This document shows positions 1-64,000 of a DNA stretch of 64,000 nt, piece by piece. Below the pieces are notes generated by a model that did not search any database, had not been told where the DNA came from, and saw nothing but the letters and a program-made list of their open reading frames with translations. The DNA is from Cristatella mucedo. Lineage: Eukaryota > Bryozoa > Phylactolaemata > Cristatellidae. A program made the translations under genes and the position numbers. The stretch is from NCBI GenBank assembly GCA_009760855.2, contig WPIO01000254.1:82501-146500 (forward strand), written 5' to 3'. Each line of letters starts with the position of its first letter. The first letter of the stretch is position 1.

Positions 1-439
1 GCCTTTCAACCTCACTGTCTTGCTCTATCGTTGTCACTGTCACACTTTCAGCCTCTGTCTATATCTCTTTCTCACAGCCTCTCTCTCCCCTGGAGTCTCG
101 TACTCCAATTCTCCCACCCAGTATCTCTGTATAGCGCTTGTGCAGTCCCTACGAGTTCGCTGGGTTCAAGTACTACTAGCAATTGCAATAGCAAGCATAA
201 CCGCATAGAAAGAAAATGCAGCAGCGTGCATCTGCTGTTTCATTTAGAGTCGCCGGTCGCAGCACACCCACTAGGTAGTAACAGCCAATTGCATCCTCAA
301 ATTGCTTAGCTTAAGTGACCGTAAAATGCTTAGAAGTTGTGCCATTTCAAAGGAAGAAAGGAAATGAAAACTCGAAGCAGTGACTGGAAACTTGTTCGGC
401 ACCAGCAGCAGCCGCAGCGGCACATAACTCATACTTGTG
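1..439. other. No recognisable gene; pyrimidine-rich start
   Basis: The first ~120 bases are CT-rich. Short open frames exist on the plus strand, but they have no domain, splice context or repeat homology that I can see. Confidence 0.4.
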
Positions 440-556
440 TTACTGGTATGCTGCCCTGATTGGGAGCAGGGGGTAAGTTGCTGGCCCTATGGCACATGTA
501 AAGCGCCTGGATATAGATTGGGTTCTCTAGGGAGCTATGCAAATGAGTTACATTCA
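440..556 (+). repeat. SINE-B remnant, mostly the 3' tail
   Basis: Positions 497-550 carry the SINE-B/LINE-A type tail (AAAGCGCCTGGATATAGATT, then GGTTCTCTAGGGAGCTATGC). The tRNA-like head upstream is too decayed to assign box A or box B. Confidence 0.5.
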
Positions 557-837
557 TATTTAATCATACGAACAGCAGAGCAGCTATGCAGACAGATCGT
601 GCTGTCCAGCCAAGCATAAAATTGCTAGCCGTCACTCTACTCAGCTGTCACTACGTGCAATCGTTCGATGGGCAGGAAAGCAGCACGACAGTCGCCGACA
701 ATTTTTGCACACCGTCAGCTCAATATAGAATGTCTGTTGACAGCATCGGTGCTGGTCAGGATTAAGACTCCCCAGGCACTGGGAAGCATTTTTTCTTTTG
801 GCGGCCGATGAGTCGCCCGAATGCACCTCTCAGCAGC

Positions 838-838
<1 letters not shown>

Positions 839-934
<96 letters not shown>

Positions 935-944
935 GTATATATAA
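839..944. repeat. (TA)n / TATG microsatellite
   Basis: About 105 bases of alternating TA, broken by GTATATGTA variants. It directly abuts the 3' end of the minus-strand SINE-B that follows. Open frames across it are low-complexity Tyr/Ile artefacts. Confidence 0.95.
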
Positions 945-1087
945 TTAATTTATATTGCACCCTAAGAGAACTTAATCTCTACTCAGGCGCTTCACATATG
1001 CCAGGGGGCTCGAGCCCACGACCTCGGCTAGACCTTGGTTGGGGCGAGCACCTTAACCACTGGGTGAAACCAACTCGGGGTCCTGAC
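945..1087 (-). mobile_element. SINE-B copy, near full length
   Basis: On the minus strand this reads a tRNA-like head with box A-like TGGTTAAGGTGCTCGCC and box B-like GGTCGTGGGCTCGAGCCC. A short body follows, then the tail hairpin AGAGA-TTAAGT-TCTCT. The same architecture recurs at 27938, 35618, 42243 and 62308. SINEs of this kind are transcribed by RNA polymerase III and depend on a partner LINE; the shared tail points to LINE-A. Family name unknown. Confidence 0.8.
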
Positions 1088-1904
1088 TAAAGCTGACGTC
1101 TCGATGAACGGGATGAGCACTGACACGTGGAAGCTCCCTTCGCAACGAGCAGTGAACTAGCTGAAAGCGCAAAGCATCTGCTGCTGGTAAAGTCTGAGAG
1201 GTCTGTGAAGTCTTTGTGCCCAGCCTGCCAGCAGCAGATGGTGCTCAAGAGATGAATGCACGAGCCGGTTGGCTCCGCAGGAATTCCTCTTCGACGGTTT
1301 CTCGGAAAACGATCACTCTGAAAGGCTAGGCCAGATAGATGTGCCATTGATAAGGTTTTGCCTTATTAATTACCTGCTGAAACTGGTCACTTCCTTGCAG
1401 AGGCAATGCAATACTTTAATTAGAATAAGCAGCATGCACACAACCAAGAGATATAAACTTGGCTTTCAATTGTGCATAATCGTGTCATAGCTTCCCGTGT
1501 GAATATACTTCAGAACATCAGAGATGCATTCTAACTGTGAGGGATGGCATTAAACAAGTAAGCAGTATGGGGCTAAAAACATTCAGCAGTGTGATGAAAC
1601 AACTAACTGTACAAATACCGGCAGGCGAATTGAACTGGGAGCTAAGAGAATTTCTAGTGGCCTGGGAAGCCCACAAGGCCCCTAGTGGTGACATCAAATG
1701 CCATTTCGATAGCAAGCAACGGACAAACGCAGAAACTTATGAAAGAGGACAAAGGAATGCAGTAAAATTGGGGCTAGATTAGGATAAAAAGAGAAAGAGA
1801 GAGAGAGAAAAGAGAGAGAGATTGAAACTTTAGAGATTAAGGGAGAAAAAGACTTTGTGAGACAGATGGGAGACTGAAAGTGTGAAAGTGAGACTGAGAA
1901 AGCC
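1088..1904. other. No supported gene; ends in a GA-rich tract
   Basis: Two plus-strand frames of 70-80 codons (1269-1490, 1537-1782) show no domain or splice support. From about 1785 the sequence is GA-rich (GAGAGAGAG runs), directly before the LINE-A copy. Confidence 0.4.
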
Positions 1905-2777
1905 GATTGAAAGGCTAAAGCGACCTCTCGTTAGACGACCATATCTGCTCCACAGTCAAATCTGCCTATTTTCAGCTACATATCATTGCTCAAATTCGGG
2001 CTTGTTTAGATAGGGGTAACACGTCCAAGTTGGTCCATGCATTCGTGACATCTCGTCTCGACTTCTGCAACTCACCGCTTACTGGCCTCCTAGCAGGTGC
2101 GATCAGGCGATTGCAGCTGGTGCAAAACTCTGCAGCTAGGCATGTCTGTCGTGAGAATTGTTGTGCATTGCTGTGCATTGTAGTTGCCACGTTACTCCAA
2201 TTCTCGCCGACCTGCACTGGCTACCAGTCAAGCAACGAATTGACTTCAAGGTTTTGTCGCTCACCTTTAGTTCACTTCATTTTTTGGCTCCAGCCTATCT
2301 CTCAGATATACTCCCCCATCAGGCCAAGCAGCGTACCACCCGCTTTTCGGAATCCAACAGTCTGCCAATACCTGGTAGAAACCTCAAATCCTTTGGAGAC
2401 CGTGCATTTAGTTCGCATGCTCCCAAAGCCTGGAACTCCCTCCCGACTTGCGTCAGAACATCCCCTGACCTGATGACCACATTTAAAAAGAACTTAAAAA
2501 CACACCTATTTAGGACAGCATTTAGTGGGTCCCTGTGATTCGTCCTTCACGTGCTTATGCGTGCTGACACTGTGCATGCTGCCACTAACGACATTTGCAT
2601 GCTGACCCTGTGCATGTCACCCCTAACCATGTTATTTATTTTGATTGTTTATCAAGCATGATATTACTCACCATTCAAATGCATTTCTCATTGCAGCAAA
2701 TGTAAAGCACCTAGAGAGAGAGATTAAGTTCTCTGAGGGCGCTCTATCAAGTGCATTACTATTACTATTATTATTAC
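1905..2777 (+). mobile_element. LINE-A, 5'-truncated 3' end of ORF2
   Basis: This copy starts in the post-catalytic reverse transcriptase region and runs through the C-terminal block (HWLPVKQRIDFKVLSLTF, ending FRTAFSGSL) to the 3' UTR. The tail hairpin and (ATT)n end near 2777. The frame is broken near 2160 by a short insertion with a repeated GTGCATTG motif. 5' truncation with an intact 3' end is the normal product of target-primed reverse transcription. Family: CR1/L2-like by motif reading. Confidence 0.85.
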
Positions 2778-4597
2778 AAAGCGAGCTGAGTACTGTACCA
2801 TTGAGCAAGCTTGGTAGCACCTCGTGGGAGCATGTTGCATCATTATTAAAAGTATGATAATGCATTGCATCTGTGTTGCTGTGGGTTAACGTAGGTTATC
2901 ATCTGCATATATTCGTTTATTGAGCAGCTAGGAGCAGTTTCGACACTAGCTAGCTAGGGTTCTCACTAATTTCACTAATCGAAAGGCGCAGAGCTCTTGC
3001 ACTGCAACACCCTATGGGTGCAGGAAGGCCTCTTGCCGGAGAGCTCTTCTACTTAACTTTCCTAACAATAGTCAAGCAGTGGCCAAACCTGATCTCAGTA
3101 CCATCTATGCATAGAGGGCCACCTGCTCGCACAGGCAGGATGCACTACTTTTGCACATTCCTGGCACCCTTGCACACTCACACTACCCAGTTAGGGCTGC
3201 GTGTGAGCAATATCGGCAAGAGCCGCTTTTGAATAGTGTTATGGTCGCGAGCATCGACCGCACATACATCTGCCAGCAACATTTATGTTCGAGTTCACCT
3301 CACCTGGGCCGTTTAATCCTAGGGTAGGCTGCCGCTGCCTTCTGCTGTCGGCCCCGAGGGTGGAGGCATCCAGTGACCGCGACAGCGGTAGCAGCCTCCG
3401 TGACCCATGCCAACGCAGCGCATGGGCTGACTTAATACAGGCGGCTGCCAGGACTTAGAGGCAAGCCAATTTAGGCCTACAGGCATTGCCAGCTTCTATC
3501 TGGGTTCACTAGCGAGCGGGAGAGCTAGTTACTGAAGTGCTGTGGAAGCTGGACAAATATTCCTTCTTGGGCAACAGTCCCAAATTCCTGAGGGCGACTA
3601 TCCAGTTTCCACCGGAAGTTGAAGACTTGCCAGAAGTCCCTGCCCCCACAGTACGGTCTGATGAGTAAGAGATGCCATCAAGTGCGCAGACTGCAAAGCG
3701 CCTCAAGAGACAGTCTGGAATGTGACAGACAGGCGACACTGGGGCCACTGTACTCAATTATCGGATGAGCACATGCAATATGAACAAAGTTTAAGTCGTG
3801 AAGCCATAGATTTTTGGTACATGCCATCATGAGTAGGAAGACGATTGCATGTTAAGAAATGAAAAACTGAGAAACTGCCAATAAAATCATTAGCCTTACA
3901 TAACCTAAACCTTTTGTTGCCGACCATTTGTAAAGGAAGAGACCCATGCAGAGACTAGTTTAAAATCTTTGCAAAGCAAGCTGGCGTCTGCTGCTCAGAC
4001 CTTTTTCAAGCTACAATACGAGACACCTTTCTTTAAAATAGAATGGCTTCAGAGAGTGGCAGCAAGACTCGCTCAGCCTGGACATATTACTTCCACAAAT
4101 GGAAACACAAGGTTTTGCATGATTGAGGACCTATTACCAAGGAGTAGCTCCGAAGGAGCACATGGCAAAACTGCATTAGTTGCAATCCACATCGGTGAGT
4201 CGGTTCGACGATGGTCGTGTAAGACACTGGAGTGCTTTCAAAAGTCAAAGCTCTGACGGCACTGGTAGTGGAAGACATCAGCATCACAACCAAAGGAGCC
4301 GATGAAAACACTTGCCTAATAGCTATGGACAAACCTCCTAAAGTCAGTCAGCGACTGGATAGCATGACCATCAAAACTGGTTTGGCTAATAGATCCCACG
4401 TAGCTCCTACATGGAGTGTTAGTCCCCTTATCCAAAATGATCTTTTGCTAAAGGTAAACAGGTAAAGGTCAGCTGATCCAACAACATCACTTAACAAGCA
4501 GCAGAAGAACCTTAGTGGCCATCACCCTGCTTGCAGTGGCAACATAGAATTGTGAGCAGCCACACTCGAGCCCAAGATCTGGGTCTTAAAGTGCAAA
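2778..4597. other. No recognisable gene or repeat
   Basis: I find no conserved motif or tRNA-like head. Open frames on both strands stay below 100 codons (longest 3969-4256, plus), without splice or domain support. Confidence 0.35.
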
Positions 4598-5124
4598 CAC
4601 TTAGATTACCACAGTCAAATCTGTACCAAATATCATCTATATAAATTGCGAAAATTCGGGCTTGCTTCAACAAGGGTACGACGGCAAGTTGGTACAAGCA
4701 TTCGTGATGTTCCGACTAAACTTCTGTAACTCCCTATTTGTAGGTATTCCTGCCTGTGTAATAAGATGCCTGATCACGAGTGGGTTTTATGAACACTTGG
4801 ATTGTGTGTAGAGTAAAAGCGATAAAGTAATAGGTGAATTTAACATATGCTCCAGATGGCAGGTGAGCCTACAGAGGAGACGATTGCTTACGTAACTGTG
4901 GCTACTGTTTTGAGAGCACGCTTGATCCATGCATCTTTTATCGTCCTTAAGCAGCAGCTCCTCATGCTGCTGCTCTTTCAGCAGCTCTTGTAAGGCCTCT
5001 GAAAGTTCTCTGCAGCTGTGTGTGGCTAACTTGCATTTAACTTTACAGCAAATGTAAAGCGCCTAGAGAGAGATTAAGTTCTCTGAGGGTGCTTTATCAA
5101 GTGAGTTATTATTATTATTATTAA
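4598..5124 (+). mobile_element. LINE-A, internally deleted and decayed
   Basis: 4608-4780 matches the LINE-A stretch around LRLDFCNS with many substitutions. 5030-5124 is a good LINE-A tail (AAAGCGCCTAGAGAGAGATT and the ATT repeat). The ~250 bases between do not match, so the copy has lost or replaced its C-terminal ORF region. Confidence 0.65.
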
Positions 5125-5253
5125 CTTCCGATGTATTCGGATGATGGACATGGCGGGTCAGCCGTTAGCTGCAGCTCATACCCACCTAATCGCCTCCTAC
5201 CACCTTAGTCACTGCCCCATGCTGGCATTCAGGTCTACAGCTGGCAGTACCAA

Positions 5254-6067
5254 CAGACCATATCAGCTCCACGGTCAAATCTGCCTATTTTCAGCTACAT
5301 ATCATTGCTCAAATTCGGGCTTGTTTAGATAAGGATACCACGTCTAAGTTGGTCCATGCATTCTTGACATCTCGTCTCGACTTCTGCAACTCACCGCTTA
5401 CTGGCCTCCTAGCATGTGCGATCAGGCGATTGCAGCTGGTGCAAAACTCCGCAGCCAGGCTTGTCTGTCGTGAGCGTCGCAGTTGCCACGTTACTCCACT
5501 TCTCGCCGACCTGCACTGGCTACCAGTCAAGCAACGAATTGACTTCAAGGTTTGGTCGCTCACTTTTAGGTCCCTTCATTCTATGGCTCCAGCCTATCTC
5601 TCCGACATACTCCCCCATCAGGCCAAGCATCGTACCACCCGCTTTTCGGAATCCAGCAGTCTAGAAATACCTCGTAAAAACCTCAAATCCTTTGGAGACC
5701 GTGCATTCAGTTTACATGCTCCTAAAGCCTGGAACTCCCTCCCGACCTGCGTCAGAACATCCCCTGACCTGACCACATTTAAAAGGAACTTAAAAACACA
5801 CCTATTTAGGACAGCAGTTAGTGGGTCCCTGTGATTCGTCCTTCACGTGCTTATGGGTGCTGACACTGTGCATGCTGCCACTAACCACATTTGCATGCTG
5901 ACCCTGTGCATGTCACCCCTAACCATGTTATTCATCTTGTTTGTTTTTCAAGCATGATTTTACTTACCATTTAATTGCATTTCCCTTTGCAGCAAATGTA
6001 AAGCACCTAGAAAGAGATTGAGTTCTCTGGGGGCTCTTTATCAAGTACATTATTATTATTATTATTA
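5254..6067 (+). mobile_element. LINE-A, 5'-truncated copy
   Basis: An open frame at 5349-5834 (about 160 codons) encodes the C-terminal part of ORF2, from the SRLDFCNSPLTGLLACAIRR block to the terminal GSL before the stop. The 3' UTR (CATGCTGCCACTAACCACAT block), hairpin and (ATT)n tail to 6067 are complete. It starts at the DDHISST block, as the 1905 copy nearly does. It cannot encode a catalytic domain. Confidence 0.88.
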
Positions 6068-7335
6068 ATAACAGCCTCATGAGCAGGCAGCTGGCAAGAC
6101 GGAAAGGGGGCTGAGACCACAGCTGATTGGTACTCGACCATTGTTACCAGACCAATAAATGATGCTCTATAGCCACTGGAATGCAAAATGTAATGGTAAA
6201 ATGGAAGATGCTAGGCATCAGGCAGACCCAATCTATATATAATCAATGGATCATCTGCTAGCAGATCAGAAGCTTTAAGGTAAGGAATGCATGGCACACT
6301 GCACAGCCTGATGTGAATCAATGACCCCCACCATTGCATCAGAGGAGACAGTATGGTGGTAATGAATAATGATGACGGCAGTGGCCTTGTTTCTATTTAA
6401 GGGGTATCTATAGAGCTAAATGATAGAATTAGGACCAGCAAAGCTCATTGCTGAGTATCTGAAAGCGAAATTAGGAGGAAAATGGACAAAGGGCTGCCAG
6501 AATAAAGGGTCCTCCATAATCAGTTTCAAAAGTTGACATACACGGCCACTTTCAAGTGAATCTGCTCAGTGAATCAGCTCTCAGACGCCTAAATTAGCAG
6601 AAGCCAGCCGAAGGTCCCAACATCTTTTGGGGCCCATGATCAAGTTTCAATAACAGTAATCAACCACTATACTAAGCAAAGTTTGTAATTAAGTCCGGCA
6701 CAGTCACTGACGTCATGTGCTAATTATGCCTGTTGCGATACGGTACAGCGATGATGTGTGTGCCATGTCAAAAAGAGGAGGGGGAGATAATTTGCTATTT
6801 AGCATGTACCACGAACTCTCACAGTTAGCATTGAACACATCTTGCTGCAAGCCTGCCTTTGGTGGTGGATATGCAAAAATAGAATCTATGCATGACTCTT
6901 CATGGTGGGAGCTTACTGAATAGTTAACATATATTTTAAGTTAAAACGTCTGTACTTTCCTTACATGCAACTAAATGCTGATTTGCTACTAGACACTGAT
7001 GAAAACATTTAATAAAATTACATTTATTTATTTTATAGGAAAATAATTAAATACATTTTTAAAATAAGTTTTCATTTTTCCTCCTGTACAGATCTGGCTC
7101 CATTCACTATTTCATTTGCTAAGCTTGGGAGTCAGTGAGGCGGGCTCACCAGCTATGTCAGTGGACACTCACGCCCACCCTCTAAAAAGAGTTGTCCATG
7201 AATGCTCACGAGTGCAAGCTAGTAATAGCACTAAGACATTTGTATAGCCCCTTAACATAAATAAATCTGTGTCTAGACTCTTTAAATATGCTGAAAAGAA
7301 ATCATGTCAATTGCTTAGTGATAACATGCACAAAG
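6068..7335. other. No supported gene; AT-rich in part
   Basis: The stretch 6950-7080 is AT-rich. No SINE/LINE homology and no convincing exon is seen. Confidence 0.35.
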
Positions 7336-7865
7336 TCAGAAAGCATAAGCACACACAGAACAACTCATACAGACCCAGGAAATGCTGAGGAAAAGGTGGC
7401 TTTTCAGCATCTTTTTACATGTTAAGTCAGGGGATTTCGGGATGTCAGTCGGAGGTGAATTCCAGACTTTGGGAGCATACAATGTAGAGGTACAGTCTCT
7501 AAAGGAATTGAGGTTGGCTCGAGGCATAGCTAAAAGACTTGAATCTGAGGAGCAGAGGGTATGATGCCTAGCCTGATTAGGAAGTAGTTCGGATAAGTAC
7601 GCTGGAGAAAGAGAAGGAAGGGAGCTAAAAGTAAGTGATAGAACCTTGACGTCGATACACTGCTTCAGGGGGAGCTAGTGCAGGTCGGTGGAAAGTAGTG
7701 TAATATGGCAACGTTGGCATTCATGCCACACAAGCCTAACTGCCGAGTTGTGCAACAACTGTAAGTGCCTTATAATACAGGCCGAAAGACCATCGAGTAA
7801 TGAGCTACAGAAGTCGAGGCGAGTTGTCACAAATGCATGTTTTAATAATCACCATAGATTGCTCA
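7336..7865 (-). mobile_element. Diverged LINE-A relative, 3' half of ORF2
   Basis: Minus-strand reading gives blocks homologous to LINE-A (PRANLNSFRDCTSTLYAPKVWNS matched to PRTNLKSFGDRAFSSYAPTAWNS) and, further 5', the CRxxRNC-like and LDFCSSL regions. Divergence is clearly greater than among the main copies, with frameshifts throughout, so this is an older insertion or a sister family. Confidence 0.7.
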
Positions 7866-7867
7866 GC

Positions 7868-7967
7868 AAAGCTTTGCATTTACAGCAAATGTAAAGCACC
7901 TAGAAAGAGATTAAGTTCTCTGAGGGTGCTTTATCAAGTACATTATTATTATTATTATTATTATTAT
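7868..7967 (+). mobile_element. LINE-A 3' tail only
   Basis: GCAAATGTAAAGCACCTAG, the inner hairpin and a long (ATT)n run match the LINE-A 3' end on the plus strand. It sits head-on against the minus-strand LINE fragment that ends at about 7865. Confidence 0.8.
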
Positions 7968-7982
7968 AAAGCTGCTCTTACT

Positions 7983-8160
7983 GGGCCTTGATAGCCAGGA
8001 GGTACGGTACTTGCTCTTCACGACCAAGGTCTTGGGTTCGAATCCTGCTGCTGGGCGATTCTTTATTGCCAACTGCAAGCTGTGGTCATAGCCAATAAGG
8101 CTTTTCTGCCCATATACAAAATGGGGCGTTAATGGGGGTTAAATAAGCTGAGAATTTTTT
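7983..8160 (+). mobile_element. SINE-A copy with perfect box B
   Basis: A tRNA-derived head has box A-like TAGCCAGGAGG near 7992 and a perfect box B, GGTTCGAATCC, at 8035-8045. The body holds the family motifs (GGGCGATTCTTTATTGCC, then CTGCAAGCTGTGGT, then CATATACAAAA). The same order occurs at 19090 (minus), 25645 (minus) and 27086 (plus). It is distinct from SINE-B: body and 3' end differ. Confidence 0.8.
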
Positions 8161-8570
8161 GCAAAAAGGTTCAATTTAAAGTTCCTATCGGGAAGCTGCC
8201 GGAAATCAAGGAGGGCCCATTGTAGCCATGAGTCCAAGAGACCTCTGCAACTATAATCAGGCAGAGAAGCATATGCAATGACTGGTGCACATTTTGATCA
8301 TGTATTTTGCACATATGCTAGGGGCCACTGCAGCCGGTTCACCCACCTCCAGCTTGAGTTCCAGAGTATACCTGGCACATCGAAGGCTGATCTACTTGTT
8401 GCCATAAAGCCGGTCAACATGCGAGCAATGTAACGCTTGGCAGGCCAAGAAGGAAATTCTCTTGCTTTGTCATGTCGCCGACTAATGACCCAATCATGAT
8501 CTTCGCATCAGCAGACATCTTAGTATGCCAGGCTCCTGTCATGTCTGGACTGCCGTGTGAGCGAGCCCAG

Positions 8571-8573
<3 letters not shown>

Positions 8574-8638
<65 letters not shown>

Positions 8639-8773
8639 ACACACATACACACACACAGGCACACACACAGACACACAGACACACACAGAGACGCACACAC
8701 ACAGACACACCTACATCGACATACACCCAGAGACTCACACACAGACACACCGACATAGACATACACCCAGAGA

Positions 8774-8822
<49 letters not shown>
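8574..8822. repeat. (CA)n compound microsatellite
   Basis: About 250 bases of CA repeat with interspersed CAGACACAC and longer imperfect units (ACATACACCCAGAGACTCAC appears twice, near 8722 and 8762). All His/Thr and Val/Cys frames across it are artefacts. Confidence 0.97.
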
Positions 8823-8826
<4 letters not shown>

Positions 8827-9035
8827 ACTCTCTCCCCTCCTGTCATTGACTAAACCTTCACATAAGCAGATAGCTGATGCTGAGGACAGGAGGTGATACA
8901 AGACGGGCAGGCACTCCTGAGGCAGCTGCAAGACCACCACTGTAGGCCAGCCCTCCAGCGACCGACCAATGAGCTATACCCCAGCAGGTCGAACTTGTAT
9001 CAAAGCAACGGCTGAGCACTTTTAAGCTAAACAAT

Positions 9036-9090
9036 TAATATATTCATTTGTATAGCACCCAAAGGGAACTTAATGTCTAATCCAATCTTA
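9036..9090 (-). repeat. SINE-B-like tail fragment
   Basis: TTTGTATAGCACCCAAAGGG followed by AACTTAAT matches the reverse complement of the SINE-B tail. No head is left. Confidence 0.4.
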
Positions 9091-9130
9091 ATCTAGTCAT
9101 CTATCCTTTTCATATTCAGTATGCATTTCA

Positions 9131-10460
9131 TATAATAATAATAATATTGCACTTGATAAAGCGCCCTCAGAGAACTTAATCTCTTTCTAGGCGCTTTACA
9201 TTTGCTGCAAAGTGATACGCAATAGAATAGTAATAAAAATCATGCTTGAAAAACAAACAAAATGAATAACATGGTTAGGGGTTACATGCACTGGGTCAGC
9301 ATGCAAATGTGGTTAGTGGCAGCATGAACAGTGTCAGCACGCATAAGCACATCGAGGACGAATCACAAGGACCCACTAAATGCTGTCCTAAATAGGTATG
9401 TTTTTAAGTTACTTTTAAATGTGGTCAGGTCAGGGGATGTTCTGATGCAGGTCGGGAGGGAGTTCCAGGCTGTGGGAGCATACGAGCTAAATGCACGGTC
9501 TCCAAAGGATTTAAGGTTTGTACGAGGTATTTCTAGACTGTTGGATTCCGAAAAGTGAGTGGTACGATGCTTTGCCTGATGGGGTAGTATATCTGAAAGA
9601 TAGGCTGGAGCCATAGAATGAAGAGACCTAAAAGTGAGCGACAAAACCTTGAAGTCAATCCGTTGCTTGACTGGTAACCAGTGCAGGTCGGCGAGAAGTG
9701 GAGTAATGTGGCAACTGCGATGCTCACGACAGACAAGCCTAGCTGCAGAGTTTTGCACCAGCTGCAATCGCCTGATCGCACATGCTGGTAGGCCAGTAAG
9801 CAGTGAGTTGCAGAAGTCGAGACGAGATGTCACGAATGCATGGACCAACTTGGACGTGGTATCCTTATCTAAACAAGCCCTAATTTTAGCAATGTTATGA
9901 AGCTGAAAATAGGCTGATTTGACTGTGGAGCTGATGTGGTCGTCTTACGAGAGGTCGCTTTGGAATACGACACATAGATTTCGAGCTGATGCAACTGGAG
10001 ATATGCTGGCAGAGCCAATTTTGAAAGTCAGCCTTTCCAATTTCTGAATAACACTAGGTTTGCCCATAACTAGTAAGTTAGTTTTATCATCGTTTAGTTT
10101 TAGAAAATTTGCTGCCATCCATGATCGGATGTCATCAATGCATGCAGCAAGTGAGTTGAGAGAATTTGAGGTGCTCGAAGGCTGGGAGGGATCAAAGCAA
10201 AGGTACAACTGAGTGTCATCCGCATAGAAGTGAAAGCCTAGATTGTGCTTGGCAATCACATCAGCAAGAGGCAGAGTATAAACCGTGAAAAGAACCGGAG
10301 TTAGCACTGAGCCCTGAGGTACTCCATATTTCAGAGGTACTTCAGGTGGTCTTTGTCCATTCACGTCAATACTCTGGAGTCTCCCACTGAGATAGGACCT
10401 GAACCACTGCAGAGCAGTGCCAGTGATGCCCAGGCGAGATGAGAAGCGCTCTAGAAGTAC
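9131..10460 (-). mobile_element. LINE-A, long minus-strand copy with RT core
   Basis: The 3' tail, (ATT)n and hairpin lie at 9131-9205. Going up the minus strand come the ORF2 C-terminal region (9363-9848) and the reverse transcriptase palm (9945-10455). The palm includes GVPQGSVL and the catalytic FYADDTQ motif. The frame is interrupted between these two parts (an in-frame stop and a substitution near 9945-9960). The 5' end is cut off in the SSRLGI region at 10460, where a SINE-B head is joined. It is very similar to the 22285 and 46390 copies, so it is comparatively young. Confidence 0.9.
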
Positions 10461-10540
10461 ACGTATGCAGGGCTCGAGCACACGACCCTGGTAATTAAAC
10501 GTGAGCATCTTATCCTGAGCCAAACCAGGGTTAGGCATGT
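10461..10540 (-). mobile_element. SINE-B head fused 5' of LINE-A
   Basis: In minus-strand order the bases read CTGGTTTGGCTCAGGATAAG, then GATGCTCACG, and later a box B-like GGTCGTGTGCTCGAGCCC. This matches the tRNA-like head of SINE-B. It then passes straight into LINE-A ORF2 in the same orientation, without the SINE body or tail. Confidence 0.6.
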
Positions 10541-11400
10541 ATTGTGGTGATTGCAGCAGTTGGTCATGTCAGTGGTATGTGCTGTCTGTGTATAAAAGAG
10601 CAGTCTCAATAGGCAGGATCTTGAGAGCAACTGTTGTACAAGCGATCCCTTCCCATTTTGGTCCACAACGGTCGCTTAAAATCAGACATATTTCAGTTCG
10701 ATCGGGTGCCAGTAGTAACCTTTGAATCAGTGGTCGGTAGAGGCCGGGCCAGCATATAAGATTAGCTCTGCTCAATCCAGCATACAACTCTGATCCGACA
10801 TAAATTGGCGATCGATCCTGGGCTCTAGACATCGACCCCTACTCACTTGAAACGTCCACAGCCTCATTGTAAGATTAACAGGTCCACATTTTCTAAGATG
10901 TGATTTTCAATAGTACAAACATCACAGTAAACCGGGCCAACACCAACCAATTTACATATCACAACTTTTGCTCTGAAGGAATTTCAGATTACCGGTGTCC
11001 AATTGCAGGATGCATTTGCTCAGAAGTGATCACAAAGTCGGATAACTAGCCATAGATGATGATTCAACAAAGTCACCGACGTTTATTAACTTGTAATAGC
11101 AAACAGCAGCAACAGCGCTAAACATTTTGTGCATCATACCATCGTAACAATAATATCATCACAGCCGAGTAGTGGCCTCAACCCAGAAAGGTAGACATAA
11201 ATACGCTGGTGTCAATATTTAGTGTGTCATGCCACCAGCGGTAAGGAAAAAATATGACCTACAAAAAAAGTCCATGATAGAAGACAAACGCATACTCTTA
11301 TACACACAACTTGTGCGCAGATAATACTATGCTTACTGAAAATATGCAAACCGAAAGACAGAACCATGCGCTCACATGCGCACGCCCACACAAACACATA
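10541..11400. other. No recognisable gene
   Basis: Unique-looking sequence with no repeat homology seen inside the window. An 87-codon minus frame (10569-10832) lacks any supporting feature. Confidence 0.35.
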
Positions 11401-11401
11401 C

Positions 11402-11427
11402 GTGCACACACACACACACACACACAC

Positions 11428-11470
<43 letters not shown>

Positions 11471-11476
11471 TACACA
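11402..11476. repeat. (CA)n microsatellite
   Basis: A pure and near-pure CA run with ACGCA interruptions. Reading frames across it are artefacts. Confidence 0.97.
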
Positions 11477-12284
11477 CGTGTCACACCAAGTGCATACACT
11501 TCGAGATAACTTCTCAAACATTAAAACTAGATGCAGAAAGGAAAGCTTGCCCAAAATTCTAGTGAAATCTCATTAATTCCTGAACTATACTTTGGTAGTA
11601 GATATTGCTGTTGAACTTGAATAAATCAGTGACGAGCAGTGTCTTGCATAGCACTTATAATTTCTGAAGAGCCGTCAAAAAGATGTGACATTTTAAAAGA
11701 GGATAGTCTACCCCGTATTACGGTACAGAGATACTTGTAAATTGTTATTCTTGTAAAGTTTTTTTGCTTCTGGTCCATAATAACTTTCTTTCTTTACATA
11801 TTGCATTTGATTCCATTGAATAACCAATCCTCGAACAGTGTAACCAGCTCTGAAAAGCTAGTCATGAGCTAGTTTTGAAAGCTGTCTCCGATTTTGCACA
11901 CTGCATCAGATCTCAAAGGGTAACTCAATGGAGGCTGTCGGGCTGCAGGCTCTCAGTAAAACTTTTACAATGCAGGCTGCACTCACACTGGCTTTGAAAA
12001 AGTATTCTCTGGGAAGTGGAACAGCTGGAAAAAATGTGTGCTCAAACACACTGAGGCGTTCTATCGGTCTGAGGCTGCTTTGGTCGGTCGACAGTCTGTC
12101 TTCCGGCTCTTGTACAGAGACACCCAGTGAGTATGGGGCAATGACTAATGAGGCTTGTTACTTTTAAGTAGAAGCCATAACGCAAGTAGTTGGCATGCTC
12201 TCTCTAAGCATGATACTCATTTGCTTTTGCATGCTTGATACCTTGTATGTTGCTAATCTTCGGATACTGATTGTCTTGCAGTGA
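11477..12284. other. No recognisable gene
   Basis: An 80-codon plus frame at 11928-12167 has no domain or splice support. No homology to the element families of the window. Confidence 0.3.
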
Positions 12285-12360
12285 GTTGTGAAGCACCAGG
12301 ATAGAGACTTATTTCTCTTAGGAGACTATACAAGCGACCTATTATTACTATTTTTATTCC
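12285..12360 (+). repeat. SINE-B tail remnant
   Basis: GAAGCACCAGGATAGAGACT, TATTTCTCTTAGGAGACTAT and an ATT-rich end resemble the SINE-B 3' tail. No head can be recognised. Confidence 0.5.
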
Positions 12361-13772
12361 TATAGATATATTGTCCAGTGCAAACAAGAACCATTGACAC
12401 CATCGATATCTATTTTCTTTAATACAGAAATCAGGCAACGAATATGCCATGCCAATCTCGGAGGTCGATCCATGGCACTCTCACAGTAACCGCACACCGA
12501 ATCTCCAGAAGCTGGCAGGCCTGGCAGCACTGTGCCCTCGGTTCACATTAGCTTGCTCAGACAACACATTACTGACCGCAACTACACGATCCACTCAGAC
12601 TATGCTCGGCTTTACTAGAGGTCAATATGGCTGCAAAGAAGAAAGTGCAGAAGCTAGCAGCCGACTGATTGCATTGTGAATTCTGGAGCTCATCTTACAA
12701 GCATGCAAATGTAATGCACATTTTCAACTCGGTAAATGCTCCAATAGATGGATGGATTTGCTGTTGCAAGCACAGTCTTGTCTTAGGCCGAGGGTGAGAG
12801 TAACAGGAAGCAGAAGCCCAGCCAACCCAACGACGACCAGTGAGATGCACAGTCTTAAAAAAATGAGTAGCAAGCAGTACACTGCACCAGTACCACAAGG
12901 AGATGAACAGTGCACAGAACAGAATGCCCGACTAGAATTATGCTCACTTCGTCAGGTCCCAGAGTGCATTCCAGAAGCTGGCCATCCGCTTCAGCAGTCG
13001 AATATTTGTATATCAGCCAGTGCAGCGTTGTCATGTTCGGATTAAAATCAGGCACTTTCTCGGGCGTAAGAAGGAACCACCTCTAAAACATGGTCGTAGT
13101 GCCGCTGTAATTGCTAAAGCTACGCAGAACTCTAACGGGTGTAACACAGTCAGTGGTCTAATGCGAACAAGAAATGATTGTTTAAGAAGAAGGCTGGCCA
13201 GCCGACTGTGCCAACAATTCACGAATATGATCACAGACGCTTTTGCGATGTCAAACCAAGGTGAAGCACGAATGAGAGTTCAGGCTCAACAGAGGAAGCT
13301 ATCTTTTACGGGCCACTATGCAGCTTATTAGCCAGATAGAGAGACCTGCGAGCAACTGCTGGCTGGTGGCATGGGTAGTTGAATGGCGTCGCAGTCTAGA
13401 CCAACTGGATTCATACAGAAAGCAAATGTAGTTAGCAGCATGACTGCTCGATAGACTTGGCACTTCCAAATCTGACCATAAATAGTGACGATACAGCATT
13501 CAATGTCGAAGAGCTAGTGCTTTTTCTGGGCACTTGCATGCTTTGTCGTAATGCATAGGTAAATCGCTAGTGCTAAGCAGGAAGAGCTGCCTAAGAAATT
13601 TTCAGCAGCTTCTAGCCCTTGCCCAGCCCTGGAAGGCCCACGGTTTGCAAGAACAGTGCAATTTCATCGAGAGCCGCAAAAGACCCGAAGTACAAAAAAT
13701 ACAACTAGTATGCGTGCATAGTTTCCACTCATCTGGATAGAGTTTTCCTACACATTTCTCAATCACTGTGCT
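12361..13772. other. Anonymous region with one unexplained ORF
   Basis: 13020-13331 (plus) is open for about 103 codons with a basic, Arg/Gln-rich translation. It overlaps a second plus frame (12752-13045). Neither has a recognisable domain, and I see no convincing splice pair joining them. It could be a decayed exon or chance; I do not call a gene. Confidence 0.2.
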
Positions 13773-13780
13773 CTAATCTC

Positions 13781-14508
13781 TCAGATGATATGAAAGGAGT
13801 GCAATAAACGCGATTTTGCGTTTGCTCGATAATATCCCACCTCCCGGAAGAGCTTCATTAACCTTATTTTTTGGTCGTATCGGTAGATACAATAGATCTT
13901 TTTGGTAGATCCGGCCAAGGCCAAGGCCAGCCCACTGTCGGTGGGGAAGAGAGCTAAGGAGTCTACCTGCAAGTCTAGTTAATAACAGATGACTAGGCAC
14001 GATGAATGCTGCATTGGCAAACTTGCCACAAATGTCACATAATCAACTCAAAACGCCATGGCTGAATCAAAACTATCAGGAGAACACCCCCTGATGAAAC
14101 GAAATCCTACCAAAGTAGAGAGGTAATTAGATGCTTAACATGTAAAAATTTCATTAGCAACCAGAGCTACCAAAGAAAGCTAGACAACTGTTGCACACTG
14201 CACGATTACACGACGTCCCTAACCATATCGCTCTACTGCAATAGTCCAAGCCATGAGAAGGCTAGCCCATACCCAATCGATGTACTGATTCCGGCATGCT
14301 AGTTACGCGGCACAACAACAATGTCAACAATCAGATCAGCTGAAAACGAACAGACCTTGCGGCGATATATGATCTCACCAAATTCCGGTCCATGAAAATG
14401 AAGGGGTACACCAGTACCGGCAGCTACAATAGGCAAGGTACCAAAATTAGAAAAGTCCCTGGCCAGCCCGGCAGTTAACAAGAGCAATGCGATATGATGA
14501 TCTGCCAT
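13781..14508 (-). CDS. Candidate two-exon gene fragment, unknown
   Basis: On the minus strand an ATG at 14506-14508 opens 43 codons (starting MADHHIALLLLTAGLARDF). These end exactly at a consensus donor, TTTG|GTGAGATC, with the last exon base at 14379. Further down, a CTTGCAG acceptor precedes 13966, and a second acceptor with a CT-rich tract precedes 13934. The frame beginning VDSLALF and running through LALALAGSTKKIYCIYRYD stays open to a stop at 13781. The hydrophobic/Gly alternation of the second part recalls a beta-propeller blade, but this is only an impression. Phases of the two exons do not join cleanly (exon 1 ends in phase 1), so an intermediate exon or another acceptor would be needed. 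Confidence 0.2.
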
Positions 14509-14539
14509 GGTCCACTCTATCAAGGCCGGTTATATAGTA

Positions 14540-15340
14540 TAATTTAGCACAACAGATGGCAGCAAAGGCTTGCATGTAGAGACACGTGCTCAGATACAAA
14601 CTGCCATTGCTACTGCATAAAAATGTGCTACTGATGCACTAGCGATCATACTGGCAGCCGGAATCGAACAAAATTGGTGCCGAGCCACACTAAATGGCAA
14701 GGTCGTTGGGTGCCGCTCAAGATGTGCAGCATATTTTAAGAGCTCAAAGTCCTGCTGTAAGACACAGATTGCTGCTTGCATGCAGTGTCCAACTTGGATA
14801 TAGATCATTGTAAGGTATACAGGCATAGCATGCACATGCACGACATACTGCATTGGCCGTTAATACATTTTTATTGTACGACGACTCGGGAACTGGCTTG
14901 CCTGGGGCATAAAAAGGGATGAAATAAATGCTGATCAGTATGCGAAATTGCTTGCTTTTTGCACCAAACGATGCATGCTACGGGCACCTAGGAGAGATGG
15001 CAGCAGGCTAAGTGCTTGGGGAGAGCCCCCCTTAGCCTGTCCTCATGGGATTACCAGGCATCGGTGCTGATTTTTAAGAATTTGAGGTTTCCTCAGAGCC
15101 ATCACCTGTGCTGTTTTTTGTAGGTGGCTAAAGGTCTTCGGAAGCTAGACACACGAGCCAAGTGACGGTCAGTGCAAGATAAGCTGTTGAACTCGAGGGG
15201 TTCGTAGCTCTGGTAATTTTAACTAAGACTCCTTTGGTCAATTTAGGTGATGCTGCACGTGGTCTGTCGGTTATTTACACCAAGCTGGCTGGTTATGCTG
15301 ACAGGTGGGAAAATATTATTTGCTATCACGAGCCTAATTA
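14540..15340. other. No recognisable gene
   Basis: Anonymous sequence. The 87-codon minus frame at 14590-14853 shows no motif. Confidence 0.3.
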
Positions 15341-15342
15341 AT

Positions 15343-15738
15343 CACACGCGCACACGCGCACACGGGCACACGGGCACACGGGCACACGGGCACACGGGCA
15401 CACGGGCACACGGGCACACGGGCACACGGGCACACGGGCACACGGGCACACGGGCACACGGGCACACGGGCACACGGGCACACGGGCACACGGGCACACG
15501 GGCACACGGGCACACGGGCACACGGCACACGGGCACGGGCACACGGGCACACGGGCACACGGGCACACGGGCACACGGGCACACGGGCACACGGGCACAC
15601 GGGCACACGGGCACACGGGCACACGGGCACACGGGCACACGGGCACACGGGCACACGGGCACACGGGCACACGGGCACACGGGCACACGCGCACACGGGC
15701 ACACGGGCACACGCGCACACGGGCACACGCGCACACAC
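15343..15738. repeat. 8-bp minisatellite (CACACGGG)n
   Basis: About 48 tandem copies of CACACGGG with rare variants: a shortened pair near 15524-15535 and CACACGCG variants at both edges. Because 8 is not a multiple of 3, all frames of both strands stay open and give 8-residue periodic translations (ARVPVCPC, HTGTRAHG). These are not genes. Confidence 0.98.
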
Positions 15739-15870
15739 GCAGGCACACACGCACACACGCAGGCACACACGCACACACGCAGGCACACACGCATGCACAC
15801 ACGCATGCACACACGCATGCACACACGCATGCACACACGCATGCACACACGCATGCACGCACACACACAC
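15739..15870. repeat. Related tandem repeats ending in 12-bp CATGCACACACG units
   Basis: Directly after the 8-bp array the sequence changes to AGGCACACACGCACACACGC units and then to about seven 12-bp units containing CGCATGCACACA. It finishes in CACACACA and TATATATA. Confidence 0.95.
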
Positions 15871-15872
15871 AT

Positions 15873-18800
15873 TTGTATATATATATAGGTTCTGGATAAC
15901 TAACTCATTGTCGTGCTTCTTGCTTTCCATCAATTAATTTTTAAGTAATAGCCTATGATTAGCTCGTGAATCAGAAAAGAACGGCTGATTTGGATCGTAT
16001 GTAGATTAAATTTTCTCAAGACGGCAAAGTTAGCTAAAGTAGTTGCTAGACTGAATGTCTTGCAGACATTGCATCTTGGATGCTTGCCAAATTGCTTAGC
16101 TGAATAGCGATAAACTGTAGAGTTGCACAGTAGAGCTAAGAATTGCAGGCTAGGAAATTGTCGTTTCAAACATTTCCCTAGCACCCATATTGGAGACAAC
16201 CGGTTTACCCAGCTAACAATGGTATTCTTATGAAAGGTGTTCTTTGAGGTTCCAACAAAATTCTTAGGTATTACCAAGGGCAAAGCGTTACATAGTAGAG
16301 ATTTTTCACCTGAGATTTGCAAAGCACGGAAGATGTAGCTGAGATTTGCAAAGCAGAAAGATGTAGCTGAGTCACCAGAAGAAAGCCTTATCAGACTCCT
16401 GGGAACTTACATGGCAAGACTTAATTAACGTGCGACCATGCCAAATTGACGTAGATAATAACGCGTGCAATGGGCCAAGTCTTGAAGTTAGGAATACGCC
16501 GTCGACAAAACTTACTACTGAATATTTTGCAGTAGCGCTAGCAACAACGTCGTATCATTAACAGCTACACAAAAGCCTGTATTCTACAGCTGCTAGACCT
16601 GGGTGATTTCCCGAAGACTCGCACAGCAGCTGACGCTCGGCAGCTCACGCGCAGCCGCTCATTTGCAGGAGCTTTGCTAACCGACTGATAAACCGCCGCT
16701 CCAAGAACGCAACTGAGCTTAAGCGAAGGCCTTCGTCGCTGAAAAAATCACAACTCATAATCGAAAGGAATTACGCCATCTCCCTCCTTGAATACGTGTC
16801 GGTCCTAGGGCATTTGGTTGCTCATAGAAGTGTATTGCCTGCGACACCATCAAACCAGATTGCAGCCTCCAGAAGTCGTTTCGGTTGCTGAGTGGAGCCG
16901 TTGGCTGGCGCGGCGCTGGAACGGAGCCGTTGTCAGGAAAAGCGGTTGCTTAGTCAGGGCTGTAAGCCGTCCCTGCTCTCTGTGTACTTTGCGATCACAT
17001 AACCTTTGACCAACTGCGTTCCTCAATATTGGGCAATGCATGGCAATCTACGGCTATGGTTCGGCATGAAGCAGCACCGCCCTACTATCCGTGACAAACA
17101 GACTGCAAAATGACTTCGCCAAGCTCATATTGTTATTACAAATAATAACTTTTATGTTCAGAGTGAAACCATAGCGTTTTCAAGCTATTTTCCAGTAAAA
17201 TCCTGACAATGCACCGCAATTTAGTGAAGTAAACTAGGCCAATACAGTAAACCATGGCAAATCGACGAGAAATCACCTGCCCCTAGCTTCAATGGTAAGT
17301 CCGCATGACATCTCACAGCGCGACGCCGACATACCCTTAATTGGCTGTGCCTTCTATCTCTGACAGTGCATTACAATCGACAGTATTGGTCCGAGCAATA
17401 CGATAATCTATTAGGATCCACTGTACATCACTAAAGAGTAATGGAAAGTTGACAAGATTGGCTTCGTGAAACTGCATTGCTTATACCACGCAGCATTCGT
17501 AATATGTAGTGTGAGCTTAAATTTCACTGATCGTGCGAATTTAATTGATGATAATGCGATGCAGTTACTTGCATGTATTAGCCCAAAAAATACGACAATC
17601 CGTAAGGGTCTGTTGCCAATGGACTGACGGTTAGTGAGAGAAGCTCAAACTTTGCTTTCGTATTACAGCAAATTGCATGAAAAGTGCAACCGCGTCCTTT
17701 CAAGCACGTGTGAACATACAAAATCGGGGAATCGTGGCAATCGAGGGGAATGGCCTTTTTCTACATCAACCCATTTCAAATTGACTTGAAATTGGCTGCT
17801 GGAAGATGTAATTATCATGTCACATAATCAATATTCCTCACAATTATCACGTCACACTGTGCCTTTACTTACGCATTGAGGTGGATTGAAGTATGGAACC
17901 GGGCCATGCAGTGCATTGCACGAGAACGCGTATCCAAAGTAATGGGAAATTTTCTGGTTGCACTTTAAACTGAGTCTAGCCTAGAATGCAGCAATGCAAA
18001 TTACAGCTTCAAAGTCGCGATTTGAGGATTAATTGCAGTGGAATAGCGTGGATTGCCCTTTTGTCTTAGGTTATTTTGGGAGTTTGCTGCCAGAGTGCAA
18101 GCCGCAGACCTTCTTAACCAAATCGTGATCGTGATATCCAAGGGGTGAATTCGCCAATGAATCAAATGAAAAATGGTGCTAGCGACTCACAAGCCAACCA
18201 CTTGAGCTAAGGGCCATCAGATTTGCAAGGCCAAACTTCTGGAAGCCATCAGCAACACAGCCTGGCTACATTTATTGCCTTTGAACGAAGTCAAAACACG
18301 CTGTTGCCGTTCCCTGGAAAACATCAATACTCGATGGCACTCGTAAAGGCAGTGTCCAGGCCTCAGCTGGTTGCTGATGAATACTCGCTATAGACTCGTT
18401 CCGGTCTCTGTTTGTCAGTTCGCTTGCTGTCTTCCCAGACAGCAAGAAGAAGTTTCCGTCGTGAAAGCTCAATTAGTGATTCGGGAGGTGAGACATACAT
18501 CGAGTCATTTACTATGCTTCAAGACGGCTAGTACTCCTGCCTGCCTAACCAATATCAACGTCCCTAGAATAAAGGCCTTCACAATAACTCTTACTGTTCT
18601 CATTTGGTGGTGGCGACAGTTACTGCAACGTCGACTGCAATAGTTCGCCTAAGGGTAACACCTCTCTGCGAGAAACAAGTCGAGTGGATGGTTTCTAGAT
18701 CGTAATCATCTAAGACAGCTTCAACTGCGAAAAATCCATCGCATTAAGAAAGCCTCTAGCATTAGGACGAGCCCTGCAGCATTTTAGGTTGACACCTGAT

Positions 18801-19089
18801 GATTACCTCAAAGCCGGCTGTTGCGGAACTGACCACAGCGTTAGCGACAGGAAAGCTTCAGTTTCAAGGCCATACACACCAATCTGTAACTTGATCAAAC
18901 TTGTGTAGAGTGATGAATAGCATTTTTTTCATCATGGAAAGCCGGGTTTACAGTAAAACAAGGTTCAACGAGTTATGCAAATGGCCAATAATTGCAGCAC
19001 CAAACCTGTGCATGAAACAGTTGTGCATTTAGCAGACTGCTGTTGGGACGTGCTTTAAAATTGCCAATCAAAGTCTTAAGATGGAGTAA
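15873..19089. other. 3.2 kb without recognisable gene or element
   Basis: The only longer open frame is 15930-16322 (minus, ~130 codons). Its translation is rich in Phe/Asn/Ser with no motif I recognise and no splice evidence. 16818-17009 and 18371-18643 (plus) are shorter. None of the SINE/LINE families reaches into this stretch. Confidence 0.35.
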
Positions 19090-19262
19090 ATGACCTAGCT
19101 GATTTAAAAGCCTCTTTTGTCTAGTTGCATAAGAGCATTAAAGGCTATCACCGCCACTTGCAGCTGCGATGCAAGATCGCCCAAAGAAGAACTCGAACTC
19201 ACGAGCTCGGGACCGAGATCGTGAACAGTAACCATCTTTCCTTGTGATGGGCCATCACGACC
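19090..19262 (-). mobile_element. SINE-A copy
   Basis: Minus-strand reading gives GTGATGGCCCATCACAAGGA near the start, a degenerate box B (GAGTTCGAGTTC) and the family body (GATCTTGCATCGCAGCTGCA, GCGGTGATAGCC). It ends in AGCTAGGT. It is parallel to the 25645 copy but more diverged. Confidence 0.75.
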
Positions 19263-19337
19263 CGCAAGTGAAAAAAATTAGGCGGCGAAAAGAGAGGCGA
19301 AAAAAAAGAAATGGAAGACAGAGAAAAAGACATTGAC

Positions 19338-19407
<70 letters not shown>

Positions 19408-19408
19408 C
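19338..19408. repeat. (GA)n microsatellite with G run
   Basis: A nearly uninterrupted GA repeat ends in GGGGGGG. Its reverse-strand Leu/Ser frames (CTCTCT) are artefacts. Confidence 0.97.
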
Positions 19409-19689
19409 TCGGTTTGTAACATAAGCTGGGGAGCAGCTGAAGATTGACGAACTGGCTTCCACCTATTTCTCTCTCTCTCTTCACTTTTTCTAGCATCAAC
19501 GTGGTTTGAGTAACTGATTCTCAATCTAAAAATTCTAGGTTCTATGGAGCTAGTATGATTATTGCTTATTTTGTTGTCATTAACCTCACAAGTGCAGTAT
19601 GCAGTTCTAGTGTGGCAGTTAGGGCAAGCCGTTCTAGTGAAGGGGCTCTAAAGAAGCCAAAACCTAGAGGTTTGCAGCTATGTGTACTT

Positions 19690-21586
19690 CCCTGCGAACA
19701 ATGTCTACATTTAAACAGGTGACTAGTGATCTAGTGATCTAATCTCATTATCCACACTCAATGTCTACATTTAAGATGGTAAATAGTGATCTAGTTCTGA
19801 ATTTCGTATCCCAATCAAAGAAGAAAACAAGTCCGTTAGACCCTATTCCCACTATCCTGCTCTTAAATTGCGTCAATCTGCTGCTGCCATGCATAACTAA
19901 CGTAATTAATATGTCATTATCCCCAGGTTATGTCCCAGCAGCTTTCAAAAAGCTGTAGTCAGGCCACTTCTCAAAAAAGCGACACTTGACCAAGAGAACT
20001 TACTCAACTACCGCCCAGTCTCCCTTCTACCATTCCAATCATAGACACTGGAACGGGCCGTGGCGGGCCATCGGAACTCATATGACGAAACTGCGAATCT
20101 TGCTAGTAAGTTCCATTCTGGCATTTGAGCTTGTCACTCCACAGGGTCAGCATACCTCAGGGTGTACAACGACCAACGTAGGAATGCAGACATGGCTAAA
20201 GCGTCTCTGCTTGTTTTGCTCGCTCTTTCGGCAGCTTTTGTTACTATCGATCACAAAGTTCTCCTGGAGCGCCTCTCATCTCGCCTGGCCGTCACTAGCA
20301 CTGCTCTGCAATTGTTCAGATCGTATCTCAGTGGGCGAATCTAGAGTATTGACGTGAATGGACAAAGATCTTCCGAGGTACCTCTGAAATATGGGGTACC
20401 TCAGGGCTCCGTGATAGGTACAGTTATTTTCATGGCTTATGCTCTCCCTCTTGCTGTTGTGATTGCCAAGCACAATATATGCTTTCACTTCTATGCGAAT
20501 GACGCCCAGTTATATCTTTGCTCTCCTCCTTCCCAGCTCTCCAGCACGTCAAATTCACTCAACTCCCTTGCTTCTTGTATTCAAGACATCTGCACATGGA
20601 TGGCAGTAAATTTTTTCAAATTGAATGATGGTAAAACCAACTTACTAGTTATAGCCAAACCAGGTGTGAATAAGATATTGGAAAAGCTGAGGCTCTAATC
20701 GGCTCTGCGAGAATATCTCCTTTTAAATGTACACGAAACCTAGGTGTCATTTTGCAAAGTGACCTTTCATTAGACGACCATATCAGCTCCACAGAAAAAT
20801 ATGCCTACTTTCAGCTACTCATCATTGCTAAAATTCAGGCTTGTTTATATGAGGATACCAAGTCCAAGTTGGTCCGTGCATTTGTGACATCCCGTCTCGA
20901 CATCTGAAACTCACTGCTTACTGGCCTACCGGCATGTACGATCAGGCAATTGCAGCTGGTGCAAAACTCTGCTACTAGGCTTGTCTGCAGTGAGTGTTAC
21001 AGTTGCCACATTACATCACTTCTCGCCGACCTGCACTGGCTACCAGTCAAGGAACGGATTGACTTCATGGTTTTGTCGCTCACATTTAGGTCCCTTTATT
21101 CTTTGGCTCAAGTCTATCTCTCAGATATATTCCCCCACTACGCCAAGGGTCGTACCCCTCCTTTTTCGGAATCCAACAGTCTAGAAATACCTCGTACAAA
21201 CCTTAAATCCCCTGGAGACCGTGCATTTAGTTCGTATGCTCCCAAAGCCTGGGACTCCCTCCCGACTTGCGTCAGAACATCCCGTGGCCTGACCACATTT
21301 AAAAAGAACTTGAAAACACATCTATTTAGGACAGCATTTAGTGGGTCCCTGTGATTCGTCCTTCATGTGCTTATGCGTGCTGACACTGTGCATGCTGCCA
21401 CTAACTACATTTGAATGCTGACCCTGTGCATGTCAGCCTATCCAAGTTATTCACTTTGTTTGCTTACCAAGCGAGACATTAATCACCATTCAACTGCATT
21501 TCCCTTTGGTGCAAATGTAAAGTGCCTAGAGAGATATTCAGTTCTCCGATGGCATTTTATCAAGTGTATTTTAATTATTATTATTA
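19690..21586 (+). mobile_element. LINE-A, long but heavily mutated copy
   Basis: From about 19760 this reads the region before the reverse transcriptase (KKKTSPLDPIP) and then the palm: the LSAAFVTIDHKVLLERLSSR block, KYGVPQGSV and FYANDAQ, where the first catalytic Asp of YxDD is Asn. The C-terminal region with its closing GSL and the 3' UTR follow. The hairpin is degenerate and the (ATT) end is near 21586. Frameshifts and stops (for example at 20343 and 20696) divide ORF2 into pieces (20162-20344, 20354-20698, 20950-21354). It is older than the 22285 copy. Confidence 0.88.
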
Positions 21587-22282
21587 ACAAGATTTTACTA
21601 GTTCATTTATTTGCATAACCGTTCGCAGTAACTTTCGCCAACCTACCGGTATAAGATATGCATTATTTTAATCACAAATTCTGCTATAAATTTCTTACTC
21701 TTCGATCGTTGCCTGATATTGATTGCTTTCTAACGTGGTACTTTACTTTGTTCCGTACTACTGCCTGTAACGTAGAGCGACGTGCCTATCATCAACAACC
21801 TGTAATGTCCCGTGCGAAGTACAGACTGCAGCCACAGATTATGACAGTAGTAATACTAAGCATAATGATAAGGTACTCGTCAGCCACGAGAGAACTGCAT
21901 GCCTTGGTAGTTGACGTTGGCTGAAAGAAGCATTTCGGGTGAATGATATTCATGACCCTAGCATGCAAAATTTCAAAATGCAGTCATATTAGGGACGACT
22001 TAATTATATGCGAACCATGTACTTAGGAATGGAGTAATTTTAGTTTTTCTTTAAATATTGCCACGTCATGGTATATTGTGATATCAGATGGCAGCGAAGG
22101 CATGGTTCGTAACGGATATTAGGTCAGCTGTAGGCCACGAATTCAGTTAGAGGAGCAAGTATACAAGATAGAAAGTCGAGACAAGACAATGGAGATACCT
22201 CAAAGTAAATGAAAGAAATCGATTTAAATTGCAACTTGATGGGCCGCCGGTGCATGTCGAAGAGAAGTTTTACAATTTAGAC
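21587..22282. other. No recognisable gene
   Basis: Anonymous AT-leaning sequence between two LINE-A copies lying tail to tail. Confidence 0.3.
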
Positions 22283-22284
22283 TA

Positions 22285-23717
22285 TAATAATAATATAATA
22301 ATAATATTGCACTTGATAAAGCGCCCTCAGAGAACTTAATCTCTTTATAGGCGCTTTACATTTGCTGCAAAGTGTTACGCAATAGAATAGTAAGTAAAAT
22401 CACGCTTGTAAAACAAACAAAATGAATAACATGGTTAGGGGTTACATGCACTGGGTCAGCATGCAAATGTGGTTAGTGGCAGCATGAACAGTGTCAGCAC
22501 GCATAAGCACATCGAGGACGAATCACAAGGACCCACTAAATGCTGTCCTAAATAGGTATGTTTTTAAGTTTCTTTTAAATGTGGTCAGGTCAGGGGATGT
22601 TCTGATGCAGGTCGGGAGGGAGTTCCGGGCTGTGGGAGCATACGAGCTAAATGCACGGTCTCCAAAGGATTTAAGGTTTGTACGAGGTATTTCTAGACTG
22701 TTGGATTCCGAAAAGCGAGTGGTACGATGCTTTGCCTGATGGGGTAGTATCTCTGAAAGATAGGCTGGAGCCATAGAATGAAGAGACCTAAAAGTGAGCG
22801 ACAAAACCTCGAAGTCAATCCGTTGCTTGACTGGTAACTAGTGCAGGTCGGCGAGAAGTGGAGTAATGTGGCAACTGCGACGCTCGCGACAGACAAGCCT
22901 AGCTGCAGAGTTTTTCACCAGCTGCAATCGCCAAATCGCACATGCTGGTAGGCCAGTAAGCAGTCAGTTGCAGAAGTCGAGACGAGATGTCACGAATGCA
23001 TGGACCAACTTGGACGTGGTATTCTTATCTAAACAAGCCCTAATTTTAGCAATGTTATGAAGCTGAAAATAGGCTGATTTGACTGTGGAGCTGATGTGGT
23101 CGTCTAACGAGAGGTCGCTTTGGAATATGACACCTAGATTTCGAGCTGATGCAACTGGAGATATGCTGGCAGAGCCAATTTTGAAAGTCAGCCTTTCCAA
23201 TTTCTGAATAACACTAGGTTTGCCCATAACTAGTAAGTTAGTTTTATCATCGTTTAGTTTTAGAAAATTTGCTGCCATCCATGATTGGATGTCATCAATG
23301 CATGCAGCAAGTGAGTTGAGAGAATTTGATGTGCTCGAAGGCTGTGAGGGATCAAAGCAAAGGTACAACTGAGTGTCATCCGCATAGAAGTGAAAGCCTA
23401 GATTGTGCTTGGCAATCACATCAGCGAGAGGGAGAGTATAAACGGTGAAAAGGACCGGACCTAGCACAGAGCCCTGAGGTACTCCATATTTTAGAGGTAC
23501 TTCAGATGATCTTTGTCCATTCACGTCAACACTCTGGAGTCTCCCACTGAGATAGGACCTGAACCACTGCAGAGCAGTGTCAGTGATGCCCAGGCGGGAT
23601 GAGAGGCGCTCTAGAAGTACTTTGTGATCGATGGTATCAAAAGCTGCCGAAAGATCGAGCAAAACAAGAAGAGACACTCTACCCATTTCTGCATTCTTAA
23701 GTAGGTCACTATGCGTC
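22285..23717 (-). mobile_element. LINE-A, young copy with intact RT palm
   Basis: The tail, (ATT)n and hairpin are at 22285-22375. The minus-strand frame 22964-23719 is open for 251 codons. It covers the palm from LSAAFDTIDHKVLLERL through YLSGRLQSVDVNGQRSSE and KYGVPQGSVLGPVLF to catalytic FYADDTQLYLC. It continues through WMAANFLKLNDDKTNLLVMG to the SRLDFCN block. A frame change near 22960 separates the C-terminal part (22523-22804). All catalytic residues visible in the palm are standard. The 5' end, including the endonuclease, is truncated at about 23717, so the copy is not autonomous. Confidence 0.92.
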
Positions 23718-23879
23718 ATTTACAAGAGACAAGCTTTGCAACTGAACTCTGAATGACAGTAACCATAAGCAGTTTCGTAGTAAGGCACATCCTAAACAAG
23801 CACCACACATTTTCTCTGGTATTCCGGGGCTCGAAATTATATTTGTGTAAGCAAATTATTTGCCTAACGCTAAAATGTG

Positions 23880-24305
23880 TGTAGTTCATATGTATGTATT
23901 GTATGCCGGCGACTCTGATAAGCCACTGGTGAGCTGTCAGATGAACCACCGACAGGGGCGGAGCACTGCCGTCGTCCGTCTGTGATGTGGCATGGACAAA
24001 GGCCGGTAACCAGCTAGTGGCAAGGTGGTGGATTTACCATTAAGGTCGGCCAGGGTACTGCTGTGGTCCGTCTGTGAAGTGACATAGACCAGCTAGTGGC
24101 CGGACGGTAGATTCACCATCAGGGTCGGCCGGTGCACAGTTGTGGTCGATGAATCAGTGGAGTCAACCAGGGGACAGGGACAGTCATGTGAGAGTAGGGG
24201 CCAAGGGGAGCCGTGTGCTCTTGGGCTCCGTGCGTTGGCAATAACTGTCGGTATTGGGCATCGGCTGGCTCTCTGCTGTGCGAGTAAACTAAAAGCTATT
24301 TCTCG
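23880..24305 (+). mobile_element. 5' LTR of Gypsy-like element
   Basis: It starts TGTAGTTCATATGTATGTAT and contains GATAAGCCACTGGTGAGCTG and ATTGGGCATCGGCTGGC. The same blocks recur in order at 27331-27797 and inverted at 62525-62923. Relative to the 3' LTR, about 45 bases before the end are missing. Substantial divergence between the two LTRs means the insertion is old. Confidence 0.8.
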
Positions 24306-24334
24306 GCGGGAGCGACTGTGTGGTCCATGTAAAG

Positions 24335-25064
24335 ATGAGTCTGAAAGTGCCACTTATGGAAGCAAAAATTTTGAGATTCAACGGCAGCGAAGATTCGCTG
24401 AATGGCTAAATCGTTTCGAAAGACGACCAAGATGCAAGGAGTTGATTAACTGAACAATTTCCTGGCGATATTCCTTACGCGTTTGGCATACGCCGCATAC
24501 GATGGCGTCCCCGAGGCGGCTAAGGAAGACCACGCCACGGTAAGAAAAGCGCTGCTGGCAGTATTCTTGCCGAATCACTTTAATGCCTATGAGGAATTCG
24601 CCGAGCGTTGCCCTATTGAAGGTGAAAACGTCGTTGACTTTTGGGCGGACATGAATCAGTTGGCTAGGCTGGTGGCCGGTGATTTTGTCGAATGCGTCTT
24701 TGTCGCTGGGCTGCTGGAGGCCGAAAAGAGGCACCTCCAAACCTCATGCCACCTAGCGGAAATGCCTGTGTATGTTCTTGTCGAGAAGGCTCGCGTCATA
24801 GTGAAGGCGTGCATCAGCATTTTGAAGGTGGCGGAAAGTTGCTTCGCATCTAGTTTTCGTTCGAGATGGCCTCCCCAAGCACGGACTAACAGAAATGTTG
24901 TGTGTTTCCTGTGCAAGGCCATCTGGCACTTAGGCCGTGATCGTTCTTCTAAAGCGGCGCGCCGTGGTCGCGGGAGACACTGTTACGGCCGTGGGAGCAT
25001 TCAACATCTCGCTGCTGACTGCTCGGATCGGGCCGTCGTACCAAACTGGCCAAAAAACGAGTAG
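24335..25064 (+). pseudogene. Decayed gag of the LTR element
   Basis: Gag forms the virus-like particle of LTR retrotransposons. An ATG at 24335 begins MSLKVPLMEAKILRFNGSED; a frameshift passes to RRFAEWLNRFE. A stop near 24450 is followed by the open frame 24483-25064 (about 193 codons, AYAAYDGVPEAA...). Two zinc knuckles near the C-terminus are both damaged: CFLCKAIWHLGRDR (last Cys is Arg) and CYGRGSIQHLAADC (second Cys lost). The order and spacing fit a Gypsy/Metaviridae-type gag. It cannot be functional. Confidence 0.75.
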
Positions 25065-25247
25065 GGGAGAGCACGCATTACTGCACTGGTGCTTTCCCCT
25101 CCGTTATGGCTAAGCAAAGCAGGCTAAGCCGCCTGAAAGCCACGCTGGCAGAAGGATACTTGGCCTTCGCGTATGCAGGCCAAAGGAAGGTGACGAGCCT
25201 CGTTGGCGCCTCGATAACGTGGTTAGCACATTGCCCAAAGCCCCATC

Positions 25248-27017
25248 ATGAACCAGCTATTTTCGTGGTGCGGGCAGCTGATCGGGCATCTCCCAATCGC
25301 TGGCTGGCTTCGCCATGCCTGCAGTTACTTAAAGCGAGCCGCTAGCAATGTCGGTTGGGACTCAGTCGTTAGTGAAAATGTCATAGCCATGACGAGTGAA
25401 TTGATGGCACGATTGAACACTGACGATTCAGTTTCAGGCATTTAGAACGTGCCAAATCTGGATAGTGGCACCCTCTGGTGTGAAGCCAGCAGCCTTGCTA
25501 TCGGCACTTGCCTGGATATAGAAGGAAGAATCGTCGAGGATGCCTTCTGGCTTCAAAAAGCTCACGACGTAGCCCACATCAATCTTGTTGAGCTGTAAGC
25601 TATCATCAAAGGCCTCAATCTGGCCATTGCTTGGTCATTACGGCAGGTAAATCCTAGCTGATTAAACAGCCTGTTTTTGTATAGCGACAGAAGAGCCTTT
25701 ACGGCTATCACCACCGCTTGCAGTGGTGATACAGAATCACCCAACGCAGGAATTGAACCCGCGACCTCGCGACCGAGGTCGTGAAAAGCAACCGCCATAC
25801 TTACTGTGCCATCACGGCTCAGATGTGGACAATTTCAGCAACTGTTCACGGATGGCTACAGTCACTGCTGGTTGGAGATAAGCCTGTACGAGCCTACGGC
25901 ACGGGAGAGACGCATATCAAATGCAGGCTAGCACTGATGGCCAACACGGTGTCAGAGTGTGGACTTAAGGCTTCCGTAGTCCTGGTGCGATCATCCACCA
26001 ATAAAGCCGATGGGCTGACCCACGTCGCTCAGAAATGGATGAGGGTGAATGTAAGCTGTCTCGCTGTTCCAGAGCTGGCGTCTTTGCCGGCGGTCGGCAT
26101 CGACCTAAAGAGTGTCCACAGCCGTCACCACTTTGGAGTTGACAGGACACTATACCTTGCCATAATGTGCCACCCGAAAGCTACTATCTGGCGAAATGAC
26201 ATCGAAGCCGTCGTGAAGGCTTACCCTCGTTGCAAGTCGATCGATCCTGATCCAGTCGCATGGAGTCCAGGCGTGCTGAATGTAAGCAAGAATTGGCAGC
26301 GCCTGGCCTGTGACGTAACGCATTCCAAGGGCCAAAAACATCTGACCGTGGTAGATTGGGGACAGAGCCGTTTCGCTATTTCGAGGCAAATACTAGACAA
26401 GGGAGAAAACTCTTTGGTGCAAAATCTTGGTGAAATTTTTAGGAAGCGTGGCCCTCCGCAGCAGCTGCTCATGGATAACAGTGAGAGCTTTCGTTTAACA
26501 GCTCTTTGCGGTCTTTATGACCGTTGGGGCGTGGAGCCCAATTACTGTTGCGCCTATAAACCCCCCCCCCCGGCAACGGCATCGTTGAGCGAAATCACAG
26601 GACCATCAAGGGAATGGCGACTAGCACGGGCAAGAACGTCCTGATGATGGTGTAGTGGTCCAACATCTCACCACCAGCAGGGTAGCACGAGAAACCAGTG
26701 CCCTGCAGAAGGCTGTTCACATATGAGTGGAAAAGCCCCCTCTTTGGGGGACAGAAAAATCAGGGCCCGAGGCTCAATATGCGCTCGGCCAGCTAGTATT
26801 TGTGAATCCCACCAACGCTCGTTGCACGACTGAGTGGCCCAAGGGCACGGTAATCAATGAGGGCCAGGGCATGGGAATCAAGATTGAAGGTGTGCATCGC
26901 CACGTGTCCAACTTTGGTCTCGTACAAAGGCAGGAAGAGGGGCTCCCTGCAACTGAAGGCGACAAAGCTGAACCAGTATGGAGGCCTTGGGGCGCGGTGA
27001 CACTACCTCACCGGTAA
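25248..27017 (+). pseudogene. Decayed pol: RNase H and integrase, RT missing
   Basis: 25248-25445 matches the connection region before RNase H. RNase H follows (SGTLWCEASSLAIGTC, then HDVAHINLVEL with a stop). It is split by a SINE-A insertion (25645-25816) and resumes with TVHGWLQ and KADGLTHVAQKWM. Integrase follows: an HH-CC zinc-binding segment (HSRHH ... CPRCKS position, here YPRCKS), core DDE residues ACDVTH and LLMDNSESF, and the ERNH-like end. A poly-C tract at 26560 disrupts it. The integrase C-terminus is at 26727-27017 (KGTVINEGQGMGIKIEGVHR). No protease or reverse transcriptase YxDD is present between gag and 25248, so at least 1 kb of pol is deleted. Confidence 0.75.
25645..25816 (-). 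mobile_element. SINE-A inserted inside RNase H
   Basis: Minus-strand reading starts GCCGTGATGGCACAGTAAGT (box A region), has box B GGTTCAATTCC (complement of 25749-25759) and the GCGGTGGTGATAGCC body. It ends at AGCTAGGATTTACC. The RNase H reading frame is recognisable on both sides (IAWSLRQ before, TVHGWLQSLL after), so this SINE is younger than the LTR element. Confidence 0.88.
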
Positions 27018-27085
27018 AATGACTGTGTCCTGAATGAATAGGCTTGCCCATTGCTGCTCTGTACCTTGCAGCTATATGTGTTGGT

Positions 27086-27268
27086 ACTGTGATGGCACAC
27101 TAGGTAAGGTGGTTGCTTTCACAATCTCAGTCCCAAGGTCGTGGGTTCAATTCCTGCGGTGGGCGATCGTTTATCGCCACTGCGAGCGGTGGTGATAGCC
27201 GTAAAAGCTCTTTTGTAGCTATACAAAAAGATGCTGGTTAATCAGCTTGGATTTATTATTATTTATTG
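27086..27268 (+). mobile_element. SINE-A copy, best preserved
   Basis: TGGCACACTAGG at 27093-27104 fits box A and GGTTCAATTCC at 27144-27154 fits box B, 40 bases apart as in a tRNA promoter. Body: GGGCGATCGTTTATCGCC, GCGAGCGGTGGTGATAGCC, CTATACAAAAAGATGC. 3' end AGCTTGGATTTATTATTATT. It lies between the integrase end and the 3' LTR. Confidence 0.88.
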
Positions 27269-27330
27269 CTGCAAACTTGTGACTCCTTGTGTTGTTGCTG
27301 CAAACTTGTGACCTTAAGGTCAAGGGGGCA

Positions 27331-27797
27331 TATAGTTTGTATGTATGTATTGCATGTAGGCTCCTCTGATAAGCCACAGGTGAGCTGTTAGAAGCATCAC
27401 CGAGAGGGGCTGGTGTACTGCTGTTGTCCGCCTGTGATGTGGCATTGACACAGGCCTGTAACCACCTAGTGGCCAGATGGTGGATTCACCATCATTGTCA
27501 GCCAGTGCACTGCTGTGGTCCGCCTGTGATGTGGTATGGACCAGCTAATGGCCTGATGGTGGATTCACTATCAGATTCGGCCGGTGCATAGTTGAGGTCG
27601 ATGAATAATCGGAGTCGACCCGGCGACTGGGACAGTCGTGTGAGAGTAGCCGCCAAGGGGTGCCGTGTGCGCTTGGGCTACGTGTGTTGGGAATCAACTG
27701 TCTGTATTGGGCATCGGCTGGCTTACTGCTGTGCGACCAAATTGCAATTTGCGTTGTGGTGCTGCCAGTGCGGTAGCATTTAAGTAAAAGCAATTTT
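27331..27797 (+). mobile_element. 3' LTR of Gypsy-like element
   Basis: Preceded by the purine-rich CTTAAGGTCAAGGGGGCA (a likely polypurine tract). It starts TATAGTTTGTATGTATGTAT and ends near ATTTAAGTAAAAGCAATTTT. It matches the 5' LTR and the inverted LTR at 62525-62923, which keeps the expected TG start. Confidence 0.82.
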
Positions 27798-27937
27798 GGG
27801 ACCCAGACCTTTCCCTCTGCTGGCCATGCAGCTCGCTGGCCCTCCGAGTCCTGGCGGCTGCTCGCTGTTCAATCGTACCAGAACGCGACCCGCAAAACAG
27901 AGTAACCACCTCAGAGCTGAAGGCTGCGCCATCAGCC

Positions 27938-28093
27938 CCAACTGAGCTGATTTGGTCCAGCAGTTGATGTTTTCGCCCACCCCAGGGTCTAGCTAACGTC
28001 ATGGGCTAGACCCCCGAGGCGAATGTAAATCACCTGAATAGAGATTAAACTCTCATAGGTGCTGTACAAATGAGTCAAATTGTTATTATTAAC
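27938..28093 (+). mobile_element. SINE-B copy
   Basis: The head begins AACTGAGCTGATTTGGTCCAG. Box B-like GTCATGGGCTAGACCCC is followed by the tail (CACCTGAATAGAGATTAAAC, TCTCATAGGTGCTGTACAAA) and an ATT end. The orthologous copy in the inverted arm is at 62308-62470, at the same position relative to the LTR, so this SINE pre-dates the duplication. Confidence 0.85.
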
Positions 28094-28600
28094 TATATTA
28101 GCTAATGCTGCGTGACGACTACTCGAACACCAAGCACTTTATTAGCCGGAACAGTGCCGGCCAAGATGGTCTACGCACTCCGGACGCAGCCAGTGAAGAT
28201 AAATCTAGATATCTTCATGCTTTCTCGTGTACTACTTTGTATTCCACGCGCGCATCTAATTTGTCAGTCTAGCCATAGTACGTTACCAACCCGCAACCGC
28301 TGGTGACAGCCTGCTGTACACAGCTGTCCCCCCCCCCGCCACCGATGAAGTTAAGCACAGTCTTGAGCCTGGTCACTTTGGCTACTCGGCAGGTACTGAC
28401 TGAGCCAATATTGTGGAAGAGGATTACCAGTATATCCGAGTGACACATGCAGACTGATTTAATAATGAGGAAGACTACTTCAGGCATAATGTAATGCAAA
28501 GTTACGTATGTTATGTCTGTACGTCCGCATAGCCACACCAAATGTCAGTATTGCGCCGGAGAGTTTCTTATTTCGAACTTACAACTGAAGCGACTTTCGG
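28094..28600 (+). other. Duplicated non-coding block, possibly another LTR
   Basis: The sequence has no good reading frame but is conserved in the inverted arm (61790-62300). Shared blocks include AAGCACTTTATTAGCCG, AGCACAGTCTTGAGCCTGGT and GTATATCCGAGTGACACAT. It lies directly upstream of an alanine-rich gag-like frame, as an LTR and leader would. I cannot fix its ends. Confidence 0.45.
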
Positions 28601-29394
28601 TGACCATTTCATAGCCAACAGGCTCCATATCTTGCTACGCATAAAGTGAGAAGCATATCCGAGTCAGGAGGCTCGGAGACGCGGCTACACAGGTCAAAAG
28701 CGCGGCTGCAAAGTCCGCAGAAGCAGCTGGAGCAACGGTGGTTGAGGTCGGCAAAACGGCGGCTGTGGAAGTCAGCTTGGTGACGATGGCCGATCAACCA
28801 CTTTGCCAGCTGGTCGCGGAAGGCCGTGCTCCAGCGTGCCTCCACAGACAGGCTGTAAGGTAGTCAGCCTGGCTAAGGGGGTCAGTTGTCACTGTTGGCT
28901 GTTTTGCCGATAAGGCATCAGATGTGTCGTGTGGCAATTGTAGCGGGTATAAGGGATCAATGCTGCTGGAAATGTTGCAGTTACTTGTGCTGCTGCTAGG
29001 AATTCGTTATCCTAAGGTCTGGCGCACGTTCTGTTTGACGTGGCTCGGACACAGGCCGGTTCAGGTCCTCAGCTAACTAGCATGTGAACAGCTGTTGGGA
29101 GTATCGTCGGGACAGGCCAGTGAAGAGGCTGGATGTGTTATCTGGACGGGCCAGTGCAGATGTTGGATCTGTCACCGAGACGGGCTGGTGCACGGCCATG
29201 GTCCGCCTCTGATGTGGTTGGGACAATGGCCGGTATTATTGCTCCCGCTAACCCTCTGGTAAACAGATGTTGCATTAATCATAGGGTCCGGCCGGTGGTG
29301 CGAAGCCGGGATCGAGGAGTGAGACTCGAGTTGGATAGAGGGGCAACGGGAGTCATGCTCACTTCTGGTCCGTGCGTCGTAGAATAAACCGTCG
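28601..29394 (+). pseudogene. Gag-like ORF remnant and related LTR
   Basis: The plus-strand frame shows the same blocks as the better-preserved copy at 61138-61760: KSAAAKSAEAAGATVVEVGKT, TMADQPLCQLVAEGRAPA, YPKVWRTFCLTWLGH. It is broken by stops. From about 29190 the end of a second LTR type can be read (GGTCCGTGCGTCGTAGAATA, CCGTCGGTGTTATTGGTCAT), related to the end of the 27331 LTR. Function of the ORF unknown; gag is an inference from position and composition. Confidence 0.45.
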
Positions 29395-31990
29395 GTGTTA
29401 TTGGTCATCGGCTGACGTTTCTGTGTTGCTCGGTAACGCAGCGACAAGGAAGGAGTTAGTGTAGTGAGTAACATCGAAATAGCAGCTCCTGACGGCTGGA
29501 AAGAATGTGCCATAGTCGCCAGCCGGAGTTGATCTCATTTCGTAAGAATTGTGGTAGTAAATTCCGCAGTTTACGGCCAACTGAGCAAAAGCTTCTGTCT
29601 CAAGCGGTATTTAAGCGAAGGAACCGAACAGCTGATGTATTGCCCACACAGAGCCTGAGGGGTCGTGGAGGCTGAAATTGGTTCAGCAGCTCAGCCAGGT
29701 ACGAAGTGACCAAGCCGTCGCAGGCCTTGTGGATCATTTTATGAACTCTGTGCTGTATCCGTTGATCAATCCGCAGTAATTCAAGCTCTTTCGGCACAAG
29801 AGACACATGATCTAACCTCTGGGATTCCTAAGCCAGCCTTGCAGCTTTTTTTATCTCACTTTGCAGCTGTCTCAGACAATTTTTCGGTAGCCTAGCAAAA
29901 TCGTTTTGCAACTATCCAGCCGAGAAAGAACCTGGGAGCTAGTTAAATTTTTTGAAAGCCGTCTGCGTAAGGCATTTCTTAATCTTGGATAGGGATCTTA
30001 CGTAGTGCAGCTTTACAAACAGTCTCCTTAGCGAATCTTTCAAAATTTAGGCAGCTGTCCAGGATCACACCTTAATTCTGAGCGCACGGTGAAGGCCACA
30101 CGATAGCATCACCTATTAAAAGGGCAAAGTCTTCTAGACCAGCTATGCGCTTGGGGTTTCCTATAAGTAGCAGTTCCGCTTAATTGTCGTTAAGTTTAGG
30201 GAAATTTGATGACATCCATGATCGAATGTTTGAGCGGCAAACATTCAGTTTATCTGCCACTGCAGCAAAATAATGTGATTTTAATGACAAATGGAGCTGA
30301 GTGTCGTCGGCATATAAGTGATAGCGTATCAAGTTGACACAACTATTTTTCCCCAATGGTTGAGGATTGATGGAGAACTGAAAAGGACGGATGGCTAACC
30401 TTTGTTAGGCTCGGAGGGGACTATTCTGTAGGAGGAGACTTGACCCACACGATTTGAATTGAATACGATCGGATAAGTACGATTTGAACCATGCCAGTGC
30501 CTTGTCTAGCTGACAGACCGTTGTTCTCAATTGTTCAAGTAGGACATCGGGATCAACGTTGTCAAAGGCAGCTGACTCAGAGCTAGGAGAGTAGAACAGT
30601 GGCACTCCTGCCATCACTGCTGGATAGGATGTCATTGGTGACATTGAGGTGAGCAGTTTTAATGGAGTACTGCCGCTTAAATTCCGACTAGAAATTTCAC
30701 GCAATTTTTCTTTTCGATTTGTGCTACAAGTTGATGAAGACAATAATTCAATAATCTGACAGAAAATAAAGAGGGAAAACGGACGATAGTTTGCAAAGAC
30801 TCCTGTATCCAAACCAACCTTAAACGTGTTGGTCTAATGACGGCCTATATGAAGGCCTTAGGTACAACCCCTTTCCTAGAAAAAATTACAAATCATGGTT
30901 ATAGCTGGGCTAAGTTTGTCTCGGAGTGAAGACCGCTGAGCGGAGGGAATAGGATCGTCAGGAGATGAGCCCCATATACTAGACTTTATTAAAGTTAGCC
31001 CCATCATTTGCAAAAAACCTTAAAGAATCTCTTAAGGTCACGTTGCAGATTGATAAAAAGGGCTTTAGTCGCAGCGGGCTTTAAGGAGGCACGAATGTGC
31101 GAAATTCGTCGCGTGAATAAGGCTGAGAACCTGTTGGCTGAGCCGTTAAATATTGATGGAGTTAGACCGCTCGGAATAAGCCGGCAAATTTATTACCGTC
31201 TTACAGATCTGTTTTGAGTCCGACTAGCAGGAATTCAGATTTAAAGTGGAAAAAATGCCCCCGTTTTTCTAAGCTACCAGGTTTAGACTCAAAGGAAGTC
31301 TGTGAAATGGACTAGATCGTCATCAGACCCTGAAATAAAGCAGAGTATAAGAATAAGCTTAATACGGCGCATCTGATCATGTTCTATCCTAAATTAAACG
31401 AAACGTCGGCGACTCTGTAAAGGGACGGAATGTACAGCAGCATGCTTGTCCAGGGCGCTTCCAAATGCATGTTAGGTTCACTGCACTAAGGATAGTATCG
31501 TGGCTGTCGGTTGAATCTTGGTGCAGGCAAAGAAGATTCGCTCCAAGTGTAGATTTTCTAAACTTTACGTCGGCCCTTTTTACGTTACGTCGCTAGAAAA
31601 GCTAGACGTTATCCTAGACGTGCACATGAACATGCACAGTAAACGAGACAGAACAATCAACGGAGATGGTCAGCAGCCACACAACAAAGTCAATGGAGCA
31701 GACGTCCTTAGTGATATAACGAGATCCACGACATACCCACCTACGTGAGTAGTATAATTAACTCATTGGATCAAACCAAAGTTCTCCAAACAGTCAAAAC
31801 ATGAGCGACCTGGCAGTTGCTAGGTTTTTCAAAAAACATGTTGAAGACTTCTGCACTCGGTAATGGTCTATCGCACATCAATTTTTTAGTGGAAAAAACA
31901 TCGAATGATTCTCTCTAAATAGGGTTATACAGCCAGGAGTCGATATATTATAACAGGGAGTCGTGATCTTTGATGTGGACATTATTACAA
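29395..31990 (-). mobile_element. LINE-B, decayed copy
   Basis: Minus-strand order: endonuclease remnant near 31780-31900 (matching GDFNMFF... at 55160 in the other arm); reverse transcriptase with SAAFDNVDPDVLLEQLRTT and KALAWFKSYLSDRIQFKSC (30420-30600); the IRSWMSSNF/LLLIGNPK region (30130-30240); the C-terminal KELELLRIDQRIQHRVHKM block (29700-29800). LINE-B differs from LINE-A in all these blocks. The catalytic YxDD region is near 30310 (complement of CATATAAGTGATAGC). Many stops and frameshifts. Its counterpart is 55040-56903, plus strand. Confidence 0.72.
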
Positions 31991-32885
31991 CTTATTTAAA
32001 CTATGGCCTATGCCGAAACTGCACTTCCTAAAGTCAAGATGTAGCACAAAGCTTGCCTCTGGCAAAAGGATTGGTGTTACCAATCGATTTTAAACCTATT
32101 TCGTAAGTCAATTTAAGGAAGTCAGCTATGTAAGTGGAAATTTCTTAATGCAGAATGTACTGGAATTGAGATTCTGAAGCAACAAAAGGCATGACGGAAT
32201 CAAAGCAAAGATAGAGCTCACAGCCATCTGGGCTGAAAAAAGTCGTGGGCGAATGGTGAGTATCAATTGTGAAAAGCATGGACCTGAAATAGAACTTTGG
32301 GGCACTGCATATTTCAAAAGCTCACAAGATTACCAATGTCCATTGAATTCTACAATACGACCAATCCGACTCAGCCAGTGCCATAAGGACGCAGCTTTTG
32401 GCCATAAGCGCCCAGGTAAAACGGTCAAAGGGACTAGGTAGCAGGTATCAAATCCTGCCAAGAAATCCAGAAGACATGGCTGAGAGACTATCTCCTGGTC
32501 AGCTATCCTGAGGTAGTCGTAAATACATATGCAATTGAATACCCACACAGATTTCTTGGAAGTACTGACTGAAATAACCTTGTTAGGTTTGATGCTTTGC
32601 TTTGAGCTTTGAGCTGCTCTCCCACTACTCACTTTGGATTATTTGACAAGAACATCAGAAGGCCGCAAGTAGGAACCAGGCTTTTGACGCTGGAATGCCA
32701 AAGAATGCTTAAGCCCAAAGCAGCATTCCTCCGGCAGCATCGCTTGTGTAAAGCAGGCAGGCCTGCCCACAGTCCGAAGTACGATTGTCCAAGCGGCCCT
32801 CACCAAGTGAAGGTAGATACCACTGGCAAATGAACTTTAAATTGCTCGAGGCTTTGCTTTTGCAGGCCGTGCACAAGCTTTGAGG
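31991..32885 (-). mobile_element. Third RT fragment and flanking segment
   Basis: Minus-strand reading gives an LDFLAGFDTCYL block (an LDxSAAFDT-like RT motif). Next comes LKYAVPQSSISGPCFSQLIL (a GVPQGSVLGP-like motif) and, near 32210, CELYLCFDSVMPF. These are RT motifs of a LINE distinct from LINE-B, or of its ancient neighbour. The plus-strand counterpart is 54115-55030, with matching order and orientation. Confidence 0.6.
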
Positions 32886-33516
32886 CATCGCGTCCATCAT
32901 TGTGCAGCAGAAGCTGCACTTCCATGTGCTGCTTCTACCGAAGCCACCAGCCAAGGCGAATAGTCTCAGCAACCACACTTCAATGCCATATGGAGATTGT
33001 CTCCCTATGAGCCACCAAGGCGCTCCATAAATTGGGAGGCTGAGCCTATAGTGTGCAAACACGGGCCAAGCTAGCTAACACAACATCAGCATGTGCTGTT
33101 AGCAAGGATGCTCTATTTACGAGCACCGTTTACAGTCATCGTTGATCGAGATACGTGACCGAAGGCACAGCACAGTACCCGGTGAATCTATTAACCGAAG
33201 ACTCGCTAACTAGATGCTAGCAATCAAAAAAGCATCGCTCGCTTGTTGCTAGCCGCCAGGCCCAGGCAGGGTAACAATGAGAGCAGTACCACCACAGTCA
33301 GTTGCAGGGTGACGAGACTAGCCAGCAGGTCCTCACGATGCACTCAGTGAATGCATTCTGCTATCGTGGGTGTCGAGTCACGCGAGGATTAGTCCGGCCC
33401 ACCATGTTCACTAGTGGGCCCAGATCGACGTCGGGCAAACGATCTTGCCTAATAAAGCCGAACCTGCACTCCGCGACTGCATTCGGTGGGCGAGCACCGC
33501 ACGGAAGCTACTACTC

Positions 33517-34604
33517 TCACGATGACCTGCTGTAGTAGGCGACCGCCACGGAAGCTATGAGAAGGCAGCCGATGCCGTAAGCGTTCGCTGCTCGCAGGAT
33601 CCTGCTCTCGCTGCGAGCCAGCGCCGCCTCCACGTCGTCGGTCGATGCCGACGACTCCGAGACGAGAGATGACGAGGACTGCAGCGGCTGTTCGCCACCT
33701 TTTCCCGGATGCTCTCACGCGGCCACCGGGTGCAGTGCGAGCTGGCTCTTGAGAGCGGCTATCTCGCACACGACGTGCTCCTCCCGACTAATGGTGCTCA
33801 CCACGAGGCGATCGGCATCGGCCGCGGCGAGCAGCACGGTGCAGTCGACTCGGCTCACCAGCCGCTGAAGGGCCTCTGCCGCAGCTGCGGCAGAGGCCGA
33901 GGCAGGATCGGCAATGCAGTTGCCTCCCCCTGGGGCCACTGCCGTGCCACCGCCTCACGCAGTTCGCGAGTCCTGGCATGGTGGCTGAGCGTGGCACGAG
34001 CCGGCAAGCGACCAGTAGCGGGTGCGCTCGGTGCGTGCCCTCTCCTTCTCGTATCTCTCGCGAAGCTCCGCCGACAGCTGAGCGAAGTGATCACACTCGC
34101 TCAGCTCGAGAGCTACTAGCTGTCAAGCGGCCGCCTGCTTGGCCTTGGCGTCGCCACGCTTCTCGTTGAGTAACTTGAGGAAGTGGTCGTCACCTCGCTT
34201 CGTCTTGTCCAGCTTGAGCTCAATCGATTTCAGCCTGAAGACTCAACGATCAGCAAAGGGCAAATTGAAGAGCACATGCTGCTCACGCGCGACCAGCACG
34301 GCACGGACAGAGCCAGGGCAGCGCTCGATTTCTGTCCCAGTCGTTGCTCAATGCCGTTTGTGGCTGTCATTCATGAGCACCGGCTCAAAGCTAGGATTGA
34401 GACTGCTTTGCACAGTATCGACAATGCAGCGAAGAAGCCGACATTTTCCAGGGCTTTATAAGTCTCGTCTAACCCCACGACAGTTACAGCTCGTATCAAG
34501 ATGCCGTTCGGCAGCTACACGAAGGCAGTGAAATTGAAATCTTTGCCTAATCTAACGGTTAATCTAGAAGAAGTGCCATCATCATTGTCATCGCGCGAGC
34601 TCTC
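33517..34604 (-). pseudogene. Decayed coding exon, coiled coil and terminal TM
   Basis: A GC-rich block without element homology. On the minus strand a pyrimidine-rich acceptor (CGCTCAGATTAG) precedes 34604. From there the frame reads ESSRDDNDDGTSSRLTVRLG, later VTVVGLDETYKALENVGFF, to a stop at 34371, with one TAG inside. After a frame change, another frame continues from about 34420 to 33517. It passes a Lys/Glu-rich part (LKSIELKLDKTKRGDDHFLK, ECDHFAQLSAELRERYEKER) and an Ala-rich stretch. It ends in a hydrophobic segment (GIGCLLIASVAVAYY) just before TGA. In-frame stops at 34348, 34243, 34123, 33955 and 33715 are all TGA. I do not recognise the family. Confidence 0.45.
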
Positions 34605-35109
34605 CTAATCTGAGCGATAAAAGTATTGACATGATAAAATAAAGCCTTCAAAAGATGTTTTCTCCCTAATGCGATTCGAAGAAGAGCTGTTCGGTACTTC
34701 CTGTGTGGCGAACCACAAGAGGTCCCCGATGCAGCATCTATACCATTATCACACAAGGGGCAAGCCCTCTAATATTAGATCTAGCAAGTTCCTTTCGGCA
34801 TGTAGAGCTGATCGCTTCATCGCGTCAGCACCACTGAGCTTGCCGATTCCTGCCACAACCGTTGCTATATCTACATACATTGTCCTTTGAGGGCTGGCAT
34901 GCGATGCAACAGGGCATGCTATCACTAGCTACTAGATAACCCTCATTTGAAACGTGTCCACAGTACCAAGAATGAGGTGGCTCGTAGGCTGCCATATTTT
35001 GTATATGTTTTATTATTAATGCAGTGAGTCTACAACGACTTTCTAAGGCTTAGATAGCCCCAAAGCCTGCTAGTTCTCCTGAACCCCCATAGCAATCAAT
35101 GCCACAGAC
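34605..35109. other. No recognisable gene
   Basis: Could contain upstream exons of the decayed gene at 33517-34604, but no exon can be defined. Confidence 0.3.
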
Positions 35110-35399
35110 CTCCAAATGCTCTTGACGTGCCATCATCTTGCCTGAGCATAATAGACCATGTTCCAAAATGGCCTACATCCTGTCTTGGTGAGAGCAGTCA
35201 GTGCATAAATTATCATGGCAAACGGTTAATTAGTGAGCCTTCGAAATATGGGATACACGCCGGATTCGTTGTAATGCTGCTTGTTTTCATAAGTTTTCCT
35301 CTCTCCCATGCTGAAGTAGCTGCCAAGCAATATTTAGGTTTTCGCTTATACGCCAAAACACACAGCTATCTATATATGTTCTTGATAGAAATATAAGAA

Positions 35400-35495
35400 A
35401 TACAGTGCATTTTTATCGCATCCTACGAGAACTTAATCTGTATTTAAGCTCTTCTTATGTAACGGGGCTCGTGCCCACGACCTCGATTATGAAAT
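35400..35495 (-). mobile_element. SINE-B fragment, minus
   Basis: Tail (CATCCTACGAGAACTTAATC, complement) and box B-like GGTCGTGGGCACGAGCCCC read on the minus strand. The 5' head is missing. It is inserted in the RT palm of the LINE at 35110-36240. Confidence 0.7.
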
Positions 35496-35617
35496 ACATT
35501 CACATTGTCATTGTTCAGGGCCAGTACCTAAAAAATTGGGGCAAAGGTAGTAAGTCCGGTCGAGATAGGCCGACGAATGAGTTTCTTGCTTACAGACTAT
35601 TAGCAGCTGGTGAGTTT

Positions 35618-35765
35618 TTGTGCGGCCAAGTGGCTAAGATACTCATCCCGATCGATGTCAAGATAAATGTTTTCAATGGCCGAGGTCGTGGGCTCGAGCT
35701 CTGTGTCATTTGTGAAGCATCCAGATAGAAAGTAAAATCTCTTAGGGCAATATAAAAATTAATTT
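35618..35765 (+). mobile_element. SINE-B copy, plus
   Basis: TGCGGCCAAGTGGCTAAGAT resembles the box A region. Box B-like GGTCGTGGGCTCGAGCTC is at about 35685-35702. The tail has CATCCAGATAGAAAGTAAAA and ends TAGGGCAATATAAAAATTAA. It faces the minus copy at 35400 as an inverted pair. Confidence 0.75.
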
Positions 35766-36876
35766 GACCTCTCCCTGCTTTTCAACACACGAAACTCTCT
35801 CTAACTTCCCAGCAGCTAGCGATGCCGACATTCAAATTTGGATGTCAGCAAACATTCTAAAACGGAATTACGATAAAACCAACTTCATAGTAACTTTATA
35901 GTAATGCCACATTCCATAACCACTCTCCAATAGGCGCAAGTTACTCCATCAAGCAACGCATCGACCTCGAGGTCCCCCCAGACACATTTAGGTCCGTTTA
36001 TTCTCTCCACTCCCGCTAACCCATCTGAAATACTTTCTCCGCAGGGTTCTAACCTCCTCCCACACCCTATCCACTTGCTTGGTCACTTAGCTCATTACCC
36101 TGCCAACGTTAAGTCTTTTGGAGACTGTGCTTAAAGAACCTATACTCACAAAGCCTAAAAGTAGCTAGTGATTGATATCACGACACTCCTGACTTCAAGA
36201 GAATCAAAACTAAGCCAAACACAACCCCGCTTTTCACAGCATTTGTCCATGTGACTGTCCATACGAATTCTCCTTTTGCGTTTGCATGTACTGACTTGTA
36301 CATGTTGCAATCACTAATCAGCCAATATGTTTCCTTGCCAGCATACGTCTGGTGCTCAGAAAAAATCAGTGATCTTCGGTTGTTACATAGATAGATTATC
36401 GATACTATAACTATTATCATCAGGGCTAGCATCGTCCGACGCAATTAAGTATGATATTGACATTGGAGGAAAAGCACTTCGGTTCTAAGAAAAAGAAAAA
36501 CGAAGTAAAATCTGTAAGACAAAGAAAATTGAATACGCCGGACGTGCAGAGCTAAGGTACCCTTGTGTACAAAAGAGCTGCATGGCTAAATTCTCGTATT
36601 AGAAAATTTAAAAATAAAGAAAACGCACGTACTGCCACAGTATTTCATTGAGTTAAGCAGGAACTAAGAAACGCGGAGCCTTGTTGCAATTGAGAAAGAG
36701 AGAGAGAGAGAGCAAAGAGAGCCAGAGCATGAGAGAGATGATGTCTGAGAGAACGGAGGTGAGCAAAATATAATGACCTGTTGTAGAAGAGGCGTTTTAT
36801 ATACATTTATCTAAGGCAAAGGACACGCTTATAGTAAGCATGCTAAGATGGTCTCACAGATGCATCTGATATCATA

Positions 36877-37505
36877 ATAAAAAAATAATAATAATGATAA
36901 TGCACTTGATAAAGCGCCCTCAGAGAAGTCATTCTCTTTCTAGGTGCTTTGCATTTGTTGCAAATAAAAATGCGATTGAATGGTGAGCAACATCATGCTT
37001 GATAAACAACATGAATAACATAGTTAGGGGTGATATGAACATTGTCAGCATGCATAAGCACGTTAAGGACGAATCACAGGGACCCACTAAAAGCTGTCCT
37101 AAATAGGTTTTGTAAGTTCTTTCTAACTGTGGTCAAGTCAGGGGATGTTGTGACGCAAGTCAGTAGTGAATTCCAGGCTTCGGGAGCATACGAACTAAAT
37201 GCATAGTCTCCAAAGGATCTGAGGTTTGTACGAGGTATTGGTAAACTGTTGGTTTCCGAAAAGCAGGTGGTACGTTGCTATGCTTGGTTAAGGAGTAGAT
37301 CTAAAAGATAGGCTGGAGCCTAAGAATAAAGAGACCTAAAAGTGAGCGACAAAACCTTGAAGTCGATCCGTTGCTTGACTGGTAGCCATTGCAGGCCGAT
37401 GAGAAGTGGTGTGGTGTGGCAACTGTGACGCTCACGACCGACAAGCTTAGCTGCAGAGTTTTGCATATCTGTAATCGCCTGATCGCGTATGTCGGTAAGC
37501 CAGCA
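36877..37505 (-). mobile_element. LINE-A, 3' part
   Basis: (ATT)n tail complement and hairpin at 36885-36960, followed on the minus strand by the 3' UTR and the ORF2 C-terminal block up to CNRLIAY, near 37495. The frame is disrupted. A short (GA)n tract lies upstream at 36688-36712. Confidence 0.82.
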
Positions 37506-37839
37506 AGCAGGGATATGAACTGCTACGTCTCTAATGCCGGCTATGTGTTTTGCAAGGAATATGCAAGTAAGTTCAGTTTCATCCTCTCGATCTTAAGGCA
37601 ACTGGTCGACATCCAAGCAGCCGACTCCAAGGGAATGCTGCTGGCAGAGAGGGCACATGTGCAAGCCGATGTCAAACACAGTCTATCCTGTTCGAGATAT
37701 ATGGTATGGTTGACCGAGAACCGGGAAAAAGACCACCCTAGTTGAAAACTGCAAGCAAAAGAACAACTAGATGAAACCTGACCATTGTAAAAGGCATACT
37801 GGTTTGGCAAGGGATGAGTCAAATTTCGCGGAGCCTGAT

Positions 37840-38080
37840 CCATCAGAACAACCTTCCTTTGCAATCTCTTTCAGAGGATCTGATGGTGTCGAACGATGCC
37901 AAATAGTGAATAAAGACCAATGCGGTGACACTTGCATCATTAATAACACTGAGGATATCGTTAACCAAACAAAGATCGGTTACATTTAAACAGTTGCACT
38001 TAAAACCAGACTGAACCTTGCCAGACGAACAAATCTTTTCCAATTGAGACCACGAGGTTGCTATCTATGATCTTCTCGAT
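37840..38080 (-). mobile_element. Reverse transcriptase relic of another LINE
   Basis: Minus-strand reading QSGFKCNCLNVTDLCLVNDI followed by DASVTALVFI and ASFDTI aligns with the QSGFRxxHSTExALLRVxND ... LLDLSAAFDTID motif common to CR1/L2-like RTs. The copy is decayed and is neither LINE-A nor LINE-B by sequence. Its limits are uncertain; it could extend to 37510. Confidence 0.5.
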
Positions 38081-39490
38081 AATACTGAACAAAAAGCAAG
38101 AAGACAGACTGACAAAGAGTTAGTAAGAAGTCGGAATGAAACGCAGGCTTAGTGAGTGTGGGTCAATTTGAACAGCTGGGGAACCATTTGTTTGACCACT
38201 TGTGAACAACTAATTTGAACAGCTGGAGAATAACCACAGCTAATGGTCGGCTAAGGCACTCCACTTGTGTGAAGTTGAGCCAAGCTGCCGCTGATGAACA
38301 TATTAGTAAGCCTTAATTACGGCAACCAGGTCACGCGCGAAAGCTAAAAAAATGATATTCTTAAGTATGCTGCAGGTTAAGACCGTAAGGTCGCAGAAGC
38401 CGCAGATTTTACAGAGGCACAAATCTGTCTGAAACACTGTCAAGATAGGTAGGAAGCGTTTCACCTGAACTCCAAAAAAATAGTCTTGATTTGCTCCATT
38501 ACGCAAATGAACTACAATCTTGAACACTGTACATTGAAGTATAGCAAATCCGAAGGTCTGTGCAATGACTAAAAGCAGACAAAAGAATTTCGCTTTCGGC
38601 TGAGGTAGAGCCTGCAGTCTTTCGTTGCCCACACTAATGCTCTATCTAGAACATTGAGCAGACACAACCCTCGCTACTGCTCCCAAAACGGGTTTGAAAG
38701 TGCTGCCTAGCTCTATCATGACAAGTCACGCGCCCATGTAGGATCGCTGCATCACGGGAGGGTTAGAAAGGTAACTGTTATTACACTAAGTGGTTGCGAA
38801 TGCATGCATGTACGTATGCACTGATAACAAGGACGAACAACCTGCTCCACAGGGCACGAACATGAAGGGCTAATTTTTTTGGACAAGCTCAGGCCAGCCA
38901 GTGAAGAAAAAAACGAATCTCTGTCTTTTATGTACGAAATACACTGACAAACCTTACGCATAATACAAACCAACAAATTACTATAACTATGACCAAGAAT
39001 ATGACAAGGTATCATACCTTGTGCGGATGGTTGCCAGATCCTGCTGCATGGTCCTGCGCTCGGCCTGCATGCCCAGGAATTGTGTTTCTGCCTGCATGAC
39101 ATAGACGGTAACGAGGTAGCCACCGTACTTGCAGAGGGAATTTTAGCAGCAGTGTCCAATACAGATAATTTCACAGAGACAGTAATTGCCTCAAATGCAG
39201 CTCCAATATAAATATGTAAGTAAAGAACCTATTTTTCCTCCTTCCTGCTTCTGAGGTCTCTATTTCCGCTAATTTTGGACAGCAACTGCTCTTTTTGTAG
39301 ATTGACGGCAAACAGACTAGGTCAAGTAAATGCTTTCAAAGCTTCAGCAAACGAAGGATTGCCAAAATAATCGGTGAGAAATTGTAGTTATGAGATTAAT
39401 TATGTTAATTGTTGTGGCTTGAATGAATTTTGCTTTAGCAAGCATGTATGCCCGGCAGCCCTTAAACTTCCACGAAACATCCGAGGCACT
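38081..39490. other. No recognisable gene
   Basis: Minus frames at 38303-38632 (about 109 codons, hydrophobic stretches) and 38752-39174 (about 140 codons, Cys/Ser-rich) are the longest here. Neither shows a recognisable domain or clear splice context. They may be chance or very old element sequence. Confidence 0.3.
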
Positions 39491-39499
39491 CTTATCCTA

Positions 39500-40510
39500 T
39501 TACTGTTAATCGCAATACTATTAACAATAGCAGAACATTTGCGTAATGCCCTAAAAAGAACTGCATCTCTTCCCAGGCATTTCGAGATTTGTATGCTAAA
39601 GAAGAAGCATAGTCAGCTGGTTGAGGACTACATGTATAAGTTCAGCATGCACAAGCACACGATGGACTAATGAAAGTATGTGATCACAGCTCAGTGCTCA
39701 CCTATTGCTCACCAATCTTAACTGGCTGTTTATAGAGCAGCATATCGAATTCAAGAATCTGTCACTCACCACTAGCTAACTCCATTATTTTGGCCTGGCC
39801 TAGCTATCTGGCTTATATCCGTACCAGGCCTCTGTTGCACAGCCTGTTCTATCGATTCTGGTCAATTGGTGTTGCCTAATGAAACAGCAATCTCTATAGG
39901 ACCTCATCGACAGTTGTCATATTTCCAGGACAGGGAAGTCACTATCGAATGACATCGTAAAATCATCTGCTTTGGCGACATTCACAAAAGAAGCTATGAG
40001 CTTCCTAAGGCTGGCGACCATTGCTATATCCAAGTGAATTTATCTTTTCAAACAAGCACTTTGCAAACCCATGAACATTGTGCCTGGAAGCAAGTGCGAA
40101 ATGATTTTGTATATGGAGCCACAGTGCTATGCCTGTTGTTCTGTGTTGTTCGAGCATATATCTGTGCACTGCTCATTACATGTCACTAACCGAGAAACCT
40201 ACTAACCTGCAGCCTCGTCTTTTGTTGTATGTTTGCTCAAGCAGGACACCATGCTTGTCGTGAACTTTCGGTTCTCTTGCAGCAAGCAGTAAAGTGCTCG
40301 AATAAAGATTCAGTCTTCTCATGCTGCTCTCTGAAAGACGTTCTATCTTTATAATTACTTTTACAGAAGTCTCGCCGGTCTACACCATCTTGTTTGGCTG
40401 TGGTATCTGGTTGAAGCAACTCCGAATATTCGCAATGTTACAATGCTGAAAGTACCCAGATTTGACTGCGAAGCTTAAGTGGTCATCTTAACTGATTTTT
40501 TCGCTATGGT
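39500..40510 (-). mobile_element. Very old LINE-A-like remnant
   Basis: 40370-40510 aligns on the minus strand with the LINE-A block from the LDFC to the DDHISST region (TTCGCAATGTTACAATGCTGA matched to TTAGCAATGTTATGAAGCTGA). 39535-39680 resembles the LINE-A tail and 3' UTR (GCATGCACAAGCACACGATG matched to GCACGCATAAGCACATCGAG). The sequence between is too decayed to align by eye. A plus frame of 98 codons (39374-39670) across it is probably spurious. Confidence 0.4.
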
Positions 40511-42242
40511 GCTAGCAATTCATCGCCCAATACATTAGTCTGATTACCGAAGCAGCTAATTTTTTGTCTGCTGAACGCAGAATAAAAGCCATTGAGAATT
40601 GTCAGCAGCTATATAAGTTAAGGCTGCTGAATTAGTCCATATTCACTCATTATTTTACTTATTTAGAAATATTGAAAAGGTATGTTCTGCAGAAATTAGA
40701 TAAAAAGGAGTGAAGAAAGGTCAACAACGGTTGGCCGAAAACACTCTGGCCATTGACGCTCCACCCATGGATGCTTGCTCCGACCCTTGGTACTCTCTCC
40801 GGCTACGGGTGCTTGCTGTGGAGCCCAAAGCTTCGCCGGAGGAAGCAGCAGCAACAGCAGCAGCCTGGAACTGCTTGCCTATATCATTTCTCGACTAGCC
40901 CACCTGTTTGACTCTCCACGATGATCCTAAAGGCCATTACTTTCGTCTTCTTTATAAATACTGTGATCCGTACAACGATAATGATGCATAACCTACTATT
41001 TATAATTTAGTTCTACCAGTCTGAGCGTCTAGCCGGAGAAACTGAATCCCCTGGGCTGTTTAAAAACCCCAGTGCCGCCACAGCACAAGTAAGAGCTCGT
41101 CTTCTGAAAAACATATGTACTACCACCTTACACCATCGTCAAACTTCCTACGAGCATTATCGTCTCGTCGCAAAGCGGTTCGCCAAGTACGCCGTTGACT
41201 ACTAAAGATGACATGCTGCGATGACGGGCGATCCACCCATCACGTGACACACATGCAGTTTTTACGTCTCATCGCTCCTAACACAAGAACGTATGGTTTC
41301 GTCGAAGGTGGGCAGCAATGGGGCAAAGCCAGTTGAGACTTGCCATTAATCACGTTATCCTGTGCCTCTTTCACTTCTGTCAGACCTAGCATGTCTTTGG
41401 AATATTGAAGCCACCTGCTTAACCTCTTGCTGAGCGAGGGTCCTATTTTCGCGTGATCGGAATATGAAGCTACTAGCCGCCGATAACCGAGAAGGGGGCA
41501 ACACGGACTACGGCAGCTGTGCATAGCCATTCACGGGACTGCTGGTGAAAGAAGAAAATATTGCAACAACTGCCTCGAGGCCGTTCATCGAGTCATTTGC
41601 TTGGTCCTTCGAGTTTCTGACTCGATGTGTCCTGGTGTGGCCGCGAGACATCTCAAACTCGACCGCTTATACAGCCTGTGCACTATTACTAGAGGTGCGT
41701 TTTTGGCCCCGACTTCAGAACTGGTTTTGTAGCTCTGATCAGTCGGCGAGCTATCGGTAGTGACTCCTATACAGTAGGTGCGTCGCGTCCCCGACGACCC
41801 TCAGAGCTCAGAGTTCACGCTTTGTGAATGCGAGATACCCACGTAATTGCGGCATGCTCTCATCCACAAATCTGACGGATTTCTAGCCAGGGCAAAGGCC
41901 GGAGGTACGGGGGTGTATCCCTCCATTTATTATCCGCAAGCGAAGCCATCATGCACTAATTGTTAAATAAATACGAAAAGGGATTGCATGCAGTTATCCC
42001 TATTGAGCTATCACTAATCGCGACCTTTCGGCTTATGTTATAAGGTAGACCTCTATTTAGAACAAAGTTGTTGCAATGTCAAAAACGGTATGGATAAATC
42101 ATTATTTCTGAAGGAAAGTAGCATTTGCTAAGCAATAGTTCTTGTATGAGGTGAAAGGGAAAATATATCAGGACATACTAGAAAATGTCATTTTAAGGGC
42201 AATCAGCAGTCAACTGTTGCTCAAACTGACAAACAAGAAGAA
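40511..42242. other. No supported gene; two small ORFs noted
   Basis: 40710-40898 (plus) encodes about 60 residues with an Ala run encoded by CAG-type repeats (EEAAATAAAWN). 41545-41760 (plus) encodes about 70 residues rich in Trp and Phe. No splice pair or domain supports either. CpG is higher at 41220-41900 than around it. Confidence 0.25.
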
Positions 42243-42385
42243 GCTGGTATGGTAAAGTGGTTAAGTTGCTTGCCCCGACCAAGGTCTGGCTGAGGTCGTG
42301 GACTCGAGCCCCAAACATAGGTTAAGTGCCTGAATAGAGATTAAGTTCTCTAGGGTCGCTATACAAATAGATAATAGTTATAAGT
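42243..42385 (+). mobile_element. SINE-B copy, full length
   Basis: Head GCTGGTATGGTAAAGTGGTT, box B-like GGTCGTGGACTCGAGCCCC, then TTAAGTGCCTGAATAGAGAT and the inner hairpin AGAGA-TTAAGT-TCTCT (42336-42351). It ends in an AT-rich tail. The hairpin is identical in stem and loop to LINE-A. Confidence 0.88.
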
Positions 42386-42663
42386 AGCTTAACAGTCACT
42401 ATGGTCAATGGTTACTTGACTAGCATGTAATCACTTTCATTTAGTGTGTGGGGTGCATATAATTAGTCTGATGGAAACACCAACATTTTGGAATACTAGT
42501 GAACAATGAGGAGTCATAATTTCATGCGCCCTCGTGATTGTGCAGATGGTTATATGAATTGCAAGCATCATTGATTACGGGAAGCTGGTCTGGATACTGG
42601 GAGATCAGCAGAATGCAGCATTGGACTTCATGCTGACCAGAATTGCTTAGATCACTACATACA

Positions 42664-42723
42664 TTTAATATAAATAAATAAATAAACGAATAAATTATTA
42701 AATTAATTAATATTGTGAATACA

Positions 42724-42772
<49 letters not shown>

Positions 42773-42945
42773 AGAGAAATAAGGAAATAAAGAATTCAAG
42801 AAATAGAGGAATAAAAAGAAGAAAAATATAAATAAACAGATAAATGAATGAATAAATAAATGAATGAATAAATGAATAAATAAATACATAAATAAATAAA
42901 TGAATACATAAATAAATAAATAAATACATAAATAAACAAAGTCTA
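42664..42945. repeat. (AAAT)n tetranucleotide tract
   Basis: About 280 bases of AAATAAAT with GAAT and CAT variants. Minus-strand Leu/Phe/Tyr frames are artefacts. Confidence 0.97.
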
Positions 42946-43451
42946 CACAAGTATATATACATGAGTAAACAGGAATTGATTTAAAATGCTTTACTTCACA
43001 TTGTAAAGACATCCTTTAAAAATTCATCTTGTGTATTATTAATAGCTTTAAAAATGTTCAAAGCATGCTACTTTATAAGAATAAGAAAATATAAGATTGT
43101 AGAGTAGTAATTTTTGGTCAACATCTAAAACCCGACAAAAATTGGTTTTATAAGTGATTTTTTTCTGTTGTTTACAGCTTACCGGAGTATCACAAAGCTA
43201 AAAACTCCGAGCGGCTCATTCAGACTTAAATAAAGAGCTGTACCTTCAATAAAGAGTGTCCTAAATTTCTAACACATTCATCCTGCTGGTGTTAACTCAC
43301 ATAAAAACAGCATTGGAGCTTACTTCGAGCAACAAAGCACGAGCTTTTATCAGAAAACACTGCACTCTGCTGTGTTTGTGTACAAACACAACTTACCAGA
43401 CGCACAATAAGCTACCAGCAAGTGTTTCATCTAAAAATTAATACACACCCA
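42946..43451. other. No recognisable gene
   Basis: AT-rich sequence without motif. Confidence 0.3.
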
Positions 43452-43541
43452 ATAATAATAATAATAATAATAATAATAATTCACTTGATAAAGCGCCCTC
43501 AGAGAACTTCATCTCTCTCTAGGCGCTTTACCTTTGCTGTA
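43452..43541 (-). repeat. LINE-A 3' tail only
   Basis: (AAT)n followed by TTCACTTGATAAAGCGCCCT and the complement of the hairpin; homology stops after TTTGCTGTAATC. This is an extremely 5'-truncated insertion or a remnant. Confidence 0.85.
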
Positions 43542-45494
43542 ATCTTTTTGAAGTCGTTATTTAATTAATTCAGGGTAAATTCGTGGTAATTTTTATTCCT
43601 ATCTTTTCTTTCGGACACAGATGAAAAATGCAAAGTGATCAGCGAGATGTTTTTTGGCAATTCGGTAAAGGACAAGTCAATGGCTGTCCATATTAGAGCA
43701 GGACACATTTTAGTGATGAAGGGATGATTGGGAACACCTAAAAGGATCCGTTACCACTTTCCGAACACAAGCAAGGAAATATCGCCCACCAATGGACTCG
43801 AATCCAAGCTTCATGTATTCAAGCACGAGCGAGCAATTTCTATCCCGAGCTATAACCCCAGTGTTTTACTGATTCTTTTGATTGATAATATGCGTATTTG
43901 AGAGTTTTTCTTCCCACTGCCGAAGGTAGTAAACTTAACCAAAGCTCTGACGAGTTCTCGTGTATTAAAGTTATTAAAAGTATAATGATGCAACTGATTT
44001 CAGTGATCTCGGTTTACTGCAGTGGCTTGTCAAGTGTATGGGTTTCTGAATAGCAAGCAGTGGAACCTATCATGCTTATTCTTCATCATTTCAAAGGTGC
44101 CGAGAAGGAGATTAGGTTCTCTAAACGTGCAGTATACATCCATTGATAAAAAAAGCATATAGGCAGTTTAGTTTTATTTAGGCAGCTTTAGTGGCAGTTT
44201 CCCTATTCACATACGTATGTGTATGATGGTAGGCCTGTCTGTTGGTGACGTGGAAAATTTAGTTTAAAACCAATAAAGAGCTAAGCTCGGTTGACGAAGC
44301 TGTTATACTACGGCTGTCCTTCGGTTTGGCAAAGATGCTCTTAAGGGGAATATATCAACAGTATTGGGAGTGATCCCCCAAAATGTCTGCAAGTAGTGAT
44401 AGTTATCCCCCAAAGGCCATTTATTATTATTGTACAAAGACCAATAAAACGAATGGCATGAAAATTAGCACAAAGACCACTGGTATCATAAGCGATTGTT
44501 AGATGCTATATTGCTGCCGTGTTGACTTTCCTACTACCTGTGCAAGTCCAAGGTCACGTATAGCACTGCAGCTCATTCATACACATCTTTAACATCAACT
44601 CACCAGATTCCAAACCGGGCATTTTAAAAATATGGAAAACCACTCATAAAATGCAGGAAACTCGCCTCCTTGCTAACCCAAGCGCACAATAATATAAAAA
44701 GTCGAAATCTCAAACTGTTGACTGTTATCATGACCACTGCCCAAAAGCATTTTGTGACAGAAACATTAAACCCATTCAAACCCATAATGCGTAGATGCAC
44801 GGGGGGATGAACATGGAGATAGGTGAGCCCCACCTATATATAACAAATTTAACACTGATAGTCCTAGTATAGACCAAATTGTGCAATTGATGAAGTACAA
44901 GGTACAACTGCTGGGACAGCAGTCAGAGAAGCCAACTTATGCTCCAAAAGCATGTAGTTGAAATTTCACGTCGATCAGGTCACTATCAGCCTACCTGTGA
45001 CATTTTTACGTCATATGAGTGAAAAGATGACAAAGGGGTAGCAAGACTTTTTATAATGACAGAGCCGGGAACCCATTCACGCCTGGCGCATGTCCCTAGG
45101 TCCCATGTCTGGATGACCTTTGCAAAGTTTCTCAAAATAAACTTATCTGTTAAAGCCGTTCGCTAGTCTTCCTGTTTAGTCTTTCATATGCATTTGCTCA
45201 CTTCACCTGTGCCTGCTCCTTGGTGATGTTACCACCAATGATTTATTACTGCTCTCCATGTAGCGTCTTCCAAGTGTCTAAATAGAGATTCAAATCTCTG
45301 AGGGCACTGTGCGAACGTATTTTCATCGTCATCGCTTAGTTAGGCACCACAATCGATCACTCTGAGACTCGATACTTTCCTGACTTTGACACATTAAGTT
45401 CAGTTGTGCTACTACTTACTATATTACCTTAAATTTTTCTAATTATACTAACACAATTTTGCTAAGAAAAGTTAATATGATGTAATATAATACT
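43542..45494. other. Anonymous region with two SINE-B tail traces
   Basis: 44095-44150 (GTGCCGAGAAGGAGATTAGG, then TTCTCTAAACGTGC) and 45262-45326 (AGTGTCTAAATAGAGATTCA, then AATCTCTGAGGGCACTGTGC) look like decayed SINE-B tails. No gene is supported. Confidence 0.35.
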
Positions 45495-45940
45495 ATAATA
45501 ATGCACTTGATAAAGCGCTCTCAGAGAACTTAATCTCTTTCTAGGAGCTTTACATTTGATCCAAAGTGTAATGTAAATGAATGGTAAGTAAAATCATGCT
45601 TGAAAAACAAACAAAATGAAAAATATGTTTAGGGGTGACCTGCACAGGGTGAGCGTGCAAATGTGGTTAGTGGCAGCATGCACAGTGTCAGCTCGCATAA
45701 GCACATGAAGGACGAATCACAGGGACCCACTAAATGCTGTCCTAAATAGGTGTGTTTTTAAGTTCCTTTTAAATGTGGTCAGGTCAGGGGATGTTCTGAC
45801 ACAGGTCGGGAGGGAGTTCCAGGCTTTGGGAGCATACGAACTAAATGCACGGTCTCCAAAGTATTTAAGGTTTTTACGAGGTATTTATAGACTGTTGGAT
45901 TCCGGAAAGCGTGTGGTACGATGCTTGGCCTGATGGGGTA
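45495..45940 (-). mobile_element. LINE-A, short 5'-truncated copy
   Basis: Tail complement and hairpin at 45495-45565, the 3' UTR, then the ORF2 C-terminus on the minus strand. Homology ends at the LPHQAKH block near 45940. Confidence 0.85.
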
Positions 45941-46389
45941 ACAAGTTTAGTCGTGGAATTTTCCATTATTCATAAAACCCTATTAAAAACACGACTGTTC
46001 TACAAATCAGCACGAGAACGTAAATTAATTTGGTTAGACGAAACGCCCATTCAGAAAGCCTTGCATGATCGTAGCAATTCGACCTTGATCGGAAGTCCCG
46101 GACTCGAATATGTTTCCAATTCTGCATAGCCCACGCCAAGCCTAACCTGCATTCGTTACACAATTAGTAGCCTGTTGACATCATCTCAATCCTAAGGAAT
46201 AAAATAAGTAGCCCAGCTGAGCCAAGAGAGCTTATGACATTATGAGTAGCTTGGAAGCAGATTCTCAGGCGGGCTGATAAGAATAAGCCGTAGTCGGCAG
46301 CAGGAGAAAATATTTAGTGGCCTATTGCATAGCTCAAAGGTTCTAGTGACAGTATGATGCAATACAATACCTTAAACTACAATCTCTTC

Positions 46390-47934
46390 TTTAGTTGCGA
46401 TGGTAATATTGGACCTGCTGAACTCTTATATCGAAACCTCACACCTTGCTAGTAAGTTCCAGTCTGGCTTTAGAGCTAATCACTCCACAGAGTCAGCATT
46501 GCTTCGGGTATACAACGACCTACTTAGGAATGTAGACATGGGTAGAGTGTCTCTTCTTGTTTTGCTCGATCTTTCGGCAGGTTTTGATACCATCGATCAC
46601 AAAGTACTTCTAGAGCGCCTCTCATCTCGCCTGGGCATCCTTGGCACTGCTCTGCAGTGGTTCAGGTCCTATCTCAGTGGAAGACTCCAGAGTGTTGACG
46701 TGAATGGACAAAGATCATCTGAAGTACCTCTAAAATATGGAGTACCTCAGGGCTCTGTGCTAGGTCCGGTTCTTTTCACCGTTTATACTCTCCCTCTCGC
46801 TGATGTGATTGCCAAGCACAATCTAGGCTTTCACTTCTATGCGGATGACACTCAGTTGTACCTTTGCTTTGATCCCTCACAGCCTTCGAGCACCTCAAAT
46901 TCTCTAAACTCACTAGCTGCATGCATTGATGACATCCGCACATGGATGGCAGCGAATTTTCTAAAACTTAACGATGATAAAACTAACTTACTAGTTATGG
47001 CAAACCTAGTGTTATTCAGAAATTGGAAAGGCTGACTTTTAAAATTGGCTCTGCCAGCATATCTCCAGTTGCATCAGCTCGAAATCTAGGTGTAATATTC
47101 CAAAGCGACCTCTCGTTAGACGACCACATCAGCTCCACAGTCAAATCAGCCTATTTTCAGCTTCATAACATTGCTAAAATTAGGGCTTGTTTAGATAAGG
47201 ATACCACGTCCAAGTTGGTCCATGCATTAGTGACATCCCGTCTCGACTTCTGCAACTCACTGCTTACTGGCCTACCAGCATGTGCGATCAGGCGATTGCA
47301 GCTGTTGCACAACTCTGCAGCTAGGCTTGTCTGTCGTGAGCGTTGCAGTTGCCACATTACTCCACTTCTCGCCGACCTGCACTGGCTACCAGTCAAGCAA
47401 CGGATTGACTTCAAGGTTTTGTCGCTCACTTTTAGGTCTCTTCATTCTATGGCTCCAGCCTATCTTTCAGATATACTACCCCATCAGGCAAAGCATCGTA
47501 CCACTCGCTTTTCGGAATCCAACAGTCTAGAAATACCTCGTACAAACCTTAAATCCTTTGGAGACCGTGCATTTAGCTCGTATGCTCCCACAGCCTGGAA
47601 CTCCCTCCCGACCTGCATCAGAACATCCCCTGACCTGACCAAATTTAAAAGAAACTTAAAAACATACCTATTTAGGACAGCATTTAGTGGGTCCTTGTGA
47701 TTCGTCCTCGATGTGCTTATGCGTGCTGACACTGTTCATGCTGCCACTAACCACATTTGCATGCTGACCCAGTGCATGTAACCCCTAACCATGCTTATCA
47801 TTTTGTTTGTTTTTCAAGAATGATTTTACTTACTATTCTATTGCGTATCACTTTGCAGCAAATGTAAAGCGCCTAGAAAGAGATTAAGTTCTCTTAGGGC
47901 GCTTTATCAAGTGCAATATTATTATTATTATTAT
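46390..47934 (+). mobile_element. LINE-A, best plus-strand copy
   Basis: The open frame 46400-47035 covers FQSGFRANHSTESALLRVYN, LLDLSAGFDTIDHKVLLERL, KYGVPQGSVLGPVLF and catalytic FYADDTQLYLC. A one-base deletion in a GGG run near 46999 shifts the frame; the second frame 47023-47700 then runs to the final GSL. 3' UTR, perfect hairpin (47865-47906) and (ATT)n follow. The 5' part with the endonuclease is missing. High similarity to 9131-10460 and 22285-23717 marks the youngest group. Confidence 0.93.
47865..47906 (+). promoter_or_regulatory. LINE-A 3' RNA hairpin
   Basis: The outer stem TAAAGCGCC (47865-47873) pairs perfectly with GGCGCTTTA (47898-47906). The inner stem AGAGA (47879-47883) pairs with TCTCT (47890-47894) around loop TTAAGT. 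The stems are separated by TAGAA and TAG. It recurs in every LINE-A 3' end here. By analogy with CR1/L2-type elements it is probably the RNA signal bound by the reverse transcriptase; that role is inferred. Confidence 0.7.
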
Positions 47935-48065
47935 AAACATTTGGGATAGTCCGCATCAAGTAATCGTTGAACATCGCGGTTACAAGTTCCGAATGCAGTG
48001 TAAGAAAGCAACTTAGCTCTCTTTAATCTTTTTATATCTTAATAGGACCATGATTTATACAGAAC

Positions 48066-50462
48066 AAATTACCACAAATTACCACATCTTGCTTATTTGA
48101 CCACATGCAGATATCATTTAATCTACAGTGTTTGCCCTCATCCTAGTCTAAAATAAGCTGTGAATCGCGAAACCTCAAGAGCCTTGATATCGATGCTGTC
48201 CGTGCAAAAATACCGGCTTCAGCTCTGCTGCTCAGTCTTCCCTTCGATCTGTCATCATTGGTAGATAGCTACAACACGACGCTAGGTGACACGCTCGATG
48301 ACTTTGCAACTCTGACAAAGTGCACTCTTTGCCCCCGTCCAGACGGCCTAAGGTTTACCTCAGACGTTAAACTACCAGGTCTACTAAACGAAAGCTTGAA
48401 ACGGAATACAAAAGATCCGGACTAACTGCCCATCGACAGGCATATGAAGACTACTGTAGGTCGTATTAATCGATCCTAAGAAAGGCCAATTCTAGCTTCT
48501 ATAAAAACATTGTCGAATCACAGATGCACAATCCAAAAATGCTGATATCGAAAATAAATCATATCCTCAATCGTTTCCAGATTAGCACCTTACCTGACGA
48601 TCCTTGTGATGATCTAGCCGACTCCTTCTCGCGGTTCTATGTGCTGAAGATAGAAAGATCAGAGAATCGATCTCTGCGATGACAACCTCCCCAATAGAAT
48701 CCTCTACCTCGGTTCCAGGCTGCAGCTATATGTCAGCATTTGAGCAAGCTACTAGTGATCTAGTCCGAAAGTTCGTAGCTCGATCAACAAAGACAACAAG
48801 TCATCTGGACCATATTCCCACTGTGCAGCTCCTACGTTGCATTGATCTGCTGCTGCCATGAATAACTGATATCATTAATATGTCATTAGCCTCAGGTCAT
48901 GTCTCAGCACCTTTCAAAAAAGCTGTAGTCACGCCACTTCTCCAGAAAGCGACACTAGACCAAGGGAACTTAAGCAAATACCGCTCAGTCTTCCTTCTGG
49001 CATTCCTATAAAAGACACTAGAACAGGTCGTAGCAGACCAGCTGAACTCATATATTGAAACCTTGCTAATAAGTTCCAGTCTGGCTTTAGAGCTAATCAC
49101 TCCACAGAGTCAGCAATGCTTAGGGTATACAACGACCTACTAAGGAATGCAGACATGTGTAGAGTGTCTCTTCTTGTTTTGCTCCATCTTTCGGCAGCTT
49201 TAGATACCATAGATTACAAAGTTCTTCTAGAGCAGCTCTCATCTCGCCTGGGCATCACTGGCACTGCTCGGCAAAGGTTCAGGTCCTATTGTAGTGTGAG
49301 ACTCCAGAATATTGACGTGAATGCACATAGATCATCTAAAGTACCTCAGAAAAGTGGAGTACCTCAGGGCTCCGTGCTAGGTCGGTTTTTTCATCGTTTA
49401 TGCTCTGCCTCTTGCTGAGGTAATTGCCGATTACAATCTAGGCTTTCACTTCTATGTGAATGACAGTCAGTTGTATCTTCGCTTTAATCACTCCCAGCCT
49501 TCTAGCACCTCAAATTCTCTCAACTCACTTGCTGCATGTATTGACGACATCCGCGCATGGATGGCAGCAAATTTTCTGAAATTAAACCATAATAAACTAA
49601 CTTACTAGTTAATGGCAAACCCATTGTGATTCAGAGATTCGAAGGGCTTACTCTCGAAATTGGCTCTGCCAGCATATCTCCTGTTAAATCAGCTCGAAAC
49701 TTAGGTGTCATATTCCAAAAGCGACCTCTCGTTAGACGTCCATATCAGCTCCACAGTCAAACCTGCCTATTTTCAGCTTCATTGACTTCAAGGTTTTGTC
49801 CCTCACTTTTAGGTCCCATCATTTTACGGCTCTGGCCTATCTTTCACATATACTATCCCATCATGCTAAGCACCGTACTTGCATGTGCGATCAGGCAATT
49901 GCAGCTGGTTCAAAACTCGGCAGCTAGACTTGTCTTCCGTGAGCGTCGCAGTTGCCATATTACTCCACTTCTCGCCAACCTGCACTGGCTACCAGTCAAG
50001 CAACGGATTGACTTCAAGGTTTTGTCGCTCAGTTTTTGGTCCCTTCATTCTATGGCTCCAGCCTATCTTTCAGATATACTGCCCCATCAGGCCAACCATC
50101 GTAACACCCGCTTTTTGGGAATCCAACAGTCTAGAAATACCTTGTAAAAACCTTAAATCCTTTGGAAACCGTGCATTTAGCTCGTATGCTCCCAAAGCCT
50201 GGAACTCCCTCCCGACCTGCGTCAGAACATCCCCTGACCTGACCACATTTAAAAGAAACCTAAAAACGCACCTATTTAGGACAGCATTTAGTGTATCCCT
50301 GTGATTCGTCCTTGATGTGCCTATGCGTGCTGACACTGTGCACGCTGCCGCTCACCACATTTGCATGATGACCCAGTGCATGTCACCCCTAACCATATTA
50401 TTCATTTAGTTTGTTTTTCAAGCATGATTTAACTTACCATTTAATTGCAATTCTTTTTAAGC
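48066..50462 (+). mobile_element. LINE-A, defective subfamily, 3'-truncated
   Basis: It begins at the end of the endonuclease domain (TTACCACATCTTGCTTATTT) and covers the linker, RT and C-terminal region. Defects: TGA at 48859-48861 after RCIDLLLP, YVND at 49453-49464 instead of YADD, and a rearranged block at 49780-49880. The copy ends within the 3' UTR near 50462, lacking hairpin and (ATT)n. The first three defects are shared with 56904-60535. Confidence 0.88.
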
Positions 50463-50781
50463 ACTGTATTTACTCGTGTTTTGTTCCTCAGATTAAGATA
50501 TTGGCCTAGAATTTTTAGGAAACTGCAATATTTTTTATTAAGGGCTGCAGTTGGTTAAGAGCCGTTGGTGAAATTGACAGTGAACCGTATTGGTTGGATT
50601 CGTTTTTGCTGCATTAAACACAACATTAGTTTAGCGAACCCATAATTTTGTCAACTTTTTTTAAAGCCCACCTAACGGTTCATCGTTGTCTTTGAATTAA
50701 GTTTGTGGATTTTTGAATCCCTATGAATTAGCAATAAATTAAGATACTACCATAGGCATGCTGATGTTATGTGCTTTGCAG

Positions 50782-51136
50782 ATGCTTGGTGATTGGCATT
50801 GGTTAGCACGAACCAATCTTCAAGGAAACAGAATTATTGCACAGGCTATCCATCTGGGAACCTTGGTAGATAAGTAATGCATACTCTTTCTTGATTTTAT
50901 TACTCGTACTTTGAAATTGCTATTTGTATGCAGTGTTTTGAAACATATTTTAAGATGGGAGTGGCTGCAAGGTCAATCGTTCGAAAGGCAGTTTGCATAC
51001 CTAAAGGCAGAGGTTATCTGAGGTATTCTTTGACATCAGACAAGTGGACTAAAACATTCAGCTGTCTTCGTCCTCATGCAATTGTTAAAAATGTATATGT
51101 TAAAGAGGAATTGCTGTGCAGATTCATCAAGGAAAG
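50782..51136 (+). CDS. Candidate exons of an unknown host gene
   Basis: A good acceptor (GTGCTTTGCAG) precedes 50782. The following frame reads MLGDWHWLARTNLQGNRIIA up to a donor at 50865 (G|GTAGAT) or 50873 (AA|GTAATG). The next acceptor (TTTGTATGCAG) precedes 50934. With the first donor, frame CFETYFKMGVAARSIVRKAV continues open to a donor-like AAAG|GTAGTC at 51136. With the second, the frame is VLKHILRWEWLQGQSFERQF, open to 51018. The intron would be 60-68 bp, in line with the short introns of the gene at 52003. No domain is recognised, and whether these exons belong to the 52003 gene is unknown. Confidence 0.3.
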
Positions 51137-51140
51137 GTAG

Positions 51141-51930
51141 TCATAAAATATGGCATGATACCTGTGCAGCTAACAAGAGGAAAAGGTACCTATCCTCTTT
51201 AGATGGGCAAGAAGATACTCAGTCAATCAGGTAAAACAGTTCTACCCCTAGCAGGCTCACTGTTCAGACAAGAGACGTGACGAATACTTCCCTTTATTGA
51301 CCAAGTGGCAGTAAACTAAGAAATGATGGTAGCCCAACCCCTATGCTGCACATGGCTGATCTCCAAGTCAACCGGCTTCTCAGAATCATTGAAGCTTCTT
51401 GTGCAAATATAAGCCCGTGCACAAAATGACATGGGTAGTGATCGCTATCCTTGCTGTGGACCAGTAAATTCTGCAATTCCAGTAAGTTTTTTTCCTGAAT
51501 CCCCGTGTGCACGTTGCGAATACTGTTTGCATATTACAAGTGAGCACAGGCAAGCCAAGTGTAGGGCTATCCCAAAGACTATTTGAATGTCTCTGCTGCA
51601 AAAGATTGCTTCTCATTTTGTGCCACATTCAACTGATATGCAAGGTTATAAAGAGCTCAATAGGTAAGTCGTGATTTCTTCGAAAGTTTACCTTTATGTA
51701 AACATCGTAGCATACCTTATGCCACTGGCTTTAAAGTAAATGATTTTGTCCTTAAATTTCTGTAACTTTTCTCTTTTTTTTTTTTTGCCTAGAGGTATCG
51801 TTTACCATTCAAGCCTGAAGTTCACGATTCGTGGTATTTGAATAGCTTTAACTGGTTCAAGCACTCTTAGTATATTTTGAACGAGTTCAGCATACTAGCT
51901 AGATAAGATGATACTATATGACGATCCGGC
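51141..51930. other. No recognisable gene; unique sequence
   Basis: No repeat family of the window is present. Minus frames of 70-80 codons at 51294-51628 are unsupported. This belongs to the low-repeat island 50.5-54.0 kb. Confidence 0.3.
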
Positions 51931-52002
51931 CCCTTAGATGCAGGCCGTGTGCTATCCCAGATTCTCATTCCTCGAGCTATCCTGCTGTTTATTCCAGACA
52001 CA

Positions 52003-52454
52003 ATGAAGTTTCGAGCTGGTGCAGTGCTGCTTTGCCTTTTAATTGGTGCACTGACAGCAGATACACAATCCGTGAGTAAAGGTGCTGCAAGGGTCGATTA
52101 AGTGCATTATGTGCTGATCATTTGACATCCCTGTTTACAGTGGGTATGGTAATACGCTTGCAGGCGGAAATACAGGATGTCCAGCTGAGCAATGAAGAGG
52201 TTCATGAACTCAAGCAAGCTTTTGAAAGTGAGTCTATTCATCAGAAGTCAACTTGGCACACTTCAGTGCAAGGGTGTGCATCCTTAATGACTCCGTAAAA
52301 ACTTTCCTTTACAGATTACACTGCAGCCAAGAGATTACCACTGACTGTGCTTTTTAGAAAATTCATCGACTCGCCACCAACGCCAAAATCAACCACCGGA
52401 ATAGTACGCAAATTACTCAAATTCCGCAAATTTGCAAAGAAATTACGTGGCTGA
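52003..52454 (+). CDS. Secreted cationic peptide precursor, three exons
   Basis: Exons 52003-52071, 52164-52227 and 52315-52454 encode 90 residues; introns are 92 and 87 bp with GTGAGT donors and TTGCAG / TTTACAG acceptors. Residues 1-19 form a signal peptide (MKFRAGAVLLCLLIGALTA). Residues 20-51 are an acidic pro-region, ending in Lys50-Arg51. Residues 52-90 carry 11 Lys/Arg against one Asp: LPLTVLFRKFIDSPPTPKST, then a basic amphipathic C-terminus (GIVRKLLKFRKFAKKLRG). The terminal Gly could donate an amide. This is the layout of antimicrobial or neuropeptide precursors; the function is inferred. Start: the only ATG giving a signal peptide. An upstream ATG at 51938 opens a short overlapping frame. 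Symbol and family unknown to me. Confidence 0.72.
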
Positions 52455-52509
52455 ACTCACGGTACATTTATAACATTTTTGTATAAAGAAGAAACTGAAA
52501 CATGCTGAG

Positions 52510-52515
52510 AATAAA
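52510..52515 (+). terminator. AATAAA poly(A) signal
   Basis: AATAAA lies 56 bases after the stop codon of the 52003-52454 gene and is followed by a T-rich stretch (TTTTTCTTTTTT from about 52533). It supports this strand and this end for the gene. Confidence 0.7.
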
Positions 52516-52519
52516 TGTA

Positions 52520-53984
52520 CTTGCATCTCAAGTTTTTCTTTTTTAATACCCTACAACACTCTACTTTAAAATGCATGGAATCTTTTTCTACTGCCACAGC
52601 GGTAGCAATCTGTGGAAACCGCCAACACAAATGCAGTAAGGTCTTTTATGTTACCTAACCCAAATAAATGAAATTTATGTGATGCTAATATGAAGCACGA
52701 ATCTCACGAAATATTGTTTGACTTCAGAAAGGTCCAATCCTCTAAATTGTTCGACTAACAACAGAAATCAGCACAATAATCACAATGCAAGTCTAATTTA
52801 TAGTGCCGAGATATTTAAAATTCATTTGGTGAGAGCTGAGGCTAACACGTTTCCCTTGACGACCTGCCCTTCGTGATGACAATCGGGAAGAAATAAATTA
52901 TAAATTGTCCGTAATCAGAATAACAATATTCGTTCGATTAAAGTAGCATCACAAATGACAGAAAAGAAGTTAGCATTGATAGGCAAGCTTCCTACTCGAT
53001 CTAGAATGATACCTCTGAGGTTTTTAGAAGCATCCAATCGTTCTTGATATGTGGCCATACTGAATACCATTTTTTGAGGAGCCTTCCTTAATATTCACTC
53101 TTCAAGTTTTCGTTTCAACGTGTACTGTATACTTTTCAAAAAGGACTGCATCCTCGTTAGTTATTTGGACTTGCATCTCAGGGCGAACCACCGAGTTCTC
53201 TTTCCGTTGCACACGATGGACTTCATAGATACCTACACAGAGAAACGTTCTAGATTCCGTTTTACCTTGTTACTTTACAAGAGCCTTGTTTAGGTGCTCG
53301 GAGGTGTTATCGTTGTAATAGCCACGGTATAGTTAAACCACGTGAAGTAATATTTCCTTTCTGTTTTTCTTGTGGGAGTCTTGATCAATTCTTCGATATT
53401 TGGAACGATTGATATAATCCCTGGATTGACATTGTTTACCTTGAAAGTGCCACGATGAATTTCCATCATAAATGTTTCCTTCTGTGGCTTATATGAAGCA
53501 AGTAAATGAATATAACTTAATTAGTGGGTTTTTATGAGCGGATAACAAAGTTTCAGGGCTTTTGCGACCGGCTATTTCAAATTGCTCAGGATCACGTCTA
53601 ATTTTGCGTTGAGGCTGCCCAAATCAACTTCCGTCAGATGAACTGCAGAAAATTCAAGAGAATTGTACTCGTTTGCACAACTAAGTAGTTGGAATGAAAA
53701 GACATTAGTGAATTTGGATTCCTCTTAGTTCCACAATGTAAGCCATTGATACACTTTACGTGTATCAGGAGCCGAACAATGAAAGGTTTAATAAAAAAAA
53801 TTGACGGTCCTTACATAAACCGTTACCATTTTATTTGTCACGTTCGGGTGTCATATTTTGATACTGTAAAATCACCCACAATACTGCTTCTAAAGTTTCT
53901 ACAAAAACAACGGATCTGTCACGCACAGTACGTGCAGTGATTTATTCGAATAGACACTACAATTTCGGTACGCATTTGATATCC
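52520..53984. other. Unique sequence, weak minus-strand coding signal
   Basis: No element homology. On the minus strand, stretches read like protein in one frame between about 53560 and 53102: SKYRRIDQDSHKKNRKEILL, LYRGYYNDNTSEHLNKALVK, then a 56-codon run ending at 53102 with VGIYEVHRVQRKENSVVRPE. Stops separate them. Another frame near 53660 reads EFSAVHLTEVDLGSLNAKLD. It could be a decayed gene or element ORF; I recognise no family. Confidence 0.25.
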
Positions 53985-54114
53985 AACAGGCTCCATATCA
54001 CCCTACGCATAAATTGAGAACCATAGCCGAGTCAGCAGGGTCAGAGACGCAGCTGCACAGGTCGGAAACGCAGCTGCAGAGTCCACAGAAGCAGCTGGAG
54101 CGACGGCGGTTGCC
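53985..54114 (+). repeat. 130-bp copy of the gag-like segment start
   Basis: CCAACAGGCTCCATATCACC and GAAGCAGCTGGAGCGACGGC match 28605-28740 and, inverted, 61620-61770. It lies exactly at the outer edge of the inverted arm that follows. Confidence 0.7.
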
Positions 54115-55030
54115 TCAAAGCTTGTGCACGGCCTGCAAAACCAGAGCCTCGAGCAATTTCAATTTCATTTGCCAGTGGTATCTACCTTCACTTGGTGAGG
54201 GCCGCTTGGACAATCGTACTTCGGACTGTAGGCAGGCCTGCCTGCTTTACACAAGCGATGCTGTCGGATTGACACTGCTTCGGGCTTAAGATATTTTAGC
54301 TTTCTAGGATCAAAAGCCGGGTTCCTGCTTTATCGAAAGCCGGATTCCGACATTCTGATATTCTTTTCAAAGAATCTGAAGTGAGTGGTGGGAGAGCAGC
54401 TCAAAGCTTCAAGCAAAACGTCAAACCTAACAAGGTTATTCCAGTCAGTACTTCCGAGAAATTCGTGTGAGCACTCTGTTGCATATGTATTTACGACATT
54501 CTCAGGAATGCTGACCAGGAGAAAGTCTCCCTGCTAAGTCTTCTGGATTTCTCGGCAGGATTTGATACCTGTTTCCTAGTCTCATTTGAACGTTTTTTTC
54601 CTGGGCGCTCATGGCCAAAAGCTGCGTCCTTATGGCACTGGCTGAGTGGGATTGGTCATATCGTAGAATTCAATGGAAATTGGTAATCTTGTGAGCTATA
54701 GAAATATGCAGTGCCCCAAAGTTATAATTGAGGTCCGTGCTTTTCACGATCAATACTCACCCTTTGCCCACGACTTTATTTCAGCCCATATGACTGTGAG
54801 CTCTATCTTTGCTTTGATTCCGTCATGCCTTTTATTGCTTCAGACTCTTAATTCCAGTACACTCTGCATTAAGATATTTCCACTTACATAGCTGACTTCC
54901 TTAAATTGACTGACGAAATAGGTTTAAAATCAATTGGTAACACCAATCTATTTGTAAGAGGCAAGCTTTGTGCTAAATCTTGACTTTAGGAAGTACAGTT
55001 TCAGCTTGGGCCATAGTTTGAATCAGTTGT
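54115..55030 (+). mobile_element. Third RT fragment, inverted-arm copy
   Basis: Counterpart of 31991-32885. Blocks: CTCAAAGCTTGTGCACGGCC at the start, SLLSLLDFSAGFDTCFL, YAVPQSYN, CELYLCFDSVMPFIA and the FLKLTDEIGLKSIGN region. The order is RT motif A to the region after YxDD; the YxDD itself is lost (CELYLC remains). Decayed. Confidence 0.62.
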
Positions 55031-55039
55031 AATAAGGTC

Positions 55040-56903
55040 CTCATCAAAGATCACGACTCGCTGGTATAATCTATTGACTCCTGGCTTTATAATCTAATTT
55101 AGAGAGAACTTTTCGGAGTTGCTCACTAAACTATTGATGTGTGATAGACCATTACCAATTGCAGGAGACTTCAACATGTTTTTTGACAAACCTAGCAACT
55201 GCCAGGTCGCTCATGTTTTGACTGTTTGGAGAACTGTGGTTTGATCCAAAGGGTAATCATGGTACTCACGTATATGGGTATATCGTGGATCTCGTTATAT
55301 CACTAAGGACGGTCTAGTAAATGGGGCTCGTCTCCTAACGATCCTATTTCCTCCCCTCAGTGGTCCTCACTCCGAGACAATCTTAGTCCAGCTGTAACTA
55401 AGAATTTTTAATTCTTTTCTGGCAAAGAGATTGTACCTAAGTCCTTCAAATAAGCCGTCATTAGACCGATACTTATAAGGTTTGTTTAGATGCAGGAGTC
55501 CTTGCAAACTATCGCCCATTTTCCCTTTTTCTTTTTTGTCAGATTGTTGCAAAATTTTTGCTAAGAAACGTGGTGCACAAAAAAAAAAAAAAAAATTGCT
55601 AGAAACTTTCAGTCGAAGTTCAAGCGGCAGCACTCCACTAAAGCTGCTCACCTCGGTGTCACCGATGACATCCTATCCAGCAAGGATGGCAGGAGTGCCA
55701 CTGTCCTAGCTCTGCTAGATCTATCAGCGGCCTTCGACAACGTTGATCCCGATGTCCTACTTGCACGATTGAGATCAATGGTCGGACTGCTAGACAAGGC
55801 ACTGGCATGGTTCAAATCGTGCTTATCCGATCGCATTCAATTCAAATCGTGTGCAGTCAGGTCTCCTCATCCAGACCAGTCCCCTGTGAGTCCAACAAAG
55901 TTTAGCTTCCGTACTTTTCTGTTCTCCATTAATATACAACATCTGGGAAAAAAAGAGTTAGGTAAACTGAATAGGCTATCACTTATATGCCGACGACACT
56001 CGGCTTCATGTGTCATTAAAATCATTAATTTGCTGCAGTGGCACATAAACTGAATGTTTCCAGCGCAGACATTCGATCATGGATGTCATCAAATTTCCCT
56101 AAACTTAAAGACAATAAAGCAGAACTGCTACTCATAGGAAAACCCAAGCGTGTTGCTGGACTGGAAGACTTTGCCCTTTTAATAGGTGATGCTATCGTGT
56201 GGCCTTCACCGTGTGCTCAGAATTAAGGTGCGATCTTCGACGGCTGCCTAAATTTTGAAAGATTCGCTAAGAAGACTATTTATAGAGCTGCATTACGTAA
56301 CAGCCCTATCTAAGATCAAGATTTTCCTTCCGCGGACGTCTTTCAAAAAAATTAACTAGCTCCCAGGTTCTCTCTTAGCTGGATTGTTGCAAAACGATTT
56401 TTCTTGGTTACCAAAAAATGCATGAGACTGATGCAAAGGGTGACGAAAATACCTTCAAGGCTAGTTTACGAATCCCAGAAGTTAGATCATGTGTCTCTTG
56501 TGCTGAAAGAGCTTGAATTACTGCGGATTGATCAACGGATACAGCACAGAGTTCTTAAGCTGATCCGCATGGCCTGCGACGGCTTGGCCCCTTCATACCT
56601 GGCTGAGCTGCTGAACCAATTTCTGCCTCCATGAGCCCCACAGGCTCTGTGTGGGCAATACATTAGCTGTTCGGTTCCTTCGCTTTAATACCGCTTGAGA
56701 CAGAAGCTTTTGCTCTGTTGGCGGTAAACCGTGAAACTCACTACCACAATTCATATGAAACGAGATCTACTCCAGCTGGCGACTATGACGCATCATTTCC
56801 TGCCGTCTGGAGCTGCTATTTCAATGCTACTCACTACCTTAACTGCTCCCTTGTCGCTTGGTTAACGCACAGCACAGAATCGCCGGCTGATGACCAACAA
56901 CAC
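55040..56903 (+). mobile_element. LINE-B, plus-strand copy
   Basis: The endonuclease remnant has PLPIAGDFNMFFDKPSN near 55160 and THVYGYIVDLVIS near 55270. The RT has ALLDLSAAFDNVDPDVLLAR near 55710, KALAWFKSCLSDRIQFKSC, HLYADDT-like TYMPTTLG (frameshifted, near 55985) and IRSWMSSNFPKLKDNKAELL near 56070. The C-terminal frame 56404-56634 reads KELELLRIDQRIQHRVLKLI. Homology to the minus-strand copy continues to 56903, where LINE-A is inserted. Not functional (several frameshifts, an A17 run at 55578). Confidence 0.75.
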
Positions 56904-59900
56904 TAAAGCTTCATTCCACGCCATTCTCGCCATCTGACATAGAGCGCTCTAACGTGCATTCGTGTTTGTTGCAGAGTTCTTCCGAAAACCGAAGTTCTTG
57001 CTAACATTGTATACGGAAACAAAAACAGCTACGACCTGTTTAACGTTATTCTGATTGTTATTTGACCGTAGCGGGTAAAAAATTAAGTGCCTATGGACAT
57101 CTAAACGCTTACCTCTTCGGGCTGCTGGGTCTCCCACTGCCGGCGGCTCGTAACCTGCTTGTTAGTTACGATCGTCAGCAGCTGTTATCGCTTTGTCATC
57201 GTGGATCAAATGCATTCGTAGATATTAAAGTTGTTGCTAAGAATAATGAACTATGCATTAACAAAAGAAAAGCATCTTGTAGCCGCCAATGCAGTGGCCG
57301 GAACCGCCAACTCAGACGCTGCTCGTTGGGCGGGAACTGCGAGCTGAGTGCACGCTCGTTTGGTATTCCTAGCATTGTCTCGAACGGCTCAGCACGCTCC
57401 CCCACATGCGTCCCCGTTAATCTTTCTAACTGAGTGGTCATCAGGCCTGTTGTAACTTTATCGGCCAGACTTAACGCTTGCCTTTGGAATCCTCGCTCAA
57501 TGTGCAATTAACCTCTAGTAATAAACGACCTTATTTCTGAAAATGGTGTTGACCTGCTCGCCCTAATTGAAACCTGGCTGAAATCGATAAACTGCCTGAC
57601 AATTAAAGACGCCACTCCATCTGGTTTCTCGTTCTTTCACACCCCTAGATCAATCAAATCCGGAGGTGGAGTTGCTATTATTGTGCGCTCAAGATTCAAC
57701 TTCAAGCCATTTGCTGTACCCTCGAAGCAGTCTTTTGAATCAATTGTCTTGGTCTCACCAGTAAACAAGCTACCGATAGTGGCAGTAGTCTATCGCCCAC
57801 CAGGTACCTAATCCTTCTTTTTTAAGATTTCTCCAATCTCATTTCGATTCTGTGTGCAAGAAATCGATCCTTCCTCGTTATGGTTGATATCAACGTTCAC
57901 TTTAAGAACTTATCTGACGCTTTCAGGACCGAATTTCGTACATTGACTGACTCATTGTCTCTTGTGGCTCATGAGCATGGCCCTACCCGCATTAAGGGTA
58001 AAGCCCTCGACCAGATTTTCTCATACAACTGCACTTTGTCATCAAAAATTATTACCACATCCTGCCTATCTGAACACATGCAGATCTCATTCAATATACA
58101 GTGTGTGCCTACATCCTCATCTAAAATAACCTGTGAATCGCGAAACCTCAAGACGCTTGACATCGATGCTGTCCGTGCGAAATTATATGCTTCAGCTCTG
58201 CTGCTCAGTCCTCCCTCTGATATGTCATCATTGATAGATAGCTACAACACGATGCTAGGGGACACGCTCGATGACTTTGCACCTCTGACAAAGCGCACTG
58301 TTTGCCCCCGCCCAGACGGCCTACGGTTTATCACAAACATTAAACTAGCCAGGTGTACTAAAAAAAAAAGCTTGAAACGGAATACAAAAGATACGGACTA
58401 ACTGCCCATCGACAGGCATATGAAGACTACTGTAGGTCATACCAATCGATCCAACAAAGGCTAATTCTAGCTTCCATAGAAACATTGTTGAATCACAGAT
58501 GCACAATCAAAAAATGCTGATATCGAAAATAAACCATATCCTCAACCGTTTCCAGATTAGCACCTTACCTGATGATCCTTGTGATGATCTAGCCGATCAT
58601 TTCTCGCGATTTTTTTGTGCAGAAGATATGAAAAGATCAGGGAATCTATCCCTGCGATGACAACCTCCCCAATAGAATCCTTTTCCGCGGTTCCAGGCTG
58701 CAGCTCAATGTCAGCATTTGAGAAGGCTACTAGTGATCTAGTCCTAAAGTTCATATCTCGATCAAAAAAGAAAACAAGTCCTCTGGACCGTATTCCCGCT
58801 GTCGTGCTCCTACGTTGCATTGATCTGCTGCTGCCATGAATAACTGACATCATTATTATGTCATTAGCCTCAGGACATGTCTCAGCACCTTTAAAAAAAG
58901 CTGTAGTCGCGCCACTTCTCCAGAAAGCGACACTAGACCAAGAGAACTTAAGCAAATACCGTTCAGTCTCCCTTCTGGCATTCCTATCAAAGACACTAGA
59001 ACAGGTCGTAGCAGACCAGCTGAACTCATATATTGAAAACCTTGCTAATAAGTTCCAGTCTGGCTTTAGAGCTAATCACTCCATAGAGTCAGCATTGCTT
59101 AGGGTATACAACGACCTACTAAGGAATGCAGACATGGGTAGAGTGTCTCTTCTTGTTTTGCTCGATCTTTCGGCAGCTTTAGATACCATAGATCACAAAG
59201 TTCTTCTAGAGCACCTCTCATCTCGCCTGGGCATCACTGGCACTGCTCAGCAAAGGTTCAAGTGCTATTGCAGCGTGAGACTCCAGAGTATTGACGTGAA
59301 TGGACAAAGATCATCTAAAGTACCTCAGAAATGTGGAGTACCTTAGGGCTCCGTGCTAGGTTCGGTTCTTTTCATGGTTTATACTCTCCCTCTTGATGAT
59401 GTAATTGCCGATCACAATCTAGGCTGTCTCTTCTATGTGAATGACACTCAGTTGTACCTTTGCTTTGATCACTCCCAGCCTTCGAGCACCTCAAATTCTC
59501 GCAACTCACTTGCTGCATGTATTGGCGACATCCGCGCATGGATGGCAGCAAATTTTCTAAAACTAAACGAAGATAAAAACACTACTTACTAGTTATGGAA
59601 AACCCATTGTGAGTCAGAGGTTGGAAAGGCTGACTCTCTAAATTGGCTCTGTCAGCATATCTCCTGTGAAATCAGCTCGAAACTTAGGTGTCATATTCCA
59701 AAGCGACCTCCCGTTAGACGACCATATTAGCTCCACAGTCAAATCTGCCTATTTCCAGCTTCATTGACTTCAAGGTTTTGTCGCTCACTTTTTAGGTCCC
59801 TTCATTTTACGGCTCTGGCCTATCTCTCAGATATACTACCCCATCATGCCTAGCATCGTACTTGCATGCGCGATCAGGCGATTGCAGCTGGTGCAAAACT

Positions 59901-60535
59901 CAGCAGCTAGACTTGTCTGCCCTGGGCGTCGCAGCTGCCATATTACTCCAGTTCTCGCCGACCTGCACTGGCTACCAGTCAAGTAACGGATTGACTTCAA
60001 GGTTTTGTCGCTCACTTTTAGGTCCCTTCATGCTATGGCGCCAGCCAATGTCACAGATCTACACCCCCCATCAGACGGAGCATCGTACCACCCGTTTTTC
60101 GGAATCCAACAGTCTACAAAAAATACCTCGTAAAAAACCTTAAATCCTTTGGAGACCGTGCACTTAGTTTTTATGCTCCCAAAGCCTGGAACTCTCTTTC
60201 GACCTGTATCAGAAGATGCCCTGACCTGACCACATTTAAAAGGAGCCTAAAAACACACCTATTTAGGACAGCATTTTGTGGGTCCCTGTAATTCGTCCTT
60301 CATGTGCTTATGCGTGCTGACACTGTGCACACTGCCGCTCACCACATTTGCATGCTGACCCAGTGCATGTCACCCCTAACCATATTATTCATTTAATTTG
60401 TTTTTCAAGCATGATTTAACTTACCATTTAATTGCATTTCACTTTACAGCAAATGTAAAGCGCCTAGACAGAGATCAAGTTCTCTGAGGGCCCTTTATCA
60501 AGTGAATTATTATTATTTGTTATTATTATTATTAT
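56904..60535 (+). mobile_element. LINE-A, longest copy with endonuclease
   Basis: 5' region 56904-57430 precedes ORF2 (SCSRQCSGRNRQLRRCSLGG block). The AP-type endonuclease runs about 57470-58140: CLWNPRSM, DLLALIETWLKS, GGGVAIIVR, VAVVYRPPG, GDFN replaced by VDIN, and SDH replaced by SEH. The linker is 58140-58830. The RT (58858-59600) has LLDLSAALDTIDHKVLLEHL and YVND at 59434-59445. C-terminal blocks, 3' UTR, hairpin and (ATT) tail end near 60535. Shared defects with 48066-50462: TGA at 58837-58839, YVND, and the rearranged block 59758-59865. It may be close to full length at the 5' end, since the insertion boundary is at 56904. Confidence 0.9.
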
Positions 60536-60983
60536 CGTACCATCAGCCTTTTGGACTCTAAAAGCCTACAAATACCTCCTACAAACCTTAAATCCTTTGG
60601 AGACCGTGCATTTAGTTCGTTTGCGCCCAAAGCCTGGAACTGCCCCCCCCCCCCCCGACCTGCGTCAGAACATCCCCTGACCTGACCACATTTAAAAGAA
60701 ACCTAAAAACGCACCTATTTAGGACAGCATTTAGTGGGTCCCCTGTGATTCGTCCTTGATGTGCTTATGCGTGCTGACACTGTGCATGCTGCCGCTCACC
60801 ACATTGGCATGCTGACCCAGTGCATGTCACCCCTAACCATATTATTCATTTAGTCGATTTTTAAAGCATGATTTTGCTCACCATTCAATTGCAATTCTTT
60901 TAGCGGCAAATGTAAAGTGCCTAGAAAGAGATCCAGCGCCTTGAGGGTGCTTTAACAATTGCAATATTATTAGTATTATTATT
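60536..60983 (+). mobile_element. Second LINE-A 3' end in tandem
   Basis: Starting right after the previous (ATT) tail, the sequence restarts in the ORF2 C-terminus (near the CCATCAGCCTTTTGGACTCT block). It passes a C run, then the 3' UTR, hairpin and (ATT) tail ending at 60983. The next base continues the inverted arm. Confidence 0.88.
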
Positions 60984-61790
60984 ACGACGCACGGACCAGA
61001 GGGGAGCATTACTCCCTTTGCCCCTCTCTCTCACTCGAGTCCAACTCCTCGACCGTGGCTGCCCACCGGCCTGACCCTATGATGAATGCGACAACTGTTT
61101 ATCAGAGGGTTAGCTGGAGCAATAATACCGGCCAGTTTCAAAGCCACATAAGAGGCAGACCACGGCTGTGCAGCAGCCCGTCCCGGTGTGACATCCATTT
61201 TTTCACACTCGCCTGTCCACATGACACGTCCAATCTCTTAACTGGCCCATCCCGAGGATTCTCCCAATGGCTGTTCACAAGCTGGTTAGCTGAGGACCAG
61301 CCTGTGTCCAGCCACGTCAGACAGAACGTGCGCCAGACCTTAGGATCACGAGTGCCAGAAGCAACACAAGTAACTGCAACATACCAAGCAGCATTGACCC
61401 CTTCTATCCGCTTCAAATGCCACACGACACACCCGGGCGCATTATCGGCGAAACAGCTTATAGTAGAGTATACCAGCCTATAGCGACAACTGACCCCCAT
61501 AGCCAGGCTAAGTACTTTACAGCCTCTCTCTGGAGGCGCGCTGGAGCACGGCCTTTCGCGACCAGTTGGCAAAGTAGGTGACCGGTCATCGTCACCGAGC
61601 TGACATTCACAGCCGCGGGTTTTGCCGATCTCTACCGCCGTCGCTCCAGCTGCTTCTGCGGACTCTGCAGCCGCGTTTCCGACCTGTGCCAAGGCAGCCA
61701 CGTCTTCGACCCTCCTGACTCGGCTATACTTCTCACTTTTATGCGTAGCGTGATATGAAGCCTGTTGGCTATTAAATGGGTACTGAAAAG
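60984..61790 (-). pseudogene. Gag-like ORF and LTR, inverted-arm copy
   Basis: On the minus strand the frame from about 61760 to 61138 (over 187 codons) is open: Ala/Glu-rich start (VGNAAAESAEAAGATAVEIG), Cys-containing middle, then DPKVWRTFCLTWLDTGW and HRDGLLHSRGLPLMW. The same blocks exist, broken, at 28640-29230, so the reading frame is conserved between arms. No zinc knuckle or protease motif is seen; gag-like is an inference. The LTR-like sequence continues to 60984, where LINE-A interrupts it. Confidence 0.45.
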
Positions 61791-62307
61791 TCGCTTAAGC
61801 TGCATGTTGGCAATACGCAGCTCTCCGGCGAATTACTGAGATTTTTTGCGGCTATGCAGACGTACGGACGGAACACACGTAACATTGCATTATATTATGC
61901 CTGAAGTATTCTTCCTCGTTATTAACTCAGTCTGTATGTGTCACTCGGATATACTGGTTATCCTCTTCCACAATATTGGCTCCGTCAGTACCTGCCGAGT
62001 AGCCAAAGTGACCAGGCTCAAGACTGTGCTTAGCGTCATCGGTGGCGGGGGACATCCGTGTACAACAGACTGCCACAAGCGGTTGCGGGTTGGTAACATA
62101 CTATGGCTAGACTGGCAAAATAAGATGCGTGCATGAAATACATAGTAGTACGCGGGAAAGCATGAAGAGACCTAGATTTCCTATCACCGGCTGCGTCCAG
62201 AGTATGTAGACCGGCTTTGGCCGGCCCGGTTTTCGGCTAATAAAGTGCTTGCTGTTGGAGTCGGCGTCACGCGGCATTAGCTGTTGCCTCAGTTTGGGAA
62301 ATAGTTT
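61791..62307 (-). other. Duplicated non-coding block, inverted copy
   Basis: Matches 28094-28600 in reverse orientation (complement of ATATACTGGTTATCCTCTTC, GCCGAGTAGCCAAAGTGACC, CGGCTAATAAAGTGCTTGCT). The 96-codon plus frame at 61846-62136 is not supported. Confidence 0.5.
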
Positions 62308-62470
62308 AAAAATAATAATTAAACTCTCTTTGCTCAGCGCCCTAAGAGAGTTTAAACTCTATTCAGTTGATTCACATTGGCCTCGGGGCTCTAGCCCATC
62401 ACCTCAGCCAGACCTTGGTCTGAGCAAGCATCTTAACCACTGGACCAAACCAGCTCAGTTGGGACCGCAG
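62308..62470 (-). mobile_element. SINE-B copy, inverted-arm
   Basis: Minus-strand head CTGGTTTGGTCCAGTGGTTA, box B-like GGTGATGGGCTAGAGCCCC, tail AGAGTTTAAACTCTCTTAGG. The inner stem here is a perfect palindrome (AGAGTTTAAACTCT), so pairing is kept although bases changed. Confidence 0.87.
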
Positions 62471-62524
62471 GCGCAGCCTCTGGGCTCGTTGGGTCAGCGA
62501 GGTGCATGGCCAGAAGAGAGAAAG

Positions 62525-62923
62525 GTCTGGGTCCAAAAATTGCTTCTACTTAAATGCTACCGCACTGGCGGCACCGCAACGCAAATTGTAGTTTGGTCGC
62601 ACAGCATAGAGCCAGTCAATGCCCAATACCGACAATTTAATCCGTAAGCATGGAGCCCAAGCGCGCACGGCTCCCCTTGGCCCCTACTCTCACACGACTG
62701 TCCCAGTAGCCGGGTCGACTCCGATTATTCATCGACCACAACTATGTACCGGCACACCCTGATGGTGAATCCACCATCTGGTCACCAGCTGGTTACCGGC
62801 CTGTGTCCATGCCACATCACAGGCGGACAACAGCAGTTCACCGGCCCCTCTCGGTGGTGCTTCTAACCGTTGACCGGTGGCTTATCGGAGGAGCCTACAT
62901 GCAATACATACATGCGAACTACA
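62525..62923 (-). mobile_element. LTR of the inverted Gypsy-like element
   Basis: Starts on the minus strand with TGTAGTTCGCATGTATGTAT at 62923, preceded by the purine-rich CTTAAGGTCAAGGGGGCC. It ends near ATTTAAGTAGAAGCAATTTT. It matches 27331-27797 over its length. Confidence 0.82.
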
Positions 62924-63065
62924 GGCCCCCTTGACCTTAAGGTCACAAGTTTGCAGCACCAACACAAGGGGTCACAAGTTTGCCGCAACATCACATGTAG
63001 CTGCAAGGTACAGAGCAGCAATGAGCAAGCCTATTCAGTCAGGACATAGTACCGGTGAGGAAGTG

Positions 63066-64000
63066 TCAAAGTGCGCGTGGGCCGCTGTACTGGTTCGGCT
63101 CTGTCGCCTTCAGGTGCACGGGCGCATCTTCCTGCCCTGGTACGAGACGCAAGTCGGACACATGACGACGCACACCATCAATGTCGATTCCCATGTCCTG
63201 GCCCTCACTTGTTACCGTACCCTCGGGCCACTCGATAGAGTAACGAGCGCCGGCGGACTTCACAAACACTCGCTGGCCGACCGCATGTTGAGCAGATCTT
63301 GGGCCGAGATTTTGCTGTGCCCTGAAGAGGAGGCTTTTCAATTCATAGCAGGACAGCCTTCTGCAGGGCACCGATTCCTCGTGCGACCCTGCTGTTTGCG
63401 AGATGTTGTCCCAATACACCCTCATCAGGACGTTCTTGCCCATGCGAGCCGCCATTCCCATGATGGTCATGTGATTTCGCTCAACGATACCGTTGCCGGA
63501 GGGTTCATAGTCGCAACGGTATATATGCTCCACCCCAACAGTCGCAAAGACTGCGAAGAGCTCTTGAACAAAAGCTCGCTCCGCCCACAATGAGCAGCTG
63601 CTGCGGAGAGCCACGCTCCCATAAATTTCGCCAAGTTTTCGCACCAAAGAGTTTTCTCCCTCATCCTGTATTTGCCATCAAATAGCAAAGCGGCTTGGTC
63701 CACAATCTGCCACGGTCAGATATTTTGGCCCTTGAAATGCGTTACGTCGCAGGCCAGGTGCTGCTAATTCTTGCTTACATTAAGCACGCCTGGACTCCAT
63801 GTGACTGGTGCAGGATTGATTGACTTGCAATGAGGGCAAGCATTCACAACGGCTTCGATGTCCTTTCGCCGGATAGTAGCTTTCGGGTGGCACATTCTGG
63901 CAAGGTACAGTGTCCTATAAGCTCCGAAAAGGTAACGGCTGTGGAAACTCTTTAGGTCGACGCCGACGCCGACGGCCACTGAAGACACCTGCTCTGGAAA
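63066..64000 (-). pseudogene. Integrase part of pol, inverted-arm copy
   Basis: From the window end on the minus strand: zinc-binding part (FHSRYLFGAYRTLYLARMCH, CPHCKSINP with the Cys pair intact) at 63764-63988. A frameshifted core follows with the third catalytic region preserved (EPSGNGIVERNHMTIMGMAA) and the C-terminal part (EWPEGTVTSEGQDMGIDIDG) to a stop at 63066. Frames change near 63760 and 63650. It continues beyond the window. It is better preserved than 26090-27017 in the ERNH region. Confidence 0.75.

Follow-up and report, generated by a model that had tools for sequence, protein, structure and literature searches.

The window analysed here is a stretch of 64,000 nucleotides of the Cristatella mucedo genome (contig C171, positions 82501-146500). 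It carries a gene of three exons, whose spliced open reading frame of 273 nt encodes a precursor of 90 residues, in a region that is present twice on the contig. The features of this locus, in window positions, are the following:

52003-52071, + strand: exon 1, encoding the signal peptide and the first four residues of the pro-piece, with a phase-0 donor GTGAGT; conserved in paralogues
52003-52059, + strand: signal peptide, residues 1-19, part of exon 1
52072-52163, + strand: intron 1, 92 nt, GTGAGT...GCAG; also 92 nt long in the five C592 paralogues L015-L019
52164-52227, + strand: exon 2, acidic pro-piece AEIQDVQLSNEEVHELKQAFE, with a phase-1 donor
52228-52314, + strand: intron 2, 87 nt, GTGAGT...TTTACAG
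52315-52454 (stop included), + strand: exon 3, encoding the end of the pro-piece, the KR site, the mature peptide and the stop
52329-52334, + strand: Lys50-Arg51 codons, predicted convertase site; paralogues align K(R/K) there
52335-52451, + strand: mature peptide of 39 residues, LPLTVLFRKFIDSPPTPKSTTGIVRKLLKFRKFAKKLRG, net charge +10; terminal Gly codon at 52449-52451
52405-52432, + strand: in-frame tandem repeat with a 9-bp unit (3.1 copies) that codes for the RKL-LKF-RKF core
52510-52515, + strand: AATAAA polyadenylation signal, 55 nt past the stop
50457-64000, no strand assigned: inverted segmental duplication relative to about 36.9-50.4 kb of C171, 99.2-99.9% identical in three pieces

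An initial annotation, made from the letters alone, had proposed this three-exon precursor with both GTGAGT donors, the Lys50-Arg51 site preceded by seven Asp/Glu, the 39-residue product with 11 Lys/Arg, one Asp and a final Gly, and the downstream polyadenylation signal, and all of these are present as described. The pro-piece contains one Lys in addition to its seven acidic residues (net -6), and the product, which ends with Gly90, is cysteine-free. At the N-terminus, the hydrophobic core reaches a KD value of 3.5 over 8 residues and a crude test of the core and of positions -3 and -1 classifies it as a signal peptide; in the alignment this signal is conserved among paralogues. Both acceptors, which had been described as pyrimidine-AG, do have their AG, but the tract of the first is weaker than claimed (7 pyrimidines out of 14, against 9 out of 14 for the second). 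An alternative AG at 52139-52140 looks better as first acceptor but gives an in-frame stop. Each of 12 modelled paralogues has a polyadenylation signal of the AATAAA, ATTAAA or AATATA type 54-112 nt past its stop. No paralogue was found within the 64-kb window, where the only two matches were at chance level (E 3.1 and 3.6), and we detected no immune kappaB-type site near the gene, the window as a whole containing 4 of them for 6.2 expected.

The inverted duplication, of which about 13.5 kb lie inside the window and which may continue beyond its end, carries a second intact copy of the gene with an identical coding sequence. Its start adjoins a LINE fragment near 50457. When 3.4 kb around the two copies were compared, we observed no difference between 51779 and 53025. 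The duplication corresponds either to a recent event or to an assembly or haplotype effect.

We searched the genome (572,011,866 bases in 688 contigs) with the window gene as query and obtained at least 23 matching stretches on C171, C42, C592, C450 and C652. Nineteen of them fall in the signal exon, two in exon 2 and two in exon 3, the latter four being the window gene itself and its C171 copy. Three further queries returned at least 49, 37 and 25 stretches, such counts being lower bounds for large families; they extended the family to C26, C361 and, with a broken locus, C122, and gave an additional weak stretch on C56 (E 2.5). Thirty loci (L010-L027 and L032-L043) were then fetched and all modelled; a precursor had to begin with ATG, have a first exon of 69 nt, show phase 1 at its second junction and contain a dibasic K(R/K) site, and a terminal Gly was left optional. 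Since the choice of the exon-2 acceptor in this model is loose, exon-2 borders were taken where possible from a separate modelling of 12 paralogues.

Intact precursors were obtained at 18 of these 30 loci, and the 12 loci with no intact model include L011 and L012, which share the 3' end of the window gene. The intact loci have in common the signal exon, the acidic exon, the dibasic site and then a short peptide; the dibasic site of the relatives had first been seen in raw translations in which it was not required. Although the mature sequences differ, 17 of the 18 intact relatives, one of which is the duplicate of the window gene, keep the terminal Gly. The exception, L021, has KK instead of KR and ends with Lys. 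We also noted a GC donor in intron 1 of L018 and L019. Because several intact loci are near-identical (C450 versus C42, C361 versus C26, L010 versus the window gene), they amount to only 11 distinct mature sequences. Six of these have 18-22 residues, three have 32 and one has 49, and the last is the 39-residue product of the window gene. Ten of the 11 end with Gly. Examples of mature products are:

L015: VFSAIFKLANVIRPLFVG
L016: NFWQNLLKAMKLAGPLLIG
L017: SFWQKAWKAAKFAGSLLLG
L018 and L019: GFVGNILKLAKVVGPLLLG
L024-L027: NFWKTLWKVAKVAAPIAGALLG
L036 and L037: AWYDTLGNIVLDVTGMRQVWNGAKWVYEKVSG

A subfamily on C26 and C361 (L036-L039, L042 and L043, with no intact model for L039) associates the signal and pro exons of the family with a conserved 32-residue product ending with Gly. 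This product carries almost no charge (net 0 in our own count), and the subfamily may have another role.

The synonymous/nonsynonymous comparison that the initial annotation had suggested for relatives was carried out on the paralogues. Between the window gene and five of them, pN/pS in the signal and pro-piece part is 0.34-0.50, indicative of purifying selection; the carrier part is thus constrained and the window gene model is coding. The earlier proposal of a secreted cationic precursor with a KR site and a Gly suitable for amidation is likewise supported by the retention of these elements among the paralogues.

With 39 residues and a net charge of +10, the product of the window gene departs from the six short paralogue products (18-22 residues, net +2 to +4); neither this atypical length nor the family itself had been seen at the outset. 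AlphaFold2, run without alignment, predicted helices at product residues 3-12 and 20-37 (mean pLDDT 78.2, pTM 0.34), between which the Pro-rich stretch SPPTPKS would act as a hinge. The tail, initially described as able to form a basic amphipathic helix, is indeed basic, but the amphipathicity of its last 17 residues before Gly is only moderate, being reached by 5.8-20.6% of shuffles (20.6% of composition shuffles for the helical moment at 100 degrees, 5.8-7.6% at the best angle). For the short paralogue products, amphipathicity was measured on the N-terminal portion of the helix, ending at Pro; it exceeds all but 1.1-2.8% of shuffles in four of six cases, and in the remaining two 6.9% and 10.7% of shuffles reach it. 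Among relatives with short helices, the window member thus has a longer and far more cationic product, to which the 9-bp in-frame triplication can add. Comparison of the sequences is suggestive at most of a stop-loss by which a former 3' UTR became part of this long product.

No Pfam family matched the window precursor at E<=10. Eight family members searched at E<=1 gave seven Pfam families, all with chance-level scores (best 0.024) and none of them an antimicrobial peptide family; such families with Pfam models include frog skin preprodermaseptin, cecropins, cathelicidins and pleurocidins. In the PDB, only chance-level matches were returned (best E 0.46, 1.7 and 1.5). The mature peptide had not been recognised as a member of a named family, and these searches agree with it. 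We had considered an EF-hand or another known domain in the pro-piece, since VQLSNEEVHELKQAFE presumably resembles calmodulin-type helices, and rejected it in view of the same Pfam and PDB results. No relative was found among viral contigs and prokaryote genomes, and the 12 short peptide strings that we searched are absent from the open-licence papers covered. The family of small secreted peptides found here in the genome of Cristatella mucedo, of antimicrobial type, is apparently undescribed.

The plan of the precursor has counterparts in other animals. Frog skin precursors of the dermaseptin/phylloseptin type consist of a signal, an acidic pro-piece ending with KR and an amidated helical peptide, and their mature region is hypervariable. 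The window precursor shares this plan, at least in outline; unlike them, it lacks a Pfam match at the threshold given above, and the COX1 frame of the probable mitochondrial contig of this assembly is closed under the vertebrate code. BjAMP1 of amphioxus is described as a 97-residue precursor with a signal, an anionic region, a dibasic site and a cationic C-terminal amphipathic helix that is antibacterial, the mature form (mBjAMP1) being reported as bactericidal (PMC4683396). The window precursor has its parts in the same order, from the signal over the anionic region and the dibasic site to the cationic peptide at the C-terminus, but BjAMP1 has RR at 75-76 and a 21-residue product with two Cys (PMC4683396). 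When mBjAMP1 was compared with the mature part of the window precursor, the best local alignment was reached by 103 of 1000 shuffles, so that the similarity is not convincing.

Arminins and other Hydra antimicrobial peptide families resemble the window family by a bipartite charge, lineage-confined multigene clusters and a helical C-terminal product (arminin 1a-C); they are stated to be confined to Hydra, which sets the window family apart (PMC10945409, PMC11767717). The linear cationic helical peptides of Ciona have like the window gene 50-100-residue precursors, cysteine-free after the signal, with conserved signals and short cationic helices; unlike in the window gene, their anionic region lies C-terminal to the cationic one, and motifs for basic processing were reportedly not found in them (PMC7387483). 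A similarity to Ciona peptides was judged not convincing: the match to KH.S921.1, one of 8 comparisons, was reached by 7 of 1000 shuffles and both sequences are of low complexity. Mussel myticalins are also linear cationic peptides of a multigene group with a conserved signal, a KR site and a hypervariable mature part, and amidation is predicted for many of them as for the window family, but their acidic propeptide is C-terminal and a single exon encodes the signal and the mature part (PMC5577615). In the window precursor the acidic piece precedes the product, which places it outside the myticalins.

How firmly does the gene itself stand? Initially there was only a model drawn from raw sequence, and a chance assembly of an open reading frame and splice motifs was a possible explanation. 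A scan for gene models with a signal peptide, one or two introns, a dibasic site, an acidic pro-piece and a cationic product, then with a polyadenylation signal, a terminal Gly and a stronger charge, found in the real window only the gene at 52003-52454, in two splice variants, which passes the peptide levels and reaches the top one. Order-2 simulated windows reached levels 2 to 5 in 15, 2, 0 and 0 cases out of 10,322, and in 304, 34, 2 and 0 out of 8,140 with relaxed donors, the first figure of each series giving the rate of models of this general kind; in first-order simulations the basic level was reached in 0/100 and 4/3,713 and the level with Gly in 1/3,713. Since the scan criteria were written with the gene model in view, these counts are a guide and not a formal test. 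Independent confirmation was provided by the paralogues elsewhere in the genome, which share the exon layout and the peptide plan. Chance is already contradicted by paralogues that retain layout and reading frames on several contigs, and by purifying selection on the signal and pro-piece, and we consider it next to impossible; the predicted gene looks real, and this is confirmed. The family could also be real while its window member is decaying or recently altered, with a 39-residue product that is unused. The C42 relatives L011, L012 and L014, in which parts of the window gene recur, are broken, and the mature segment of the window gene aligns poorly with the 18-22-residue products and contains the 9-bp triplication. 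Against such decay, the frame, the splice signals, the AATAAA and the terminal Gly are all intact, the coding sequence is the same in both copies of a duplication that is 99.2-99.9% identical, and the carrier part has the low pN/pS reported above; we regard this alternative as rather unlikely.

For the function, we favour, with a probability of roughly three in four, a lineage-specific multigene family of linear amidated antimicrobial-type peptides, with a cysteine-free product that would be released by a convertase and act on membranes. The choice between antimicrobial peptide and neuropeptide had been left open in the initial annotation; the antimicrobial type is favoured by the multigene clusters, the broken copies, and signal and pro exons that are conserved next to a variable mature one. 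Once transcribed, as is presumably the case, the precursor would be routed into the secretory pathway by the signal of exon 1, and the acidic pro-piece (net -6) would balance the positive charge of the tail (net +10) up to cleavage by a proprotein convertase on the C-terminal side of Lys50-Arg51. Peptidylglycine alpha-amidating monooxygenase would then convert the C-terminal Gly into an amide, and the freed peptide would form amphipathic helices at membranes and disrupt microbial ones. The moderate amphipathicity of the window tail, the weak first acceptor and the nearly neutral, constrained product of the C26 subfamily speak against it, as do the 12 loci with no intact model, the KK site and missing final Gly of L021, the GC donors of L018 and L019, and the paralogue pairs in which change is not concentrated in the mature part (L018/L019) or extends to the flanks (L022/L024). 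Cleavage at KR and a terminal Gly are standard neuropeptide grammar, so a family of neuropeptides or peptide hormones, whose KR-cleaved amidated product signals via a receptor, would fit these two elements as well, and the conserved and nearly uncharged C26 subfamily also. A hormone role agrees less well with mature sequences that diverge strongly in one genome next to a conserved signal and pro-piece. Broken copies in gene clusters and a high net charge, both seen in this family, are untypical of hormones, and we find this explanation quite improbable. An offensive secretion, that is, a venom or mucus peptide family built on the same precursor plan, seems improbable too: venom peptide families do have a conserved signal/pro part and a hypervariable mature exon, a pattern that the window family matches, but short amidated amphipathic helices are just as typical of immune peptides. 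A single guess from raw sequence has led to a peptide family that is apparently undescribed and has members open to direct synthesis and testing.

Diversification of the mature part was examined in pairs of close paralogues (12 and 5 pairs, not mutually independent). In the C592 pair L016/L017, 10 of 60 sites of the mature segment differ, all 10 changes being nonsynonymous and none synonymous (44.5 and 12.5 sites), for only 5 differences in 1,126 sites outside it (500 bp upstream, exons 1 and 2, introns, the pro part of exon 3 and 300 bp downstream; Fisher 1.3e-10). For L022/L024, the mature segment has 7 differences in 69 sites, and the introns together with the remaining exon parts have 3 in 335 (p 0.00025); the flanks of this pair differ too (22/499 upstream, 12/299 downstream). 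In L018/L019 the mature segment is not enriched in differences (1 of 60 sites). In the C26 subfamily, three pairs have Nd values of 3-8.5 over about 75 mature sites and Sd values of 3-6.5 over about 20, two further pairs have an identical mature part, and pN is lower than pS in the mature part of the clade, which is hence constrained. Positive selection throughout the family was rejected because it is absent from the C26 subfamily and L018/L019.

We also considered gene conversion as the source of the L016/L017 difference, with another present-day paralogue donating the mature part. Among the best candidates scored in the genome, the next best match to the mature exon of L017 is L016 itself (62%), so no donor was seen. 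The flanks may nevertheless have been homogenised by conversion, and selection on the mature part together with homogenised flanks would be the simplest reading of the pattern in these sequences. A bolder proposal, which we hold to be doubtful, is that a focused mechanism diversifies the mature part of exon 3, about 60 bp changing nearly 40-fold faster in L016/L017 while flanking exons, introns and upstream sequence are kept or made identical; within such a system, the window gene would encode a novel product of double length with two helices. Conopeptide genes display a comparable diversification focused on the mature part. The L016/L017 pair is in any case a sharp natural example of change limited to the active peptide, and it raises the question of whether the hypervariability of antimicrobial peptides is due to selection by itself or to selection combined with flank conversion.

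The window, with a GC content of about 45% and an observed/expected CpG ratio of 0.72, also contains mobile-element fragments, for which the clade name L2/CR1-like is our own judgement:

22967-23719, - strand: L2/CR1-like LINE reverse-transcriptase fragment, Pfam RVT_1
46376-47700, + strand: L2/CR1-like LINE reverse-transcriptase fragment, 96.7% identical to 22290-23707 over 1.4 kb
55565-56050, + strand: L2/CR1-like LINE reverse-transcriptase fragment, Pfam RVT_1, below the curated cut-off
58840-59343, + strand: L2/CR1-like LINE reverse-transcriptase fragment, Pfam RVT_1
25757-26641, + strand: LTR-type element, integrase fragment (rve at E 8.5e-6, which misses the Pfam cut-off)

At 15343-15871, a CACACGGG/CACACGCA tandem array leaves several frames open; it is repeat DNA and contains no genes. 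A LINE reverse transcriptase 55% identical to that of the window was found on PIVJ01000154.1, a contig filed as a Bacteroidetes metagenome-assembled genome, which is probably animal DNA in a bacterial bin.

The probable mitochondrial contig of the assembly, C688, has 21,008 bases and a COX1 frame that contains TGA. AGR codons break this frame under the vertebrate code and it is open under the invertebrate one; compared with what we take to be the COX1 consensus, AGR stands at Ser, ATA at Met and AAA at Lys positions, which argues against an ascidian or an echinoderm; our impression was of a lophotrochozoan. Further stretches that resemble COX1 and contain TGA in frame, and for some of them TAA or TAG, occur outside C688 (C166:4375626-4376390, C83:2826-3735, C549:2641741-2642010 and C299:634220-634540) and are probable nuclear copies of mitochondrial DNA.
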